Part shown: in pieces, positions 1-64,000 of the stretch
Layout: every line of letters starts with the position of its first letter
How positions within the stretch are numbered: position 1 is the first letter of the stretch
Assembly (NCBI RefSeq): GCF_001888165.1
Contig: NZ_CP015455.1
Location: 1,606,001 to 1,670,000, forward strand
DNA: 64,000 nt
Direction: 5' to 3'
From: Syntrophotalea acetylenica
Lineage (GTDB): Bacteria; Desulfobacterota; Desulfuromonadia; Desulfuromonadales; Syntrophotaleaceae
The notes under the pieces: model-generated
Told to the model about the DNA's origin: nothing
What the model saw: only the letters and a program-made list of their open reading frames with translations
Databases searched by the model: none
Position numbers and translations under genes: made by a program

Positions 1-71
1 GCGACCTTGACCCCGGCTTCGAAGGCACCCCGGGCGATGGCTTCGTTTCCAGATAACATGGTGCGTTTCAT
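1..71 (-). CDS. iorA: 2-oxoacid:ferredoxin oxidoreductase, alpha subunit N-terminus (IorA-like), cut by window edge
   Basis: Only the first 23 codons are present. They read from an ATG at 71 and start MKRTMLSGNEAIARGAFEAG, then run off the left edge. The LSGNEAIARGA(x)EAGV motif is the usual opening of indolepyruvate ferredoxin oxidoreductase subunit IorA, where it precedes a YPGTPS thiamine/pyrimidine-binding segment that lies outside the window. A Shine-Dalgarno sequence (AAGGA) sits about 7 bases upstream of the ATG, and a good sigma-70 promoter lies at 141-170. The enzyme would oxidise arylpyruvates to aryl-acyl-CoA with reduction of ferredoxin, which fits an anaerobe. A related alpha subunit (VorB/KorA type) shares the GNEAIA motif, so the exact substrate class is inferred. 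Confidence 0.6.
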   Translation of the reverse strand, partial: MKRTMLSGNEAIARGAFEAGVKV

Positions 72-140
72 GTTGCGTCCTTTTCGGCTGAGACAAAGCG
101 TCGATTGAATGCAAAATGGCGTTCTAAAATAACGTCAGAG

Positions 141-170
141 ACTATACGAAAACCGCTCAGAGCTTGTCAA
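141..170 (-). promoter_or_regulatory. sigma-70 promoter for iorA
   Basis: On the minus strand a perfect TTGACA (170-165) is followed by 18 bases and TATAGT (146-141). Transcription would start near 134 and run into the iorA start at 71. The -35 box overlaps the stop codon of the ppx/gppA gene. Confidence 0.65.
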
Positions 171-1102
171 TCCTTCTCAAAGTCATCAGAATTCCCTGTC
201 ATTTGCAGTAAAAGCCCTTCCAGAAGTCCGAAATCACTTACCTTCATGGTTGATTTCTCAAAACGATCCAGAATCGAAAGAATGATGCGAAGCCCCGGCA
301 TAATGAGATCGCCTCGGCCCTTCTCGAGCCCTGGAAGCTGCTCGCGTTGCGCTATCGACAAGGGGGCGAGTCGGCAGGCCAGTGATTCGATTTCGTTTCT
401 GGACAGCACAAGATTGTTCACCCGCATACCGTCGTACTCAACCATCCTCAGTTTTATTGCAGCCAGAGTGGTGACCGTGCCAGCTGTTCCCACCAGAGTG
501 GCAGTGTTCTGGCGAGCCATTCCGATAATGCCTGCCAGGGTCAGGTCGCGAACAACGTCCTCGAGGATCGTATCGATATATGCCAATTGCCGGGAGGGCT
601 CCGCATATCTCTCACACAGATCCACTACTCCCAGAGGATAACTGCGATTGAATACAATGTTCCCCTGTTCGCTCCATATAAATTCGGTGCTGCCACCACC
701 AATATCAAACACCAGACAATGATCCGGGCGTGGATCCAGTGCTGCGAACACTCCCAGGCAGCTGAGTCGTGCCTCTTCTTCACCGCCGATGATATGGAGA
801 GCCAAACCCGTGGCCAGTTTTACCCTTGCGACGAATTCTTCGGCGTTGGGAGCCCGGCGCAAGGCTTCGGTTCCTACGACTCGCACGGCATCAATTCCGG
901 CAGAGGCGACAAGGTCCGACATCTCTTCCAGAGCGACTATCGTGTGATCCATGCGATCCGCGGCAAGGCCTGTGCGGGGATCAGAACCGCCGGCCAACCG
1001 GGTAACACGGCGGATATAACGCAGATTACTGAACCCTCCCTGACGGGGTTGCCCGACAGCCAGGCGCACGGTGTTGGATCCGACATCGATGGCAGCCAGC
1101 AT
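167..1102 (-). CDS. ppx: Ppx/GppA family phosphatase
   Basis: The 311-residue protein opens with AAIDVGSNTVRL, the first phosphate-binding loop of the ASKHA fold. It has the second conserved loop FDIGGGSTEF near residue 130 and a TAGTVTTLAA segment near residue 205. These are hallmarks of exopolyphosphatase / guanosine pentaphosphate phosphohydrolase. The length matches the short one-module bacterial form without the C-terminal HD domain. It hydrolyses polyphosphate or pppGpp in the cytoplasm. The ATG directly abuts the TAA of the Na/Pi cotransporter gene with no spacer, so the two are almost certainly co-translated, and a phosphate-linked role is coherent. Which of the two activities dominates cannot be read from the sequence. 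Confidence 0.9.
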   Translation of the reverse strand: MLAAIDVGSNTVRLAVGQPRQGGFSNLRYIRRVTRLAGGSDPRTGLAADRMDHTIVALEEMSDLVASAGIDAVRVVGTEALRRAPNAEEFVARVKLATGLALHIIGGEEEARLSCLGVFAALDPRPDHCLVFDIGGGSTEFIWSEQGNIVFNRSYPLGVVDLCERYAEPSRQLAYIDTILEDVVRDLTLAGIIGMARQNTATLVGTAGTVTTLAAIKLRMVEYDGMRVNNLVLSRNEIESLACRLAPLSIAQREQLPGLEKGRGDLIMPGLRIILSILDRFEKSTMKVSDFGLLEGLLLQMTGNSDDFEKD

Positions 1103-2790
1103 TTAGCGTTCTCCCACAACAGCCCTGCCCACATTAAACGCATGGCTGCCGACCTTGGAAAACCCCTGCAGCATATCGATGAAAATCAATCCTTGCTGCA
1201 CGGAGCATTCTCCGGTATTCAGGCGTGCGATATGGTTGTTGCGAAGGGTATCCTCAAGTTCGTCGATGGCGGTTACCATGGTTACGGCAATGGGTTTGAT
1301 GCTGGCATCGTTTCGATCGAGAGCATCGACCACAAACGCCAGAAAGTCCCGGGTTTTCCCCGCCAGTTCCTCGACCTCCTGCCAGGCGACGGAGGAAAAG
1401 GGCAATTTCAACTCACGCAATCGTCCGATCAGGCGCCACAACATTTCACAATGGTCGCCAACCCGTTCGAGATCGTTGACCATGTGCATCATGGAAGCGA
1501 CATCGCGGGACATGTCCTGGGTAATGGATTTCTGCGAGAGGTTTACCAGGAAATCCGTTATCTCCTTTTGCAGCAAGTCGACGACTTCTTCTTTTTTTCA
1601 AGCGCTGTCAGGCGCTTGAGATTTCCATCGCGGAAAAAAGCCATGCTTTCATCGAGCATTTCCAGGGTCAGATGCGCCATGCGCCGGGTTTCGGATCGTG
1701 CCTGTCCAAGAGCGATGGGAGGGGTATTGAGAACACGGTTGTCGATGTATTTAAGGTGAAACTCCATCAATTCATCCTTGCCGGGCAGGATCATGCAGGC
1801 GAGTTTGGCCAGCAGTCCGATAAGCGGAAGGAAAATAAGGGTATTGATAACATTGAAAAGACTGTGCGCATTGGCAATGTGCCAGGATATGTTTGGCTGA
1901 TCGCCAATGGCGGCCCCGATCTCGGCGGATTCGGCCGTGGTCCGCACGATAAAGCTGGGATCGCCGGGGGTGAGGCTGTCAACCGCCTGCAAAAAGACCG
2001 GAAAGCACAGGACGATAAAAATGACGCCCAGCACGTTGAACAGGAGGTGGGCCAGGGCCGTGCGGCGCGCCGCCAGGTTGGTGCCGATAGCCGCAAGATT
2101 GGCAGTAACCGTGGTACCGATATTCTCGCCGAGAATCAGGGCAACACTGACATCGAAATTCAACAGGCCGCTGCTTGCCAGAGCCATGGTAATCCCGATA
2201 GTGGCACTGCTGCTCTGGACGAGGATGGTAAGCAGAGCTCCGGAAAGGACGGCCAGAAGGTAGTTATCCCCCACCATCAAAAAGAATTCCCGGAACACAT
2301 CGCTCCCCTTCAAGGGGTCGAAGGCACCTTTCATGGTGGCGAGCCCGTAAAACAGAATGCCGAAACCCAGCAGAATTTCGCCGCAATATATCCAGGTTTT
2401 GTTGCGGGAAAACAGCTTCAGTCCCGTGCCCACACCAATGGCCGGCAGTGCAAACTGCGTAATCTTGAGGGCAAGAAGCTGGGCGGTGATGGTGGTGCCG
2501 ATATTGGCCCCGAGAACCACGCCGATAGCCTGCATCAGCGTCATGAGCCCGGCATTGACGAATCCTATCACCATGACGGTCGTGGCACTGGAGGATTGAA
2601 TGATCGCTGTAACCGCAAGACCGACAAACATGCCGATAAACCGGTTGGTGGTCAGGGCGGCAAGAATTTTGCGCATCCGGTTTCCGGCGACCTTCTGCAG
2701 ACCTTCTGACATGATTTTCATGCCGAACAGAAACAGTCCCAGACCACCGATCAGGCCAAACAAGGTCGCCTGATTGAACAAATTCAGCAT
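1103..2790 (-). CDS. nptA: Na/Pi cotransporter family protein with C-terminal PhoU-like domain (frameshift in A7 run)
   Basis: The first about 400 residues form a hydrophobic Na/Pi-cotransporter (NptA/YjbB type) with two repeats that each carry QSSSAT: IIQSSSATTVMVIG near residue 65 and ILVQSSSATIGITM near residue 190. A PhoU-like helical domain (LLQKEITDFLV to the end) lies in the next frame (-1). The break is at an A7 run, minus strand of 1592-1598, just after the codons for LEK. One extra A gives LEKKEEVVDLLQKE and a single protein of about 562 residues, the normal family length. The run reads A AAA AAG in frame, a classical -1 slippery heptamer, but similar lesions in core genes of this window favour an undercalled base. 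The protein imports or exports phosphate with sodium at the inner membrane. SD is GAGGAG upstream of the ATG. Confidence 0.88.
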
Positions 2791-2811
2791 GGGAAGGATT
2801 CTCCTCTGTCC

Positions 2812-2856
2812 GGCAGATTGTTGAAAAAGTCCTTTGGTGGGCTTTTTCCATCTGCC
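2812..2856 (-). promoter_or_regulatory. Long hairpin in the nptA leader
   Basis: Two nested inverted repeats form one hairpin just upstream of the nptA ribosome-binding site. The outer 7-bp stem is GGCAGAT/ATCTGCC (2812-2818 with 2850-2856). The inner 10-bp stem is GAAAAAGTCC with GGGCTTTTTC (2823-2832 with 2839-2848, one G-U pair). It lies in the about 225-base leader made from the promoter at 3021-3049. It could be an attenuator, an mRNA stabiliser, or a dispersed intergenic palindrome. Confidence 0.5.
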
Positions 2857-3020
2857 AAGGTGAAAACAATTACCCGTCGTGCTGACAAAGTCGGGTTACA
2901 TTGCCGTGGATAGAAAACCACCTTCGAATCTGGCACCCGACATAGGCTTTACGTGCCGACTTAACGCGTCGGACGACAAACGATATGCGACGAAGGGGAA
3001 AAAATCACACGACCGGCGGC

Positions 3021-3049
3021 ACTATACCCGATGCGGGAGGGTTTTTCAA
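3021..3049 (-). promoter_or_regulatory. sigma-70 promoter for the nptA-ppx transcript
   Basis: The minus strand has TTGAAA (3049-3044), a 17-base spacer and TATAGT (3026-3021). The start site would be near 3014, about 225 bases upstream of the nptA ATG. The rest of the 2791-3129 gap has no gene that I can support. It holds this promoter, a small CCGAC/GTCGG hairpin near 2957-2973 and the long hairpin at 2812-2856. Confidence 0.6.
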
Positions 3050-3129
3050 GATGAAGGGCACCTGGTGCCAGTCGCGGCAAGGCTGGATAAATGCAAACGA
3101 CGTTGCAGAAAAAAACAATAGCTTCAGGC

Positions 3130-3744
3130 CTAAAGCTGATGAATCCAGTCGGTGTTGCCCGCTCCCTGGCGCAGCACCTCTATTTTGTCATCGATCAGAC
3201 TGATAACAGTGGAGGCCTCACCCGTAATAATGCCACCGTCGACAATCATATCGATCTGCCTGCCGAGACGTTCATTGATAACGGAGGGGTCGTAACAGGG
3301 TTCCTCTCCTGAAATGTTGGCGCTGGTGGTCACCAGAGGATGGCCCAGTTCACGAACAATGGCCAGAGCGATGGAATTGGACGGGATGCGAATCCCGACC
3401 GTTTTCTGTTTGGTAACGAGCAGGTCGGGAACCACCCGCGTGGCTTCAAGCACGAAGGTGTAGGGACCGGGAAGATAGCGTCTCATGATTTTGAAGGCAA
3501 AGTTGCTGACCTGTGCATAGTTGGCCACATCCGAGAGATCGGCGCATATAAATGAAAAGGGCTTGCGCTGACTGCGCTCCTTCATCTGGTAGATGCGCTT
3601 GACCCCTTTGCGATTGAATATATCGCAACCCAGTCCGTAAATCGTATCGGTGGGGTAAGCGATCACGCCTCCCTGCTTGACGCATTCAACAACCCGGTTG
3701 ATCAATCGTTTTTGAGGTGTATCGGGATTTATGGCAAGAATCAT
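3130..3744 (-). CDS. Sua5/YciO/YrdC family threonylcarbamoyl-AMP synthase-like protein
   Basis: The 204-residue protein carries the YrdC fold signature: GGVIAYPTDTIYGLGCD near residue 27, KPFSFICADLS near residue 62, LPGPYTFVLEA near residue 95, and TTSANISG with the nucleotide-binding SAN motif near residue 145. Family members make threonylcarbamoyl-AMP for the t6A37 modification of tRNA. The YciO branch is less well characterised, and the short length without a C-terminal Sua5 domain fits TsaC or YciO equally. I chose the ATG at 3744 because GGAAAGGA lies just upstream and the longer reading has no conserved residues. It follows dut by 31 bases as the last gene of the large operon. Confidence 0.85.
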   Translation of the reverse strand: MILAINPDTPQKRLINRVVECVKQGGVIAYPTDTIYGLGCDIFNRKGVKRIYQMKERSQRKPFSFICADLSDVANYAQVSNFAFKIMRRYLPGPYTFVLEATRVVPDLLVTKQKTVGIRIPSNSIALAIVRELGHPLVTTSANISGEEPCYDPSVINERLGRQIDMIVDGGIITGEASTVISLIDDKIEVLRQGAGNTDWIHQL

Positions 3745-3775
3745 GACTCGTATCCTTTCCTGTGCCGATCGAAAG

Positions 3776-4219
3776 CTAGCAACCGGTATGACCAAACCCC
3801 CCATCGTTGCGACCGGTTTCGTCAAGATTCTCGACCAATTCGAGAACGGCCTGCCGAACCGGCGCGATAACCAACTGGGCAATACGGTCCCCTGGCGAAA
3901 CCATAAAGGTCTCGCTACCGTGATTGATAAGGATGATGCCGATTTCCCCCCGGTAATCCGCATCGATTGTTCCGGGCGCATTGACCAGGGTAACACCGCG
4001 ATGCAGAGCCAGACCCGAGCGTGGCCTGACCTGCCCCTCGTAACCGGGCGGGATGGCGACGGCGATTCCGGTTGGAATCACGGCGCGGCTTCCGGGTTCA
4101 AGCACCATGATCGAATCCGGGCAGGCATAAAGATCCATGCCTGCGGCATGCCGGCTCATGTAGGCAGGCAACAGGGCTTGGGAACGCATTCTTTTTATTT
4201 TAATTGTAATCGTTTTCAT
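3776..4219 (-). CDS. dut: dUTP diphosphatase
   Basis: All five trimeric dUTPase motifs are present in order in 147 residues: [26 protein letters not shown] (with the catalytic Asp), RIAQLVI and the C-terminal [11 protein letters not shown] flexible arm. The enzyme hydrolyses dUTP to dUMP and pyrophosphate, which keeps uracil out of DNA and feeds thymidylate synthesis. The arm begins GRND rather than the usual GxRG, a mild variant. I start at the ATG at 4219 ([11 protein letters not shown]), because the longer upstream reading overlaps the M16 protease gene and shows no family similarity. The ribosome-binding site is weak, so the gene may depend on read-through translation from the upstream gene 47 bases away. 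Confidence 0.93.
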
Positions 4220-4266
4220 AAAAATGCAAGACAAGGGGACTATTGCCCGGTCAGGACGGAAATAAT

Positions 4267-5526
4267 TCAGCCGAGCGTCATGTCGACGGCAGGGAATGCG
4301 TCCCCTCGAATCGGTCCAAGTATCTGTAGATTTATACAATCATCGCGCAGATAGGTTCGAGCCAGTTCCAGAATGTGCCTACCGGAAACCCGCTGCAAAC
4401 TTTCGACGACATCGGCGGGCGACTGGACCCGTCCCAGGTAGATTTCATTTTTGGCAAGACGGGTCATGCGGTTTTCCGTGCTTTCCAGCGAAAGCATGAA
4501 TTGTCCTTTGAGCAGATCCTTGGCTGCCTGCAGCTCCGCGGCCATCGGCTCTGCCTGTCGGAACCTGGACAGCTCTTTCAGCACCAGATTGACGGCATGC
4601 TGCAGGTCGCCGGCGGAAGTACCTGCATATACAATCAGGGCGCCGACATCGGAATGGGCGCTGAGGTAGCTGTAGATGGAATAGGCCATTCCCCGTTCTT
4701 CACGAAGGACCTGAAACAGCCGGGAACTCATGCTGCCACCAAGCATGGTATTGAGAACATTGCCGGCAAACCGTTGATCATGCGTTTGCGGAGGAGCGGA
4801 ACACCCGAGACAAAAGTGAACCTGTTCAATATCCTTAAAAACGGAACGGATACAGGAGTGACCGTCAGGGGGCGTTTGCGAAACCGGTTTCTTCCCGGCA
4901 GCGTAACCATTGAAAAGTCTTTCAATCCGGGCAACAAGCTCATCATGCCGCACATCCCCGGTAACGCAAATAATGAGATTGCCGCCACCGTAAAATCTTT
5001 CGAGATAATCGACCAGGTGGTGACGTTCCAGGGACTGGACCGATGACATCGAGCCGATCACGGGTCTGCCCAGGGAATTGCCCTGCCAGAACGAACGCGC
5101 GAACATCTCGTGGATACAATCCTCGGGGGAATCTTCCAGCATGTGAAGTTCCTGGAGAATTACCCGGCGCTCTTTTTCCAGTTCGTCAAGGTCAATAACG
5201 GAGTTGAGAATGATGTCGGACAGAAGGTCGATTGCAAGAGGCAGGTCGTGGCCGGCAACCCTGGCGTAATAACAGCTGTATTCAGAACTGGTAAAGGCGT
5301 TGAGAGCGCCGCCTACCGAATCGATTTGCTTGGCGATAGCCGGCGCGCTGCGATGGATGGTTCCTTTGAACAGCATGTGTTCAAGAAAATGGGAAACGCC
5401 GCTGAGCTCAGAAGGTTCATGGCGGGATCCGCATTCGACCCAGAAGCCCGCCGTTGCCGAATAGGCACCCGGCACGCGCTCCGTAAGAATGCGGATCCCG
5501 TTATCCAGAACAGTTTTCTGAACCAT
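4267..5526 (-). CDS. M16 family zinc metallopeptidase (processing-protease-like)
   Basis: The 419-residue protein has the inverted zinc motif [10 protein letters not shown] near residue 46 (HxxEH), with the distal Glu expected about 75 residues later in the [11 protein letters not shown] region. It belongs to the single-domain PqqL/MPP-beta-like M16B group (YmxG/PepR in Bacillus), commonly encoded next to pnp and dut, as it is here. Such proteins degrade or process small peptides in the cytoplasm, usually as dimers. The C-terminal half holds the inactive structural repeat ([37 protein letters not shown]). It starts about 10 bases downstream of the restored pnp stop, consistent with one transcript. 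Confidence 0.88.
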
Positions 5527-5537
5527 GACGGTCTGAC

Positions 5538-7636
5538 TTACCCTTCTTCGGGAAGGGTTTCACCAAGGGCTTCCTTGCGTGACAGTTTGATTTTACCCTG
5601 GCGATCAATATCCAGGCACTTGACCAGAACCTGGTCCCCTTCCCGGAGAATATCGGTAACGTTTTTGACACGTTCCTTGGCCAGTTCGGAAATATGCACA
5701 AGGCCTTCGGTGCCAGGGAATATTTCCACGAAGGCGCCGAATTCCATGATTTTTTAACCGTGGCCATGTAAAGCTTGCCCACTTCGGCTTCCTGGGTCAG
5801 ATTCCTGATCATCTTGATGGCGGTTTTGCAGGCATCGCCATCGGACGAAGCGATATTGATGCGGCCGTCGTCCTCGATATCGATGGCACAGCCGGTGGCC
5901 TCGATAATGCTGCGTACATTTTTACCCCCCGGGCCGATGACGGTACGCACCTGGTCGGGTTTGACATGGATCGTGGTGATGCGCGGCGCATAGGGAGACA
6001 AATCGCCCCGCGGGGCCGCTATAGCTTCCGCCATTTTATCAAGGATATGGATCCGTCCGGCGCGCGCCTGTTCCAGGGCCTGGCGCATGATTTCCTTGCT
6101 GACTCCGCCAATCTTGATATCCATTTGCAAAGCGGTAATCCCGTCGCGGGTACCGGTGACCTTGAAATCCATATCACCGAGATGATCCTCGTCGCCAAGG
6201 ATATCCGACAGCACCACAACATCGTCGCCTTCCTTGATGAGTCCCATGGCGATGCCTGCAACCGCTTCTTTGATCGGCACTCCGGCATCCATCAATGCGA
6301 GGGAGGCACCGCAGACACTGGCCATGGAGGAAGAACCGTTGGATTCCAGAATGTCAGAGACCACACGCAGCGTATACGGAAAGTCATCATGCAGGGGCAG
6401 CACTTGTGAAATGGAACGCTCGGCAAGCATGCCATGACCAATTTCCCGACGACCGGGAAACAGCCGCATGCTGGTTTCGCCAACACAGAACGGAGGGAAA
6501 TTGTAGTGCAGCATGAACTTTTTGAATTCAAGCGATTGCACGTTATCCATGCGCTGCTCGTCCCTGGACGTACCAAGCGCGGCGGCAACCAGTGCCTGGG
6601 TTTCCCCCCGAGTGAAGAGAGCGCTACCGTGAGCCCGCGGTAAAATGCCGATTTCACAGGTAATGGGACGTATGGTATCCTTGTCGCGACCGTCGATGCG
6701 CACCTTGTCGCGAACCACCATCTGCCGCACCATCTGCTTCTGCAGATTCCCGAAGGCTTCGCTGATTTCGGATTCCTTCCCCTCGAATTCTTCCGCCAGG
6801 GTAGCGACCACCTCCTCCTTGATAAGAGCGACGGCAGCATAGCGATCCTGTTTGGCCCGAATCCGCACAGCTGCGGCAAGACGCTCCGTGGCCGATCCGG
6901 CAACCCTGTCGACAATGGCGGGGTCGACCTGCGGAACGACAAATTCACGTTTGGCCACGCCGGCAACCTTTACAAGTTCCAACTGGATGTCCAGTAGCGG
7001 TTGCAGTGCCTCATGGGCAAAAAACAGGGCATCGAGCATCTCCTGCTCGTTAATGAAGCGTGTCTCCCCCTCAACCATGATGATCGCGTCGCGGGAACCG
7101 GCCACGATAATATCAATGTCACTTGCGGCACGCTGCTCGATGGTCGGATTGGCGACAAAACCGCCCTCCACCCGTCCCACGCGTACCGCGGCCACCGGAC
7201 CATTGAAGGGGATGTCGGAGATGGCGACGGCAGCGGATGCAGCGACCATGGCCAGAGTGTCGGGATCGTTCCGTTCGTCAACCGAGATCACGGTCGGCAT
7301 GATCTGCGTTTCGAACATGTATCCCTTGGGAAACAGAGGCCTCAAGGGACGATCGATGAGACGACAGACCAGCGTCTCACGCTCACTTGCCCCTCTTTCG
7401 CGGCGGAAGAATGAGCCTGGGATTTTGCCGCCTGCGTAGAATTTTTCCTGATAATTGACGGTCAGCGGAAAAAACCCCTGACCTTCCCGCATCTGTTTGG
7501 CACTGACCGCCGTACACAGCACCTTGGTATCGCCATAAGTTATGACGACTGCGCCATCGGCCTGGCGGGCCATCTTGCCTGTCTCAAGGGTCAGGGTCTG
7601 CCCGTTGAACTGACATTCAACCTTTTGATAAGCCAA
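5538..7636 (-). CDS. pnp: Polyribonucleotide nucleotidyltransferase (PNPase), with a frameshift before the S1 domain
   Basis: About 699 residues once repaired: two RNase PH domains ([13 protein letters not shown] at the start; [18 protein letters not shown] near residue 380), a KH domain ([17 protein letters not shown]) and a C-terminal S1 domain ([20 protein letters not shown]). The S1 domain lies one frame away. The break is at an A6 run (minus strand of 5750-5755) after MATVKK; a seventh A restores [16 protein letters not shown]. Translation starts at TTG 7636, with AAAGGAG nine bases upstream and MAYQKVEC as N-terminus. PNPase degrades RNA 3'-to-5' phosphorolytically in the degradosome. 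It follows rpsO, the conserved rpsO-pnp order. A frameshift in such a core gene, in a homopolymer, suggests a sequencing error rather than a dead gene. Confidence 0.93.
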
Positions 7637-7789
7637 ATTGTACTCCTTTGTTTGACTGGCGGTTCCGAGCTAACCGCGAGCTTTGACAATGATTCACGTC
7701 TTAAAAAGGCTAAAGGAGACTGGCCTGAGACAACGGCCGCTCTTTTAATGCGGACCAGCCGTTCTCGCCGGACAACCTCCATTAGCATA

Positions 7790-7838
7790 CAAAAAACTCA
7801 GGCAGCAGGCCTCCCGACTCGGCGGAAAGCTTGCTGCC
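7790..7838 (-). terminator. Intrinsic terminator / processing hairpin between rpsO and pnp
   Basis: On the minus strand, GGCAGCA (7838-7832) pairs with TGCTGCC (7807-7801). A short spacer and six T residues (7796-7791) follow. It lies just downstream of the rpsO stop. Partial termination here, together with RNase III-type processing, is the classic rpsO-pnp arrangement. The rest of the 7637-7843 gap is leader RNA for pnp. Confidence 0.6.
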
Positions 7839-7843
7839 CTGTA

Positions 7844-8110
7844 CTACCTGCGGATACCGAGGCTTTTTATGATTGCACGGTAACGTTCGACATCATTGCG
7901 TTTCAGATAGTCCAGAAGACGCCTACGCTGCCCGACAATCTTCAGCAAACCGCGACGGGAATGATGGTCTTTCTTGTGGGTACGGAAATGCTCGGTCAGG
8001 TAGGTAATGCGTTCTGACAGCAGAGCAATCTGAACCTCAGGCGAACCCGTATCACCCTCATGACGTTTATACTGATTGATGAGTTCCTGCTTTTTATCAG
8101 TGGCCAGCAC
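7844..8110 (-). CDS. rpsO: 30S ribosomal protein S15
   Basis: The 88-residue protein reads [28 protein letters not shown] at its start (shown here in part) and contains the S15 signature [16 protein letters not shown], ending IKSLGIRR. S15 binds 16S rRNA helices 20-22 in the 30S platform. The GTG at 8110 is preferred as start because an ideal AAAGGAGGTG lies immediately upstream. An ATG six codons earlier would sit inside that ribosome-binding site and make the protein longer than the family's 88-89 residues. A promoter-like AT-rich stretch precedes it. Confidence 0.97.
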
Positions 8111-8151
8111 CTTGCCACCTCCTTTCATGTTAAAATTCGATCTAAATACTT

Positions 8152-8200
8152 ATTATAACGATATAAAGCGTAATCTTATTACCATAGTTGCCCGTCAGTG
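8152..8200 (-). promoter_or_regulatory. Possible promoter upstream of rpsO
   Basis: The AT-rich gap between truB and rpsO contains a perfect TATAAT on the minus strand (8157-8152). Farther upstream is a second candidate, TTTACA, 17 bases, TAATAA. Either could give an internal promoter for rpsO-pnp within the long operon. The -35 match for the TATAAT box is poor, so this is tentative. Confidence 0.4.
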
Positions 8201-8207
8201 TAAAGCG

Positions 8208-9131
8208 CTATTCACCCCCATCGCTATCATTGAAAACCCTTAGAAGTTCAAAATCACCCCGTGTTTCACGTCCGCGGGAAGGAGCAAAGCGCGCCATGCC
8301 CATGGGCCCGAGAGGACCGAGCAACTGCACAATGGTGCCTTCTTCAATTTCGACGTTTTTTTCCACCATGTCCAGCGTGGGCGGGATGCCATAGCGCAAT
8401 TTTCGCACGCCCTCCTCCCGAAGAAAAACCGCGGCATAGCCCCTGAGTGCATCGCCAAGCGACAACAGAAATCGCCCTCGCTCCTGCGGAGCGGTCTGTT
8501 CTATCGTATCAAGGCTCACGGCTTCGGTTTCGTTGAAGGCCCCGCTTGTCAAGCGCCGCAGAGCTGTCAGGTAGGCGCCACAGCCGAGTTTGGTCCCGAT
8601 ATCGTGACAAAGGGTGCGCACGTAGGTGCCTTTGGAACAGTGTACCTCGAAGGTGACATCCGGCGGACTGATCGAAACCAGACCAAGGCTGAAAATCGTC
8701 ACCAATCGGGGTTGCCGTTCGACTTCCATGCCTTTCCGGGCCAGCTTGTAGAGCGGAACACCACCCTGTTTGATGGCCGAGTACATGGGAGGCACCTGTT
8801 CCAGGGTGCCGACCATGGCTTGACATGCAGCGGCAATCTCGGCTTCTCCCAGATGGGACCATTCGGCCTCGGACAAAACCATTCCTTCGCTATCCTGGGT
8901 ATCGGTCACGGCTCCAAGTTTGAGTGTGGCGCGGTAGGTTTTGTTTTCCTCGAGAAGAAATTGAAGGATTCTGGTGCCTTGTCCGAGGGCCACCACAAGC
9001 ACACCGGTGGCGAGAGGATCAAGGGTTCCGGCATGCCCGACCTTGCGAAGACCGAAAAGCCGGCGCACCTTTCCAACCACCGCATGAGAGCTCATTCCCT
9101 GCGGCTTATCGATTATCAGTAGACCATTCAT
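8208..9131 (-). CDS. truB: tRNA pseudouridine(55) synthase
   Basis: The 307-residue protein opens [16 protein letters not shown] and has the catalytic-Asp motif HAGTLDPLATGVL near residue 41. Other TruB landmarks are KTYRA, PPMYSAIKQGG, and SKGTYVRTLCHDIG near residue 170. A C-terminal PUA-like tail follows. It converts U55 of tRNA to pseudouridine in the T-loop. The ATG at 9131 overlaps the stop of nrnA as TGATG, so the genes are translationally coupled; a longer upstream reading has no family similarity. Confidence 0.96.
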   Translation of the reverse strand: MNGLLIIDKPQGMSSHAVVGKVRRLFGLRKVGHAGTLDPLATGVLVVALGQGTRILQFLLEENKTYRATLKLGAVTDTQDSEGMVLSEAEWSHLGEAEIAAACQAMVGTLEQVPPMYSAIKQGGVPLYKLARKGMEVERQPRLVTIFSLGLVSISPPDVTFEVHCSKGTYVRTLCHDIGTKLGCGAYLTALRRLTSGAFNETEAVSLDTIEQTAPQERGRFLLSLGDALRGYAAVFLREEGVRKLRYGIPPTLDMVEKNVEIEEGTIVQLLGPLGPMGMARFAPSRGRETRGDFELLRVFNDSDGGE

Positions 9132-10087
9132 CAGGAAAACGGGAGAAGTTCGTTGAGACGCGCGAAAACCTGGCACTTTACCTGACCGATGTCCCCATCG
9201 ACGGTAGCACCGGCAGCATTATGATGCCCGCCGCCACCGAGACCTCGAGCCAATGCACCGACATCAACCTTGCCTTTTGACCGAAAACTGACCTTGAACC
9301 GGTTATCATCAGTCTGGCGGAAACACAAAGCCACCTCGACCCCGCGAACCGAACGGGGATAGTTGATAAGGCCATCGGTGTCTTCAGGTTTTGCGCCCGC
9401 GGATAGCAGCATATCGCGAGTCACACACACCGATCCAAACCGTCCGCAAGGGGAAATTGCAAGGGTTTCCAGAACAATGGCAAGCAACCTGAGTTGCTCA
9501 GCCGGACGACTTTCGTAAAGGTTCTCCGCCACATACCAGGGCGAAATCCCGCAGGCCACCAGCGATGACGCGATCTGAAAAGCTTCGGGATTGGCGTTGG
9601 AATAGCGGAAAGAACCGGTATCGGACAATATGGCGGTGTAAAGACACAGAGCAACGTCCGCGGACACCGGAAACCCGGCCGCGTGAATAATGCGATAAAC
9701 AAGAGCACCGGTGGCGCAGGCCTGTTCATCGACATAATTGATATCGCCAAAACGCTCGGAGCATGGATGGTGGTCGATACTGATCACCTGCCGGCAATGC
9801 AGAGGGAGAAAACTTCCGGCCCGTGACAGTTCACCGGAATCGAGAACGAATCCCACATCGTACCGGCCAAGGTCTTCCGGTCTGCACAGCAAGCTTTGTG
9901 CTCCAGGCAAAAAAGCAAAGTTGGCAGGAACGTTATCGAGGTTAAAAGCCACCGCCTCCCTGCCGAGATCACGAAGACAATTCACCAGTCCGAGGGTTGA
10001 TCCGACCGCGTCTCCATCGGGATGAGCGTGGGAGGCGACCAGAAACGTCCGCCCCTGTCCGATAGCCCGAAGAATGGCGTCAATCAT
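9131..10087 (-). CDS. nrnA: DHH family phosphoesterase, NrnA-type oligoribonuclease / pAp phosphatase
   Basis: The 318-residue protein has the DHH core: [16 protein letters not shown] near residue 19 (metal-binding D and H residues), [18 protein letters not shown] near residue 97, and the DHHA1 domain glycine motif [12 protein letters not shown] near residue 285. NrnA homologs degrade oligoribonucleotides of a few bases and dephosphorylate 3'-phosphoadenosine 5'-phosphate. Genes of this type are commonly found between rbfA and truB, as here. It overlaps the rbfA stop by 8 bases and the truB start by 1 base. Confidence 0.92.
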
Positions 10088-10439
10088 CGCTGGACTGTTC
10101 CTCGCTGATGGTGCGCAACAGATTGTCTATGCGATTGCCGTATTCAAGCGATTTGTCGAATTCAAAAACCAGATCGGGTACGTACCGCATGCGCATCCGG
10201 CGGCCGAGTTCACGCCGCAGAAAAGGTACGGCGCTTTTGAGGCCGGCCTGGGTATCGGCAATTTGCTTGTCGGTGCCGTAGACGGTGTAGAAAACCCGCG
10301 CCAGATGCATGTCCGGTGTCACATCGACGGCGGTGATGGTCACGAAGCCGACACGGGGATCTTTCAGCCCCTTGAGCAGCAGGGCCGAAATCTCTTTTTG
10401 CAGTTGCTCGCCAACGCGATGGGGTCTCGGGTGTTCCAA
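10080..10439 (-). CDS. rbfA: 30S ribosome-binding factor A
   Basis: The KH-like core is recognisable: [20 protein letters not shown], then [21 protein letters not shown] with the RbfA signature, and [22 protein letters not shown] near the end. RbfA matures the 5' end of 16S rRNA and associates with free 30S subunits. I start at TTG 10439 (reading [12 protein letters not shown]), five bases after the ylxP stop with an AGGT ribosome-binding site overlapping that stop. This gives 119 residues, the usual length. A longer upstream ATG would reach far into ylxP and is unlikely. Confidence 0.93.
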
Positions 10440-10443
10440 TTCT

Positions 10444-10734
10444 CTACCTATAATGAATGAATTCGATATCCTGCCGACACAGGTCGGCAACAGCGCAATG
10501 CTCAAGCTCGGCAACAACCTTCTGCAAAATCCTGTCTGCAGCGGCTTCATCCTGTTCAACCACGACGCAACCGAGAGTCGTTCGCTGCCAGAGTTCGTGA
10601 TGGTCCACTTCAGCGCAACTCACAGGAAAGCGCGATCGACAGCGACCAAGCAGGCTTTTGACGATAGAGCGTTTCTGTTTCAGGCTTTGTGGACCATGGA
10701 TGTGCAACTCGACTCTCAGGACACCGACGACCAT
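10444..10734 (-). CDS. ylxP: YlxP-like DUF503 family protein
   Basis: The 96-residue protein has the DUF503 pattern: [28 protein letters not shown] (shown here in part), then [24 protein letters not shown]. The family is small, ferredoxin-like in fold and sits between infB and rbfA in many bacteria, exactly as here. A role in ribosome or RNA biology is presumed from that context, with no established reaction. It starts 14 bases after the infB stop. Confidence 0.9.
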
Positions 10735-10748
10735 GCCGCTTGCCTCTA

Positions 10749-13568
10749 TCAGAGGGAGGTCTTGACTTCTTCCATTTCAAACACTTCGATGATGTCCCCG
10801 ACCTTGACGTCGTTGTAATTTTCAAGGCTCAAGCCGCACTCGTAACCGCTTTGAACTTCGCGGGCATCGTCCTTGAATCGCTTGAGCGAAGCCAGCTTAC
10901 CTTCCCAGATCACCACATGATCGCGAATCAGTCGCACCTGGGAATTGCGCAGCACCTTGCCGTCGGTGACGTAACAACCGGCGATGGTACCCACTTTGGA
11001 TACGTGGAATGTCTCGCGAACCTCGACCTTGCCGAGGGCTTTTTCACGCAGAGTGGGCGCCAGCAGACCTTCCATGGCATCGCGAATGTCGTTAACCGCA
11101 TCGTAGATGACATTGTAGAAACGGATGTCGACACCTTCTTCTTCGGCAAAGGCAGCAGCCTTCGCCTCCGCACGCACATTGAAACCGAGGATGATGGCAT
11201 CGGAAGCGGAGGCGAGTGAAACGTCGCTCTCGTTAATGCCGCCGACCGCCGTATGGATAACAACCAGGCGGCAGGCATCGGTGGACAATTTCAGCAGAGA
11301 GTCGCGAACCGCCTCCACGGAACCCTGCACGTCGGCCTTGATGATAACCTTGAGTTCCTGCACTTCACCCTGCTGCAAGCGCGCATAGAGCTGCTCCAGG
11401 GAGATTTTGCTGGTAGTGGCCAATTCCTGCTCCCGGATTTTGCGCTGACGGTGGGTAGCGACGTCCTTGGCCACTTTTTCGCTCTCTACGGCGTGGAAGG
11501 TATCTCCGGCAACCGGCGTGCCCGACAGACCGGTAACTTCGACCGGGCAGGACGGTCCGGCCTCTTCCAATCGGTCGCCGCGGTCATTGGTCATGGTACG
11601 AACCCGCCCATAGTGCAGTCCGGACACGATGGGGTCGCCAATGCGCAGCGTACCTTCTTCCACCAGAACCGTCGCGACAGGGCCACGGCCCCGGTCCAGA
11701 CGGGCTTCGACGATGGCGCCTTTGGCGCGCTTGTGGGGGTTTGCCTTCAGCTCCAGAACTTCCGCCTGCAGAAGAATCATTTCGAGAAGGCTGTCGAGGT
11801 TAGCTGTGGTTTTTGCCGAAACCTCTACAAAAATAGTATCACCGCCCCAATCCTCGGGGACCATTTCGAATTCGGTCAGTTCCTGCTTGACACGATCAGG
11901 ATTGGCGTCGGGCTTGTCCATCTTGTTGATGGCGACAATGATCGGAACGCCGGCCGCCTTGGAGTGATTGATGGCTTCCTTGGTTTGGGGCATAACACCA
12001 TCGTCGGCGGCAACCACAAGCACCACGATATCGGTAACCTTGGCGCCCCGCGCCCGCATCGAGGTAAACGCCTCGTGACCCGGGGTGTCCAGAAAGGTGA
12101 TCTTTCTGCCATTCACGGTGACATCGTATGCGCCGATGTGCTGGGTTATACCGCCAGCCTCACCGGAGGTGACATTCGTGGCACGAATGGCGTCAAGAAG
12201 GCTTGTCTTGCCATGATCGACGTGCCCCATGATGGTAACCACAGGCGGACGTGGAATGGCACCTTCATCACTGCCGCTTTCATCGGTTATGACGGCATCA
12301 TCAGTCAGCACGTGTTCTTCATCAAAAGCCACGTTCTCAACTTCATAGTTGAATTCGGATGCCAATATGGCAGCGGTTTCGTAATCGAGGGGATGATTTA
12401 TGGTGACCATCTGCCCCTGGCGCATAAGTTCGGTAATGAGGTCCTTGCTTTTAACCCCCATACGCTTGGCCAACTCACCGACAGTGATGACATCGCTGAT
12501 GCGAATAATGCGCTTGATGGCTTTGGAAAGGGTAACTTCCGTTTTTTTCTGTACTTTGGGGCTCTTTTTGCCCCGACGTGCTCGCCGATCGTCGTGGTCC
12601 GGCTCGTAAACCTCACGGCGCCCGCGGCGCCCCTTGCCGCCGTCCGCAACCTCTTTATCCTTGTCGTAGCCACCACTTTTGGATTTTTTACCCTTTTTCC
12701 CCCCACGAACTTCCTTGTCGGGGGCCGGGCCACCATCGAAAGGCACAACAATCTGGGGCGCGACTTCTTTACCCCGAGCGGCGCCAGCCGGTGCAGGACG
12801 CGCGGGCCTGGCACGATCAGGCCGAGCCTTCTCGGGCTTGCCCCGTTCAGGCCGCTCTCCACGCTCCTGTCTCTTGGGCGGCGGTGACAGAGTTGAAAGT
12901 TCGACGCGACCGAGTATCTTTGCACGGTTGGCTGTGACTTTTTCCACTTTAGTTTTATCCTTGGTCACCGGAGTTTCAGCCATTTCGGGCTGCCCTTCTG
13001 TCTTATCAGCCGTTTTGGATACTTCGGGTTCGCGTTTTACCGGCCCCGCCTCGGAAGCTGCGGCAGGTGACTCGGCAGTCTGCTTGCCGGAACCTTCCTG
13101 TTCAGCGACTGGTGCCGCTTCTTTGACAACTTTTGCTGGCTCGGAAACCTGTTCTTCATCTAGCGGCTCACTCGGCCCTGAATCCTGTTTATCCGCGGAT
13201 ATCGGTTCGGGCACCGATGCAACGGGAGTCTCGGGCTTGGAGGCAGCGGGCTTGATATCTGCGGCGGGGGCGGGTTCCTCAACAACAGTCTGCGCCTGAG
13301 GATGCTCTTCGGCGGATGCGGGGGGTGCCGCCGTTTCTTCTTCGGGGACTTCTTTCCGTCGACGGCGGATAACGCCAGCAGTGATGCGCCGTTCTTCAAC
13401 TTCTTCCACCTTGGCGGGCGCACCTTCGATCTTTTCGACATCCTCTTCGTCAAGCACGCTCATGTGGCTTTTGGCCTCGATACCGGCTTCGTGCAGCTTT
13501 TCGAGCACAACTTTGTTATCCAGCCCCATTTTTTGCGCTAATTCATATACTCGTAATTTTTTACCCAT
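10749..13568 (-). CDS. infB: Translation initiation factor IF-2
   Basis: The 939-residue protein has an N-terminal IF2_N motif ([20 protein letters not shown]), a long low-complexity Ala/Glu/Pro/Lys-rich linker (about residues 60-350), and a second IF2_N motif ([20 protein letters not shown]). The GTPase domain has G1 [13 protein letters not shown]3 DTPGHEAF and G4 NKMDKP. The C-terminal domains ([20 protein letters not shown]) bind fMet-tRNA. IF-2 delivers initiator tRNA to the 30S subunit and drives subunit joining. Its ATG overlaps the end of the ylxR-L7Ae gene by 8 bases. Confidence 0.98.
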
Positions 13569-14199
13569 TAAACTCCCCCGCGAATTTTTTCAACCGTTCC
13601 AACTCTTCCCTGATGGCGCCTGCCAAGGGTCCGCTCCTGAACGCGACAACACCGCGTTCCGACTTTCCAAGCAAATGCCCTATCTGATCCTTGGCGGAAA
13701 ACACAAAGCAGGGAACCGCGTTGCGATTTGCCGCATTCTGAACTTTCGCTGCCATGGCAAGCGAAAGATCCTCCGCTAAAACCAGCAAGGCTATATCCCT
13801 GCCGGCCTGCAGTTCACACAAAACCTGCTGTGTTCCCGACACGATCTGCCCCGCTTTGCGAGCCATCCCCAGCAGACTGAATGCCCTGGATCGGATCTGA
13901 CCGCACAGTTCCCGCCACAGCGCATCCGCTGAAAACGTACCGCCTAGGCGCAAGGCACGAGCAAGCTGCCCCTTTTTTACCGCCATCTCCAGGCACGCAA
14001 AATCCAGGCAGGTGTAAACGCCACGCCCCGGCAATTTTTTGCGGTAATCCACAACAATATTACCTTGCGGGCTCAGAACATACCGCACCAAAAAGCCCTG
14101 GTCAAGGGACTTCCTGCAAGCAGCGCAGGTCCGCTGCGGTGTGTGCCTTGCGCCGCTCTTTGAATCAGATCGCCGAATCGTCGGCCGGGCCTTCTTCAT
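13561..14199 (-). CDS. YlxR (DUF448) domain fused to an L7Ae-like domain
   Basis: The N-terminal half has the YlxR pattern: [19 protein letters not shown] and [11 protein letters not shown]. The C-terminal half matches YlxQ/L7Ae-type RNA-binding proteins: [20 protein letters not shown], then LLVLAEDLS. In Bacillus these are two adjacent genes (ylxR, ylxQ) between nusA and infB. Here they are one reading frame of about 212 residues in the same place. The likely role is RNA or ribosome binding coupled to transcription and translation; the exact function is not established. The start is uncertain. ATG 14199 ([10 protein letters not shown]) overlaps nusA by 35 bases and is the best candidate. Confidence 0.85.
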
Positions 14200-15385
14200 T
14201 CGTTTCGCCTGTCTCCACGGACTCTTCAACAGCCGCATGAGCATCTTCAGGGCCGGCAACATCCGGATCGACAACCGTTTGTCCGGACGCTTCCGCCGCC
14301 GCATCGTCACCGCCTGCCGCAGCGCCCTGTTCAAGAGATTCCTTGGCCGCTTCAGCAGCCCTGGTCTCGCTCTTGATATCGATATTCCAGCCGGTCAGCC
14401 TGGCCGCCAGTCGCACGTTCTGGCCCTTCTTGCCAATGGCCAACGAAAGCTGATCATCGGGAACAATGACTTCAAGCGCCTGCTCATCATTATCAAGGTA
14501 GATCCTGGTGACTTCGGCGGGAGCCAGCGAAGCACAGACAAAGCGTCCGACATCCGGAGACCATGGCACGATATCGATTTTCTCGCCGCGAAGTTCCGAA
14601 ACAACATTCTGCACACGGGATCCACGCATGCCGACGCAGGCACCGACCGGATCAACATCCGGATCATAAGAAGCGACCGCTATTTTGGTGCGGCTGCCGG
14701 CCTCGCGAGCCACCGCCTTGATCTCAACGATGCCTTCGGCGATTTCCGGCACCTCGAACTGGAACAGGGCAGCCACCAGGCCCGGGTGGGTGCGGGAGAG
14801 AATAATCTGCGGCCCCTTGGTGGAAATCTTCACCTCCGAAATAAGAACCCGTGCACGATCTCCCTGCCGGTAGTTTTCACGAGGCACCTGCTCACGATGT
14901 GGCAGCAGACCCTCGGCCAGCCCGAGATCGACAATCAGGTCACCACGCTCGTAACGTCGCACGATGCCATTGACCAATTCGCCGACACGATCCTTGAACT
15001 CGTTGTAGATCTTCTCCCGTTCGGCCTCACGGACCTTCTGGATAATAACCTGCTTGGCTGTCTGGGCGGCGATGCGACTGAAGTTGCCGCTCTCGATTTT
15101 CATGCCGAGGGAGTCGCCAACTTCGACCTCTTCGTCGATTTCGCGGGCTTCTTCGAGATCGATCTCCTTATAGGAATCGACAACCTCATCCACAACCGTT
15201 ACAAACTCGAAAAGCTCGACCTCACCCAAGTCATCGTTGTAGTGCGCCTCAAGATCCCGGGTATTGCGATATTTCTTATTGGCAGCCGACAGCACGGCGG
15301 ATTCGAGAGCTTCAACCAGCACACTCCGATCGATCCCCTTCTCCTTGACGACCTGCTCAATGATATGGTTAAGATTCACCAACAT
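14165..15385 (-). CDS. nusA: Transcription termination/antitermination factor NusA
   Basis: The 406-residue protein has the NusA N-terminal RNA-polymerase-binding domain (MLVNLNHIIEQVVKEKGID). An S1 domain follows around residues 130-200 (GIVRRYERGDLIVDLGLAEG), then KH1 (DPVGACVGMRGSRVQNVVSEL) and KH2 (DDQLSLAIGKKGQNVRLAARL). An acidic, Ala/Glu-rich tail of about 60 residues replaces the C-terminal acidic repeats of enterobacterial NusA. NusA modulates pausing, termination and antitermination. It is the second gene of the rimP operon, 76 bases after rimP. Confidence 0.97.
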   Translation of the reverse strand: MLVNLNHIIEQVVKEKGIDRSVLVEALESAVLSAANKKYRNTRDLEAHYNDDLGEVELFEFVTVVDEVVDSYKEIDLEEAREIDEEVEVGDSLGMKIESGNFSRIAAQTAKQVIIQKVREAEREKIYNEFKDRVGELVNGIVRRYERGDLIVDLGLAEGLLPHREQVPRENYRQGDRARVLISEVKISTKGPQIILSRTHPGLVAALFQFEVPEIAEGIVEIKAVAREAGSRTKIAVASYDPDVDPVGACVGMRGSRVQNVVSELRGEKIDIVPWSPDVGRFVCASLAPAEVTRIYLDNDEQALEVIVPDDQLSLAIGKKGQNVRLAARLTGWNIDIKSETRAAEAAKESLEQGAAAGGDDAAAEASGQTVVDPDVAGPEDAHAAVEESVETGETNEEGPADDSAI

Positions 15386-15461
15386 CCAGTTCCCCCTCGA
15401 CGTTTTTTGCGTCCACCGTCGTACGATGGCGGACCTATGCGATGAACGCCTGCGCGTTTGA

Positions 15462-15950
15462 TCAGAATTTTATTTCCAGATTGGCCTTTGCCACATCCTC
15501 GAGCGGAATTTCCACCCGATACCCTTTTTTATCTTCAAGGTCGATAACAACGTTGCCGTCACGAAGCCCGACAAGGATACCGACAAAGGTTTTACGACCG
15601 CGCCCCTTGTCGTCCAATTCCATGGGAACGCGACTCTTGACCCGCACAAGGCGACCCGCAAAGCGGTCGTAATCGGCGGGCCGGGTCAGTGGACGATCCA
15701 GCCCCGGCGACGAAACTTCAAGGTTATAGGCCGTTTCAATGGGGTCTTCGACTTCAAGCAGCACGCTGACTTCCCGACTGACCTCTACACAACTGTCAAG
15801 GGTTACCCCGCCAGGTTCATCGATATAAAGACGCAGGACCCAGCCCTGACCTTCCCTGCTATATTCAACATCCACCAATTCGCGCCCCTTGGCTTCCAGT
15901 ACGGGCAGAACCAGCGCTCGAATTTTTTCCACAACAGCTTCTTGTTTCAT
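15462..15950 (-). CDS. rimP: Ribosome maturation factor RimP
   Basis: The 162-residue protein contains the RimP signature: ELVDVEYSREGQGWVLRLYID in the N-terminal domain, then YNLEVSSPGLDRPLTRPADYDRF (shown in part) and the C-terminal Sm-like barrel FVGILVGLRDGNVVIDL. RimP helps assemble the 30S subunit. I start at ATG 15950 (MKQEAVVEKIRAL). The longer in-frame reading runs into the terminator stem upstream and is not protein-like. It is the first gene of the nusA-infB operon. Confidence 0.95.
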   Translation of the reverse strand: MKQEAVVEKIRALVLPVLEAKGRELVDVEYSREGQGWVLRLYIDEPGGVTLDSCVEVSREVSVLLEVEDPIETAYNLEVSSPGLDRPLTRPADYDRFAGRLVRVKSRVPMELDDKGRGRKTFVGILVGLRDGNVVIDLEDKKGYRVEIPLEDVAKANLEIKF

Positions 15951-15970
15951 CGCACACAAACTTTCGGCAC

Positions 15971-16006
15971 TTAAAATAAAAAAAGTGAGCGAAGGGCCCA
16001 CTTTTT
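15971..16006 (-). terminator. Intrinsic terminator, likely a rimP leader attenuator
   Basis: On the minus strand an 11-bp stem AAAAAGTGGGC / GCTCACTTTTT (16006-15996 with 15990-15980, one G-U pair) has a 5-base loop and is followed by a T-rich tract. It lies between the end of rlmD and the rimP start. A promoter candidate at 16033-16061 lies upstream of it, so it would interrupt the rimP leader as well as end the rlmD transcript. Confidence 0.75.
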
Positions 16007-16032
16007 CAGCAGTGAACTAAATTGACAGAGCA

Positions 16033-16061
16033 CTATTATCACGAAGTACCGAATAAAGCAA
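16033..16061 (-). promoter_or_regulatory. Candidate promoter of the rimP-nusA-infB operon
   Basis: The minus strand reads TTGCTT (16061-16056), a 17-base spacer and TAATAG (16038-16033). It is just past the rlmD stop codon and upstream of the attenuator hairpin, which is the expected place for the operon promoter. Confidence 0.45.
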
Positions 16062-16069
16062 GTGAAAAA

Positions 16070-17401
16070 TTAATATTTGGTTACTCCCCGGACCTCCCCC
16101 GGAACTTTCTCCAGCAGGGTTATGCTCTCGATATGATGGGTGTGGGGAAACAGATCGTACGGTCGGGACCAGACCAGCCGATAGCCATTGTGCAGCAGCG
16201 GCTGTAAATCCCGCGACAGGGTCGGCGGATCGCAGGAGACGTAAAGAATTCGTTCCGGCCGCACCTGGGCCAACTCTCTGGCAACATCGTAAGCGCCACT
16301 GCGCGGAGGGTCGAGTATCACCAGATCAATGGCGCCCTCCGCGGCGTAAAGGGATGCTGCCCCAAACGATTCACCGACAAAAAAGAGGGCGTTATCGATA
16401 TTGTTGAGGCGCGCGTTGAGCCGTGCCATTTCGATGCTCTGTCGATAAGACTCGACTCCGATCACCTGCTGCGCAAGCCTGGCCACGGGCAGACTGAAAT
16501 TGCCCATGCCGCAAAATAGATCCAGCACCCTTCCGGGAGGATTGGATATCAAGGTTGCGATTACCTCACGGACCATCGCACGATTTTGAGACAGATTGAT
16601 CTGGGCAAAACCGCCTGGGCCGTAACCAAGACGCAACACGGGCGTATCCACCTCGATAATCAATTCCATGGGTCCGCACACATGCAGCAGATTTTCCTTG
16701 CGGCCCGATTGAACAAACAGCGCAAAATCCGCTTCCTCGGCAAGGGGTTTGAGATGACGGCTCAACGCATCGAGATCGCCAGACAGACAATGCACCACGG
16801 CCCGCACACGGCCGCCATCATCCACGGCCAGATCGATCTGGGGCACCTGCCCTGCCCAGGGGGTTTTATCTATCCAGGCACGAAACAGTTCCCGGGCCCG
16901 GTTCAAGGCGGGGTGAATGACGGGACAATGTGAAACCGGAACCACAAAGTGGCTGCCCCGTCGATAAAAACCCACCTGCAAGCCTGCCGGCGTATTCAGA
17001 CATTTGAACTGCACCCGACTGCGATATTCCCACTGATGGCAGGAGGGCATGATCGGCAGCACGACCCCTGGATCGGCGCCCAGTTTGCGTACCACAAAGT
17101 CCCTGAATATCCGTTCTTTCCAGACACACTGCTCCTGGTAATCGAGATGCTGCCACTGACATCCGCCACACAGGCCGAACACCGGGCACGCCGGTTTGAT
17201 GCGCATGGTGGAGGAAGAGATGATTTCTTCCACAGTGGCTTCGCTGTAGCGTTTTTTTTGCTGAACGATCCGGCATCGCACATGGTCGCCCGGAGCAACA
17301 AAAGGCACGAAAACAACCTTGCCGCAATAATGACCGATGCCATTGCCTCCGTAGGCAACAGCCTCGATATAAAGATCTTCGATCACATCCGGGTTCGGCA
17401 T
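16070..17401 (-). CDS. rlmD: 23S rRNA (uracil-5-)-methyltransferase, RlmD/RumA family
   Basis: The 443-residue protein has an N-terminal TRAM domain (AYGGNGIGHYCGKVVFVPF). Four cysteines of the Fe-S cluster follow: CPVFGLCGGCQWQH near residue 75, plus a downstream Cys. The SAM-binding motif is LDLFCGMGNFSLP and the catalytic region DPPRSG ... YVSCDPPTLSRDL holds the nucleophilic Cys. Family members make m5U at U1939 or U747 of 23S rRNA. I start at ATG 17401, just after the stop of the trmJ-like gene; the longer reading overlaps that gene without added domains. Confidence 0.92.
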   Translation of the reverse strand: MPNPDVIEDLYIEAVAYGGNGIGHYCGKVVFVPFVAPGDHVRCRIVQQKKRYSEATVEEIISSSTMRIKPACPVFGLCGGCQWQHLDYQEQCVWKERIFRDFVVRKLGADPGVVLPIMPSCHQWEYRSRVQFKCLNTPAGLQVGFYRRGSHFVVPVSHCPVIHPALNRARELFRAWIDKTPWAGQVPQIDLAVDDGGRVRAVVHCLSGDLDALSRHLKPLAEEADFALFVQSGRKENLLHVCGPMELIIEVDTPVLRLGYGPGGFAQINLSQNRAMVREVIATLISNPPGRVLDLFCGMGNFSLPVARLAQQVIGVESYRQSIEMARLNARLNNIDNALFFVGESFGAASLYAAEGAIDLVILDPPRSGAYDVARELAQVRPERILYVSCDPPTLSRDLQPLLHNGYRLVWSRPYDLFPHTHHIESITLLEKVPGEVRGVTKY

Positions 17402-17403
17402 TT

Positions 17404-18144
17404 CTAGTGATCCCTGCGTTGGTTGTTCAGCCAATCGAGACGGCTCCAAAGCCCGCGCAAAATGCGCACCTCCCGGTCGTTGAGCCCGGCTCTGCCGAAA
17501 ATCCTGCGAAAACTGCGCAGGATATGGTCCGGGTTCTGGGGATCCAGAAACCCGATATCGGTCAAGGTCGAACGCATGTGCTGAAACATGCCCTCTACGA
17601 CCTCCAGAGAGGAAAACGTCTTTCTTCCGCCTGTTTTTCCGATAGCCCGGGCACGGGCCCGTGCTGTTTCGTATAAACAGATCGATACCGACTGGGCCAG
17701 ATTCATCGACGGGCAGGCATCATCGGTGGGGATGGTCACAAAACGCTGACAAAGGTCGAGTTCAGCGGTCTCGAGCCCCTTGTCTTCCCGCCCGAAAACC
17801 CAGGCCACCCGTCCGCTGAAGGTGACAGAGGCAAACTCTTTGGCGGCATCGTCGGGGTGCAGAAAGTCTTCGCGATACTTGCCAAAACGACGGGTCGTCC
17901 CCATCGCCAGACGGCAATCCGACAAAGCCGATTGCAAGTCGGAAAAGATCCGGGCGCCTTCGAGAAGCGCGGAGGCCTTGACCGCCATCCTGCGCGCATC
18001 GTCACACAAGTGATCCGCAACCGGGTTCACCAGTCGTAAATCGGAAAAACCGAAATTCATCATGGCGCGACATACGGAGCCGATGTTCAACGGCCCCTGG
18101 GGTTCTACAAGCACCACCGCAACATTTTCAGATTTCATCGACAT
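17404..18144 (-). CDS. trmJ: TrmJ-like tRNA/rRNA 2'-O-methyltransferase (SpoU family)
   Basis: The 246-residue protein has the knotted SPOUT motifs: VVLVEPQGPLNIGSVCRAM at the N-terminus (motif 1, with the Asn and Arg), AWVFGREDKGL near residue 115 (motif 2) and PSMNLAQSVSICLYE near residue 145 (motif 3). This arrangement and the C-terminal extension match TrmJ, which methylates the 2'-O of nucleotide 32 in tRNA. It is followed immediately by rlmD, giving a small RNA-methylation cluster with rsmE. Confidence 0.85.
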   Translation of the reverse strand: MSMKSENVAVVLVEPQGPLNIGSVCRAMMNFGFSDLRLVNPVADHLCDDARRMAVKASALLEGARIFSDLQSALSDCRLAMGTTRRFGKYREDFLHPDDAAKEFASVTFSGRVAWVFGREDKGLETAELDLCQRFVTIPTDDACPSMNLAQSVSICLYETARARARAIGKTGGRKTFSSLEVVEGMFQHMRSTLTDIGFLDPQNPDHILRSFRRIFGRAGLNDREVRILRGLWSRLDWLNNQRRDH

Positions 18145-18186
18145 CCTTTTTATGTAGCGATTTCAAAAATATCAGCTTCAAGCTGT

Positions 18187-18923
18187 TCACTCGAGCGCTC
18201 CCAGTATCCATTGCATGACGGCCGTGCCAGCAATAGCAGCGGTCTCGGTGCGCAGAATAAGCGGTCCCAGGCTCACAGGCAACACGGATAAATGCCGGGC
18301 CTGAATGACCTCTTGCCGGGTAAAGCCGCCCTCAGGTCCTATCAGCAAAGCCGCGTTGGCGATGTCCGGCTGCAGTATGACATTCCGCAGACTTGCCGCC
18401 GTCTCACCCTCATAAAGCATTACCGCCACATCCCACAGGGCCGTTTCAGCCAGAACCTGATCAAAGGTCATTACCGGTCCCAGCTGTGGGATATCGGCGC
18501 GACGGCACTGTCTGGCGGCTTTCAGCACGATGTCCGGCCAGCGATGGGATTTGCGCTGCCGGGAATCCCGTTGTTGCAACGTTGTGGACCGCGCTGAAAC
18601 GTAAGGAACAATGCGCCGCACCCCCAACTCCACACATTTCTGAAGCACCAGCTCGAATCGCTCTTTTTCGGGAAGGGCCTGGTATAGGGTCAACGGCACG
18701 ACGGGCCGGGTACGGTCTGCCATTGACTGAAAAGGAAAAACGCGGTTATTTTCCAGCAACCGCGCACGAAACCGGGCATTCTGGCCATCGACAACGGTCA
18801 GGATACTGCCGGGGCGGGCACGCCAAAAGGACAAGGCCCTGACCGCTTCAGGCGGCAGGGCCACTTCCTGCTCCACAACGATCGCACGGTCCAGCCGCAC
18901 GATGCTTTGCGAACCGCCGCCAT
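18187..18923 (-). CDS. rsmE: 16S rRNA (uracil1498-N3)-methyltransferase, RsmE family; N-terminus uncertain
   Basis: RsmE features are clear: LYQALPEKERFELVLQKCVELGV, IVPYVSARS, KAARQCRRADIPQL, IGPEGGFTRQEV and LGPLILRTETAAI. The protein methylates N3 of U1498 in 16S rRNA. The start is unclear. An ATG at 18923 overlaps the stop of the upstream chi-like gene as TAATG, but its frame joins the RsmE frame only if one base is missing in the first 25 bases. Without a lesion, the best in-frame starts are GTG 18900 or TTG 18936, both with poor ribosome-binding sites. A homopolymer undercall like those elsewhere in the window is possible. Confidence 0.85.
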
Positions 18924-19339
18924 TAACGCATGGCAACCTCAAATCCGGCCTCCCGAAAAGCAGCAAACCTGCGACGCGCGGACTGCAGAAGCTGAGGATC
19001 ATACGCTTCGGCAAAATCGATGGCGAGGTCGAACTGTCTCACGAATTGCTGCGAACAGCCCCTGCACATGATCAGAATTTTGGCGCCGTTCGGATTGCGC
19101 TCTTCTACCGTAATAATGACTGGTTCGTCAAGACAATCGACGGCGCCGTTGTCATATACATGGGGGATGAACGAACCTTTTTTCCAGGTCCACATGAAAC
19201 GATCCAGGGTTACCCCCTGATTGGCGTCGCATACCATTACCAGCACCCGTTTGCCAAGCGAATAGAATCCCTCGACCAACTCGCAAATGTGTCTGGCTTT
19301 TTCCGGACGCAGAATTTTAACAAATTCAACACGTGTCAT
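18923..19339 (-). CDS. holC: DNA polymerase III chi subunit (HolC)-like protein
   Basis: The 138-residue protein resembles HolC: VEFVKILRPEKARHICELVEGFYSLGKRV (in part) at the N-terminus, VDCLDEPVIITVEE in the middle, and an ending with FAEAYDPQLLQSARRRFAAFREAGF. HolC bridges the clamp loader to single-strand-binding protein in the replisome. Delta-proteobacterial chi proteins are divergent, so the call rests on the overall pattern and length. It sits between the oxidoreductase operon and rsmE, a location with no functional meaning that I can see. Confidence 0.75.
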   Translation of the reverse strand: MTRVEFVKILRPEKARHICELVEGFYSLGKRVLVMVCDANQGVTLDRFMWTWKKGSFIPHVYDNGAVDCLDEPVIITVEERNPNGAKILIMCRGCSQQFVRQFDLAIDFAEAYDPQLLQSARRRFAAFREAGFEVAMR

Positions 19340-19360
19340 CTATCACCCATCCGGATGGGT

Positions 19361-19936
19361 TCAGAAACCGCCCTGCTTACCAGCGGTCTGTTGCACCTTG
19401 CGGGCAAATTCTGCCCCCCGATCCAGAGCTTCGATGTTGGCCGGAATGAACCGCCTGTTACGTTCGGGAAGAATGTATTCAAGGCCCTCTTTCAGGCTGT
19501 CAAGGGAGACAACTTTGGACAAGTAAGCGTATGCGCCAAGAATAATCATGTTGACCAGACGTGCGTTACCGACCTCGGCGGCCAGTTCATTGGCGGGAAC
19601 CGCCAGCAGGCGCACCTCCGGACGATGTTCCGGCACCTTCTCAACCAGCGACGCGTTGTAAATGCACAGCCCGCCCGGAGCGATACGGTCGAAATATTTG
19701 TCCATGGCAAGCTGGTTGAAAAGCAACGCCGAACAAGGGTGACCGATAACCGGAGAGCCGATTTCGGAATCGGAGACAATCACGGTGCAGGTTGCCGCTC
19801 CACCCCGTTTTTCCGGACCGTAGGCGGGGAAGTAGGTGGCATTGTTGTTTTCGAGAATAGCCCCGTACGCCAGCAGGTTGCCGATCAGCAGGATGCCCTG
19901 CCCGCCGTATCCGGCCATAAAAACGTTATCGTTCAT
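19361..19936 (-). CDS. vorC: 2-oxoacid:ferredoxin oxidoreductase, gamma subunit
   Basis: The 191-residue protein starts with the gamma-subunit signature VFMAGYGGQGILLIGNLLA and carries YFPAYGPEKRGGAATCTVIVSD near residue 35 (in part). The family gamma subunit completes the alpha-beta-gamma-delta enzyme that oxidatively decarboxylates 2-oxoacids to acyl-CoA with transfer of electrons to ferredoxin. It is the last gene of the D-B-A-C operon and starts 54 bases after the beta subunit gene. Confidence 0.9.
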   Translation of the reverse strand: MNDNVFMAGYGGQGILLIGNLLAYGAILENNNATYFPAYGPEKRGGAATCTVIVSDSEIGSPVIGHPCSALLFNQLAMDKYFDRIAPGGLCIYNASLVEKVPEHRPEVRLLAVPANELAAEVGNARLVNMIILGAYAYLSKVVSLDSLKEGLEYILPERNRRFIPANIEALDRGAEFARKVQQTAGKQGGF

Positions 19937-19990
19937 TGGGTAACATCCATTTCCAGCACTGATAAGGGAAACAACATCGGGTCACCGGCC

Positions 19991-20749
19991 CTATCCGCCG
20001 GCTGTAATGTCCTTGTAGACTCCCAGGGGGAAAAAGTCCATCATTTCGCCGCCAACACGGGCATTGGCCGCGATGGGTGTCATCCCCCAGTTGGTAGGAC
20101 AGGCTCCCAGAACCTCCACAAAAGCAAACCCCTGCTTTTTGACCTGCATTTCAAAGGCCTTGAGGATCGTACGGCCAGCTTCCATGACGTGCCTGGGGGT
20201 ATCCACGGCCACCCTGGCGGAGAACCCCGTACCGCCAAGCATGGCGAGCAATTCCGCCATGCGGATGGGATGGCCCTCCACGGACAGGCTGCGTCCATAC
20301 GGAGAAGTTGTGGTAACCTGGCCAGGCAAAGTCGTTGGTGCCATCTGGCCTCCGGTCATCCCGTAGGTGGTGTTATTGAGAAAAATAACGGTGATCAACT
20401 CGCCCCGGTTGGCCGCGTGAATGATTTCGGCGGTGCCGATGGCAGCAAGGTCGCCGTCACCCTGGTAGGTAAAAACGACACTGTCGGGATGCACACGTTT
20501 GACGCCGGTGCCAACGGCAGGCGCGCGTCCATGGGGTGCCTCGACCACATCGATATCAAAATACTCGTACAGCAGAACGCTGCAACCGACTGACCCGATA
20601 CCGATGGTACGCTGCTGTACGTCGAGCAGATCGATAGCCTCGGCCACCAGTCGATGCACGGTGCCATGATGGCAACCGGCACAATAGTGGGTAGGCACCT
20701 CTTTCAATGACGAAGGACGTTGAAATACCGTCTGAATCTTATCAGCCAT
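19991..20749 (-). CDS. vorA: 2-oxoacid:ferredoxin oxidoreductase, beta (TPP-binding) subunit
   Basis: The 252-residue protein has the thiamine pyrophosphate motif: YQGDGDLAAIGTAE near residue 94 and FLNNTTYGMTGGQMAPTT near residue 123. The N-terminal HYCAGCHHGTVHRL motif is typical of the KorB/VorA class. It binds thiamine diphosphate and carries out the decarboxylation. It begins two bases after the repaired stop of the alpha subunit. Substrate (branched-chain 2-oxoacids or 2-oxoglutarate) cannot be settled from sequence alone. Confidence 0.92.
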   Translation of the reverse strand: MADKIQTVFQRPSSLKEVPTHYCAGCHHGTVHRLVAEAIDLLDVQQRTIGIGSVGCSVLLYEYFDIDVVEAPHGRAPAVGTGVKRVHPDSVVFTYQGDGDLAAIGTAEIIHAANRGELITVIFLNNTTYGMTGGQMAPTTLPGQVTTTSPYGRSLSVEGHPIRMAELLAMLGGTGFSARVAVDTPRHVMEAGRTILKAFEMQVKKQGFAFVEVLGACPTNWGMTPIAANARVGGEMMDFFPLGVYKDITAGG

Positions 20750-20751
20750 GA

Positions 20752-21818
20752 TCAGTCCTTATAATGCTTGCAGATCTGTTCGAAAATTTCCTCGGGATTG
20801 GGCAACGAACCGGTCCCCCGGGACGACCATAAAACCTTACGTCGGCCCGCGGATCGGATGACAGCCGTACGTCTTCGACCATCTGCCCGTTATTCAGCTC
20901 CACGCAAAGCACTTTGGGAGTACGACCGGTCGCTTCACGATAAACGCCAGCCGGAAATGGAAACAGTGTGATCGGGCGGATCAGACCAACCCTGAGTCCT
21001 TCCTTGCGGGCCATTGCGACAGCCGTCTTCACAATGCGCGCCGCGCCGCCGAAAGCGGTCAGGATAAGCTCGGCGTCCTCCAGTCCGGCGGTTTCACAGC
21101 GGGTTTCGCGCGCTTTGAGCAAGTCGTACTTGGCATGAAGGTGCCAATTGTGGGCTTCGAGCTCACCGTCACCAAGATAAAGGGACTTGATGGTATTGCC
21201 TTTGGTCCTTCCGCGCTTTCCGGTAACCGCCCAATCCTTGGCCGCGAGATCCGCAGGGCGCTGATAGGCATGCGGCAGCAAAGCCTCTTTCATCTGCCCC
21301 AGCATGGCGTCACCCAGAATCAGAGCGGGAATCCGGTAGCAATCCGCCAGATCGAAAGCCAGCATGGTCAGATCGTAAAGCTCCTGAACAGAGTGCGGCG
21401 CCAGTACTATGAGATGATATCCGCCATGCCCGGCACCTTTGACCGCCTGAAAATAGTCGCCTTGCGAGACATCGATGCCGCCCAGACCGGGGCCGGGACG
21501 CTGGATATTGACGATTACCGCGGGAACCTCGGAACCGGCCATGAAAGACATGCCCTCGGCCTTAAGCGAAATGCCGGGCCCGGAAGAGGACGTCATGACC
21601 CGACCGCCGGCCGCCCCGGCGCCGAGCACCATATTGATAGCCGCCACTTCGCTTTCAGCCTGGATGAAGGTTCCGCCAATCTTGGGCATTTCTCGCGCCA
21701 TATATTCCGGAATATCATTCTGAGGGGTAATCGGATAGCCGAAATAAAATCGACAACCGGCCTCGAGCGCTCCCATGGCGATCGCTTCATTGCCTTTTAC
21801 AAATAAACGTTTTTTCAA
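20752..21818 (-). CDS. vorB: 2-oxoacid:ferredoxin oxidoreductase, alpha subunit (VorB/KorA type), frameshift near C-terminus
   Basis: The alpha subunit reads KRLFVKGNEAIAMGALEAG, then FGYPITPQNDIPEYMA, QAESEVAAINMVLGAGAAGG, and SSSGPGISLKAEGMSF, a pattern closest to VorB of 3-methyl-2-oxobutanoate oxidoreductases. The start is TTG 21818, with AGGAGG six bases upstream. The reading frame breaks after RFYGRPGG, beside a C5/G3 run at 20815-20822. One added base restores GTGSLPNPEEIFEQICKHYKD with a TGA at 20754, two bases before the beta subunit ATG. The restored protein is about 355 residues, the family length. KorA of 2-oxoglutarate oxidoreductase is the alternative name. Confidence 0.88.
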
Positions 21819-21895
21819 AACAACCTCCTGGCTGCGATAAACCTGGGTACTAAAAAACATTTCTTTCCGGGTACAAACCGCACAGGGCCGAAATG

Positions 21896-22117
21896 CTATT
21901 TGTCAGAGGTTTTAAGCACGGTGATCGCTACATCCGGGCAGACCCGCGCACACAAGGCGCAGGATAGACATTTGTCCTGATCACATTCGTCTATTTCCAC
22001 CAGAGGATAACCCTGTTTATTGAGTTTGCTGCCGATTTTCAGCAATTTTTTCGGGCAGACTTCGACACAGAGTCCGCACCCCTTGCAAAATTCCTCGTCA
22101 ATAATGATTTTTTTCAC
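21896..22117 (-). CDS. vorD: 2-oxoacid:ferredoxin oxidoreductase delta subunit, 2[4Fe-4S] ferredoxin
   Basis: The small protein carries two ferredoxin motifs: CKGCGLCVEVCPKK near residue 10 and CLSCALCARVCPDV near residue 50. These would bind two [4Fe-4S] clusters that pass electrons from the TPP subunit to external ferredoxin. I choose GTG 22117 as the start, with AGGA eight bases upstream; an ATG six codons earlier is also possible. It heads the operon and has its own promoter at 22181-22209. Confidence 0.9.
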   Translation of the reverse strand: MKKIIIDEEFCKGCGLCVEVCPKKLLKIGSKLNKQGYPLVEIDECDQDKCLSCALCARVCPDVAITVLKTSDK

Positions 22118-22180
22118 AGACTGAATCCTCATCATGATGTCCGGAGGTTACGACCTTCAGTTGTACCGCACAATTGGCGA

Positions 22181-22209
22181 ACCATATCAAATCACCTGAT
22201 TTTTGGCAA
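22181..22209 (-). promoter_or_regulatory. sigma-70 promoter of the vorDBAC operon
   Basis: The minus strand has TTGCCA (22209-22204), a 17-base spacer and TATGGT (22186-22181). Transcription would begin near 22174, about 57 bases upstream of the ferredoxin start. The remaining part of the 22210-22415 gap holds only a small CGCCAT/ATGGCG inverted repeat near 22333-22355 and leads into the plus-strand gene. Confidence 0.6.
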
Positions 22210-22415
22210 CACTGAATGAAAGTTCGCGCGTTCTTAACGCACTGGCCTTCGAAACGCTCTCGCTGATTACCATGTTCCATTCACGCGTTCACGCCAGCGA
22301 TGGAAACGCCATAGGCCCTATCGACATGGAAAAATTCGCCATAGCGGTAAACCATGGCGAAGCCGATTCGTCTGAATGGCTGAAACGACAACTTCACCAC
22401 AAAGGAGAATAAATC

Positions 22416-22874
22416 ATGAATCGAAAAGTTTTTGGATCTTTGAGTTTCTTCGCTCTCGGTATGTTTTGTCTGATGGCGGCACCGGCCTGGTCGGCAGACC
22501 GCGTCGGCCTGCAAGGTGCGCATTTCCAGAAAAGAATTGCCCAGGGGGTAAAATCAGGTGAAATCACCCGCCCCGAGCTTGCGCGTCTACGCCAGGAGCA
22601 GCGTCATATCCGGCGGTTCAGCCACCAGGCGCGGTCTGACGGCCATGTGAATCAGTGGGAGCGCCGCAACCTGCAACGCATGAAGCAAGAGGCGCATCGC
22701 AATATCTACCGTGCCAGGCACAATCGCGCAAGCAATTATTGTGTCAAACGCTCCGGAGGCCACCACAGATCCGTTGTCCACAGGGCACCCGCCACGCGCT
22801 ACAATCACGGCTTCATCAGTGGAACTTTTGCACAACCGGGTCTGTCCGTTGCCTGGGATGTCGGCCTGCGTTGA
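22416..22874 (+). CDS. Small basic secreted protein of unknown function
   Basis: The 152-residue product has a clear Sec signal peptide (FFALGMFCLMAAPAWSA, cleavage after AWSA near residue 26). The mature part is strongly basic and rich in Arg, His and Gln, with the stretch RIAQGVKSGEITRPELARL. Similar secreted proteins with an RI.QG..SGELT..E..RL helical motif are common in delta-proteobacteria, but their function is unknown to me. A good AAAGGAG ribosome-binding site precedes the ATG, and a very strong terminator follows, so it is a monocistronic unit. It would act in the periplasm or outside the cell. Nucleic-acid or polyanion binding is conceivable from the charge, but this is only an inference. 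Confidence 0.75.
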   Translation: MNRKVFGSLSFFALGMFCLMAAPAWSADRVGLQGAHFQKRIAQGVKSGEITRPELARLRQEQRHIRRFSHQARSDGHVNQWERRNLQRMKQEAHRNIYRARHNRASNYCVKRSGGHHRSVVHRAPATRYNHGFISGTFAQPGLSVAWDVGLR

Positions 22875-22881
22875 TCACTCA

Positions 22882-22936
22882 ACCCCGCAAAAAAACGGCC
22901 TGCGGATTTTTTTCGCAGGCCGTTTTTTTGCGGGGT
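22882..22936. terminator. Strong bidirectional intrinsic terminator
   Basis: A perfect 23-bp inverted repeat (22882-22904 with 22914-22936) has a 9-base loop. The stem contains A7 on one side and T7 on the other, so it could terminate on both strands. It ends the small secreted protein gene and insulates the phosphofructokinase gene 117 bases downstream. Confidence 0.9.
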
Positions 22937-23053
22937 GCAGGAGTTTCGCTATAATTGGTTTCCGTAGGACCATTGCATTATATCCGGACCATGCTTGAGG
23001 CATTCGCATAAATTCGCTGGATATTGATGAGAATTCCGACAGGAGAACAACTT

Positions 23054-24273
23054 ATGAAATATCGCGGAACCATCGGCATTTTAACCGGGGGCGGCGACGT
23101 CCCCGGCCTGAATCCGGCCATAAGGGCCGTAACCTTTCGCGCACTGCGGGAGGGCTATCGGGTTGTCGGTATTCGCCGCGGATGGGGGGGCTGGTAGACT
23201 ACATTCCGGAAAAAGATGCGGACAACAGTGACCATGTCCAGATTCTTACAGAAGATCTGGTCAATCGGGCAGGCCGAACCGGCGGCACCTTCCTGCATAC
23301 ATCCAGAACCCTGCCCGCCCGCCTGCCCGCAGCAGCTTTGCCCGACCATCTGAAGCAAACTTACCGTCAGCAGATAAATGATGTCACGCCTCACGTTTTG
23401 CGCGCCCTGGAGAATATCGGCATAGATTATCTGATTCCGATCGGAGGGGACGACACCCTGAGCTATGCCGAACGTCTGCATCGCGAAGGAGTGCCGGTGG
23501 TCGCCATTCCCAAAACCATGGACAACGATGTCCCGGGCACCGATTACTGCATAGGTTTCAGTACCTGCGTCACCCGCACCATAGAATTGACCCACACATT
23601 ACGCACCACTGCCGGGTCCCACGAACGTTTGCTTGTCATCGAAGTGTTCGGTCGCTATGCGGGATTCACCGCCATGCTCCCAACCATGGCCGGAGCAGCG
23701 GACCGCTGCGTGATTCCGGAATGCCCCTTTGACATGGAACATTTGACCGCACTGCTGGTAGCGGACCGCAATCGGCACCCGAGTGCCTACGCCGTGGTTC
23801 TGGTTTCCGAAGGCGCGACCACCATCGATGAGCAGGGGATGTCTTTTGAAAGTCAGGAAAAGGATCAGTACGGGCACCGCAAACTGGGCGGAATCGGAGA
23901 CAAGGTCGCCTTGCAACTCAAGGAATTATCGCCTCAATTCAACAACGGCCACCGCATCAATGTGGTCAATCAGCGCCTCGGGTATCTGGTCCGCTGCGGC
24001 AACCCGGACGCCATAGATTCCATCGTTCCCATGGCCTACGGCAATCTCGCACTGGACCTGATTTTGGAAAACCGCACGGGCCACCTGGTCGCCCTGCGGA
24101 ATGGCTGTTACGCCAACGTCCCCATTGAGGTAGTCACAAGCCGCAAAAAAGTGGTGATCATAGACAGATACTACAACCAGGAAAGACTGCGGCCCAAATA
24201 CGAAACCTTTCACGCCCAGCCCACCTTTATCATGACCAGCGAGGACGCAACCCTGAAGCCGACAGCCGGGTAA
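23054..24273 (+). CDS. 6-phosphofructokinase, pyrophosphate-dependent type (frameshift in G7 run)
   Basis: The protein of about 406 residues (once repaired) starts [20 protein letters not shown] and contains [32 protein letters not shown] and [13 protein letters not shown]. In the donor site GGDD has Asp where ATP-dependent enzymes have Gly, and PKTMDND has Lys where they have Gly. Both are the known marks of PPi-dependent enzymes. The reaction is reversible phosphorylation of fructose 6-phosphate. The frame is broken at a G7 run (23184-23190) after RRGWGG; an eighth G joins the N-terminal 45 residues to [16 protein letters not shown] lies 9 bases before the ATG. Mutation is unlikely in a central glycolytic gene, so a base-calling error is favoured. 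Confidence 0.9.
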
Positions 24274-24331
24274 CAGACATGCGCGGAGCCTGCAACACAA
24301 AACCTTTGCCGGCATAAAGCGATCAGCCGGA

Positions 24332-26579
24332 TCAGAAAAGTGCATCCAGCCTCAAACGCACTTCTGAATTGTCGGGATCGAGCAGCAAGGCTTTACGATA
24401 CAGCTCACGGGCACGATAGACAATTCCCATCCGCTCATACAGGCCGGCCGCGGAAACCAGCAGGGTCAGATCCTCGGGGTGCGCCTCCATGGCGGCGCGC
24501 AACACCTCCAGCGCAGGCTCGAAGCGTTCCTGGCCGATGAAATAACCGGCAACATGCAGATACATATCCGTCGAAACCCACGGTTCGGCAACGGCATGTC
24601 TGATGGCGCGCCTGTAAACGGCCTCTGCCGCACGTTTCTCCTCGCGCTCAATGAGATAGTCCCCGTATTGGCGGTAAGCCTCCGCTCTCGGGGCAGATAG
24701 TCCAGCCATCTATGGACGGCGATCTTCCGGCTTTCAAAATATCGCAACCAGAAACCCGTTTGATCCGGCGCCAGAAGCAGCAACTCCGACAAGGCCTCCA
24801 GACCCGCCTTCCTTTCCCCCGGGTCAGCATGTAGAGCAGGTGGTCACGTCGCAGTGACAGGGTCAGGGGAGCGTTCTTCAACCCGGCCTGCATGAGTGCT
24901 GCTCCTTCGTCACCATGACCACGCCCGGACAGGAAAACTCCCAGACGATAAATGGAATCTCCGGCAAGAGGGTTGAGGCGCAGGGCCTTTTTGTAATATC
25001 GCAGCGCCTGATCGTCCATCCTTTGAGAAGCCATGTAATTGCCGGCAGCGTACCAGTTGGCATCCGCCAGGGGATCGAAAAGCAGATATTTATCAACCCC
25101 GGCGGCAAGATACTGTGGCGCCGCCCCTTCGATGGCATTACCATCATCCGCGATCGGCGGACCAAAAGAAACAACCACTTTCCCCAGCACATAAACCGAC
25201 CCGGCCAGACCGATCATTATGCAGAACGCCATCATGACCCTGCGTTCGACGGAATGCAGATTGCCGATAGCGGAACCCGGCTCACCGGTGGAGCTGAAAC
25301 ATCCGATACCTATCAACAAGGCAGCCAGAAAATAGGCGGCCATGCCCGGCCAGGAGGCAAAGGGCTGGGAAGTGTCGATTCCGGAGGCGAAGCAGACGAT
25401 GAGACCTGCCAATATCCCTGGCAACAGAAATAGCGCCATGTGATTGCGCCGGCCCGCCCAGCCGATAATTCCGGTTACCAGTACCATGACCCAGAACCAC
25501 AGCGACATGACGGTACCGGCCAATCCCCCTGCGCTGAGCAGCACAAGCCCTTTGCCGCCTTCCAGAGGGGCACCGGGATCTTCCCGCAGGCGGGTGTAAC
25601 GGGCAACCAGAGACGGCAGATTGCCCGGGCCGGCCCCGGCAAGCAGAAAATCGCGGGCCAGAACCTTTTGGTCCAGTCCGGCGGAAACCGGGGCAACCTC
25701 CTGAACCCCGCGGTCCCTGCCGATCTGCCAGGTCCCTATGCCGACGACAAGCAGCATGACGAGGGTGATGACGACCGCCGCGCCGCTGCGGCTTCTGCTT
25801 CCCCGGCGGGCAAGGAGCATGACTGTCATGATCAGCAACCCGCCGACCAGCGCAATCCGGGTCTGCACGGCGCCACAGAACAGGACCACCCCGCCCATCA
25901 GAATCACAAAGGCCAAAAGGTAAGCGGGAAGATGACCGCCAGGATGCCGCAAGGTCTGAATGACGCGTGTGGTCCATTTCCCATAGTTCTGCTGAGGTTT
26001 GACATACAGGTGGCAGGTCAACACCAGAGGCATGACAGCTGCCAGAGCCACCACGATTCCCGGAGGCAGAAGCGCATCCCATCCTTGCACCCTGAATGGC
26101 AGAGCACAGATCACAAGGACGGCGACCACGCCAGCACCTGTTGCGAAGCGTTTGAGAAGCTTGCCCAGCGCAATGTGGTCAGCCCCGGCCTGCGCCGTCA
26201 GCCAGAACACCGAAGCCAATACCCAGAATTGCATGATCCCGGAAAAAGCCGGTTGAGCGGCAACGGCCAGCGGCATCCATGTGCCGGGCCGCAACACCCA
26301 GATGGTTTCGCTGTAGAGGCTGTGACTTCCCGGCGATAAAAAACCAAGAACTGCCGGTGGCAGGGGCAGGCACTGAAACAGCAGCAACGCCAGCCAGCCG
26401 GCAAGGGCGGCAAACCCCGGCGGGCGAAAGAACTTTTCCGTGTTACGCCACAAACGCATGCCAAGAAACACGCAAACAAAAACCGCCACGGCGGCCCATC
26501 GCCATGTCCAGGGCAAAGCATCGCCAAACAGGCTCAACAACCAGATCGCGACCAAAAACCAGTTCATGATTCTAGACAT
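24332..26579 (-). CDS. O-antigen ligase/polymerase-like membrane protein with C-terminal TPR (two frameshifts)
   Basis: The N-terminal about 480 residues are a multi-helix membrane protein with a periplasmic loop of the Wzy_C/O-antigen ligase kind (AGAGPGNLPSLVARY near residue 340). The C-terminal part has TPR helices, for example YYKKALRLNPLAGDSIYRLG and LYRKALLLDPDNSEVRL. The reading frame breaks twice. One break is beside a C5/G3 run at 24816-24823, after LLYMLTRG. The other is at a G4 run at 24690-24693, after RWLDYLP. One extra base at each site gives one protein of about 749 residues. It would polymerise or ligate the polysaccharide on the outer face of the inner membrane. The start (26579 or 26567) overlaps the PHP phosphatase stop. 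Confidence 0.82.
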
Positions 26580-27276
26580 CCACCACCATTCCGGAAATAA
26601 TTGCGGCAGGATTATCCTCAACCAGCCTGAGTGCAGCGGCTTTTCCAATCAGCTGGGTGGCGATGCGCAGTCCCTCGGACAACCGTGGCAGCCGATGGCC
26701 GGAGGAATGCCCGTCGCTGGCGAGTATATGAACCAGGCCCGATGATACCAGATGGCAGGCGCAGGCCTGAGCGTCCGCCCCAAACCCCCCGGCAAGACTG
26801 CCGGCGGTGATCTGCACAAGGGCCCCGACCTCCACCAGGCGCGTCAGCGCCTCAGGGTTTTTGAGAATGCCGGGATTGCGCTCGGGATGCGTGATAATGG
26901 GCCACAAACCAGCCAGCCGCCACTCGAATATCGTTTGTTCCGCGTTGGCCGGAAGATGGCTGTGGGGGTACTCCAGCAACACGTAACGGGATCTGTTGAG
27001 AGTATAAAGAGATACGATATCGACGGGCAGCACCGAAGAGACATCCCCGCCAGGGAGAATATCGAGGTTTACGTTATGCTGTTGCAGGCATTCGGTCAGT
27101 AGTGCGATTTTTCGTTCGATAAGTTGCGGGGATGGAATATCGTTTTTTACATGTGGCGTGGCGACAATCGTCCGGGTTCCGTCGGCGACCGCGATGCGCG
27201 CCATGGCCAGAGACTCCTCCATGGACGATGCACCGTCGTCCATGGAGGGTAAAATGTGACAATGCAGATCGATCAT
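26572..27276 (-). CDS. PHP-domain tyrosine-protein phosphatase (CpsB/YwqE-like)
   Basis: The 234-residue protein opens MIDLHCHILPSMDDGASSMEES, the PHP metal-binding HCHILP motif of CpsB/YwqE phosphatases. It continues with VATPHVKND, VLLEYPHSHLP, ITHPERNP and the terminal metal site ILASDGHS. In Gram-positive and many Gram-negative capsule loci this enzyme dephosphorylates the bacterial tyrosine autokinase. It overlaps the upstream autokinase gene by four bases (ATGA), so the kinase-phosphatase pair is translationally coupled. Confidence 0.9.
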   Translation of the reverse strand: MIDLHCHILPSMDDGASSMEESLAMARIAVADGTRTIVATPHVKNDIPSPQLIERKIALLTECLQQHNVNLDILPGGDVSSVLPVDIVSLYTLNRSRYVLLEYPHSHLPANAEQTIFEWRLAGLWPIITHPERNPGILKNPEALTRLVEVGALVQITAGSLAGGFGADAQACACHLVSSGLVHILASDGHSSGHRLPRLSEGLRIATQLIGKAAALRLVEDNPAAIISGMVVDV

Positions 27277-29471
27277 GAAGATTTTCCCGGTTCTGCCACA
27301 GGAGTCTTGTCTTTTTTGTCACTGCCGTAGTGATGATAGTAGCTGTGGTGATAATAGGACGATTTTTCTATCTCAAGAGCGTTGATCACCAGACCGAGAA
27401 CCCGGGCACCGGAATCCTTGAGAATGCGCAGGGCCCGGTCTGCAAATTCGTAAGAGGTCTTGCCACCGGCCGCCACCATGATGACGCCTTCGAACAGGCG
27501 GCACAAAAGGCGGGCGTCCGATACCGGAAGCACCGGTGGCGAATCGCAAACGATGACATCGAATTCGCTGCTCATCGAATCGATCAGTCCCGGCAGCTTG
27601 CTGGAAATCAGCAATTCGGAGGGATTTGGCGGAATCGGACCGGCCGTAATGACAAACAGGTTTTTGATCGCGGTTTTCTGCACGATATGTCCGTCGACGG
27701 CACCGGCCAGATAATTGCTCAGACCGCGGGTATTGGGCACCTTGAGAACGTGGTGAATGCGTGGCTTGCGCAAGTCGCCATCGACCAGGAGCACCCGCTT
27801 TTCCGATTGGGCCAGGGTTATGGCCAGATTGACGGAGGTAGTGGTCTTGCCCTCGCCGACGCCGGCACTGGTCAGCAGAATGCGTCGTGGCGCCTGGTCG
27901 GCAAACGAGAGAAATACCGCCGTACGCAAGCCCCGGTAACTTTCGGCAAACGACGAATGAGGCTCCCGCAGAACGGTTTCCTCTACATCGTATTTCAGAT
28001 TGCGGCGCTTGGCCATGACTCCCAGGATCGGCAGACCCAGAATACTTTCGGCCTGTTCCGGATCCTTGATGGTGTTGTCGAAATAATCGATCAGAAATGC
28101 CAGCACAATACCCCCGATAAGACCGATAGCAAGGCCAAGGATAAGGTTGCCTTTTTTCCATGGCTTGGAGGGTATTTTGGGGACGGCGGCCTGCTCCACG
28201 ATCCAGAGATTGACGGGATTGGTTTCCCCGGTGATGCTCTGCTCCTTCAGTTTCAGCATCAGGGCATCGTAAAGCTGCCTGTTGGTATCGACCACCCTCT
28301 TCAGGGCCCCGTATTGAATGAACTTTTCATTCAGGCCAATGGCTTCCGATTTGCTTCCCGTCAATTTGCTTCGAAGGGTCTGCTCATTGGAAAGAGCAAG
28401 CTCGTATTCGTTTCGCAACGAATCGATGATCCGGTCGATCTCCTGGCGTTTTTTTCTTTCCAGAACCTGAAGATCACCTCTGGTCTTGACCATGAGGGGG
28501 TGCTTCGAACCGAATTTGTTGGACAACTCCATGATGCTCTTTTCGGTTTCAACAATCTGCGACCGCAGGCTCTGCAGCGCCAGATCCGAGGTGATGGCCG
28601 AAATGGTTTCCAGTTTCTGATAGTTTCTTCCTGCTCTGCCGATTTTGTTGACCAGAATCTCCATCTCCTTGCGGCGGGTCTCGGCCCGCAGCAATTGCAG
28701 GTTGATTTCAGAGAGTTGCTCCGGCACCACCGCAATGCGATCCTCCATCGTCACGATATCGTTGGCTTTCATATAATCCTGCAAAGCCTGCTCGGCGGCC
28801 TTGAGTTTTTGTGCTTCATCCTCCGCTTTACGGCCCATCCACTCGAGGCTGCGACGGGTGGCATCCATCTTGAGCTGCAGTGTTTCCTCGATATAGGCCC
28901 TGGCCGTGGTGTTGGCCACCAGCGCGGCCAGTTCGGGGTTGGGGGACAGAAAATTTATCGTCACCAGCCGGGTCCCTTCAACCGGCCGTACCAGCAGGTT
29001 TTCGGTGATCTTTTCAACAATCGAGGCTTTGCGTCCGTTTTCTCCCGCGGGACTGTCTTCTTTGCGAAAAAGCATCTTGCGGACACCATCGGTCATATCG
29101 CCAAGCAGCTGCCAGGCGAATTGCAGCACGGTGCGTCTGTTGCTGGCGGACTCCAGATACTGCTCGTAATCCTTCTCCAGATTGAGCATGTCCACGACCC
29201 GCTCCACGACAGCCCGGCTGCGGATCAGCTGCAATTGGGTTTCGTAAAAAACGGGATCAAAGGAACTGCTCCGGCCCCGCGCGGCCAGCTCATCAGCCTC
29301 GCCCTTTTCTATGAGTACTTTGGCGGCGCCTTCGTACAGAGGCGTGGACGCATAGGTAAACAGCACCACCAGTCCAAACACGACAAGGAAAAAAGACAGC
29401 ACCAGGCGACGGTACTTGCGTACCGTTGCGATCAGATCAAGCAGGTGAAGATCGGTTTTTTGAAAAGGCAT
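27273..29471 (-). CDS. Polysaccharide biosynthesis tyrosine autokinase (Wzc/ExoP-like)
   Basis: The 732-residue protein has an N-terminal Wzz chain-length domain flanked by two membrane helices (LVLSFFLVVFGLVVLFTYA; LILGLAIGLIGGIVLAFL). A long coiled coil lies between them. The cytoplasmic BY-kinase domain has Walker A GVGEGKTTTS, Walker A' LLVDGDLRKP, Walker B VIVCDSPPV and a tyrosine cluster at the C-terminus (SSYYHHSYYHHYG). It controls export and chain length of the polysaccharide by cyclic autophosphorylation. The start is ATG 29471 with AGGAGG upstream. It lies 249 bases downstream of the export protein. Confidence 0.92.
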   Translation of the reverse strand: MPFQKTDLHLLDLIATVRKYRRLVLSFFLVVFGLVVLFTYASTPLYEGAAKVLIEKGEADELAARGRSSSFDPVFYETQLQLIRSRAVVERVVDMLNLEKDYEQYLESASNRRTVLQFAWQLLGDMTDGVRKMLFRKEDSPAGENGRKASIVEKITENLLVRPVEGTRLVTINFLSPNPELAALVANTTARAYIEETLQLKMDATRRSLEWMGRKAEDEAQKLKAAEQALQDYMKANDIVTMEDRIAVVPEQLSEINLQLLRAETRRKEMEILVNKIGRAGRNYQKLETISAITSDLALQSLRSQIVETEKSIMELSNKFGSKHPLMVKTRGDLQVLERKKRQEIDRIIDSLRNEYELALSNEQTLRSKLTGSKSEAIGLNEKFIQYGALKRVVDTNRQLYDALMLKLKEQSITGETNPVNLWIVEQAAVPKIPSKPWKKGNLILGLAIGLIGGIVLAFLIDYFDNTIKDPEQAESILGLPILGVMAKRRNLKYDVEETVLREPHSSFAESYRGLRTAVFLSFADQAPRRILLTSAGVGEGKTTTSVNLAITLAQSEKRVLLVDGDLRKPRIHHVLKVPNTRGLSNYLAGAVDGHIVQKTAIKNLFVITAGPIPPNPSELLISSKLPGLIDSMSSEFDVIVCDSPPVLPVSDARLLCRLFEGVIMVAAGGKTSYEFADRALRILKDSGARVLGLVINALEIEKSSYYHHSYYHHYGSDKKDKTPVAEPGKSS

Positions 29472-29532
29472 ATCAACTCTCTGCCTCCTGTAGTATTTGT
29501 TGAATTGCACCCGGTTGGATACCTGCCCGAAA

Positions 29533-29724
29533 CCAGACTAGTTTTCATCCGGAACCGGCCCTTTTCCGCCGTGGCGGTGTCGATCCGCAGGCTTGCTTGT
29601 GCGGCGTACCGATGTACGCCTCCGCGCAACCCCTTGATTCCCTTGCCACAACGAAAAATTGCTCGTTTCCCATATGAAAACTACGCTGTATCCATCCGGA
29701 GTTTCCGGATGGATACCAGACTAG
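29533..29724. repeat. About 190-bp element bounded by direct repeats, with a palindromic end
   Basis: The sequence ACCAGACTAG occurs at 29533-29542 and again at 29715-29724. Between them the inner ends are imperfectly inverted (TTTTCATCCGGAA near 29543 and TTTCCGGATGGAT near 29702). The right end contains a 12-bp hairpin, ATCCATCCGGA / TCCGGATGGAT. A GGCGTAC/GTACGCC hairpin lies in the middle. A similar segment occurs at 42066-42120, and a relative at 54901-54947. This fills the gap between the export protein and the autokinase gene. The first repeat copy includes the export gene stop. Confidence 0.6.
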
Positions 29725-30530
29725 AAAAAACTCTCAGGAACCACAATGACATCTTCCGGCATGACAGCAGTATGCATCGGAACCTTCTCCATAACGGTCT
29801 CAACACCATCGACCTTGCGGATCAGGCGGACTCTTTTCTGGGCAGCCAACTCGGTGAAGCCACCTGCCATGGTGATGGCCTTGATAACCGATGTCCCCAT
29901 CTCGAGTTTATAGGCATCCGGTCGGTTAACCTGACCGGTGACATAAAACACCCCGGCGCGCGGAACAAAAACCCTGTCACCATCCTTGATTGGTACATTC
30001 GGCGAGGTTTCCTGTTCCTCGAGCAGGGTCTTGAGATCCACCGCAATCAGGTCATCCTGTCCGGGATTGTCCGGATTTTTTCGTTTGATGTTCACCTCGC
30101 TGCCCGCGTCGGCGGTCAATCCTCCGGCCTTGGATATCAATTCCATCAGGCTGGTCGCGCCGCTGAGTTCGTACAACCCCGGAGCCCGAACCTCCCCCAT
30201 GATGATGGCCCTTTTGCTGCGAAACTCTTCGACGAAAACCGAGACCTGGGGATAGAGAATGTATCCCTCGGACAGCTTTCGGGCTATTTTGGCGGAGACC
30301 TGGGACACGGTAAGCCCCTCGATATCCAGTTCGCCGATAAGGGGAAACAGGATGGTCCCCTTTCCGCTCACTCTGGCGGTTGTATCCAGATCGGGGTTAT
30401 CGTAGACCATAACCTTGAGCACATCGCCCTCTCCGACCCGGTAGTCCAGTTGTTCGACTGCCGCGAATGTCAGGCAGCTCAGAAAAAGCGTAAACAGCAA
30501 ACTACTCATAAAGACGAGATGTTTCATCAT
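29721..30530 (-). CDS. Polysaccharide export protein with SLBB domains (Wza-like)
   Basis: The 269-residue protein has a signal peptide (FMSSLLFTLFLSCLTFA) and then the Poly_export domain (LDYRVGEGDVLKVMVYDNPDL). Two SLBB domains follow (VSVFVEEFRSKRAIIMGEVRAPGLYE, shown in part; VPRAGVFYVTGQVNRPDAYKL). It would form the periplasmic/outer-membrane export channel. The lipobox cysteine is not well placed, so lipidation is doubtful. I choose ATG 30530 with GGAGG six bases upstream; an earlier ATG without a ribosome-binding site overlaps the barrel gene. Confidence 0.88.
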   Translation of the reverse strand: MMKHLVFMSSLLFTLFLSCLTFAAVEQLDYRVGEGDVLKVMVYDNPDLDTTARVSGKGTILFPLIGELDIEGLTVSQVSAKIARKLSEGYILYPQVSVFVEEFRSKRAIIMGEVRAPGLYELSGATSLMELISKAGGLTADAGSEVNIKRKNPDNPGQDDLIAVDLKTLLEEQETSPNVPIKDGDRVFVPRAGVFYVTGQVNRPDAYKLEMGTSVIKAITMAGGFTELAAQKRVRLIRKVDGVETVMEKVPMHTAVMPEDVIVVPESFF

Positions 30531-30568
30531 CAATGGCCTCCGCTGTGAACCCCGTTCAATAGCAGGTA

Positions 30569-31903
30569 TCAAAGGGCGAAAATCAGGCTGAGATAAACAT
30601 TGTTGCGATCATAATCATAAGCGATGTTGTTGGAGTTCCTTTTTATAAAAGTATACCCCCCGGAGAGCGCAAGCCAATTCGTCAAGGAATATTTCATGTC
30701 AAGCCCTGCGCCATAGTATTCATCAAGACGATCCCCGGAAACACCCTCGCCTCGGTAGCTGTTTCGCATATAATAGATGTTTGCGGTTGTCATCAGCTTC
30801 GGAAGAATTCTCTGAAAATACCGAACCTGATATTTCTGGGACAAGGTATAGTCTGTTTCAGCGATATCTGTTTCATTGGTCTGGCGTGTGGCATTGAATT
30901 CAATATAGGATTTTGGCGTAAACCTGTGCCGCAATTGCACTTCGGCAAGAAAATTGTCGACTTCGCCTGTATCGGAATCGTCAAAATCCTTCAGGCCGTA
31001 GCCAAAGCGGGCGCGCAAACGGGATTTTCGCGTTGCCATCCATTGCGCGCCAAGATACACCTGGTGTTCCTCGCTGTCGGAAAGTATGTTCTCGTCGTAA
31101 TCGAGAGAAATGTAGTCGTATTCGACAAAAACCGAGGTTTTCGGCAGTATCCTGTACAAAAACCGTCCTGCAAAACTGTGGTCTTCCCGCTCGCGATAGG
31201 CGTTTCGCTGGGCATCATAGCTCAAGGTATAGAAACCGTATTCCGCTTCGATGCTGGTTTTAGGCGTAATTTCGTAACTTGCCCCGGCCGTCACGAGATT
31301 GGATTTGAACTTATCCAGTTCGCGACTGGTTCCGGTGCCATAGGCATCATGGTCAAGTTCGTAAATATCGAGCACATCAAAGGAAAGACCGCCACGGAAA
31401 TTATAGCGGGCATAGGCCTCGGCGCGCTGATTGACCTGATCTTCGGAATCGAATTTGTCGTGCAGAAGGATGTCGGCCTGATATTTTCCATAGGCCTGCA
31501 GGCGGGTGGTTCCCTTGCTGCGGAACCGGCTCAATTCAAGACCGCCGGGTGCCGTATTAAGCGTATTGACACGAATCAAAGGGTAACGGCTGTTCGGCAG
31601 GACGACCCAGATGCCGGGGGTGATGCGGGTAATAAAGTCCCCTTCGCGATCGTATTCGCGATTGAAGAGATTGTCGGTATAAAAACCGCCGACGGACAGA
31701 TAAGGGTGGATATAGCCAGCCTTGCCGCCGAGCACATCGCCCAGTCGGACGGCGGTGGTTGCCTGTTCGAAGGGGCCTTCGCTGTAAATGCTGGGAGGGA
31801 CGATCTCCTGCGATTCCACGTCCGTTGCGACAATATCCGCACCCCATGCCTGACCGCCAAGCACAATCAGAAACGCCATTCCCAATATCCGTCTACCGAT
31901 CAT
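30569..31903 (-). CDS. Outer-membrane beta-barrel protein of the EPS locus
   Basis: The 444-residue protein has a signal peptide (LGMAFLIVLGGQAWGA) and a mature part built of alternating aromatic and polar beta strands such as YLSVGGFYTDNLFNREYD, SIEAEYGFYTLSYDA, TSVFVEYDYISLDYD and WLALSGGYTFIKRN. It ends in SLIFAL rather than the usual terminal Phe. This is the pattern of the surface barrel found beside Wza/Wzc genes in EPS loci. It probably forms a 16-18-strand porin that helps the polymer cross the outer membrane. SD GGGGGA precedes ATG 31903. No lipid- or sugar-binding motif is obvious. Confidence 0.82.
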   Translation of the reverse strand: MIGRRILGMAFLIVLGGQAWGADIVATDVESQEIVPPSIYSEGPFEQATTAVRLGDVLGGKAGYIHPYLSVGGFYTDNLFNREYDREGDFITRITPGIWVVLPNSRYPLIRVNTLNTAPGGLELSRFRSKGTTRLQAYGKYQADILLHDKFDSEDQVNQRAEAYARYNFRGGLSFDVLDIYELDHDAYGTGTSRELDKFKSNLVTAGASYEITPKTSIEAEYGFYTLSYDAQRNAYREREDHSFAGRFLYRILPKTSVFVEYDYISLDYDENILSDSEEHQVYLGAQWMATRKSRLRARFGYGLKDFDDSDTGEVDNFLAEVQLRHRFTPKSYIEFNATRQTNETDIAETDYTLSQKYQVRYFQRILPKLMTTANIYYMRNSYRGEGVSGDRLDEYYGAGLDMKYSLTNWLALSGGYTFIKRNSNNIAYDYDRNNVYLSLIFAL

Positions 31904-32075
31904 CGCATCCCCCTTTGCATCATCAGTCTGCATCCGGAAACCCCGGATCTTTTGTAACCTCCAAAGCCTGTCAGGAATTACACACCTGCTAAAATGCTAG
32001 CAAAAACCGTCGGAAAGTCTATTACCCGCGCCGCCGACCCTAGCCCTTCACAATTCCTGAAAACGTCCAATCGAT

Positions 32076-34025
32076 TTATACAGGCGAATCCGGATTTTTC
32101 CTCGCCGCCAGATTGAAGTTCGCCGATCTTGTCGACGGGTTCCCTTCATCCAGTATCCCTGTGGCACTGTGGTTACAATATTCGGGCACCAATTCCTTGA
32201 GCAGGGCTACCACCCGTTCGACATCAGCCTCATGGGTTGCCTGGAGCAGCAGGGCGGTTTCGTCTCTGAGCCACTGTTCCGAAAAACATGCCGCCTCCAG
32301 AATACGAATCTTTTCATGACGGGTCGCCTTGACACCCTCTCCGGAAATGAGCAGTTCTTCATAGAGTTTTTCCCCGGGTCGCAGGCCGGTGAAAACAATT
32401 TCGATCTCCTCGTAGGGTTTGCGCCCCGAAAGCCGGATCATTTCTTCAGCCAGACAGACGATCTTGACCGGATCACCCATGTCCAGAAGGAAAATCTCTC
32501 CCCCCTGCCCCATGCACCCGGCCTGAAGAACCAGCTGTACCGCCTCCGGTATGGTCATGAAAAAACGGGTAATTTCCGGATGAGTTACGGTAACCGGCCC
32601 ACCTCTGAGAATCTGCTCCCGGAAAGTCGGTATGACGCTGCCATGACTGCCCAGAACATTGCCGAACCGAACGGTAACCGCTCTGGTTTCCCCGGAACGC
32701 GGCAGATTCTGTACGTAGAGTTCGGCAACCCGCTTGGTGGCCCCCATGATATTGGTCGGATTGACCGCTTTGTCCGTGGAAATCAGAACGAAATGTTCAA
32801 CGCCCCCCGCCAGACTTGCATCGACGATATTCCTGGTTCCGAAAACATTATTTTTAACCACTTCGACCGGATTGACCTCGGACATCGGGACATGCTTATA
32901 GGCCGCCGCATGAAACACGACCTGGGGTTTGTACCGGGAAAAAACCGCTGAGACTCTCTCCATATCCCGGATATCACTGAGGCTGGGAAGCAGGGAAAGA
33001 CGGGGAAATTTTTCCCGCAGTTCGTTTTCGAGGTGAAACAAGGGGGTTTCGGCATTTTCGAAAAGAATCAGCTGCGCCGGGTCGAAATTTGCAACCTGCC
33101 GGCAGATTTCGCTACCGATACTGCCCGCGGCGCCCGTGACCAGAATGGACTTGCCGTGGAGATAAGCGTTGATTTCCCGCACATCGAGGCGAATGGGGGA
33201 TCGGCCGAGCAGATCTTCGAGGCACACGGAACGGCATTGTTCCATGGAAACCCTGCCGTCGATGATGTCGCCGAGGGTTGGCAGTATTTTGCAAGCGATA
33301 CCGTGTCGCTTGCAAGAGGTGGCGATCTCGCGTAAATCCCGGGGTGTCACGGAAGACTGGGCAACCACAACCATATCGACCCCGTGACGGGTGCAGATCT
33401 TTTCGAGGTCATCCTGGGTGCCCATCACCGGCACGCCATAGAAGACTTTCCCCTGACGCCGGATATCGTTGTCGATATACCCCAGCACCGCTTTGTCGAG
33501 TTTGGGATTTTCACGGATCTCGCGAACGATCGTCTGGGCGACAGTCCCGGAACCGACGATCAGAACCGACTTGTGCCTGGAGTTATAGCCTTTGGAGTTG
33601 AGCGCGAACTGCTCGCGCAGTATGCGGGTCGCGACCCGCACACCGATCATGATGGAAAAACACAGAAGAAAATCGAGAAGAACGACCGATCGGGGCAAGC
33701 CTTCATAGGAATGGAAAAACACCACATACAGGACCAAAGCCACAGAAGCCGCGATATTGGCTTTGAAAATCTGCAGCAGGTCCGGCATGGAAACGTAGCG
33801 CCACCACCCCTCGGCAAGCCCCATGAGCCAGAAAACAGGCAGTTTGATGAGTACCACAATGGGCAGCAGCGTTACGATCACCGACCAGTATTCGGCAGGT
33901 ATCCTCAGATCGAATCGCAGCGCGAATGCATCTACAAAAGAGAAGACTATCGCTCCGATGTGAAAGAGCAAAATCAGAAGCTTGCGGACGCCGGTTTTTT
34001 GAAATGGCAAAGGAAGGCTCAACAT
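32076..34025 (-). CDS. WbpM/CapD-type nucleoside-diphosphate-sugar 4,6-dehydratase (membrane-anchored)
   Basis: The 649-residue protein has four N-terminal membrane helices and a CoA-binding-like Rossmann domain (VLIVGSGTVAQTIVREI). The short-chain dehydrogenase catalytic domain starts at ILVTGAAGSIGSEICRQ near residue 300, with the active-site region STDKAVNPTNIMGATKR, where Met replaces the usual Tyr as in FlaA1/WbpM. It makes 4-keto-6-deoxy sugar nucleotides used by the aminotransferase encoded next door, giving amino sugars of the QuiNAc or bacillosamine kind. SD AGGAGG precedes the ATG. Confidence 0.9.
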   Translation of the reverse strand: MLSLPLPFQKTGVRKLLILLFHIGAIVFSFVDAFALRFDLRIPAEYWSVIVTLLPIVVLIKLPVFWLMGLAEGWWRYVSMPDLLQIFKANIAASVALVLYVVFFHSYEGLPRSVVLLDFLLCFSIMIGVRVATRILREQFALNSKGYNSRHKSVLIVGSGTVAQTIVREIRENPKLDKAVLGYIDNDIRRQGKVFYGVPVMGTQDDLEKICTRHGVDMVVVAQSSVTPRDLREIATSCKRHGIACKILPTLGDIIDGRVSMEQCRSVCLEDLLGRSPIRLDVREINAYLHGKSILVTGAAGSIGSEICRQVANFDPAQLILFENAETPLFHLENELREKFPRLSLLPSLSDIRDMERVSAVFSRYKPQVVFHAAAYKHVPMSEVNPVEVVKNNVFGTRNIVDASLAGGVEHFVLISTDKAVNPTNIMGATKRVAELYVQNLPRSGETRAVTVRFGNVLGSHGSVIPTFREQILRGGPVTVTHPEITRFFMTIPEAVQLVLQAGCMGQGGEIFLLDMGDPVKIVCLAEEMIRLSGRKPYEEIEIVFTGLRPGEKLYEELLISGEGVKATRHEKIRILEAACFSEQWLRDETALLLQATHEADVERVVALLKELVPEYCNHSATGILDEGNPSTRSANFNLAARKNPDSPV

Positions 34026-34152
34026 TTTTTACCTCCTGAAGGATTGAAAAGCCTCCCTACCCCCTTCATGCAACCGATCACGCATCCCGGTCATTCCAGG
34101 ACGCGATACCAAATCAATGAAGGCTTATATTTTCAGTATCTACATACTTAGA

Positions 34153-34180
34153 GAAATATCATACGGCGGAGCTTTGTCAA
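34153..34180 (-). promoter_or_regulatory. Candidate sigma-70 promoter inside the EPS locus
   Basis: The minus strand has TTGACA (34180-34175), 16 bases and TATTTC (34158-34153), about 120 bases upstream of the WbpM-like gene. It lies in the 217-base gap 34026-34242, which otherwise holds only the WbpM ribosome-binding site. It would allow the dehydratase-to-autokinase genes to be transcribed separately from those upstream. Confidence 0.45.
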
Positions 34181-34242
34181 ACGGCGCGGCCATCCGGTCA
34201 CTGAAGAAAATGCGCAACGGATCGTGCCCGGCAAAACCAGTT

Positions 34243-35487
34243 TCATCCATCCAAAACCTGCCTTGCGGCAGCAGCGTCGCCGTTGGAGGCCTGCATCAAA
34301 ATCTCACCGATACGGTTTGCCATGATAAACATGTCTTCTTCCCGCAACGTTGGATGAACCAGGAACATAAGCGAGGTTTGGTGCAGTCGCTGGGCAACAG
34401 GCAGAGGCGCAGGCGGGCCAAGGCAGGTTTTTGTAAAAGCTTTTTCCAGATAGATCTCTCCGCATACACCCGTCAGGCCAGGAACACCTCGCTCTTCCAA
34501 ACAGGAAAGAATGCGTTCCCGGGTCCAGCCCGGCTTGAGCATCCGCGGCCGGAGAAAGGCATAATACTTGTAGTAGGCATGCCCCACATGCGCTGGCGGC
34601 GGAGTCAGACGCAAGGCCGGAAGGCCTGCCAGGGTCCGGGTGAGGATATGCGCGTTGCGCTGCCTTGTCTGCAGCCATTGGTCCAGTTTCCGCAAAGCCC
34701 GGCAACCCAGCGCCGCCTGCATTTCGGTCATGCGCCAATTGGTGCCAAAGGATTCGTGCAACCAGTGAAATCCCGGTTCGCCACGGCAGGCAGTAACGGC
34801 GGCAAAACTTTTGCCGTGGTCTTTATACGCCCAGGCCTTGGCCCACAGTGTGTCATCATTGGTGACCAGCAAACCGCCTTCGCCACCCGTGGTCATGATT
34901 TTATCCTGGCAGAAGGAAAACGCGCCCATGTCGCCGATGCTGCCCACCGGCTGCCCACGGTAGGTGGCGCCATGGGCCTGAGCACAATCCTCAATCACTT
35001 TCAGCCCGTGAGATCGGGCCAACTGCATGACAGGTTCCATCTCACAAGGCCAGCCGGCCAGATGCACGACGATAATGGCACGCGTGCGCGGCGTAAGAAC
35101 CCTGGCGATCGTTTCCGCGGTGATGTTCTGGCTATCGGGATCGACATCCGCAAGAACCGGAACGGCACCGCGTGCAACCACCGCGCTTGCCGAGGCGATG
35201 AAGGTGCGGCAGGTGGTCACGACTTCATCGCCGGGACCGATGCCGAGAGCATGCAGGGCAAGCTCCAGGGCTACCGTTCCGTTGGCCAGAGCGATGGCGT
35301 GACGCACCCCCAACCGCTCGGCAAACTCGGCTTCGAACCGGCGGGTGACCGTCCCGGTCCAGTAATTGACCTTGCCGGAGCGCAACACCTGCGAAACGGC
35401 GGCAATGTCCTCTTCGTCGAACACCGGCCACGGCGGCATGACCCAGCTGCCGTCCATGCCCGAGGCACCTTTTGCATGCAATGTCAT
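34243..35487 (-). CDS. DegT/DnrJ/EryC1/StrS family PLP-dependent aminotransferase
   Basis: The 414-residue protein has the family landmarks: VLRSGKVNYWTG with the Gly-Lys motif, VEL-type cofactor residues in HAIALANGTVALELALH, VIEDCAQAHGA, and FSFCQDKIMTTGGEGGLL with the PLP-binding Lys. It transfers an amino group onto a keto-sugar nucleotide, probably the product of the WbpM-like dehydratase. Start ATG 35487 has AAGGAG upstream and overlaps the phosphoglycosyl transferase stop as ATGA. Confidence 0.88.
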   Translation of the reverse strand: MTLHAKGASGMDGSWVMPPWPVFDEEDIAAVSQVLRSGKVNYWTGTVTRRFEAEFAERLGVRHAIALANGTVALELALHALGIGPGDEVVTTCRTFIASASAVVARGAVPVLADVDPDSQNITAETIARVLTPRTRAIIVVHLAGWPCEMEPVMQLARSHGLKVIEDCAQAHGATYRGQPVGSIGDMGAFSFCQDKIMTTGGEGGLLVTNDDTLWAKAWAYKDHGKSFAAVTACRGEPGFHWLHESFGTNWRMTEMQAALGCRALRKLDQWLQTRQRNAHILTRTLAGLPALRLTPPPAHVGHAYYKYYAFLRPRMLKPGWTRERILSCLEERGVPGLTGVCGEIYLEKAFTKTCLGPPAPLPVAQRLHQTSLMFLVHPTLREEDMFIMANRIGEILMQASNGDAAAARQVLDG

Positions 35488-36149
35488 CTGCACTCCTTTG
35501 TACCCGGATCGGAATGTCCCTCTTTGCACCGGGCGGACCGCTCCCGGTCAAGATCGGTTTCCGCGGCGTCGGGATCGGCCGACACGCCTTCGCGTCGCAG
35601 CACCTGTAAAAAGGTTTTGATCAGAATTTTCAGATCCAGCCACAAGGACCAGTTATCGACATACCAGACATCGAGCGCCAGCCGTTCATCCCAGGGCAGG
35701 TAGTTGCGGCCGTTTACCTGGGCCCAGCCGGTAATGCCGGGCCGGACATCGTGGCGCATGTGTTCCCGTGGCGTATAATACGGCAAATATCGCATCAGCA
35801 ACGGTCGCGGACCGACCAGGCTCATGTCGCCTTTAAGAACGTTGAACAGGGCCGGGAGTTCATCAAGGCTGGCATTGCGCAAAAAAATCCCCAGCGGCGT
35901 AAGGCGCATACCGTCAGGCAGCAGTTTCCCGGAGGCATCCCTGGCATCGGTCATGGTGCGAAACTTGTATAACATGAAAGGTTTGCCCCCGAGACCGGGC
36001 CGTGCCTGGCAAAACAGCACGGGACGCCCGATTTTCCACAAAACCCCGAGGGCAACAGCCGCCAGCAAGGGAGACAAAAGAATCAATCCCGGCAGAACAC
36101 AGATCAGATCCATCCCCCTTTTGCAGACTGTCTTGATGCCCTGGCCCAT
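35484..36149 (-). CDS. Small polyprenyl-phosphate phosphoglycosyl transferase (PglC/WcaJ catalytic domain)
   Basis: The 221-residue protein has a single N-terminal membrane segment (LICVLPGLILLSPLLAAVALG). The catalytic motifs are LYKFRTMTDARD, LDELPALFNVLKGDMSLVGP and RPGITGWAQVNGRN, with the DE dyad in LDELP. The short form is the monotopic PglC type, which adds the first sugar-phosphate to undecaprenyl phosphate at the inner membrane. Its substrate would be the amino sugar made by the adjacent dehydratase and aminotransferase. Confidence 0.9.
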   Translation of the reverse strand: MGQGIKTVCKRGMDLICVLPGLILLSPLLAAVALGVLWKIGRPVLFCQARPGLGGKPFMLYKFRTMTDARDASGKLLPDGMRLTPLGIFLRNASLDELPALFNVLKGDMSLVGPRPLLMRYLPYYTPREHMRHDVRPGITGWAQVNGRNYLPWDERLALDVWYVDNWSLWLDLKILIKTFLQVLRREGVSADPDAAETDLDRERSARCKEGHSDPGTKECR

Positions 36150-36170
36150 GCCGACACCTCCTTCCGGCCG

Positions 36171-37742
36171 TCAATGCAGGCTTTTCCTGTCGATTTTACC
36201 GCTTGAGGTTTTCGGTAGCGCCTCCACGAATTCCACGTATTTCGGTACCATGAATGGCTCCAGGGTCTTATGGCAATATGCCTGCACCTGCATCTCACTC
36301 AGATGAGCCTGCCGCCCACAAACAACAAAAGCCTTAAGGGCTTTGCCAAGCACCTCATCGGGAACCCCGACAACCGCCGCCTCCGCAACGCCATCGAGAG
36401 CGCACAGGGCATTTTCGATTTCCTTCGGGCTGACCCTCTCTCCCCGGGTTTTGATCAAATCGTCCGTGCGGGATACAAAATACAGGTAGCCCTCCGCATC
36501 CCGACGGAACAGATCCCCGGTATGCAGCACAATCTCGCCATGCCGATTGCCGGGGCGAAAAACCCTGGCTGTCTCAACGGGATCGTTCCAATAGCCCTGC
36601 ATTACATGCGACCCCCGAACCACAAGCTCGCCGACTTCATTCGCCGCCACCTCCCGTCCTGTGGCATCGACAACGAAAACTTCACTGTTCGGGATGGGAA
36701 TACCAACCGAATCGGGTTTTTCATCCAGCTTTTCCGGGGGCAGATAGGAAACCCTTTTGCACTCGGTCAGTCCGTACATGGAGAAAATCCGGACATGCGG
36801 CAGCATCTTCCGCAGGCTTCTGATGTGAGCCACCGGCAGCGCCGCCCCGGTATTGGTGAGATAGCGCAGGCATCTGAAATCGAAACGGGCAAGATCCCGC
36901 ATTTGAAGAAGCATGGCCACCATGGTCGGCACGATGGGGAAGCCCGTAACCTCCTCGACGGCGAGGCGTTCCAGCACAACCCGGGGGTAGGTAAAGGAGT
37001 TTTCCAGCACCAGGGTCCCACCGAATAGAAACACCATCAGCAACTGATAAAGTCCATAATCGAAAGAAAACGGCAAGGTGTTCAGAACGATATCCGTCTC
37101 AACGTTTTCCAGATAGGTTGTGATACTGCGTGCGGCGGCAACCATATTGTAATGTGCCGACACCACGCCCTTGGGTTCGCCGGTGGACCCGGAGGTGTAG
37201 ATGATCGTGGCCAGATCCCTGTCGATGACCGCTGGCAGCCGCCCGCCGGCATCGCTGTCACCGGCTACAAACAGATCGGACCATTGTGTAAACGAATCCA
37301 GGCGGCGAGATCCTTGCGGAGCCTCGCAAGGTTGTCCGTGATGGCACCAGACAAGGTGTCGCACTCCGTCCGCATCGGCCATGGCCTCCTCGATGACGCG
37401 TCTGCGGGAATCATGCGCAACCAGGGTCGTCGCTCCGCAATTGTTGAGGATATAGGCAAGCTTGGCGCTTTTCATGGTAACGTTGGGCAGCACAAAAACG
37501 GCACCGGCCTTGAGCGTGCCGAACAGAGCGATCACCGCTTCAACGGAATTGTCCAGAAAAATCACCACCCGCTGGTGACGGTCTACGCCAATGGAAACCA
37601 GATACCGTGCAAACCGGTTCGCAGCCGCGTCGATCTCCCCATAGGTCAGACGCAGGCCGTCGCAGACCAGCGCCACCTTACGACCATGCCGCGCAGCGGA
37701 ATATTCGAGAAAATGATGAACCAGGTACGGATTTGTCTGCAT
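36171..37742 (-). CDS. AMP-forming acyl/aminoacyl ligase next to an acyl carrier protein
   Basis: The 523-residue protein is an ANL superfamily adenylating enzyme: YTSGSTGEPKGVVSAHYNMV (P-loop) near residue 175, IFSMYGLTECKR, GELVVRGSHVMQGYWN, HTGDLFRRDAEGYLYFVSR and the C-terminal catalytic Lys in LPKTSSGKIDRKSL. It activates a carboxylate as AMP and likely loads it onto the acyl carrier protein encoded just upstream. A similar ligase-ACP pair occurs in other bacterial EPS loci. The substrate may be a fatty acid, an amino acid or another acid; no code residues can be read with confidence. Start ATG 37742 is chosen over longer readings. Confidence 0.85.
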   Translation of the reverse strand: MQTNPYLVHHFLEYSAARHGRKVALVCDGLRLTYGEIDAAANRFARYLVSIGVDRHQRVVIFLDNSVEAVIALFGTLKAGAVFVLPNVTMKSAKLAYILNNCGATTLVAHDSRRRVIEEAMADADGVRHLVWCHHGQPCEAPQGSRRLDSFTQWSDLFVAGDSDAGGRLPAVIDRDLATIIYTSGSTGEPKGVVSAHYNMVAAARSITTYLENVETDIVLNTLPFSFDYGLYQLLMVFLFGGTLVLENSFTYPRVVLERLAVEEVTGFPIVPTMVAMLLQMRDLARFDFRCLRYLTNTGAALPVAHIRSLRKMLPHVRIFSMYGLTECKRVSYLPPEKLDEKPDSVGIPIPNSEVFVVDATGREVAANEVGELVVRGSHVMQGYWNDPVETARVFRPGNRHGEIVLHTGDLFRRDAEGYLYFVSRTDDLIKTRGERVSPKEIENALCALDGVAEAAVVGVPDEVLGKALKAFVVCGRQAHLSEMQVQAYCHKTLEPFMVPKYVEFVEALPKTSSGKIDRKSLH

Positions 37743-37828
37743 ATTTTCAGCTTTCTGCTGCCCTTCGATTCCGGATTCATTCCGGCCTCCCCACCGAAAG
37801 CCCTGCGGCCCGCTGCAAGACAGGTTTC

Positions 37829-38137
37829 TCAGAGGATATTCCGGAGCGGGCATTTCCCATTCAGAAAACAGACCACATTATGGATGGAATCCAGATTCTG
37901 GGGGATCAGCTCTTCGTCGGAGATGGCAATGGAAAAGCGCTCCTCAAGAAATGTGACAAGTTCGAGAATCCCGGTCGAATCGATAATCCCGCTGGCCTGC
38001 AAGGATGTCATATCGTCCAGCCCGGCGTCGTCTCCGAACATGAAATTTTCAACGATGTATTTCCTGACCAGGTTTGAAGCATCGGACATCAACTCCTGTC
38101 CTGAGGAACCGGTACCCGCCGAAAAACCTTCTTTCAT
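37829..38137 (-). CDS. Acyl carrier protein
   Basis: The 102-residue acidic protein has the 4'-phosphopantetheine attachment motif SGIIDSTGILELVTFLEE, in which the Ser of DST is modified. A C-terminal helix follows with the usual acidic pattern. It is encoded upstream of the AMP-ligase and would carry the activated acyl or aminoacyl group for transfer onto the polysaccharide. Ribosome-binding site AAAGGAGGACAA lies directly before the ATG at 38137, so the longer N-terminus is real. It is not the housekeeping AcpP (sequence and location differ). Confidence 0.88.
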   Translation of the reverse strand: MKEGFSAGTGSSGQELMSDASNLVRKYIVENFMFGDDAGLDDMTSLQASGIIDSTGILELVTFLEERFSIAISDEELIPQNLDSIHNVVCFLNGKCPLRNIL

Positions 38138-38173
38138 TTGTCCTCCTTTCGTCCATTACCGGGAAAACTGTTC

Positions 38174-39184
38174 TCAGCCATGCCCCATGCAGACATCGAT
38201 CTGGGGAACCGGCCCGACAAGAAACGGGGGCTGGTGCTGATAGCGGGTTGTGGAGCGTTTGATCTCGATATCCCTGAAAACCCCTTCGACCTGGGCGGCA
38301 TCCAGCCCGACAAAGGGCGCGACCTCACTCGCCTGAATGCCGTTGTTTTTCGCGTAAAGGCATAGATCCATCTCCCTGTAGGGTAGCGAAAAGTAAAATT
38401 CATCCTGCCCCTGGCTCAAGGAGTAGGTATCCGTTGTCGGAGGACGGCGACGAATGATTTCAGGCACTTCCAGGTATTCCGCCAGCTGATACACCTGGCT
38501 TTTGTACAGATGGGCAATCGGCTTGACATCGGCCGCGCCATCGCCTTGTTTAACGAAAAATCCCTGATCGTACTCAAGCCTGTTCGGGGTACCCGCTACG
38601 GCGTAGTGGCAACGGTCTGCATGATAGTATTCGAGCATTTTGCGGGTGCGCTGCTTGAAATTGGTGGCCGCTACAATCTCAAGGTAGGCCTGCAGAGGCA
38701 AGCGCCTCTTCATCCGCTGCCCTTCAGAGGTTTCCACCACAATGGAAAAAAAGTTGTAACCTCCGGTTTGTATCGGATTGGAAGAAACAATTTTGGATTT
38801 CCATCCTTGCCCGTATTCCGGCACCACCCTGCGAACCGCGTCCTCGTAGCGACGATAAAACCGAAGGGCTTCAAGCACCGGCGTAATATCTTCCCGGCAG
38901 GTTTCGATACCGTAATGGCGGGCCAGCAAACTGCTGAGCCGCAAGGATTCCTCGGCAGAGTGTCTTTCGGGCATTTCCAGCCCCAGGACACGGTCCGCGC
39001 CCACCGCCCGCACCACCAGGGCGGCCGTCACGCTGCTGTCAATGCCCCCGGACAGGCCAAGGACGAATCCCCGACGGCGAAGGCTATTTTTGAGAACCTC
39101 ACGCAGACGCGAACAAATCGCTTCCACCTCCCCGGCCGGATCCACCCGCAGGCAATCCGGAGAAAACCGTCGTTTTTCAATCAT
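38174..39184 (-). CDS. NAD synthase-like ammonia-dependent amidotransferase in the EPS locus
   Basis: The 336-residue protein has the N-type ATP pyrophosphatase loop GLSGGIDSSVTAALVV near residue 40. It also has the NAD-synthase motifs VAGTPNRLEYDQGFFVKQGDGAADVKP (shown in part), IAHLYKSQVYQLA and TTDTYSLSQGQDEFYF. No glutaminase domain is present. NadE makes NAD from deamido-NAD using ammonia. Its place between asnB and ACP genes in an EPS locus suggests a tailoring amidation rather than cofactor synthesis, but this is inferred. It begins about five bases after the asnB stop, and its ATG at 39184 is preferred. Confidence 0.75.
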   Translation of the reverse strand: MIEKRRFSPDCLRVDPAGEVEAICSRLREVLKNSLRRRGFVLGLSGGIDSSVTAALVVRAVGADRVLGLEMPERHSAEESLRLSSLLARHYGIETCREDITPVLEALRFYRRYEDAVRRVVPEYGQGWKSKIVSSNPIQTGGYNFFSIVVETSEGQRMKRRLPLQAYLEIVAATNFKQRTRKMLEYYHADRCHYAVAGTPNRLEYDQGFFVKQGDGAADVKPIAHLYKSQVYQLAEYLEVPEIIRRRPPTTDTYSLSQGQDEFYFSLPYREMDLCLYAKNNGIQASEVAPFVGLDAAQVEGVFRDIEIKRSTTRYQHQPPFLVGPVPQIDVCMGHG

Positions 39185-39188
39185 CGCA

Positions 39189-41198
39189 TCACCCTGGATG
39201 TGAAACCTGAATGTGCCGCCCGTCTTCGCGCACAAGGCGCTTCAGCGTGGCCGGCGCGGCCTGCAATCCATGAAAATCCTCGACAAACAGCTGATGGGTC
39301 AACTGGGTGGTAAGTATGCCGGTCAAAGCCATATTCTGGTTTTCGCCGGCGGCAACGCCCGGGTCCTTGCGAAAGTGGGACACAAGATGCGCTACGCGGT
39401 CGGGATGAAAATACCCGGCCCGGGAAATTGCCGCCTCACTGAGCAGTTCTGCCATCCAGGAGTCGCCGACGGTGTTGCGAAAAGCTTCACGGATGGGAGC
39501 TCGATAAGGTTGTTTGGGGCGCTGCGCAATGCTTCCCGGCAACAGACCACCAAAAGTTTTCTTGAGAATATATTTTTCATTCAGACCGTGCAGTTTCCAG
39601 TGGGCCGGCAGGCGCGCGGCAAATTCAACAACACGGTAATCGAGAAAAGGCAGGCGAATTTCAAGAGAGTTGGCCATGGCGACCCGGTCTCCCTGGGAAG
39701 ACAGAAGATAGTTGGAAAGGAAAATTCCAACTTCCAGCGTCTGTGTGCGGGAAAACAATTCCCGCTGAAGGAAATCGGCCGGCAGACCCGCGGCCACCCG
39801 CTCATAGGAATCGCAACCGTCCAGGCAACTGCGCAAGGTATCGGAAAACAGCGCTGTGTTGCGTCGTCCGTTATTCCATCGAAGCTGGTGCGAAAATAAA
39901 AGATTTGAACGATCTTCGGGCCGCGTGGCAAAAAACTGATAGAGAAAAGCCCGTCCACGGGACGGGTTGGTAAACACATAAGGGTAGAGTTTTTCGAGAA
40001 GGCGCGGCCGCAGGGTGGAGTCAGGCTGTCTTCCCCAGAAGTGACGAACCTTGGCTTCCTTGAAAATATTATATCCGCCAAAGATCTCGTCAGCTCCCTC
40101 CCCGGTCAGGACAACTTTGAAACGGTGCTCACGCACCAGTCGCGACAACAGGTACAGCGGCACCGGAGACGTGCGTAAAAGAGGCGTTTCGCAATGCCAG
40201 ATGACCGCAGGCAGAGACTCCCGGATCTGATCGGATGACACAACAACGGAACAATGATCCGTTCCCAGATGCTTGACCAGCTGATCCTGAAAAACAGACT
40301 CATCAAACGCGGACTCCGCAAATCGCATGGAAAAGGTTTTGAGCCTGTTATTGAAATGCCGCGTGATAAGGGCCGTGACAATCGAGGAATCCAGGCCGCC
40401 GCTCAGATAGGCTCCCACGGGCACATCGGCCCGCAGACGCAGCCTCACCGCATCGGTGAGCAGCGCGTCGAGATGTTCCATGGCTTCGGTGAAACTGCCG
40501 TCCCACCTTTCGAATTTATTAAAATATGGCAGCGACCAATAGCGATGCTGGCTGACATGTCCGTCTCCGACAGTCATGTAGTGCCCGGGCAGAAGCTGTT
40601 GCACACCTTTGAACACAGTGCGGGGAGGCAGAGTTGTCCAGAAGGTGAAAATCTCGTCAAGCGCCCCTGGATCGATCTCGCGAGCAACTCCGGGGACAAC
40701 GAACAGCGACTTTATTTCTGAAGCAAACGAAAACCGGCCGCCCTGTTCGCAGTAAAAAAGCGTACGGATGCCGAATCGGTCCCGGGCGAGAAACAATTCC
40801 CGCCTGCCGGCGTCCCAGATCGCCAATGCGAACTGCCCGTTGATTTTTTCCAGACAGGACGGTCCGTATTCTTCATACAGATGCAGCACAACTTCGGTAT
40901 CGGTATCGGTTCTGAAACGATGGCCGGCCTTTACAAGCTCCTCTTTCAACTCGACATAATTAAAAGCCTCTCCGTTGTAGACGATCCAGAGGGAGCCGTC
41001 TTCGTTGCCGATCGGCTGCAGGCCCGAGGCAAGACCGATGATGCTGAGGCGGGCGTTGCCCATGGCAAAGTCCGGCGACCAATAGGCCCCGCAGGCGTCG
41101 GGTCCACGGTGCTGGATCATGGCCAGCATGCGCGGAACGAGCTGTTCGGACAGCGGATTGTGTTGCAACGTATTCAAAACACCCGCGATTCCACACAT
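39189..41198 (-). CDS. asnB: Asparagine synthase-like glutamine amidotransferase
   Basis: The 669-residue protein has the N-terminal glutaminase domain starting MCGIAGVLN (catalytic Cys2), with QHRGPDACGAYW and IVYNGEAFNYVELKEEL. The synthetase domain carries AYLSGGLDSSIV (P-loop) near residue 250 and LTGEGADEIFGGYN. Within EPS loci such enzymes transfer glutamine-derived ammonia to a carboxyl group, which can be a uronic acid or another substituent of the polysaccharide. The housekeeping role in asparagine synthesis remains possible. I start at ATG 41198, so that Cys is residue 2 as the mechanism requires. Confidence 0.88.
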   Translation of the reverse strand: MCGIAGVLNTLQHNPLSEQLVPRMLAMIQHRGPDACGAYWSPDFAMGNARLSIIGLASGLQPIGNEDGSLWIVYNGEAFNYVELKEELVKAGHRFRTDTDTEVVLHLYEEYGPSCLEKINGQFALAIWDAGRRELFLARDRFGIRTLFYCEQGGRFSFASEIKSLFVVPGVAREIDPGALDEIFTFWTTLPPRTVFKGVQQLLPGHYMTVGDGHVSQHRYWSLPYFNKFERWDGSFTEAMEHLDALLTDAVRLRLRADVPVGAYLSGGLDSSIVTALITRHFNNRLKTFSMRFAESAFDESVFQDQLVKHLGTDHCSVVVSSDQIRESLPAVIWHCETPLLRTSPVPLYLLSRLVREHRFKVVLTGEGADEIFGGYNIFKEAKVRHFWGRQPDSTLRPRLLEKLYPYVFTNPSRGRAFLYQFFATRPEDRSNLLFSHQLRWNNGRRNTALFSDTLRSCLDGCDSYERVAAGLPADFLQRELFSRTQTLEVGIFLSNYLLSSQGDRVAMANSLEIRLPFLDYRVVEFAARLPAHWKLHGLNEKYILKKTFGGLLPGSIAQRPKQPYRAPIREAFRNTVGDSWMAELLSEAAISRAGYFHPDRVAHLVSHFRKDPGVAAGENQNMALTGILTTQLTHQLFVEDFHGLQAAPATLKRLVREDGRHIQVSHPG

Positions 41199-41297
41199 AT
41201 AACCTGAAGTCTCCGATGGGATGGGAATCAACAAAATGCCGGCATTCCATGGTATTGGTGCCTCGGAAAAATATGCAAGGGCGTCGGCGACCCGTAG

Positions 41298-41969
41298 CTA
41301 CCCGGCGCGGTAGCCCTCCAATGAGCCTTTCCGGACCCTTCTTTTGCTATGGCCCAGAAAATTGGTGCCGAGATACAATTCTTCAATTTTGAAACCCAGG
41401 CTGAGAAATCCGTTCAGCGCCGGGACATTTTCGTTTCGAATAAAAGTTTTACAGACCGATATCCCGCTATCCATGGCTTTTTTCAGCAAGAGATAGTTTA
41501 CCGAGGAAAACACCCCTGTTTTTCGATATTCAGGAAAAATATAAAGATTCTCAACCATACATTCATGTGGTTTTAAGGAGGCCCAAACACTATACATCTC
41601 GCTTGAAATTAACTCATTATCTTCACTTGTTATTAACCACTGCATTGAAATTATATCCGAAAATTTGTCTTTTGCAAAATAACAACCATTGAATCCTTTC
41701 TTGTAAAATAAAAGTCTTGACAGAATTTCCTTTCTTTCTGTTTTTGAATATTTCTTTAACTTGGATAGAATTTTTTCCCAATCTTCTTGACTTGCCTTTT
41801 CAATAAAAACATCATTCCTTATCCGTTTTAAAGAAACAATTCTGGATAAGTTTATCTTCAAAAAGTAATAGTAATCAATTTTAAACATTCGTTTAGCTAA
41901 TATTTTAAGAGCAGGAAATGGCCCAAGGTTATCGAGAACAAGGCTCAATATGCTTCGCTCGAAGTACAT
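41298..41969 (-). CDS. GNAT family acetyltransferase-like protein, AT-rich gene
   Basis: The 223-residue protein has the acetyl-CoA-binding pattern NLYIFPEYRKTGVFSSVNYLL near residue 145 (in part), and a C-terminal GFLSLGFKIEELYLG. The middle of the gene (about 41580-41920) is distinctly AT-rich, with many Lys, Ile and Tyr codons, unlike its neighbours, consistent with recent acquisition. It may N- or O-acetylate a sugar or an acyl intermediate of the polysaccharide. The N-terminus is uncertain; ATG 41969 (MYFERSILS) is preferred because earlier codons show no pattern. Confidence 0.65.
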   Translation of the reverse strand: MYFERSILSLVLDNLGPFPALKILAKRMFKIDYYYFLKINLSRIVSLKRIRNDVFIEKASQEDWEKILSKLKKYSKTERKEILSRLLFYKKGFNGCYFAKDKFSDIISMQWLITSEDNELISSEMYSVWASLKPHECMVENLYIFPEYRKTGVFSSVNYLLLKKAMDSGISVCKTFIRNENVPALNGFLSLGFKIEELYLGTNFLGHSKRRVRKGSLEGYRAG

Positions 41970-42065
41970 GGCGTTCTTTCCGGGCCGTACAGCCCATGCC
42001 GATAGCACCCATGTCAGAGATCCCGTGCACCATCCCTGAACTCGGAATGGTGACGCCATTTTTTT

Positions 42066-42120
42066 CGTATGATAACTACGCTGCTGTCCATCCGGAGGTC
42101 AGGGATGGATACCAGCTAAG
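42066..42120. repeat. Copy of a dispersed palindromic repeat
   Basis: This 55-base segment resembles the right end of the element at 29671-29724: TATGAxAACTACGCTG, then a hairpin CCATCC / GGATGG and GATACCAG. It lies in the roughly 300-base gap 41970-42270 between two genes of the EPS locus. The rest of the gap holds no gene that I can support. Confidence 0.55.
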
Positions 42121-42270
42121 TACGCTATTTCTAAGTGGTTTCTCAAGATAATAACGCGAGATGCGACCGTGTCAAGCAATGCAGGGGACACAAAGACAAT
42201 AGCTGCGGGGAGTTGCACCATGCTGGCGTCGCATGTTGAAAGACGGTCAGGAAAGACAACCCGGGGTGAA

Positions 42271-43332
42271 TCAGGAAAGCTCCTGCCTGTAAATGGGAAA
42301 GAAATGCAGATCGCAATGGCTATCGAGGGTATTGTTTTTCCAGATTGTTGTCAGTTGCCTGTATTTCGGTTCGTCGGCGATAATCCGGAGCGTGTAAAAA
42401 TTGGAGTAGTTTTTAAAAAAACCCGATTTATAGCTGAAAAGAGAATCTTCCCGCCCACCGACCCCGCCGCCAAGGTGAAAAAACCTGGCGTTTTGGGCAT
42501 TTGCCCAATTTCCGACATCGTACATAAGGAGCTTTGCCGGCGCGAATGAAGAAAATTCTGCAGCGGTTCCGCCCAGATGAAACTGCACGATACCATCTGT
42601 TTCGATAAAAATCGAAGCCGCCGCCAGTGCCCCCTGCGGCGAGTGCACGGACCACAAGTGCAGCCGGTTGCCGAGCGCCTGCCGGAGATCGTCAAAGTAA
42701 TCCCTGGAGAAAAAATACTGCCGCGTTGCTCCGACCCGGCGCATGGTTTCGAGATAGACGCCTATGAAACCTTCCCACCATGCGAAGTCGTTATGCACGG
42801 AAACAAACCCGGATTTTTGCAATTTTTTGATATTTCTCCAGTGATTGCCGCTCAATCCGGACCAGATGTCATCCCTCCCCCCGCTCATTTCACCAAAAAC
42901 CGTGCGTCCATGCATGACAAGTTCGCCGAAATCGGCCATGGTGGATAAAAAGTCCTGCAACAAGGGATGAATGCGCAAAAAAATTGCGACCGCCCCCTGG
43001 CTCCTGGCAATATCGAGAAAACCGGCGAAAAGTTCCCGGGCGTTGGGCGCATCCGTACCCCCGGAAAAAATCGGACCCGGGTAACCGTATGGGGAGATAA
43101 AATCGCATGCCATGCCCGTGCCGCCAAGATCTTTCGGCAGCGCCTGCCTGAGCACGGGAACCAGCAGTGCCATGCCATTGTTTTCTACATAGTACGCTCC
43201 GGGGGAGCCGCCTTCGTGTTTTGCCGCAAAACGGACATATTCCGGCAGGTGATAGCAATCATGAGACGCCGTTGTAAGAAAATCTCGCCACCTGCGATCC
43301 TCCGGCAGAATAAACTCAGCGTCCACTACCAT
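42271..43332 (-). CDS. FemAB / BioF2-like acyltransferase (GNAT fold)
   Basis: The 353-residue protein has the paired GNAT architecture of the FemAB/BioF2-like group: LGGTGMACDFISPYGYPGP and IFLRIHPLL in the N-terminal half, HWRNIKKLQKSGFVSVH in the middle, then IVQFHLGGTAAEFSSFAPA and FHLGGGVGGREDSLFSYKSGF (in part) at the end. Relatives transfer aminoacyl groups from aminoacyl-tRNA, or act in EPS loci associated with exosortase systems. Here it is a candidate for attaching an aminoacyl or acyl group delivered by the ligase and ACP. No exosortase is seen in this window. The start is the ATG at 43332; the codon before has no other signal. Confidence 0.72.
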   Translation of the reverse strand: MVVDAEFILPEDRRWRDFLTTASHDCYHLPEYVRFAAKHEGGSPGAYYVENNGMALLVPVLRQALPKDLGGTGMACDFISPYGYPGPIFSGGTDAPNARELFAGFLDIARSQGAVAIFLRIHPLLQDFLSTMADFGELVMHGRTVFGEMSGGRDDIWSGLSGNHWRNIKKLQKSGFVSVHNDFAWWEGFIGVYLETMRRVGATRQYFFSRDYFDDLRQALGNRLHLWSVHSPQGALAAASIFIETDGIVQFHLGGTAAEFSSFAPAKLLMYDVGNWANAQNARFFHLGGGVGGREDSLFSYKSGFFKNYSNFYTLRIIADEPKYRQLTTIWKNNTLDSHCDLHFFPIYRQELS

Positions 43333-43344
43333 CCCCTTCGCCTG

Positions 43345-44565
43345 TCAAACCAATGATCGGAAAATACCCTCGAGCTGCGCCGCCAGCCGGTCACGATTGA
43401 ATTCCTGGTCCGCCGCGGCACGGGCCGCAGCACGGGCCTTGCACAAACGATCCGGATCGTGCAGAAATGCGTGAATCCGCCGGGCGGCCTCGTCTGGCTG
43501 CCGGGGGGGAACGACCAGCCCGGCTCCGGTACGGGCAAGGAACTCAGCCTGCCAGCCCGCATAGTTGATAACCACCGGCCGGCCGGCGGCAAGACAGTCG
43601 AAAAACTTGTTGGCGGAATTGTTCCACATCTGCGGCAGGTCGATAAAAGTCGACACGCCCAGGGCGGCGGCCCCCAGAACGTAGGGCATGAAATTTTTGG
43701 GAACCGGCGGCAACATCCAGAAATTTTTGTTCAAAACGCCGAGGGATGCGGCCTTTTCGGCAACCTTCTCTTCTTCCCTGCCATGCCCTACAACCAGAAA
43801 ACAGATTTCGGAATCAAGCAGCGCCATTTCCCTGGCAATCTCGGCAAGATAATCGACCCCGTTAAGAAAACCGAAGGTTCCCGCATAGACTACCAGGCGC
43901 TTCTCCCGAAACATCGGATTTTGTTCGAGGAAAGGGTTGCCCTGCTGACTGTCAAAACGGAACAGGGATACATCGCAACTGTTCGGGATCACGGTAATTT
44001 TGTTTTCGGGGTAACCTGCAAGGGCGACACCACGGGCAATGCCCGGCGACAGGGCGATCACATGCGCGGCATGCCTGTAAGCGAACTGTTCAAGTTTTTC
44101 AGCCAGCCAGATGAGGACCGGATTTCGCAAGGCGCCGATGGCTATGGGCATTTCGGGCCACAAATCGCGAACTTCAAAGACCATCGGGCATCGATGCCAG
44201 AGTTTTGCGATCCATCCAGGAATGGCAATGGTCAGAGGCGTGCTGGTGGCAAAGACAAGATCCACCCGTTCTTCCCTGCAGATCTGAACCAGGCTGCGCA
44301 GGGAATATTCGAAAAACGCACGCAATCGCCTGTAAAAGGAGAAGCGGTTGGAATAGGGAACCGGCAAAACCTTCAGGGAAATACCATCGATGACGAGCTG
44401 TTTAAGGCCCTCGCCGACATGATATCCCGGCGGGAAGCCGCTGCTGCCCGTAACCAGGGTAACTTTATGCCCCGATTGCACCAGGCGCCGGGCCATTTCA
44501 TAGGAGCGCGTCCCGGAAGCTCCATCGGGCGGCACAAAATATTGATGCAGATAAAGGATGTGCAA
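43345..44565 (-). CDS. GT4-family glycosyltransferase
   Basis: The 406-residue protein has a GT-B fold: MHILYLHQYFVPPDGASGTRSYEMARRL (in part) at the N-terminus and LVVYAGTFGFLNGVDYLAE in the middle. The C-terminal donor site is LGVSTFIDLPQMWNNSANKFFDCLAAGRPV (in part). The family transfers a sugar from a nucleotide donor onto the growing lipid-linked oligosaccharide. A putative membrane-association helix (LLIWLAEKLEQFAYRH) is typical. It starts 11 bases downstream of the next glycosyltransferase. Confidence 0.85.
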   Translation of the reverse strand: MHILYLHQYFVPPDGASGTRSYEMARRLVQSGHKVTLVTGSSGFPPGYHVGEGLKQLVIDGISLKVLPVPYSNRFSFYRRLRAFFEYSLRSLVQICREERVDLVFATSTPLTIAIPGWIAKLWHRCPMVFEVRDLWPEMPIAIGALRNPVLIWLAEKLEQFAYRHAAHVIALSPGIARGVALAGYPENKITVIPNSCDVSLFRFDSQQGNPFLEQNPMFREKRLVVYAGTFGFLNGVDYLAEIAREMALLDSEICFLVVGHGREEEKVAEKAASLGVLNKNFWMLPPVPKNFMPYVLGAAALGVSTFIDLPQMWNNSANKFFDCLAAGRPVVINYAGWQAEFLARTGAGLVVPPRQPDEAARRIHAFLHDPDRLCKARAAARAAADQEFNRDRLAAQLEGIFRSLV

Positions 44566-44576
44566 AATCGTACCCC

Positions 44577-45794
44577 CTATTCGCCCCGGGACTGCAACGA
44601 TCCATGCTCAACAAGAGCCTGCCATCTGCGCAACTGCCACCTGATCTGCGTTTCGGCATTAAAGGCATCGGCGATGAACTGCCTCGCGTTAGCGGCAATG
44701 GTTTGCTGCAAAGCGGCATCTTCCAACAGACGGCAGACAACCAAAACGATCTGTTGCATGTCTTTCGGCACAACAAAGCCGGTTACCGTGTCCCGCACAA
44801 GCTCTTCAATCCCAGGCGTAGGCGTTACCACGCACACGCAGCCGCAGGCCATCGCCTCCTTGACAACATTTGGCAAACGCTCGGAAGGGTTTTGGCTGCA
44901 GAACAGAAAGACCCGGCTGGTGCTGAACTCGGCGAAAACCTGCGCATGCTTGACATGCCCCTTGAAAGTCACGGCCCTCTCCAGCCCGAAGCCCCGCACC
45001 TGTTTTTCGAGGTTGGCCCTTTCTGGTCCGTCACCGAGCAGAACAAGCTCCACGTCGGGGCATTGTCCATGAATGGCGGAAAAAGCCTCGATGAGAAACG
45101 CGAACCCTTTGCCACTGACCAGTCGACCGGCAGTGACAATCCGTAAAGGTCGATGATTATCGCGGCAGGAAGGCACCAGCGACAGATCGATACCCCGGTG
45201 CCACACCACAATTTTGCTGCCGGGAATGCCGGCATTTTCCAGCCTGTCAAGATTGCAGCGGGCATGCGTCCACACGACATCGGCTTTTGATGCAACCTGC
45301 CAGCTTCCGTTAAAAGCCGTCAGAAGATCGTAAGCCCCCAGAAACATGGAAAGGCGGATCCGTTGGCAGAACCTTTTGACCAGGAAACCGACCATCGCCG
45401 GGTAATGTCCCCAAAACAGATGCACAACATCGGGACGGGTCTTTTCAATCTGCGTAAAGACATCAAGGGTTCTCGGTAAAAGAAACAACGTTTTCAAAAA
45501 ATGATTGATATTAAATCGTGAATTCTTAATACACCACAACAACAAAGGAATAGCAACTTGGGGGCGATGAAAAAACTGAAGAATCCCTTTTAAAATACTG
45601 AAAGAATTGGCTTTTGATATTTTTATATTTTCAAGACCGCGTTCGATTATTAACTGTTGATTGTTTGCAACCGACGGCCTTAAATTATAAACGTGGACTT
45701 CGCAATCCAATGAAGAAAGAACCCTCACATCGGAAGATGCAAATGCTTCGCTTGCTGCTGGAAATCGCATAAATATCATAGCAATTTTAATCAT
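44577..45794 (-). CDS. GT4-family glycosyltransferase
   Basis: The 405-residue protein is GT-B, with IVTAGRLVSGKGFAFLIEAF near residue 210, then ELVLLGDGPERANLEKQV and the nucleotide-sugar motif RLPNVVKEAMACGCVCVVT. The N-terminal acceptor domain carries MRFPAASEAFASSDVRVL. The N-terminal coding sequence (45480-45790) is AT-rich while the C-terminal part is GC-rich, hinting at a mosaic gene. It overlaps the polymerase gene stop by eight bases and belongs to the same transcript. Confidence 0.85.
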   Translation of the reverse strand: MIKIAMIFMRFPAASEAFASSDVRVLSSLDCEVHVYNLRPSVANNQQLIIERGLENIKISKANSFSILKGILQFFHRPQVAIPLLLWCIKNSRFNINHFLKTLFLLPRTLDVFTQIEKTRPDVVHLFWGHYPAMVGFLVKRFCQRIRLSMFLGAYDLLTAFNGSWQVASKADVVWTHARCNLDRLENAGIPGSKIVVWHRGIDLSLVPSCRDNHRPLRIVTAGRLVSGKGFAFLIEAFSAIHGQCPDVELVLLGDGPERANLEKQVRGFGLERAVTFKGHVKHAQVFAEFSTSRVFLFCSQNPSERLPNVVKEAMACGCVCVVTPTPGIEELVRDTVTGFVVPKDMQQIVLVVCRLLEDAALQQTIAANARQFIADAFNAETQIRWQLRRWQALVEHGSLQSRGE

Positions 45795-46989
45795 TCTGTA
45801 TCGCTATTTTATCTCTGGTCTCGTTTATTTTTATCGTTGCAACAAGTGTTGAAAAAAGAATCCAATGTATTTTCGAATAATATGAAACCATTCCGAAATC
45901 ATTCATAAGCAAAACAATCAATCCGGTCATCACCCAAAATATGATTTTATTTTGTTTTGTTATATTTTTAAATATTGATAAAAACAAAACAAAAAACATC
46001 CCATAGTAAAACAGAAATCCAATCAATCCATTATTGACAATAATCTCGGAAATATTGTTATGAGAATAGGTATTGAACCCGGAAACCAACCTGTATTGGT
46101 CAATGCCCCAACCCCAAAAGGGCCTTTGCCTCCAAAGATCAAATGCTCTCAATAACATAGCGGTGCGGACATCCATGCTCCCCTCGGAAACACTCCCCCC
46201 GGACAGCAATACAAACAGGTTTCTCATCCTGGAAAAATAAGGTGATTTTGCCAAAAAATAAATCAGGATCATTTCAATAATTGGAAACGAAAAAAGAACA
46301 AATATTTTCTGATTGATTTTTGAATAAATAAAAATATAAACAAAAATCATGATATTGATAAAAAATAGCAAGATAATACCTTTTCTGGATCCTGTATAAT
46401 AAATAATATAATAGCCAAACCATAAAATAAGTAAAACACTTAAAATATTACGCAGCTTATTGAATTTTTTATTTTCCGTAATGATCTCATGAAAAGAAAA
46501 AATCATGCCGACAATGAGGGCTAAAGCAAATGCATTGGGATTTTGGAGTGTAGATCCAACACGGTCTACATTTCCGTATATCATCTCGCTTCCTTGTTGA
46601 AGGCTCACAATAAAGCAAGCATAGACACACCCCGAAATAACGGCGAGTTTTATGGCATCGAGTCCTTTTTTTATTACAACAATATCTGTTACTATAATCG
46701 ATAATAGAAAAATCTGTACAACAGTCAAAAATCTCTCAAAGCCGCCAGGGTTAGAGATTAATCCAAATGAACATAAAAACAAAAATGCCATGAAAATTGT
46801 GTGATAGATTGTAAATCCAAAAATAACGAAATCTTTTCTTATCAACTTATCAACGACAAACCATACAGCGAGAAGCACTCCAGATAGATAAGATATAATA
46901 AAATTCTCACTATGAAACGAAAAGAGAATAACGCTTAATACATAAATAAATAATGGAAATTCTATATTGAATAATTTGTTTTTTATCAT
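45787..46989 (-). CDS. Wzy-like polysaccharide polymerase / O-antigen ligase, AT-rich gene
   Basis: The 400-residue protein is almost wholly hydrophobic, with about 10-12 predicted membrane helices. One larger periplasmic loop carries the Wzy_C/ligase-type signature MLLRAFDLWRQRPFWGWG, followed by YRLVSGFNTYSHNNISEIIV (with the His typical of the family). It would join repeat units into a chain in the periplasm. The gene is strongly AT-rich relative to the flanks, a hallmark of exchanged polymerase genes. It overlaps the upstream glycosyltransferase by four bases (ATGA). Confidence 0.82.
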   Translation of the reverse strand: MIKNKLFNIEFPLFIYVLSVILFSFHSENFIISYLSGVLLAVWFVVDKLIRKDFVIFGFTIYHTIFMAFLFLCSFGLISNPGGFERFLTVVQIFLLSIIVTDIVVIKKGLDAIKLAVISGCVYACFIVSLQQGSEMIYGNVDRVGSTLQNPNAFALALIVGMIFSFHEIITENKKFNKLRNILSVLLILWFGYYIIYYTGSRKGIILLFFINIMIFVYIFIYSKINQKIFVLFSFPIIEMILIYFLAKSPYFSRMRNLFVLLSGGSVSEGSMDVRTAMLLRAFDLWRQRPFWGWGIDQYRLVSGFNTYSHNNISEIIVNNGLIGFLFYYGMFFVLFLSIFKNITKQNKIIFWVMTGLIVLLMNDFGMVSYYSKIHWILFSTLVATIKINETRDKIAIQND

Positions 46990-48089
46990 AGCCCAAAGAA
47001 CCTTAAATATTGATTCACAATGCTGTCCTCTGCATATCTGGCGTGCCAATCAACGCCTTCATTCATGAGCAAATGACCATTTAAAATCTCAGCGATGCGC
47101 TCGGCCATTTCCTGGGGTTCTCCCACACGAACCAAAGCACCATACTTGCCTTCTTCCAGAATTTCAGCCGGACCAAAGGGGCAATCGGTGCTTACAACCT
47201 GACATCCACAGGCAAGAGCCTGGATGAGAGCATTTGGAAAACCTTCCCACCTCGATGACAGGACAAAAACCCCCGCTTTGCGCATGAACGAAAAGGGATC
47301 GAGAACAAAACCGGGCAGATCGACATGGTCACTTACGTCGAGAGCCTGTGCAACCTTCATCAAGGCCGCCCTGCGGGATCCCTCGCCCAGGATGATAAGC
47401 CTGCACGGCAGACGTTTCCTCACCTGCGAGAAGGCCTCGATCAGGGTTTCAAAATCTTTTTGCGCTTCCAGCCTGCCAACTCCAAGTATAACAGGGGGAT
47501 TGCCTTCCTCCAGCCAGGCGTGAGGTGCGCAATTGTGCTGTTCCGGAAGGACTGCCGGCACGACCACCGGATTCGGAATAACCGCAATGTTCTGCGGCGG
47601 AATCCGAAAATTGGCCGTCAAATCGCTCTTTACGCCCCGGGACACCGCGATAATGCCATCGGCCGATGCATACAGGGTTTGGATCAAAAACCGAAAAGCA
47701 CGTTCCCTAAGGTTTCGTCCCCGCAATTTCCGGGATACGGCATTGGATTCCCGTATAAAGACCGGATTTTTAATCCGGAAAAAAATTTTTAACAGCAGAC
47801 AGAAAATGTTCGCGTACTGCAGCGTGGTAAAGACAACGGCATGCGGCCGGGCTTTGATAAAATGAAAGAATTTCCAAAAGGATCTCGACACCCGGCGCGT
47901 TCCGAGGTCATGCAACAACACCCCCTCAGGAACCTCAGCCAGGTAAGGACCTGACAGGCTGGAAACCACCAGATCAACATCGCACCCCGCGGATATAAAA
48001 CCGTGAGCGAGGTTGAGCATGACCCTTTCAGCCCCTCCTCCCGTCAACGCGGGCAAGTAAACGATAATTCGCCTCGACTCTGTCTCCAT
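46986..48089 (-). CDS. GT4-family glycosyltransferase
   Basis: The 367-residue protein opens with IIVYLPALTGGGAERVMLNL, the N-terminal motif of GT4 enzymes. It has VILGVGRLEAQKDFETLIEA near residue 185, LIILGEGSRRAALMK and the C-terminal donor motif SSRWEGFPNALIQALACGCQV. It adds a sugar during repeat-unit assembly. Of two nearby ATGs, 48089 is preferred because GGAAAG lies about nine bases upstream; 48098 is the alternative. Confidence 0.87.
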   Translation of the reverse strand: METESRRIIVYLPALTGGGAERVMLNLAHGFISAGCDVDLVVSSLSGPYLAEVPEGVLLHDLGTRRVSRSFWKFFHFIKARPHAVVFTTLQYANIFCLLLKIFFRIKNPVFIRESNAVSRKLRGRNLRERAFRFLIQTLYASADGIIAVSRGVKSDLTANFRIPPQNIAVIPNPVVVPAVLPEQHNCAPHAWLEEGNPPVILGVGRLEAQKDFETLIEAFSQVRKRLPCRLIILGEGSRRAALMKVAQALDVSDHVDLPGFVLDPFSFMRKAGVFVLSSRWEGFPNALIQALACGCQVVSTDCPFGPAEILEEGKYGALVRVGEPQEMAERIAEILNGHLLMNEGVDWHARYAEDSIVNQYLRFFGL

Positions 48090-48176
48090 GCATCGCATCT
48101 TTCCGGTTGGACTTTTTCAAAAACCGCAGCGCATGTTCTTGTTTCTGGCAAAAAGGCTGCATTTACGGAGCCAGCA

Positions 48177-49214
48177 TCAAGTACGCGTAATTTTTCGCTG
48201 ATATTCATCGACCATGCTTTCCAGAATGAGGTCCTGGGGATAGAGACTGCCTTCATGCCAGCCCAGGTTTTCATCCCACCAACCCGGACACCCTTTCACC
48301 CCACGCTCCGGAAAACAATAGCTCATCTCTGCTATGCGCGGTTGTCCGTCCCGGTCCCAGAGAAAATCGAAGGCCAGGCTTTGGGCACCGATCTTTCTTG
48401 CTGTTTCAAAAGCAATTTTTACGCAGCGCAAATCCACTTTGGCGGGGTCGTGAATAACAACACCGCTACCGCTGGCCCGAAAGTCATTTTCCCTGGTTTT
48501 TCGCATCACGCCAAAGGCTTTGCCACCCAAGATGGTCATTCGCAGATCGCAATCGTTTCCTGGCAGAAATTCCTGGAAATAGACATAGCCGATCTGCCTG
48601 GGAATCACCCGATTCGATGCTGCAATATGTTGCAGGGACTGCGGAATTCTTTTAATTTTTTCGAAAAGCATGCGTCGGTTTTTGATTGTTTTAATTTTGG
48701 TTTTTGTATCACTGAAATAGGAACCTCGTGGGATAAATCCATTGTGGAATGCTTTGGTACACAATTTTATGGCTTCTTTTTTATTTTTAACAAGGCTCAC
48801 ATTTACTGATGCCGAACCACACCTCAATTTAAATACTTTTGGAAATTCCGTCTCATTTATCCATTTAAGGGCTTTTTTCTTATCATAAAAAACCCATGTT
48901 TTTATAGTAGGAGCGGAAATACTTTCCAATAAATATTTTTGCCCTAGTTTATCATCGTAATGCCAGCATGTATTAAGGTTTGGATAATTTACAATGTTCA
49001 TTTTATCAATTGAAGCAACGATCTGTCTTGCGGCCAGTTGGGATTCTGGATGTATCCATCGCCAATGCCACAGAAGTATGTCAAAATCGCGAAGCGTATC
49101 AATAATATCTGAATCAAAACAATCAACTATCTCGAAAACGAGTTTTTTTTCCTGGCAGTAGTCTATCCAGCGTTTCGAAAAGTCGCCTTCCCCGGCATGA
49201 ATAGCAATCTTCAT
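48177..49214 (-). CDS. ATP-grasp family protein in the EPS locus
   Basis: The 345-residue protein has an ATP-grasp layout: an N-terminal domain (MKIAIHAGEGDFSKRWIDYC), a lid region with FPKVFKLRCGSASVNV, and the nucleotide-binding part YVYFQEFLPGNDCDLRMTILGGKAFG. Acidic metal ligands follow near AFDFLWDRDGQPRIAEMSY. Related enzymes ligate an amino acid or other amine to a carboxylate. The amide or peptide substituent in this EPS would be a plausible product, but no substrate is indicated. The middle of the gene is AT-rich. SD AGGAG precedes ATG 49214. It may also resemble a YheC/D-type ligase. Confidence 0.72.
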   Translation of the reverse strand: MKIAIHAGEGDFSKRWIDYCQEKKLVFEIVDCFDSDIIDTLRDFDILLWHWRWIHPESQLAARQIVASIDKMNIVNYPNLNTCWHYDDKLGQKYLLESISAPTIKTWVFYDKKKALKWINETEFPKVFKLRCGSASVNVSLVKNKKEAIKLCTKAFHNGFIPRGSYFSDTKTKIKTIKNRRMLFEKIKRIPQSLQHIAASNRVIPRQIGYVYFQEFLPGNDCDLRMTILGGKAFGVMRKTRENDFRASGSGVVIHDPAKVDLRCVKIAFETARKIGAQSLAFDFLWDRDGQPRIAEMSYCFPERGVKGCPGWWDENLGWHEGSLYPQDLILESMVDEYQRKITRT

Positions 49215-49338
49215 CGATTCACTCCTGGTAATATATATGTGTTTTTCCACCCCTTCACCGGCTTGACCATAAGCCTCACAGCTGCTTCCCGGCAGCATCT
49301 GATCTGTTTCCCATTGTAACAGGTTTACCCCTATGTGC

Positions 49339-49367
49339 CTGACGCCGGGGCAGGGACCTGCTACAAT
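49339..49367 (+). promoter_or_regulatory. Candidate promoter for the paralogous exported protein
   Basis: The plus strand reads CTGACG (49339-49344), a 17-base spacer and TACAAT (49362-49367), about 85 bases before the ATG at 49453. It lies in the divergent gap 49215-49452 between the ATP-grasp gene and the exported protein. The -35 match is partial. The gap holds no other feature that I can support. Confidence 0.4.
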
Positions 49368-49452
49368 TTACTGCAGCACGCAATGATATCTGTCATCATG
49401 GAGACGGTTCTCACCGGGATGCATCTTTGCTCGCCACAAGGTAAGGATTTCG

Positions 49453-50703
49453 ATGACCCAAAAAGGCAAACTTCTGTTCCTGCTATTGGTGCCAGTTCTC
49501 ATGGCTTTTTGGTGGCTGCCGTCGATTCCCTTCTCCACACAGGACAGGCGACCCGCCTTTTGTCTGCCGCTGCGTGCGGATCCCGGCTTTTCCTCCGAGC
49601 AACTTCCAGAGGAGATCGCACCCTGGTATCACCGGTTTCTGGCGGTTCTCTACAATCCCCGGCAATACCTCAACGCCACCCTGCTGGCCAAGAGCAACAA
49701 CACCTATCATTACGGCCGCGCCCTGAATACCCACATCACCTCCATGTTGCAGGTATTCCGGATCACCGGCGACATGCGCATCCTCGCCGAGGTCGACCGA
49801 CTGGCCGAACTGATGCGCGCGCAGCTCAGGGATCGCTCCGTCCTGCGCAGAGGCGGCAATATCCATGAGACCGATGGCTATCTGAACTGGCAGTATCGCC
49901 ATGACAAAGGATACGAAGGCACGGACGTTCATCAAATGGACGAAATGCTGAGTCATGCCCTGATTGCCGCGATCGCCCGTGCCTATCAGGTCAACCGCGA
50001 CCTGGACCCGAGGTATGCCGAACGCGCCCGGTTCTGGACCGATTATCTTGCCAACCACTTCGAAGCAAAATGGCGTAAACGCAAGGGAATCCCCCGGGGC
50101 TTTCCCTTTCTGGAAAAACATCTCATCCACGTCACCATGCAGTGGATCCGCTACCACTATTACATGGCGCAGCTGACCGGAAACGAAGCGTATGAAAACG
50201 AGGCACGCCGCATGGCGGAAACGGTGCGGCGCCACATACGAAAAATTCCGGTCCGGGAAGGAACCGCGGCCATGTGGAATCACACCATGGCCGTCAAAGG
50301 GCATAACGCGCACGATCCGCAGCCTTTTCAATATGCGCGTTATACAGTACAGGCCGCGGCAGATCTCGCCAGTGAAAATTTCGATGTTTTTTCAGAGCCC
50401 GGGTTCATGGAGGACCTGGCCGCCACTCTCGCTCACTTCGTAATGAACGACCTCACTGGAGCAACCTTCGCCTTTCATATCGATGGTTCAGGTAAAAAAC
50501 GGGAGACGGCAGCCCGCTACGCCATTTCCCCCTGGGCGATGCTCGGCCGATGGTCCGACGACCGTAAAATCTTGAGCATATCGGAAAAAGCCTATTTTCT
50601 GGCCGAGGAAAACCCGGACCATCCCCGCAGGATTTACATTCCCGCCGGGATGGTTTTTTCATTGGCGCGGCAAGCGCCACCGCCATGGCGATGTCAGAAT
50701 TGA
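49453..50703 (+). CDS. Exported or membrane-anchored protein, paralog of the C-terminal module of the gene at 52159-54612; function unknown
   Basis: The 416-residue protein has an N-terminal signal anchor (LLFLLLVPVLMAFWWLP). The mature part is all-helical in appearance, with conserved blocks that recur in the second protein: NTHITSMLQVFRITGDMR, YEGTDVHQMDEMLSHAL, ARFWTDYLANHFEAKWRKRK, and PRRIYIPAG at the end. A His/Asp/Tyr-rich helical repeat of this kind suggests an (alpha/alpha) toroid such as those of polysaccharide lyases or glycosidases, but I cannot assign a family or catalytic residues. It sits upstream of the flippase gene and on the same strand, so a role in EPS modification or turnover is inferred. 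SD AAGG precedes the ATG. Confidence 0.75.
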   Translation: MTQKGKLLFLLLVPVLMAFWWLPSIPFSTQDRRPAFCLPLRADPGFSSEQLPEEIAPWYHRFLAVLYNPRQYLNATLLAKSNNTYHYGRALNTHITSMLQVFRITGDMRILAEVDRLAELMRAQLRDRSVLRRGGNIHETDGYLNWQYRHDKGYEGTDVHQMDEMLSHALIAAIARAYQVNRDLDPRYAERARFWTDYLANHFEAKWRKRKGIPRGFPFLEKHLIHVTMQWIRYHYYMAQLTGNEAYENEARRMAETVRRHIRKIPVREGTAAMWNHTMAVKGHNAHDPQPFQYARYTVQAAADLASENFDVFSEPGFMEDLAATLAHFVMNDLTGATFAFHIDGSGKKRETAARYAISPWAMLGRWSDDRKILSISEKAYFLAEENPDHPRRIYIPAGMVFSLARQAPPPWRCQN

Positions 50704-50746
50704 AACACCGGTAACGACAAGCTGAATCCGCTTAAAAGGTGGGAGA

Positions 50747-52078
50747 ATGATCAACGATAGCGTGAAAATCGGGTCTGGCGTCTTCCAAAGGTTCTGGAAA
50801 AAACACTTCAGAAAAGGCTCTTTTCTGCGCAACCTTTCCATTGTCATGTCGGGCACGGCGATCGCTCAGTTAATCGGCTTTGCCCTGATGCCTGTCATCA
50901 GCCGCCTTTTTTCCCCGACGGATTTCGGTGTATTCGGCTCTTACAACTCGGTACTGGGAGTCATTACGGCCATCGTCACGCTTCAATATACCCAGGCTAT
51001 CATGCTTCCCAGGGGAAAAATCGAGGCTCTGAACCTGTTTTTTGCCGCCTGTATTTCCGTAGCGGCCATCACTGTTCTCTGTCTGCTGACCGGCATTGTC
51101 GCGCCCGACATCATCCGGAACCTGATAAAGGTCGAAGCATGGTGGTTCGTGCCCCTGCTCGCCATCTCGGCCCTGGCTTTTGGCCTGCACCAGACCCTGC
51201 AGGCCTGGTGCGTGCGCATCAAGGCGTTTGCCGAAACCTCCAGAGCCCAGATCGTCCAGTCGCTGGCATCAGTGAGTATCTGGCTGATGAGCGGCCTGCT
51301 TCAGGCAGGCGCCGTCGGTTTGATTCTTGGCTCGGTAGTCTCCCAGTTCATTGCCAGCCTGAAACTCTGGAACGTGTTCAAAAAGGATCTGGACCAGGCA
51401 GGCTATTTTTTTCACTGGCACAACGTAAAAGCAACCTCCCTGGAATACCGCGATTTCCCTTTGTACTCCGCGCCACAGAACCTCATGAATGCTCTTTCCC
51501 AGGGGTTGCCGGTGTTGCTTCTGGGGCATTTTTACGGCATCGCCATCGCAGGCGCCTATGCTTTCGGCATGAAAATCCTGCACCTGCCAACTAATTTCAT
51601 ATTACGGCCTCTGCGCCAGGTACTGTTTCAAAAAGCCAGCGAAGTCGACAATCTGGGACAGGACATCCAGCCGCTGTTCGTCAAATCGACCTGCGGCCTG
51701 ATGCTGCTGGCGACCCTGCCAACCATCATCATTTTCGTCTGGGCGCCGCGCTTTTTCCCCTGGATTTTCGGCAAGGAATGGCTTACCGCGGGCATTTACG
51801 TAAGATGGCTGATCTTGTGGATTTTCATTTCGTTCAGCAATGTTCCTGCCGTATTGTTCGCCAGGATCCTGAGGCAGCAGCGCAACCTGTTTTTTTTCGA
51901 ATGCCTCATTCTCTCATCCCGGACCATCATACTGGTCGCCGGCGGCATTTACTGGGATGCTCTGCGCACTATTATCGCCTTTTCCATTTTAGGATTTCTC
52001 CTGAACCTGACCTTGATCCTGTGGATCTGGGTTTTGGTTTGCCGAAGAACTGTGATAAAGGCCGATAACGGCATCTGA
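50747..52078 (+). CDS. Wzx-type oligosaccharide flippase
   Basis: The 443-residue protein has about 12-14 membrane helices and the MATE/MOP family opening IVMSGTAIAQLIGFALMPVIS, then RLFSPTDFGVFGSYNSVLG and the helix GLPVLLLGHFYGIAIAGAYA. It translocates the lipid-linked repeat unit across the inner membrane for polymerisation by Wzy. SD GGTGGGAG precedes the ATG. It is co-directional with the exported protein 43 bases upstream. Confidence 0.88.
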   Translation: MINDSVKIGSGVFQRFWKKHFRKGSFLRNLSIVMSGTAIAQLIGFALMPVISRLFSPTDFGVFGSYNSVLGVITAIVTLQYTQAIMLPRGKIEALNLFFAACISVAAITVLCLLTGIVAPDIIRNLIKVEAWWFVPLLAISALAFGLHQTLQAWCVRIKAFAETSRAQIVQSLASVSIWLMSGLLQAGAVGLILGSVVSQFIASLKLWNVFKKDLDQAGYFFHWHNVKATSLEYRDFPLYSAPQNLMNALSQGLPVLLLGHFYGIAIAGAYAFGMKILHLPTNFILRPLRQVLFQKASEVDNLGQDIQPLFVKSTCGLMLLATLPTIIIFVWAPRFFPWIFGKEWLTAGIYVRWLILWIFISFSNVPAVLFARILRQQRNLFFFECLILSSRTIILVAGGIYWDALRTIIAFSILGFLLNLTLILWIWVLVCRRTVIKADNGI

Positions 52079-52102
52079 TCCGATCTCTGTATCCCAAACA
52101 CA

Positions 52103-52138
52103 ACGACGGCCCTGCAGCACAAAATGCAGGGCCGTCGT
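52103..52138. terminator. Bidirectional terminator between the flippase and the riboswitch-controlled gene
   Basis: A 14-bp perfect inverted repeat (52103-52116 with 52125-52138) is separated by an 8-base loop and followed by GTTTC on the plus strand. It lies between the convergent flippase gene (plus strand) and the exported protein gene (minus strand). Confidence 0.7.
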
Positions 52139-52158
52139 GTTTCAGCTACGGATGTTTT

Positions 52159-54612
52159 CTATTTATTTTTCATGGCATTCAGAAACAGGCCCGCAGGGAC
52201 ATAAATCCGTCGTGGCGTTGTTTCATCACCTTCGATATTCTGAAAAATCTGCGTGGAAAGGTTGACGATTTTACCGGATGCGTCCCAATAGGCCATTGCG
52301 GTAAAAGGCGAAATGACATAGAGGTCATCCGTTTGTTCGCCGCTGCCATCGATATAATAGGCGATGGCCGAGGGTGCCTTGCTGTTCAATACGTAATAAG
52401 CCGCCGTATTGGCCACGGAAGTCAGCAGACTGTCGTTATCGAAGATACTGAAATTCTCGAATGCCAGATCGGCCATGCCCTGCATGGTATAACGGGCATA
52501 GTTGGTCGGCTGGGGGCCCAGGGTGCTGCCGCCAAGTTCCGGCATGCCATGATCCCATTGAGCGGTGGTGCCCAGGGGGGTACCGACATACTCCATGTGG
52601 TTTTTGATATCCTGTGACAGGCGGACGGCTTCGTTGTAATAACCGTCTTCGCCGGTCAGCTTATGCATATAGTAGTGATAGCGGATCCATTGTACATAGA
52701 CATGGGTCAGCAGCTTGGTCAGGAACGGAAAACCGGTGGCAATCCCTTTTCTTTTGCGCCATTTGGCCTCGAAGTGATTTTTCAGGTAACCGGTCCAGAA
52801 AGTTGCCCGCTCGGCATAACGTGAATCGAGGTCCCGGTTGGCATGGAAGGCGTAGGCAAAGGCCGCGACCAGCGAGTGGCTAAGCATCTCATCCATCTGG
52901 TGGATATCGGTGCCCTCGTATCCCGCATCGTAAAAGTACAGCCAGTTCAGGTAGCCGTCAGCCTGGTAGGTCGTTCCGTTCAGGACCAGAATGGACCAGT
53001 CCTTGAGCTTGGAACGCATGATCTGGGCCAGACGGTCGATCTCGTCCAGCAGGCGCAGATCGCCGGTCATACGGAAGGCATGCAGCAGCGACGTGATATG
53101 GGTGTTGAGGGGACGGGCGTAGTTGTAGGTGTCATTGCTTTCGGCCAGGGTGGTGGCGTTCAGATACTGATTCGAATTTTCAATGGATGCCCACAGGCGC
53201 TGATACCAGAGGCGTGCCTCTTCGGGCAACTGCGCCGCATCGAAGGACGGGTTGCCGCGCAGGGACATCGGTTGGCGGGTCGCCGTGTCGGTTGTCCCCG
53301 CGTCGGAGCTTGCTTCGATCATCCCCTGAACCTGGTTGGAGCGGGGAAACTCATCCGGTTCGGCCTGGGTCCAGCGGGCCTCGACCATGAAGGTATGAGC
53401 GACACCGGCCTCCAGGCCGCTGATGGTGGCGCTGGTGGCAGTGGTGCGATGGGTGCTGCCGGTATCGACGCCATCGATCACCAGGTCGTAGCCGCCTTCG
53501 GGAAGGCCGGAGGCACTGCTCGGAACGGACCATTTCAGAACGAAGTTGCTGCCGTCCACCGTCACCGCATCCAGCACCGGCGCCGGATAGGCGTTTACTG
53601 GGATAATGCCCTGAACCTGATTGGAGCGGGGAAATTGATCCGGCTCGGCCTGGGTCCAGCGGGCCTCGACCATGAACGTATGAGCGACACCGGCCTCCAG
53701 GCCGCCGATGGTGGCGGTGGTGGCGGTGGTGCGATGGGTGCTGCCGGTATCGACGCCGTCGATCACCAGGTCATAGCCGCCTTCGGGAAGGCCGGAGGCA
53801 CTGCTCGGAACGGACCATTTCAGAACGAAGTTGCTGCCGTCCACCGTCACCGCATCCAGCACCGGCGCCGGATACGATTCCGTGGTGGGGCTCTCCACGG
53901 TATCGACGATATCCACCACCACATTGACACTGGCGGATTTGGAGCTGTTGCCCGCGGCGTCATGTGCAACGGCGTAAATGCTGTGCGTGCCGTTGTTGTC
54001 CTTGTTCAACGGAAGCGATGCTGAAAAGGTGTTGGTCGTATCGCTGCCGATAAGGGCACTGCCATTGTAAAAATCGACACGGGTCACCTTGACATTGTCG
54101 CTGGCTGCGGCGATGACGGTCAACGTCTGCTCATTGTTGACCTGCAGATCGGTCTCGGGAGAAGAGATGATTACCGAAGGAGCGGCATCATCCGTCGGTT
54201 CAGCGGCGGTCAGGGTTACGCCAGCCACATTGCTGTAATCCGAATAGTAGGTTTTGGAGCCAAGGGTGACATACCCGCGCACGCGGTAATAATACGAACC
54301 GGTTGTCCCACCGGGCGCGTCGGTCGCCGAGGCGGCACTTCCGCTGACCGCGCCGACCTGCACATACCCGCTGCTGGCCTGCTGGCTGCGTTCAATCAGA
54401 AACCCCGTAGGGGTTGTATCGGGGGAAGTCCAGGTCAGATTCACCTGGCTTCCGGTACTGCTCAAGGCAGCGGACAGGGTTACGGCCTTCGGCACCCGGG
54501 GTCCCGCATCTGACAACGCCGGAAACCCGAACTGCATCACGAGCAACAACAAGCTTGCCAGAGCGGCAAACCATGCATTTCCTGGATAGGTTGTTTTCAG
54601 GTTTTTTCTCAT
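52159..54612 (-). CDS. Large secreted FN3/Ig-repeat protein with the same C-terminal module as the gene at 49453; c-di-GMP riboswitch-controlled
   Basis: The 817-residue protein has a signal peptide (FAALASLLLLVMQFGFPALS). An FN3-like domain follows (about residues 40-145), then an Ig-like domain (PSVIISSPETDLQVNNEQTL) and two nearly identical 95-residue FN3-like repeats (about 247-341 and 342-436, starting YPAPVLDAVTVDG). The C-terminal module (about 450-817) shares blocks such as NTHITSLLHAFRMTGDLR, YEGTDIHQMDEMLSHSL and PRRIYVPAG with the gene at 49453. Such adhesive repeats plus a helical module suggest a matrix or polysaccharide-binding protein, possibly an enzyme. No catalytic motif is identified. 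ATG 54612 is used because AGAGGGA lies upstream; the leader holds a c-di-GMP-I riboswitch. Confidence 0.78.
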   Translation of the reverse strand: MRKNLKTTYPGNAWFAALASLLLLVMQFGFPALSDAGPRVPKAVTLSAALSSTGSQVNLTWTSPDTTPTGFLIERSQQASSGYVQVGAVSGSAASATDAPGGTTGSYYYRVRGYVTLGSKTYYSDYSNVAGVTLTAAEPTDDAAPSVIISSPETDLQVNNEQTLTVIAAASDNVKVTRVDFYNGSALIGSDTTNTFSASLPLNKDNNGTHSIYAVAHDAAGNSSKSASVNVVVDIVDTVESPTTESYPAPVLDAVTVDGSNFVLKWSVPSSASGLPEGGYDLVIDGVDTGSTHRTTATTATIGGLEAGVAHTFMVEARWTQAEPDQFPRSNQVQGIIPVNAYPAPVLDAVTVDGSNFVLKWSVPSSASGLPEGGYDLVIDGVDTGSTHRTTATSATISGLEAGVAHTFMVEARWTQAEPDEFPRSNQVQGMIEASSDAGTTDTATRQPMSLRGNPSFDAAQLPEEARLWYQRLWASIENSNQYLNATTLAESNDTYNYARPLNTHITSLLHAFRMTGDLRLLDEIDRLAQIMRSKLKDWSILVLNGTTYQADGYLNWLYFYDAGYEGTDIHQMDEMLSHSLVAAFAYAFHANRDLDSRYAERATFWTGYLKNHFEAKWRKRKGIATGFPFLTKLLTHVYVQWIRYHYYMHKLTGEDGYYNEAVRLSQDIKNHMEYVGTPLGTTAQWDHGMPELGGSTLGPQPTNYARYTMQGMADLAFENFSIFDNDSLLTSVANTAAYYVLNSKAPSAIAYYIDGSGEQTDDLYVISPFTAMAYWDASGKIVNLSTQIFQNIEGDETTPRRIYVPAGLFLNAMKNK
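53318..53589 (-). repeat. Tandem DNA repeat, second copy (in gene order)
   Basis: This 272-base segment is nearly identical to 53603-53874, at an offset of 285 bases (95 codons). It encodes the second FN3-like repeat of the exported protein. Few differences separate the copies (Ser for Thr, Ser for Gly, Glu for Gln, Met for Ile), which points to a recent duplication. Confidence 0.9.
53603..53874 (-). repeat. Tandem DNA repeat, first copy (in gene order)
   Basis: The first of two near-identical 272-base copies that encode 95-residue FN3-like repeats. The partner is at 53318-53589. Confidence 0.9.
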
Positions 54613-54689
54613 CGATTCCCTCTTTACGGTTTTAATCTCAACGTGAAGGTTTGAAATGCGGATTCTGTCGTCCGCCTTGTCATGCATAC

Positions 54690-54731
54690 AAAAAAGGCGC
54701 TGACCTTTTGCAAATGCCAAAGCATAGCGCC
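54690..54731 (-). terminator. Expression-platform terminator of the c-di-GMP riboswitch
   Basis: On the minus strand, GGCGCT (54731-54726) pairs with AGCGCC (54701-54696), with further pairing inside (CTTTG / AAAAG region). Six T residues follow (54695-54690). It lies about 50 bases downstream of the aptamer and upstream of the protein gene, the standard place for a riboswitch expression platform. Confidence 0.75.
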
Positions 54732-54778
54732 ACACACATACCGACTGACCTTGAGGTGTTTTCCGGTTTTAAGGATTT

Positions 54779-54852
54779 TCGGCAACCCGGCTATCCATGC
54801 GCTGGACCCGTGGCTTTGCGTGGCCGGATCTCTCCGACTTTGCCCTGAGCGA
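54779..54852 (-). ncRNA. c-di-GMP-I (GEMM-I) riboswitch aptamer
   Basis: The minus-strand sequence contains the conserved GEMM-I blocks in order: CAGGGCAAA, then a hairpin closed by a GAGA (GNRA) tetraloop (GTCGGA / TCCGGC), then ACGCAAAGCC. A second stem and the terminal receptor helix end in GGGTTGCCGA. The same blocks and order are found in the well-known Vc2 aptamer. It lies in the leader of the exported FN3-repeat protein and upstream of an intrinsic terminator, so c-di-GMP would control transcription read-through. Whether the switch is on or off with ligand cannot be told from the sequence. Confidence 0.92.
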
Positions 54853-54861
54853 AAATTTTCC

Positions 54862-54882
54862 CTATACCATCGGCACCTCCTT
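54862..54882 (-). promoter_or_regulatory. Strong ribosome-binding site with a two-codon upstream ORF ahead of the riboswitch
   Basis: On the minus strand, AAGGAGGT (54882-54875) is followed by ATG GTA TAG (54870-54862). This is a very strong initiation site for a two-residue ORF that ends about ten bases before the aptamer. It may be coincidence or a ribosome-positioning element. Confidence 0.5.
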
Positions 54883-54900
54883 ACCTCGTTTTATGGGGCT

Positions 54901-54947
54901 ACCAGGACAGGATCCATTCGGAAACTCCGGATGAAAACCAGGACAAG
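54901..54947. repeat. Relative of the dispersed palindromic repeat, in the riboswitch leader
   Basis: A palindromic core (CATTCGGA ... TCCGGATG) is flanked by direct repeats ACCAGGACAG (54901-54910) and ACCAGGACAAG (54937-54947). The core and flanks resemble the elements at 29533-29724 and 42066-42120. It lies in the 5' leader between the sigma-54-type promoter and the riboswitch. Confidence 0.5.
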
Positions 54948-55037
54948 AAATCATCTGCCTGTTCACCGGATCACAGGATTTCCCCGTATTTCTCATGAGC
55001 CCGATTTGGCGATTATTCCCTGGCACAGCAAGCCATT

Positions 55038-55054
55038 GAGCAAGCCACATGCCA
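55038..55054 (-). promoter_or_regulatory. sigma-54-type promoter of the riboswitch transcript
   Basis: The minus strand reads TGGCATG, four bases, TTGCT (55054 to 55039), an almost exact match to the -24/-12 consensus TGGCACG-N4-TTGCW, with both the GG and GC dinucleotides in place. The start would be near 55027, giving a leader of about 415 bases that contains the repeat, the riboswitch and its terminator. A gap of about 920 bases (54853-55777) surrounds it. In that gap I also see a plus-strand promoter-like sequence at 55224-55252 and the apgM terminator, but no gene that I can support. Confidence 0.65.
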
Positions 55055-55223
55055 AGTTTTCATCGATAATTCAATTACTTAAAAACTCTTTAGTGCGCCA
55101 GGCCATAATGAAAACTGTCTTTTTTTGTGTCTTTTATCTAATGATACAAAAACCATGGGTCTATACGAATAATCGCTTTAGCATCCCGGCCAGGTGCGTC
55201 ATTTCGATGGTTTACCCTGGATT

Positions 55224-55252
55224 TTGACAAACAGGCAGGTGTTCAGGATACT
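55224..55252 (+). promoter_or_regulatory. Promoter-like sequence facing a gene-free stretch
   Basis: The plus strand has a perfect TTGACA (55224-55229), 17 bases and GATACT (55247-55252). Only short, unconvincing reading frames follow before the apgM terminator, so any product may be a small RNA or nothing. Confidence 0.35.
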
Positions 55253-55693
55253 CGAAGATCAGAAAAAGGAAGGAAAATGGAGACATGACGGATCGGCTAT
55301 TGAGAGGATCGAATCAGAAAAAATGACCGGATTATACCGAGCAGGCAAAAAATCAATCTGCGAGATCATGGCAAGACCCGGTATCGGGCAAAAACCCCTG
55401 TCACCTGCCAGCGACAGTCGCCATCAAATCGTTTTTTCCGTATCAGACATCTAAATTCAGTAGGTTAGGAAAACAGTGCGAGTATTTCGTGTCGTACACA
55501 TGACAAAACAATCCGTTTTTCGAAGGATGTCACCATATCGCGACAACAGACAAATCCGAAAGCCAAATACAGCCGGGGAAAAGGCGCATTTGGCTTGCCG
55601 ATGGATAAAATCCCGCCAGGCAGAGCTTGGCTACACTGCGTTAAGCAACTTTTGCGTTTGGAAAATTGGCCTGAACATTTTGAATCATCGACG

Positions 55694-55729
55694 AAAAATG
55701 GCCGGGTGGATTGAACCACCCGGCCATTT
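55694..55729 (-). terminator. Intrinsic terminator of apgM
   Basis: A 14-bp inverted repeat, AAATGGCCGGGTGG / CCACCCGGCCATTT (55696-55709 with 55716-55729), has a 6-base loop. On the minus strand it is followed by five T residues. It lies about 50 bases after the apgM stop. Confidence 0.8.
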
Positions 55730-55777
55730 GGCGCCATGCGCTTAACACAAAAGGTCATTTTTCAGCCGGTCAGGCCC

Positions 55778-56997
55778 TCACGCCCCCTGGTTCCGTGAGG
55801 CGAGCAACATTTCCATCAATTGGAATCCTTTCTCGATAAAGAGTCCCGACGCAGCGGCCGCTGCTTCATCATAACAGGCGGCCTCAGGTTGTGAGGCGAA
55901 TTCCCCTTCGCTGCCATATAGGATAAAGGGGACCGGTTTACTGGTGTGCGTCATGAGCCGCAGCGGAGTGGGATGGTCCGGGGTAATCAGAAGACGAAAA
56001 GGCCCCATGGAACGCAACCCCTCAAAAACGGTGCCGACAACCATCTCATCAAAGGCTTCGATGGCGCGGATTTTCTCCTGCAGCAACCCTCCATGGGAGG
56101 CTTCATCGGGCGCTTCGACATGAACATATATGTAATCCCGTGTCTTCAACGCCTCCAGCGCATATTCCGCTTTGCCGCGATAGTTGGTATCGATGTACCC
56201 CGTCGCCCCCGGAACATCGATTACATCGAGCCCGGCGTAAATACCGATGCCCTTGATCAGGTCCACGGCGGAAATAACAGCCCCGCTCAATCCGAAACGC
56301 TCCTGCAAAGTCGGCATGTGGGGAGCCCGTCCCTGCCCCCACAGCCACATGGCGTTGGCGGGGCGCTTGCCCTCCGCCTGTCGCTTTTCATTGACGGGGT
56401 GCGAGGCGAGAATACTCCTGGCCCGCTCCATAAGTTCCAGAAGCACCTCTGCACCCTCGCCACGGGGCAATTGTCCCCCCACCGGTTGCCCGGTAATATC
56501 GTGAGGAGGGGTAAAGCTCATGGTGTCGACACCGCCCCGCCAGACGAGAAGATGACGGTAGGACACCCCGGGGTAAAACTGGAAATTCTCCGTTCCAAGC
56601 TCTTTCTGCAGGGTCAATACGATTTCACGGGCTTCGTCGGTGGTGATGTGCCCGGCCGAAAAATCTTCCATGATCTCGCCGTCGCCATCCTTGCCGAGAG
56701 TGACGAGATTGAGACGGAAGGATACATCTTCCGGGGCCAGCGAAACCCCCATGCTGGCGGCTTCCAGCGGCGAACGCCCGCTGTAGCATTGCACGGGATC
56801 GTATCCGAACACGGACAGGTTGGCAACATCACTGCCGGGGGGAAACCTTCCGGGATGGTCTGCGCCAGGCCGATTTGACCTTCACGGGCAAGTCGGTCCA
56901 TAAAAGGGGTACGAGCACACTGCAAAGGGGTTTTCCCGCCCAACTCCGGCATCGGCTCATCGGCCATGCCGTCTCCTAACAACACGACATATTTCAT
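55778..56997 (-). CDS. apgM: 2,3-bisphosphoglycerate-independent phosphoglycerate mutase, ApgM type (frameshift in C6 run)
   Basis: The protein of about 406 residues (repaired) starts [20 protein letters not shown], with the metal-binding Asp of alkaline-phosphatase-superfamily mutases. It continues with [18 protein letters not shown] (the catalytic Ser region). Metal ligands recur in [16 protein letters not shown] and [10 protein letters not shown]. It interconverts 3- and 2-phosphoglycerate in glycolysis and gluconeogenesis. The frame breaks at a C6 run (minus strand of 56837-56842) after EGFPP; a seventh C restores [14 protein letters not shown]. The start ATG 56997 has AGAGG five bases upstream. 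The terminator at 55694-55729 ends the transcript. Confidence 0.92.
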
Positions 56998-57034
56998 CAT
57001 ATCCTCTATGAACAAAGGCAATCACCTCCCCCGG

Positions 57035-57922
57035 TCAGCCTCGGGGGTGATGCTGCTGGTGTATATTCTTGAGCCGTTCCCGGCTCACATGGGTGTAAAT
57101 CTGGGTGGTTGAAATATCGGCATGACCGAGCATCGCCTGAACCGCCCGCAGATCGGCTCCATTGTCCAGCAAATGGGTGGCAAAAGAGTGCCTCAGGGTA
57201 TGAGGCGTGATGTTTTTAAGGATCCCGGCTTCCAGGGCCCGACGCTTCATCATCTTCCAGAACCCCTGTCGTGTCAACCCGTTGCCCGAACGGTTCAGGA
57301 ACAAAAAACCACCCCCCCCTTCCCCGCAGAACTCATATCGGCCATGTTGCAGATAATCGAGCACGGCATCCCTGGCGGTATCGCCCAGCGGCACGACCCT
57401 TTGCTTGCTGCGCTTGCCCATAGTTGTGAGATATCCGGCATCGAGCTGCAGATCCTGAAGCGTGAGTCCGACCAGTTCCGAAACGCGCAGGCCCGTCGCG
57501 TAGAGAATTTCGAGCATGGCGCGATCCCGCAGGTCGTAGCAGGTAGCGCCGCCAGGCGCGCCGAGCAGACGCTCGACTTCAGAAGGGGACAGGGTTTGCG
57601 GCAGCTTGTTCAGGCTTTTGGGAGCCTCCACCAACGCCGCAGGATTGGTCGCGGCCAGGCCTTCGGTCAGCAAAAAGCGGTGAAACATGCGCAGCGAAAC
57701 CAGTTTTCTGGCACGGCTGCGAGGCGAGAGGCCGCGCTCCTTGAGCACCGCAAGAAAGGCAACGACCAGCGACGGCCCAATGTGGTCAGGACAGGCGACA
57801 CCGCTGCGGGAAAGAAACTCCAGATATCCGGCGAGATCACGGCCGTAGGCATCCAGCGTATTGTTTGAAAGGCCCTTTTCAACCACCAGAAAGTTCAGAA
57901 AAAGATCGAGGTATTGATCCAT
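57035..57922 (-). CDS. xerD: Site-specific tyrosine recombinase XerD
   Basis: The 295-residue protein has the SAM-like N-terminal core-binding domain (FLVVEKGLSNNTLDAYGRDL). The catalytic domain has R in ATGLRVSELVGL, K in the GKRSKQR loop, HTLRHSFATHLLDNG with HxxR, and the terminal H and Y in MLGHADISTTQIYTH. These are the R-K-H-R-H-Y residues. XerD resolves chromosome dimers at dif with a XerC partner. It lacks any sign of an integrase or prophage setting. The start ATG 57922 (MDQYLDLF) is preferred. Confidence 0.94.
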   Translation of the reverse strand: MDQYLDLFLNFLVVEKGLSNNTLDAYGRDLAGYLEFLSRSGVACPDHIGPSLVVAFLAVLKERGLSPRSRARKLVSLRMFHRFLLTEGLAATNPAALVEAPKSLNKLPQTLSPSEVERLLGAPGGATCYDLRDRAMLEILYATGLRVSELVGLTLQDLQLDAGYLTTMGKRSKQRVVPLGDTARDAVLDYLQHGRYEFCGEGGGGFLFLNRSGNGLTRQGFWKMMKRRALEAGILKNITPHTLRHSFATHLLDNGADLRAVQAMLGHADISTTQIYTHVSRERLKNIHQQHHPRG

Positions 57923-58040
57923 AAACACCTGTTTTTTAAATATACACAATTGATGAATTCATTGAAACCTGGTGAGCGGCCAGCCCGATTTAAAAAACCT
58001 CTTACTGATAAAACCGCACCCCGACTGGCCCCGCATCGAA

Positions 58041-60760
58041 TTAATGCGGGGCTTTATCCAGGCAGGCGAGCAAACACTCGCGCACTTCTTCAATACGTTG
58101 CGGATCCCGAATTTTCTGGCTGAAAATATCCTTCACATAAAAGGTGTCGGCAACCTGGTCAACCTTGGTCGATATCTTGGCGACACCAAGATACAGCCCC
58201 AGATCACGCAGCGTCCGGCAGATACGATACAGCACACCGACTTCATCATGGGTATAGACGTCGAGAACGGTATACTCCTGCGATACCTCATTGTCGACAT
58301 CGATGCGACTGGGGACACGGGGGCGTGACGGTTCCCCCAGGACAGGGGCCGATGGCGTTTGCGCAGCAACTCTTCCACCCGCAGTCGTCCCTCGATAACG
58401 GCGAGCAGGGATTCCTCCACCGCGCGCCATTTTTCACTGGCGGCATCGTCATAGCCGGATGGTCCCTTGACCTGGAGCAGGTCGAAAGCGGTACCGTCCC
58501 GCTGGGTAAAAATCTGCGCCCCGAGAATATTGATGCCATAAGCCGACATGACGCCGGTAATCATGGTGAACAATCCCTGCAGATCGTGGGTGACAATCGT
58601 CAACTCCATATAGGACCCGTCCGGGCCACCGGCAACGAAAAACCCGAGGCGCTTGTCGCGACTGCCCTGTATCAAACGGATGTGATCGGCGATGACCTGA
58701 CTGCGAAACGACAGAAGATAGCGGGTGCTGGCGTTGCGCAGGCGGTCTGCAACGATTCTTGCGTCGATTTCGCCTTCCAGAAGAGCCTGAACCTTGCGCT
58801 TGCGATTGCGGATTTTTTCGGAGCGTTTTTCGAAAAGGAAGTTGCCCCTTTCCAACACCAGGTGGGTCTTGTCGAACAATTCCTCCAGCAGCATCGATTT
58901 CCACCCGGTCCAGACATCCGGCCCCACCGCTTTCAGATCGGCAAAGGTCAGCAGATAGAGCATCTTGAGGTTTTCACTCATGCCCATGGTGCGGGCAAAA
59001 TCGACGATCATGCGATCGTCGTGCAGATCGCGCCGTTGCGCGATATGTGCCATGAGCAGATGATGGCGCACCAGAAACTCGAGCCGCTGACTGTCTTCCC
59101 GATTCAGGCTGAGACGGCGTGCCACGGTCGGCATCATGTCCGCGCCCTTGTTGCAGTGATCACGCCCTTCCCCTTTGCCGATATCGTGAAGCAATATAGC
59201 CAGCAGCAGCAGTTCCCGCTTCTCGATGTCGTTCGCGACATCGGTAAGACGCGGCATTTCTTCGGCGTACTCGCCTTGCCAGACCTTGATAACCTCGCCA
59301 ATTGCAAACAGGGAATGGGTGTCCACGGTAAACACATGGTAGGCGTCGTGCTGGACCTTGCAGTAGATACGGCCGAACTCGGGGATAAAGTGATTGAGAA
59401 AGCGCAGGTAATGCATATCCCGCAAGGCCTGAAGCACCCCGCGATGATGGCGCAGAATCTCCATGAAGGTGTTCACCATGTCCCTGGAACGGCGTACGGT
59501 ATTGTTGATGCGATGCAGATTGTCGCGGATACGGGCCTTGACCTGGGGGCTCAGGGACACACCGTGGACCTGCGCCAGACGAAACGCCCGCATCATTTCC
59601 TCGGGCCGTTCCTCGAACAGGCCGGCACGGGAAAGACACAGCTCGCCCTGAATAATGTAAAATCCGTCTGCCACCGGCCGCCGGGAAGCGGACCCCGGCC
59701 GGGGCGCGACGGCTCCCTGGTCGTGGCGCAGCACCTTTTCGGTAAGCCGTGTGGCTATCTCCTCGACATGCACGGCATGCGCATAATAATCCTGCATGAA
59801 CTGCTCCACCGCCAGCGCGCGCTTATCGTCCCGGTATCCAAGGAAACGGGCGATTTTTTCCTGCTGATCAAAACGCAGCTGCTCGTTCTTGCCGCTGGAC
59901 AGAAAGTGGAGTTCGTTACGAATACGCCACAAATAATCGTAGGCGCATTCAAATTCGTTATATTCCTTCTCGGTTACGATGCCCCTGAGAACCAGTTCAT
60001 ACAGGGAACGGGCCTTGAACTTGATCTGCGCCAGCCACTGGGCGGTATGCAGATCCCGCAGCCCTCCTTCGCCTTCCTTTATATTCGGTTCAAGAAGATA
60101 AACGGATGCATTGTATTTACCCAGCCTGCGGGCGTTTTCCTCAAGCTTCTGGGTAACGTAGCTTTTACTGTTCCAGTCAAGAACCCTGGACAGCACCACC
60201 TGCTCATACTCCTCGAAACAGCGGCGATCACCGCAGATGTAGCGTGAATCGAGCAGCGCGGTGCGTGCTGTGATATCGCTCTTTGCAATATCAAGGCAAT
60301 GATGTGCATTGCGTATGCTGTAGCCGACATCGATACCCATATCCCACAAAAGATAAAGCATGCGCTCCGAAACCTGCTCGGTAAATCGCCGGCCTTTGCC
60401 ATTATGGAAGAACATGATGTCGATATCGGAACGCGGATTGAGCTGACCGCGCCCATAGCCGCCCAGAGCCACAACCGCGCACCCCGCATGACCGTCGGTG
60501 CGCAAATCGGATGCGGCAAAAGCATAAAGGGCCGCCATGAGCCGGTCGGCCATACCTGTAAGTTGTTGAACCACCTCGTGTCCGCTGGCACCGCGGCGAT
60601 GATATTCCCTGACCCTGTCCCTGCCCTGTTTCCAGTAATCGGCGGCCGCCTCCAGAAGATCTGCGCGACGCGCGGCGTACGGACGGGACGCATCCTGGCA
60701 GATGTCACGCATTCCTTTGGGGATCGCAAATTCATCGGGCGGTTCGGGCATCAGGCTCAT
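58041..60760 (-). CDS. glnD: PII uridylyltransferase/uridylyl-removing enzyme GlnD (frameshift between the two ACT domains)
   Basis: The repaired protein of about 906 residues has the nucleotidyltransferase motif VALGGYGRGQLNPRSDIDIM and the GlnE-type linker. The HD domain has ILLHDIGKGEGRDHCNKGAD. Two ACT domains sit at the C-terminus (SYMELTIVTHDLQGLFTMIT; YTVLDVYTHDEVGVLYRI). The second ACT domain is out of frame. The break lies between 58334 and 58348, which contains C5 and G4 runs, after RKRHRP. One extra base gives PVLGEPSRPRVPSRID. GlnD senses glutamine and uridylylates PII. It overlaps the AmiC-type gene stop by four bases. A frameshift in this central nitrogen regulator is more likely a base-calling error than a real loss. 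Confidence 0.92.
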
Positions 60761-62496
60761 TTGGTGGCCACGGTCCTCGAATCATGGGCATAACTGCGCA
60801 CGGCACGAACGATTGCCGTGGCCGCATGATCCTGATACTTATCGCTGTTCAGGCGGCTCTCTTCCATTTTATTGCTGATAAAGGCTGTTTCCACCAGCAC
60901 CGACGGCATATTGGCCCCCAGCAGGACATAAAACGGACCCTGCCGCACGCCGTGGTTCTTGACATCAGGATAATGCCGCCCAAGATGATCGACCATCGCT
61001 TTCTGGATCTCCGCAGCCAGACGGCTCGATTCATTGATCTTGGCGTTGGCCATGAGATCGAACAGAATCAGCTCAAGGTCGCTGACCTGCTTGAGCGAAG
61101 TCCCGTTTTCCCGCGCGGCAACGGCTGCTGCCTTGTCGTTTTTGGAAAAGTTCAGATAGTAGGTCTCGACCCCCGTGGCGTTGCGATTGGTGCTTGCGTT
61201 GGCATGAATCGAAATGAACAGATCGGCCCCTACCCTGTTGGCAATGGCCGTACGTTCTTCCAGGGGCAGATAGATATCTTTATCGCGTGTCAGCACCACC
61301 TGGCAGCCAAGCTCCTTTTCCAGCCGTTCGGCGAGCCGCCTGGCCATGGCGAGAGTGACATCCTTCTCCATGACACCCGAAGGTCCGATGGCTCCGGGAT
61401 CCTTGCCCCCATGGCCGGCATCCACAACGATGCGGCGAAGACGCCCGTTCACCGAAGCGGCAGGCACGGCAACTTCAGGTTTTTTCTCCTTGGGGGTTTT
61501 TGCAAGCACTTTGCCGATGGCATCGCCTGTACCGGCAACCGGAGCGTGCAACTCGGGAATGGCAGCCTCCAGGGTCGCAGTCCGCTTTCCGGAAACATCG
61601 ATAACAATGCGCTGCGGGTTTTCCAGAGTGAACACCTTGTAATCCCCGTAGGTTTCCAGATCAAGAACGACGCGCACCTGATCTCTGGCCGGCCTGCCGA
61701 CACGAATCTCGCGCAACAGTCCATCGCCAACCTTCTGGGTGGCAGGTACACCCGTACCGAGGGTGCCGCCCTTGACGTCGACATACAGGCGGGGCGGTTG
61801 TCCGGCTTTTTTATTCCCCTGCAGAAGATTCGCGGCGTAGCCGGCCGGCCCCGTGGTTTCGATAACCACCCGGGTATAATCAGGACTCGACCAGTGGCGC
61901 ACCTGACTGACTTTCACGGCGCCGGAAGATGGCGTCGAGACAGCCGGGACAGCGACGGAAACCCCGGCAGCCTCTGCCGGCATGTAGCGCCGCAACCGCT
62001 TCTCGGCATCACGACACAGGGATGTCATATCTCCCCGGGGATGATTGTCTGCCGCCCGCTTATACCGCATGTAGGCTTCGGGACGATTGGACAGGTGTTT
62101 TTCCAGCACCAAACCCGCCAGGTAACAGGCATCGTCGGCCAGGTTGCTCTGCGGGTAGCCGGCGGCGAGGCGGTCATAAAGCGCGACGGCCTGCCGGGCA
62201 TCCTCCGCGCGCCGGGAAATCGCATAGAGTCCCTCGCTGGCCTTTGCCCCGAGATAAAGGGCATCGTCGGCTCTGGAGTGGGACGGGTAGGAGCGGGCCA
62301 GCCCCTCGAATCCTTCGACAACCCGCACCCAGTTTTCGCGATAGAGCTTGTCCCGGGTGCTGCTCTGCAGCTGTTGATAGGCGTTTTTGGCATTTTCGAA
62401 GGCTTGATCTCCGGCGTCGGCCATGGCCGGCAACGGCAACAGAAACACAAGCAGCAGCAAAAAACCCGCAATATGAAAAAAAGATTTCATGTTCAT
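60757..62496 (-). CDS. N-acetylmuramoyl-L-alanine amidase, AmiC-like with N-terminal TPR-like region
   Basis: The 579-residue protein has a signal peptide ([15 protein letters not shown]) and a helical TPR-like region (about residues 25-170: [20 protein letters not shown]). The AMIN domain ([20 protein letters not shown]) and Amidase_3 domain follow. The amidase has the zinc motifs [19 protein letters not shown] and [10 protein letters not shown], and [14 protein letters not shown] near the end. It cleaves the amide bond between muramic acid and the peptide in the periplasm during cell division. It overlaps mutS by four bases (ATGA). Confidence 0.93.
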
Positions 62497-64000
62497 ACCA
62501 TTTTTTGAAGCTCGTGCAAAAAATTCAGCCCCTCAAGGGGAGAGATAACCGAGATATCGAGATTCGCCAGTTTTTCCCGCAGCGGATCGGCCGCGTTGTC
62601 AAACAGCGACATCTGAGCCGCCGGGAGGTTCGGGCCGTGGCCGGACCGTCGGGCCAGACGCGGCTGGCCTTCGCCGACCAGTTCACCCGACTCGAGGTTG
62701 GCCAGGATTTCCCTGGCCCGGCTTATGACGGCGTCAGGCAACCCTGCCAGCCGCGCCACCTGGATGCCGTAGGAGTGACTGGCCGGGCCTTTGACGATTT
62801 TACGCAGAAAGATGATCTGCTCATTCCACTCCCGCACGGCGATATTCAGATTTATGGCCCGATTGCAGGTAAGCGTCAGATCGGTAAGTTCATGATAATG
62901 GGTGGCGAAAAGGGTTTTGGCGGCCACCTGGCCGTTATCGTGCAAATACTCGGCCACCGCCCACGCAATGCTGATGCCATCGAAGGTCGACGTGCCCCGG
63001 CCGATCTCATCCAGCACAATCAGGCTGCGCGCCGTGGCGTGGTTGAGAATATGCGCCGCTTCGGTCATCTCGACCATGAAGGTCGATTGCCCCTGAGCCA
63101 GATTGTCGCTGGCACCCACCCGCGTGAAGATGCGGTCCACCAGCCCGATATGGGCGGATTTCGCCGGCACCAGGCTGCCCATGTGTGCCATCAGGGTAAT
63201 CAGGGCAACCTGCCGCATGAAGGTCGATTTACCGGCCATGTTCGGTCCGGTGATGATCATGATCTGGTTTTCCCTGCAGTCCATCTCCACGTCATTGGGA
63301 ACAAAATGTTCACCGAGATTCATGGCCTCGATGACCGGATGCCGGCCACCCTCGATCACCAGCCGATCGCTGTCATCCATGGTCGGGCAGACATAATCGC
63401 GGCTGTGAGCGACATCCGCCAGGGACAGGATGACATCGAGTTCCGCCAGAGCCTCGGCGGTCTGCTGCACACGCCGTCCCTGCAGGGCAATCTGTTCGCG
63501 CAACTGCTGAAACAGTTCGAACTCCAGTTCAAACAGCCGGTCCTCGGCACCCAGCACCTTCTCCTCGTATTCCTTGAGCTGCGGCGTGATGAAGCGTTCG
63601 GCATTGGCCAGGGTCTGTTTGCGCTGGTAATCTTCCGGCACCCGCCCGAGATGTGTGCGGGTGACCTCGATATAGTAGCCAAAAACCTTGTTGAACCGCA
63701 CTTTCAGGGAGGAAATCCCGGTACGTTCGCGCTGTTCGGCTTCGAGACGGGCAATCCAGGCCTTGCCATTGCGACGGATATCCCGCAATTCATCCAGTTG
63801 GGGATGATAGCCGTCCCGCATCAGTCCCCCCTCACGAAGCACGAAAGGGGGATCCTCCACCAGCGCGCGGCCAATTAGATCGGCAACGTCCTGCAAGGGA
63901 TCGATCCGCTGGCAAAAAACGCAGGCCAGGCCGGACTGCAGACTGTTCAGACCCAGCAGAATCCCGGGCAGTCGTTCCAGGGACCTGCGCAAGGCCACCA
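62493..64000 (-). CDS. mutS: DNA mismatch repair protein MutS, 5' end beyond the window
   Basis: The C-terminal about 500 residues are present. The core connector and lever regions are partial, with [24 protein letters not shown] (shown here in part). The ATPase domain has the Walker A loop [19 protein letters not shown], the signature [20 protein letters not shown] (in part), the Walker [15 protein letters not shown] and the H-loop [11 protein letters not shown]. The small beta-binding motif AQMSLFDNA is near the C-terminus. MutS binds mismatches and starts methyl-independent repair. The N-terminal mismatch-binding domain lies right of base 64000. No frameshift is seen in this part. Confidence 0.97.

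Follow-up and report, generated by a model that had tools for sequence, protein, structure and literature searches.

Biofilm matrix production via protein receptors is what c-di-GMP is best known for. The stretch of Syntrophotalea acetylenica DNA analyzed here (64 kb, hereafter the window) raises the question of whether a cyclic dinucleotide may also act on the matrix directly through RNA, since a putative riboswitch precedes the gene of an 817-residue exported protein whose C-terminal module is shared with a second gene nearby.

The riboswitch leader and its gene

The initial annotation had recognized a GEMM-I aptamer with a GNRA tetraloop in the leader of this gene, and had proposed a covariance-model search with the Rfam c-di-GMP-I model (RF01051). 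That search placed the aptamer at 54778..54854 on the minus strand with 61.0 bits (gathering cut-off 35, E 1.8e-9), in an alignment spanning the full length of the model (positions 1-87 of 87), and returned no other Rfam match at gathering within the 64 kb. The P2 loop is GAGA, of the GNRA type, and a P1 closing helix (AUUUUCG/CGAAAAU; 54775..54856, minus strand), identified from the sequence and a constrained fold, encloses the aptamer. The element occupies a 5' leader position, 165 nt ahead of the ATG, with a moderately stable terminator in between. By the covariance model, it is a genuine c-di-GMP-type riboswitch and a member of an already known kind, resembling Vc2 and Cd1 of RF01051 in full-length sequence and structure, GNRA tetraloop, P1 and downstream terminator, but differing from them in its coupling with a sigma-54-type promoter and the gene of a secreted protein with a predicted toroid. 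The whole genome contains at least four RF01051 matches (150 of 308 first-look candidates scored).

The ligand is most likely c-di-GMP. GEMM-Ib aptamers, which are selective for cGAMP, have A rather than G at the position of Vc2 G20; model column 11, which we take to be this position by our own count, is a G here. Geobacter is close to the Desulfuromonadales, the order to which the relatives described below belong. As GEMM-Ib is common in Geobacter according to excerpts of PMC8835794 and PMC6456294, this affiliation lends some weight to 3',3'-cGAMP as the ligand; with a G at the base we assign to the position that an excerpt of PMC9262584 describes as a selectivity factor, and with homologues in Deinococcota that use a different class, c-di-GMP-II, we consider cGAMP improbable.

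The sigma-54-type (-24/-12) promoter proposed earlier was recovered as a sequence match (TGGCATGTGGCTTGCT; 55039..55054, minus strand), approximately 185 nt upstream of the aptamer. The consensus used, TGGCAYN5TTGCW (i.e. GG-N10-GC), matches only once in 64 kb, where 0.14 matches are expected from shuffled sequence, and 14 of 100 shuffles contained at least one match. The same pattern occurs upstream of two c-di-GMP-I leaders in Desulfuromonas sp. CSMB_57. The intrinsic terminator suggested as the expression platform stood in part: the arms GGCGCT...AGCGCC, 24 nt apart, and the six T that follow them are present (54690..54731, minus strand; sequence and fold), but the putative hairpin has no more than moderate stability (-16.1 kcal/mol, z -1.06; 28 of 200 shuffles equally stable) and a simple terminator scanner did not list 54731-54690 among its terminators.

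Translation from the ATG at 54612 gives the expected 817-residue protein (52159..54612, minus strand), with an N-terminus that is signal-like by eye. A longer reading of 858 residues from GTG 54735 is less likely because its frame would cross the terminator. Matches to a Big_7 bacterial Ig domain (53971..54180, minus strand; PF17957, 5.7e-15) and to two tandem FN3 units of 285 nt each, 93% identical (53298..53867, minus strand; Pfam fn3 2.4e-11 and a repeat finder), exceed the Pfam cut-offs.

A predicted toroid module beside a Wzx/Wzy locus

The C-terminal module (52159..53289, minus strand; 376 residues as modelled) is predicted by AF2 to be an (alpha/alpha)6 toroid (pLDDT 80.7, pTM 0.87). 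Among the families covered by the VIA-align listing, the model matched GH105 (4xuv) with Z 17.8 over 281 aligned residues (4.3 Å, 9% identity), and the entries naming GH105, GH88 or GH76 showed Z 15.1-17.8 over 264-284 residues at 5-10% identity. Foldseek gave an E value of 1.7e-3 at best. Pfam at E 0.01 had no match for the module in any of 13 members, and a PDB profile search with E up to 1 returned one match only, a deacetylase at E 0.81. In its predicted fold the module resembles the GH105, GH88 and GH76 glycosidases, and it falls outside their sequence profiles, in agreement with the first impression of an unrecognized module, and the protein family appears to be new. A common toroid fold is no demonstration of function. 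Because the model is glycosidase-like, the original label of a secreted repeat protein understates the protein, which is probably an enzyme.

D77, D111, D128, H138, E174, H196 and Y264 (model numbering) are invariant in all 31 module sequences used for the tree and the conservation count, from 34 stretches; the three left out were short and include the L105 riboswitch gene. Such invariance of acidic and histidine residues argues against a non-catalytic toroid, carbohydrate-binding or structural, that would make the protein an adhesin or matrix scaffold. The Ig, FN3, Calx-beta or PKD repeats ahead of the module are typical of surface adhesins and would suit that role, which we nevertheless regard as unlikely, also in view of the co-targets described below.

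The EPS context named in the initial annotation was substantiated by Pfam, with 10 of 20 scanned window proteins of the Wzx/Wzy exopolysaccharide (EPS) kind or close to it. These comprise a Wzx-like flippase (50747..52078, plus strand; Polysacc_synt_3, 4.3e-20), a Wzy_C O-antigen ligase/polymerase-like protein (45787..47049, minus strand; 2.4e-13), CpsB_CapC, Wzz/GNVR-AAA, Poly_export/SLBB, BBP2_2 and Polysacc_synt_2 proteins (26572..34025, minus strand) and three group-1/4 glycosyltransferases. With flippase, polymerase, glycosyltransferases, export and co-polymerase functions represented, this is a Wzx/Wzy-dependent EPS locus, and the 817-residue gene stands at its edge. The module is indeed common to a second gene of the locus (49453..50703, plus strand), whose product has an N-terminus that is signal-like by eye and a toroid module with 52% identity; for this paralogue, the Rfam scan of the window found no riboswitch, the only RF01051 match lying elsewhere. 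The two module genes flank the wzx-like gene, an arrangement that fits an enzyme working in EPS synthesis, export or maturation, where it would trim or modify the nascent chain and be switched ON by c-di-GMP along with the making of the matrix, instead of dispersing it. This role is weighed below with the sign of the switch.

Riboswitches ahead of module genes in distant phyla

Desulfuromonas sp. CSMB_57 encodes a homologue with Calx-beta repeats and the module (57% identity), with a c-di-GMP-I aptamer upstream (60.8 bits). A second target in this genome, a Calx-beta and pectate-lyase-like protein, has the same sigma-54/GEMM-I layout with a terminator. The module is rare by genome draws: it was found in 1 of 395 genomes drawn from the window's phylum (its own genome), 1 of 395 from the phylum of a Gemmatimonadaceae MAG (that MAG itself), 2 of 136 from the order (its own genome and CSMB_57) and none of 5 congeners, and tblastn with the module found nothing in plasmid records at 1e-5. 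The pattern scan for homologues was not exhaustive, having missed Deinococcota genomes that a phylum search then found.

This phylum search yielded 31 module matches in 11 of 111 Deinococcota genomes. At least nine of the 31 have c-di-GMP-II directly upstream on the same strand, with up to 150 first-look candidates scored per genome and some leaders hidden by contig edges. These nine genes have ten aptamers, one leader being tandem, at 76-144 nt from the start codons as chosen here. Among the candidates scored, the single c-di-GMP-II aptamer of genome G633 and both of those in G634 precede module genes; no EPS gene was found among the neighbours tested at the G633 locus. The other 22 matches, including the L015 pair, have no aptamer directly upstream among the candidates scored. 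In L103 and L104, the second module gene is located downstream in the same orientation. A c-di-GMP-II aptamer at G525:C255, whose orientation is opposite to that needed for the module gene, was excluded from the count for this gene.

Viewed from the riboswitch side, there were 58 c-di-GMP-II matches, four of them under the family cut-off and retained, and 48 leaders, three of which (G524:C258, G524:C456 and G525:C194) rest solely on sub-cut-off matches. Excluding eight leaders at contig ends or without a clear gene leaves 40 resolvable ones; four stubs of 154-313 bases (L150, L153, L155 and L156) lay outside the ORF scan. Module genes follow nine of the 40 and form the largest single class. 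Pfam scans of the first or second gene, covering 19 of the 31 non-module leaders, identified GH26, GH114, Pel9A-like or other beta-helix proteins and S8 proteases. Another target is an MBG-repeat protein, and many further ones are, judged by eye, exported, lipoproteins among them. L128 resembles GH26 by eye, had no Pfam match and was not counted. The MBG-repeat protein would suit a scaffold role, but the GH26 and GH114 proteins, and the enzyme domains (beta-helix, pectate-lyase-like) of co-targets with similar N-terminal parts, point away from a scaffold.

The riboswitch-module link could be accidental, arising from an abundance of c-di-GMP riboswitches in these genomes and from the mere presence of the module in secreted proteins. 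On the module tree, riboswitch labels are no more clustered than shuffled ones (class II, 8 changes, a value that none of 500 shuffles exceeded), and since many targets are exported by eye, a secreted-protein background would raise the chance expectation above the all-gene value. Against this, the overlap of nine in 40 compares with an all-gene expectation of 0.03-0.04 (for an assumed 30,000-36,000 genes), and we consider an accident very improbable.

Sequestration of the ribosome-binding site is likely in the Deinococcota leaders, partly reflecting base composition, since a leader's own anti-SD/SD duplex mostly beats shuffles and less so the segments of other leaders. Duplexes were above dinucleotide shuffles (at most 15 of 300) in seven of nine leaders, the others being L099 (156 of 300) and L101 (85 of 300), and the own pair was the best against other leaders' segments in only five of nine. 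In the nine leaders, the 3' strand of P1 paired with the anti-SD no better than expected by chance (27-259 of 300 shuffles equally good). Forcing or blocking P1 left SD access without clear change, giving no sign for the switch.

Sign of the switch and candidate mechanism

In the window leader, a predicted alternative pairing segment (54718..54736, minus strand) reaches back into the aptamer, where its partners are 54841-54847 and 54817-54824, and takes up the 5' arm of the terminator (P 0.79-0.99 per pair, from a partition function on the leader ending before the terminator 3' arm); this pairing was not above chance (39 of 200 linker shuffles). Forcing the aptamer raised the terminator probability from 0.245 to 0.965, and the native free value was matched or undercut by 39 of 200 linker shuffles and by 75 of 200 with the whole 5' sequence shuffled. 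The folding leans weakly to OFF. Between the two signs we narrowly prefer OFF to ON, in which case the protein would be made when c-di-GMP drops, as would befit an enzyme for dispersal or remodelling.

In the CSMB_57 lyase leader, folding predicts a terminator either way (0.988 vs 0.998), and a terminator as default fold is compatible with an ON switch and hence with a role in EPS maturation. The same direction is indicated by an excerpt of PMC6456294, in which Geobacter genes behind cGAMP riboswitches drop upon deletion of the cGAMP synthase. The weak OFF lean of the window leader speaks against an EPS-maturation enzyme, as does the case of C. difficile in an excerpt of PMC6366702: its functional switches of class I, seven in number, are off switches, one of them repressing a protease that releases surface proteins. 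Such a maturation role is a possibility to which we give clearly the smaller share of belief.

The explanation that we judge somewhat probable is that the protein is secreted to act as an enzyme on matrix polysaccharide and that a cyclic dinucleotide controls its gene directly, via leader aptamer and terminator. The aptamer, promoter match, gene, fold class, EPS context and recurring riboswitch-module link are based on sequence or prediction, and from them we infer ligand, catalysis, substrate and sign. The sigma-54 promoter would produce an mRNA whose leader holds the GEMM-I aptamer and the downstream terminator, and binding of the cyclic dinucleotide, most likely c-di-GMP, would set whether transcription enters the gene. 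The product would be a secreted modular polysaccharide-active enzyme in which Big_7 and the two FN3 units serve as spacer or binding domains between the signal peptide and a catalytic (alpha/alpha)6 toroid from a family without a name. Its substrate would most likely be the cell's own exopolysaccharide from the adjoining Wzx/Wzy locus, which it may trim or loosen.

A wider reading, held with slightly less than even confidence, is that a so far undescribed, secreted toroid family of polysaccharide-cleaving enzymes forms a recurrent direct output of cyclic dinucleotides, through class I in Desulfuromonadia and class II in Deinococcota. It would belong to a matrix-cutting riboswitch regulon (toroid, GH26, GH114, pectate-lyase-like, S8 protease) whose members join a recurring cassette of leader and N-terminal domain to varying catalytic domains. 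Two RNA sensor classes precede one unnamed secreted family in distant phyla, and this family stands beside other polysaccharide-cutting proteins as switch targets; the cross-phylum c-di-GMP link appears to be new and suggests a recurring way to control remodelling of the slime matrix. If the activity is as predicted, the module would constitute a new carbohydrate-active enzyme family, with the cell's own EPS as its hypothetical substrate, and c-di-GMP would act on matrix remodelling directly through RNA in bacteria other than the well-studied pathogens.

Related designs are known. ZmpI/PPEP-1 of C. difficile, as described in the excerpt of PMC6366702, likewise has a class I c-di-GMP switch before an extracellular enzyme acting on surface material, but is a metalloprotease under negative control by c-di-GMP, whereas the window protein is a predicted polysaccharide-active toroid. 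In an excerpt of PMC4125290, the authors place Listeria Lmo1913 in the six-hairpin glycosidase superfamily, within a c-di-GMP operon. Lmo1913 is likewise a toroid protein of glycosidase-like type with a connection to c-di-GMP and perhaps to an EPS; its link consists of an operon with cyclases and a phosphodiesterase, whereas that of the window module is a riboswitch.

A c-di-GMP-I leader and its EPS-locus gene

The covariance-model search identified a full-length c-di-GMP-I aptamer (54854-54778, minus strand, Rfam 61.0 bits), confirming the riboswitch proposed in the initial annotation. It is the sole RNA at the gathering threshold in the 64 kb. The upstream sigma-54-type promoter claimed at the same time corresponds to the single consensus match in the window, at 55039-55054 (0.14 expected). 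The proposed intrinsic terminator is present in the sequence (54731-54690), but its fold is moderately stable at most.

The downstream gene starts at ATG 54612 and encodes 817 aa. Pfam assigned Big_7 and two FN3 stretches to the product, in agreement with its description as an FN3/Ig protein. The FN3 units form a head-to-tail 285-nt tandem repeat (53298-53867, 93% identical), and therefore probably reflect a recent in-frame duplication. The EPS-locus setting also held: Pfam found CpsB_CapC, Wzz/GNVR, Poly_export/SLBB, Polysacc_synt_2, three group-1/4 glycosyltransferases, Wzy_C and a Wzx-like protein around the gene. Across the wzx-like gene lies the second gene said to share the C-terminal module, a paralogue with 52% identity (49453-50703).

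In the predicted ligand-free ensemble of the leader, the terminator's 5' arm is base-paired to the aptamer core. Forcing the aptamer raised terminator formation from 0.245 to 0.965 in folding calculations. This leans weakly towards an OFF switch, in which ligand binding would promote the terminator and stop expression, like the seven functional Clostridioides difficile class I switches described in PMC6366702. Among linker shuffles, 39 of 200 had a free value as low, and so did 75 of 200 shuffles of the whole 5' sequence.

The probable ligand is c-di-GMP, since the base presumed to correspond to Vc2 G20 is a G; PMC9262584 names this position as a factor in selectivity. Sensing of cGAMP, as by GEMM-Ib variants, is less likely.

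The C-terminal module

The module (52159-53289) had been called unrecognised, and no Pfam or NCBIfam family matched the C-terminal 370 residues; Pfam likewise matched none of the 13 members of a broader module alignment. A PDB profile search gave no match in one run and a single line (E 0.81) in another. We modeled the module using AlphaFold2 with seven input sequences (pLDDT 80.7, pTM 0.87). Foldseek placed GH76 and a polysaccharide lyase at the top; GH88 ranked 13th and GH105 21st, and no match had E < 0.001. VIA-align gave a Z of 17.8 for GH105 (4xuv) over 281 residues (4.3 Å, 9% identity); further GH105 and GH88 entries were level with 4xuv, and GH76 was about one Z unit below. The predicted fold is an (alpha/alpha)6 toroid. 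All 31 module sequences counted share R59, R73, D77, D111, D128, H138, E174, K176, R180, H196 and Y264, a set that resembles that of an enzyme and may include catalytic residues. Among the titles and abstract starts listed from the open-licence PMC literature, none connected a toroid family of this kind with c-di-GMP riboswitches, which is weak evidence of absence.

Module relatives and their riboswitches

A pattern-based search across 84,980 genomes yielded five module loci, in Desulfuromonas sp. CSMB_57, a Desulfobulbaceae MAG (a near-identical copy), two Trueperaceae MAGs and a Gemmatimonadaceae MAG. The CSMB_57 gene combines Calx-beta with the module and has c-di-GMP-I upstream (60.8 bits). 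c-di-GMP-I precedes 2 of the 3 module genes in the two desulfuromonad genomes with readable leaders. Contig ends truncate the Desulfobulbaceae and Gemmatimonadaceae leaders. One Trueperaceae module gene follows two tandem c-di-GMP-II aptamers.

Of 111 genomes of Deinococcota, the phylum of Trueperaceae, 11 carry the module, with 31 matches in all. The 15 module-bearing genomes scanned contain at least 58 c-di-GMP-II matches, at least 54 of them over the cut-off, and at least 17 c-di-GMP-I matches, every listed one over the cut-off. At least nine Deinococcota module genes are directly preceded by a c-di-GMP-II aptamer in the same orientation, and by eye the products of these nine all start lipoprotein-like; cmscan of 14 further module-gene loci gave no aptamer. 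The 57 Deinococcota aptamers among the matches listed merged into 48 leaders, or 40 after removal of eight that ran off contig ends or had no clear gene. Module genes are the commonest class behind these c-di-GMP-II leaders (9/40, among the matches listed). With gene totals assumed, the chance expectation for the overlap is 0.03-0.04 over all genes, and would be higher against a secreted-only background.

On the module tree, the class II label requires eight changes, at least six of them forced by well-supported branches, and these are no fewer than with shuffled labels. This scatter indicates that the aptamers were repeatedly gained, lost or exchanged. In the Deinococcota leaders the Shine-Dalgarno sequence pairs with a segment 3' of the aptamer, beating shuffles in 7 of 9; the platform is therefore probably translational. 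Several of the start codons used were picked by eye. EPS neighbours of the L014-L016 modules were assigned by eye from translations, and the locus in one Deinococcota genome (G633) had no EPS gene among the neighbours tested. Nothing on Truepera radiovictrix and c-di-GMP was found in the open-licence PMC literature.

Other genes behind c-di-GMP riboswitches

Genes reported to lie behind c-di-GMP riboswitches encode surface proteins and a protease that cleaves at the surface, and also include putative fimbrial and chitinase genes (PMC6366702). Behind the Deinococcota c-di-GMP-II leaders we found GH26 (L126, L146, L147), right-handed beta-helix proteins, Pel9A-like or otherwise (L123, L124, L125, L144), GH114 (L127) and S8 proteases (L140, and the second gene of L142). 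Among the matches listed, a polysaccharide-active protein type follows 17 of the 40 leaders, the module counted, with the Pfam scan covering 19 of the 31 non-module leaders. Remaining targets include lipoproteins and small exported proteins (by eye), among them one with pentapeptide repeats (L134, Pfam), an MBG-repeat protein, a beta-propeller-like protein and a response-regulator-domain protein. Five leaders (L133, L134, L136, L143, L151; only L134 Pfam-scanned) precede lipoproteins alike by eye, and a pair of similar proteins, each about 100 aa and secreted in appearance, follow c-di-GMP-II in two genomes (L142:147-440, L157:165-470). In the Gemmatimonadaceae MAG, a contig-end-cut lipoprotein-like ORF (L122:1246-2004) lies behind the genome's one c-di-GMP-II among the matches listed; its Big_7-like stretch, slightly under the cut-off, is the N-terminal type of module proteins.

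The product of a second CSMB_57 c-di-GMP-I gene joins Calx-beta to a pectate-lyase-like domain (NCBIfam PelZ 8.9e-97, though far under its cut-off; PDB pectate lyase 9buj, 3e-29) and is 58% identical to the toroid protein over the first 167 aligned positions. It has the same sigma-54/GEMM-I layout as the toroid gene, plus a terminator. A search of 17 c-di-GMP-I loci showed the sigma-54 pattern at three, namely the window gene and the toroid and lyase genes of CSMB_57. Together with the common layout and N-terminal part, this may reflect repeated use of one cassette, made up of promoter, aptamer and N-terminal domain, in which catalytic domains were swapped. Folding revealed no aptamer/terminator competition in the lyase leader; in the toroid leader the aptamer-to-start gap is just 36 nt and no terminator was seen. 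The three remaining CSMB_57 c-di-GMP-I genes encode an MCP and a GGDEF-EAL protein (Pfam) and a CheW-like protein (by eye).

At L008:4257-4332, c-di-GMP-I-GGC precedes an ORF (4412-5236) with partial GGDEF (profile 31-106/161), possibly a shortened cyclase gene. In the window's own genome (L009; C1, at about position 2.08 Mb), c-di-GMP-I-GGC at 15823-15902 lies ahead of an S8 subtilase (16023-17819) with a Big_7-like stretch under the cut-off, a non-toroid parallel to the S8 proteases behind c-di-GMP-II in two Deinococcota genomes (L140, L142). A weaker c-di-GMP-I (L009:6082-6159, 49.3 bits) precedes a same-strand run of ORFs, exported-looking by eye, the first of which (557 aa) matched no Pfam family. 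Close to this riboswitch cluster lies a group II intron Rfam match (L009:891-959, 43.8 bits, cut-off 40).
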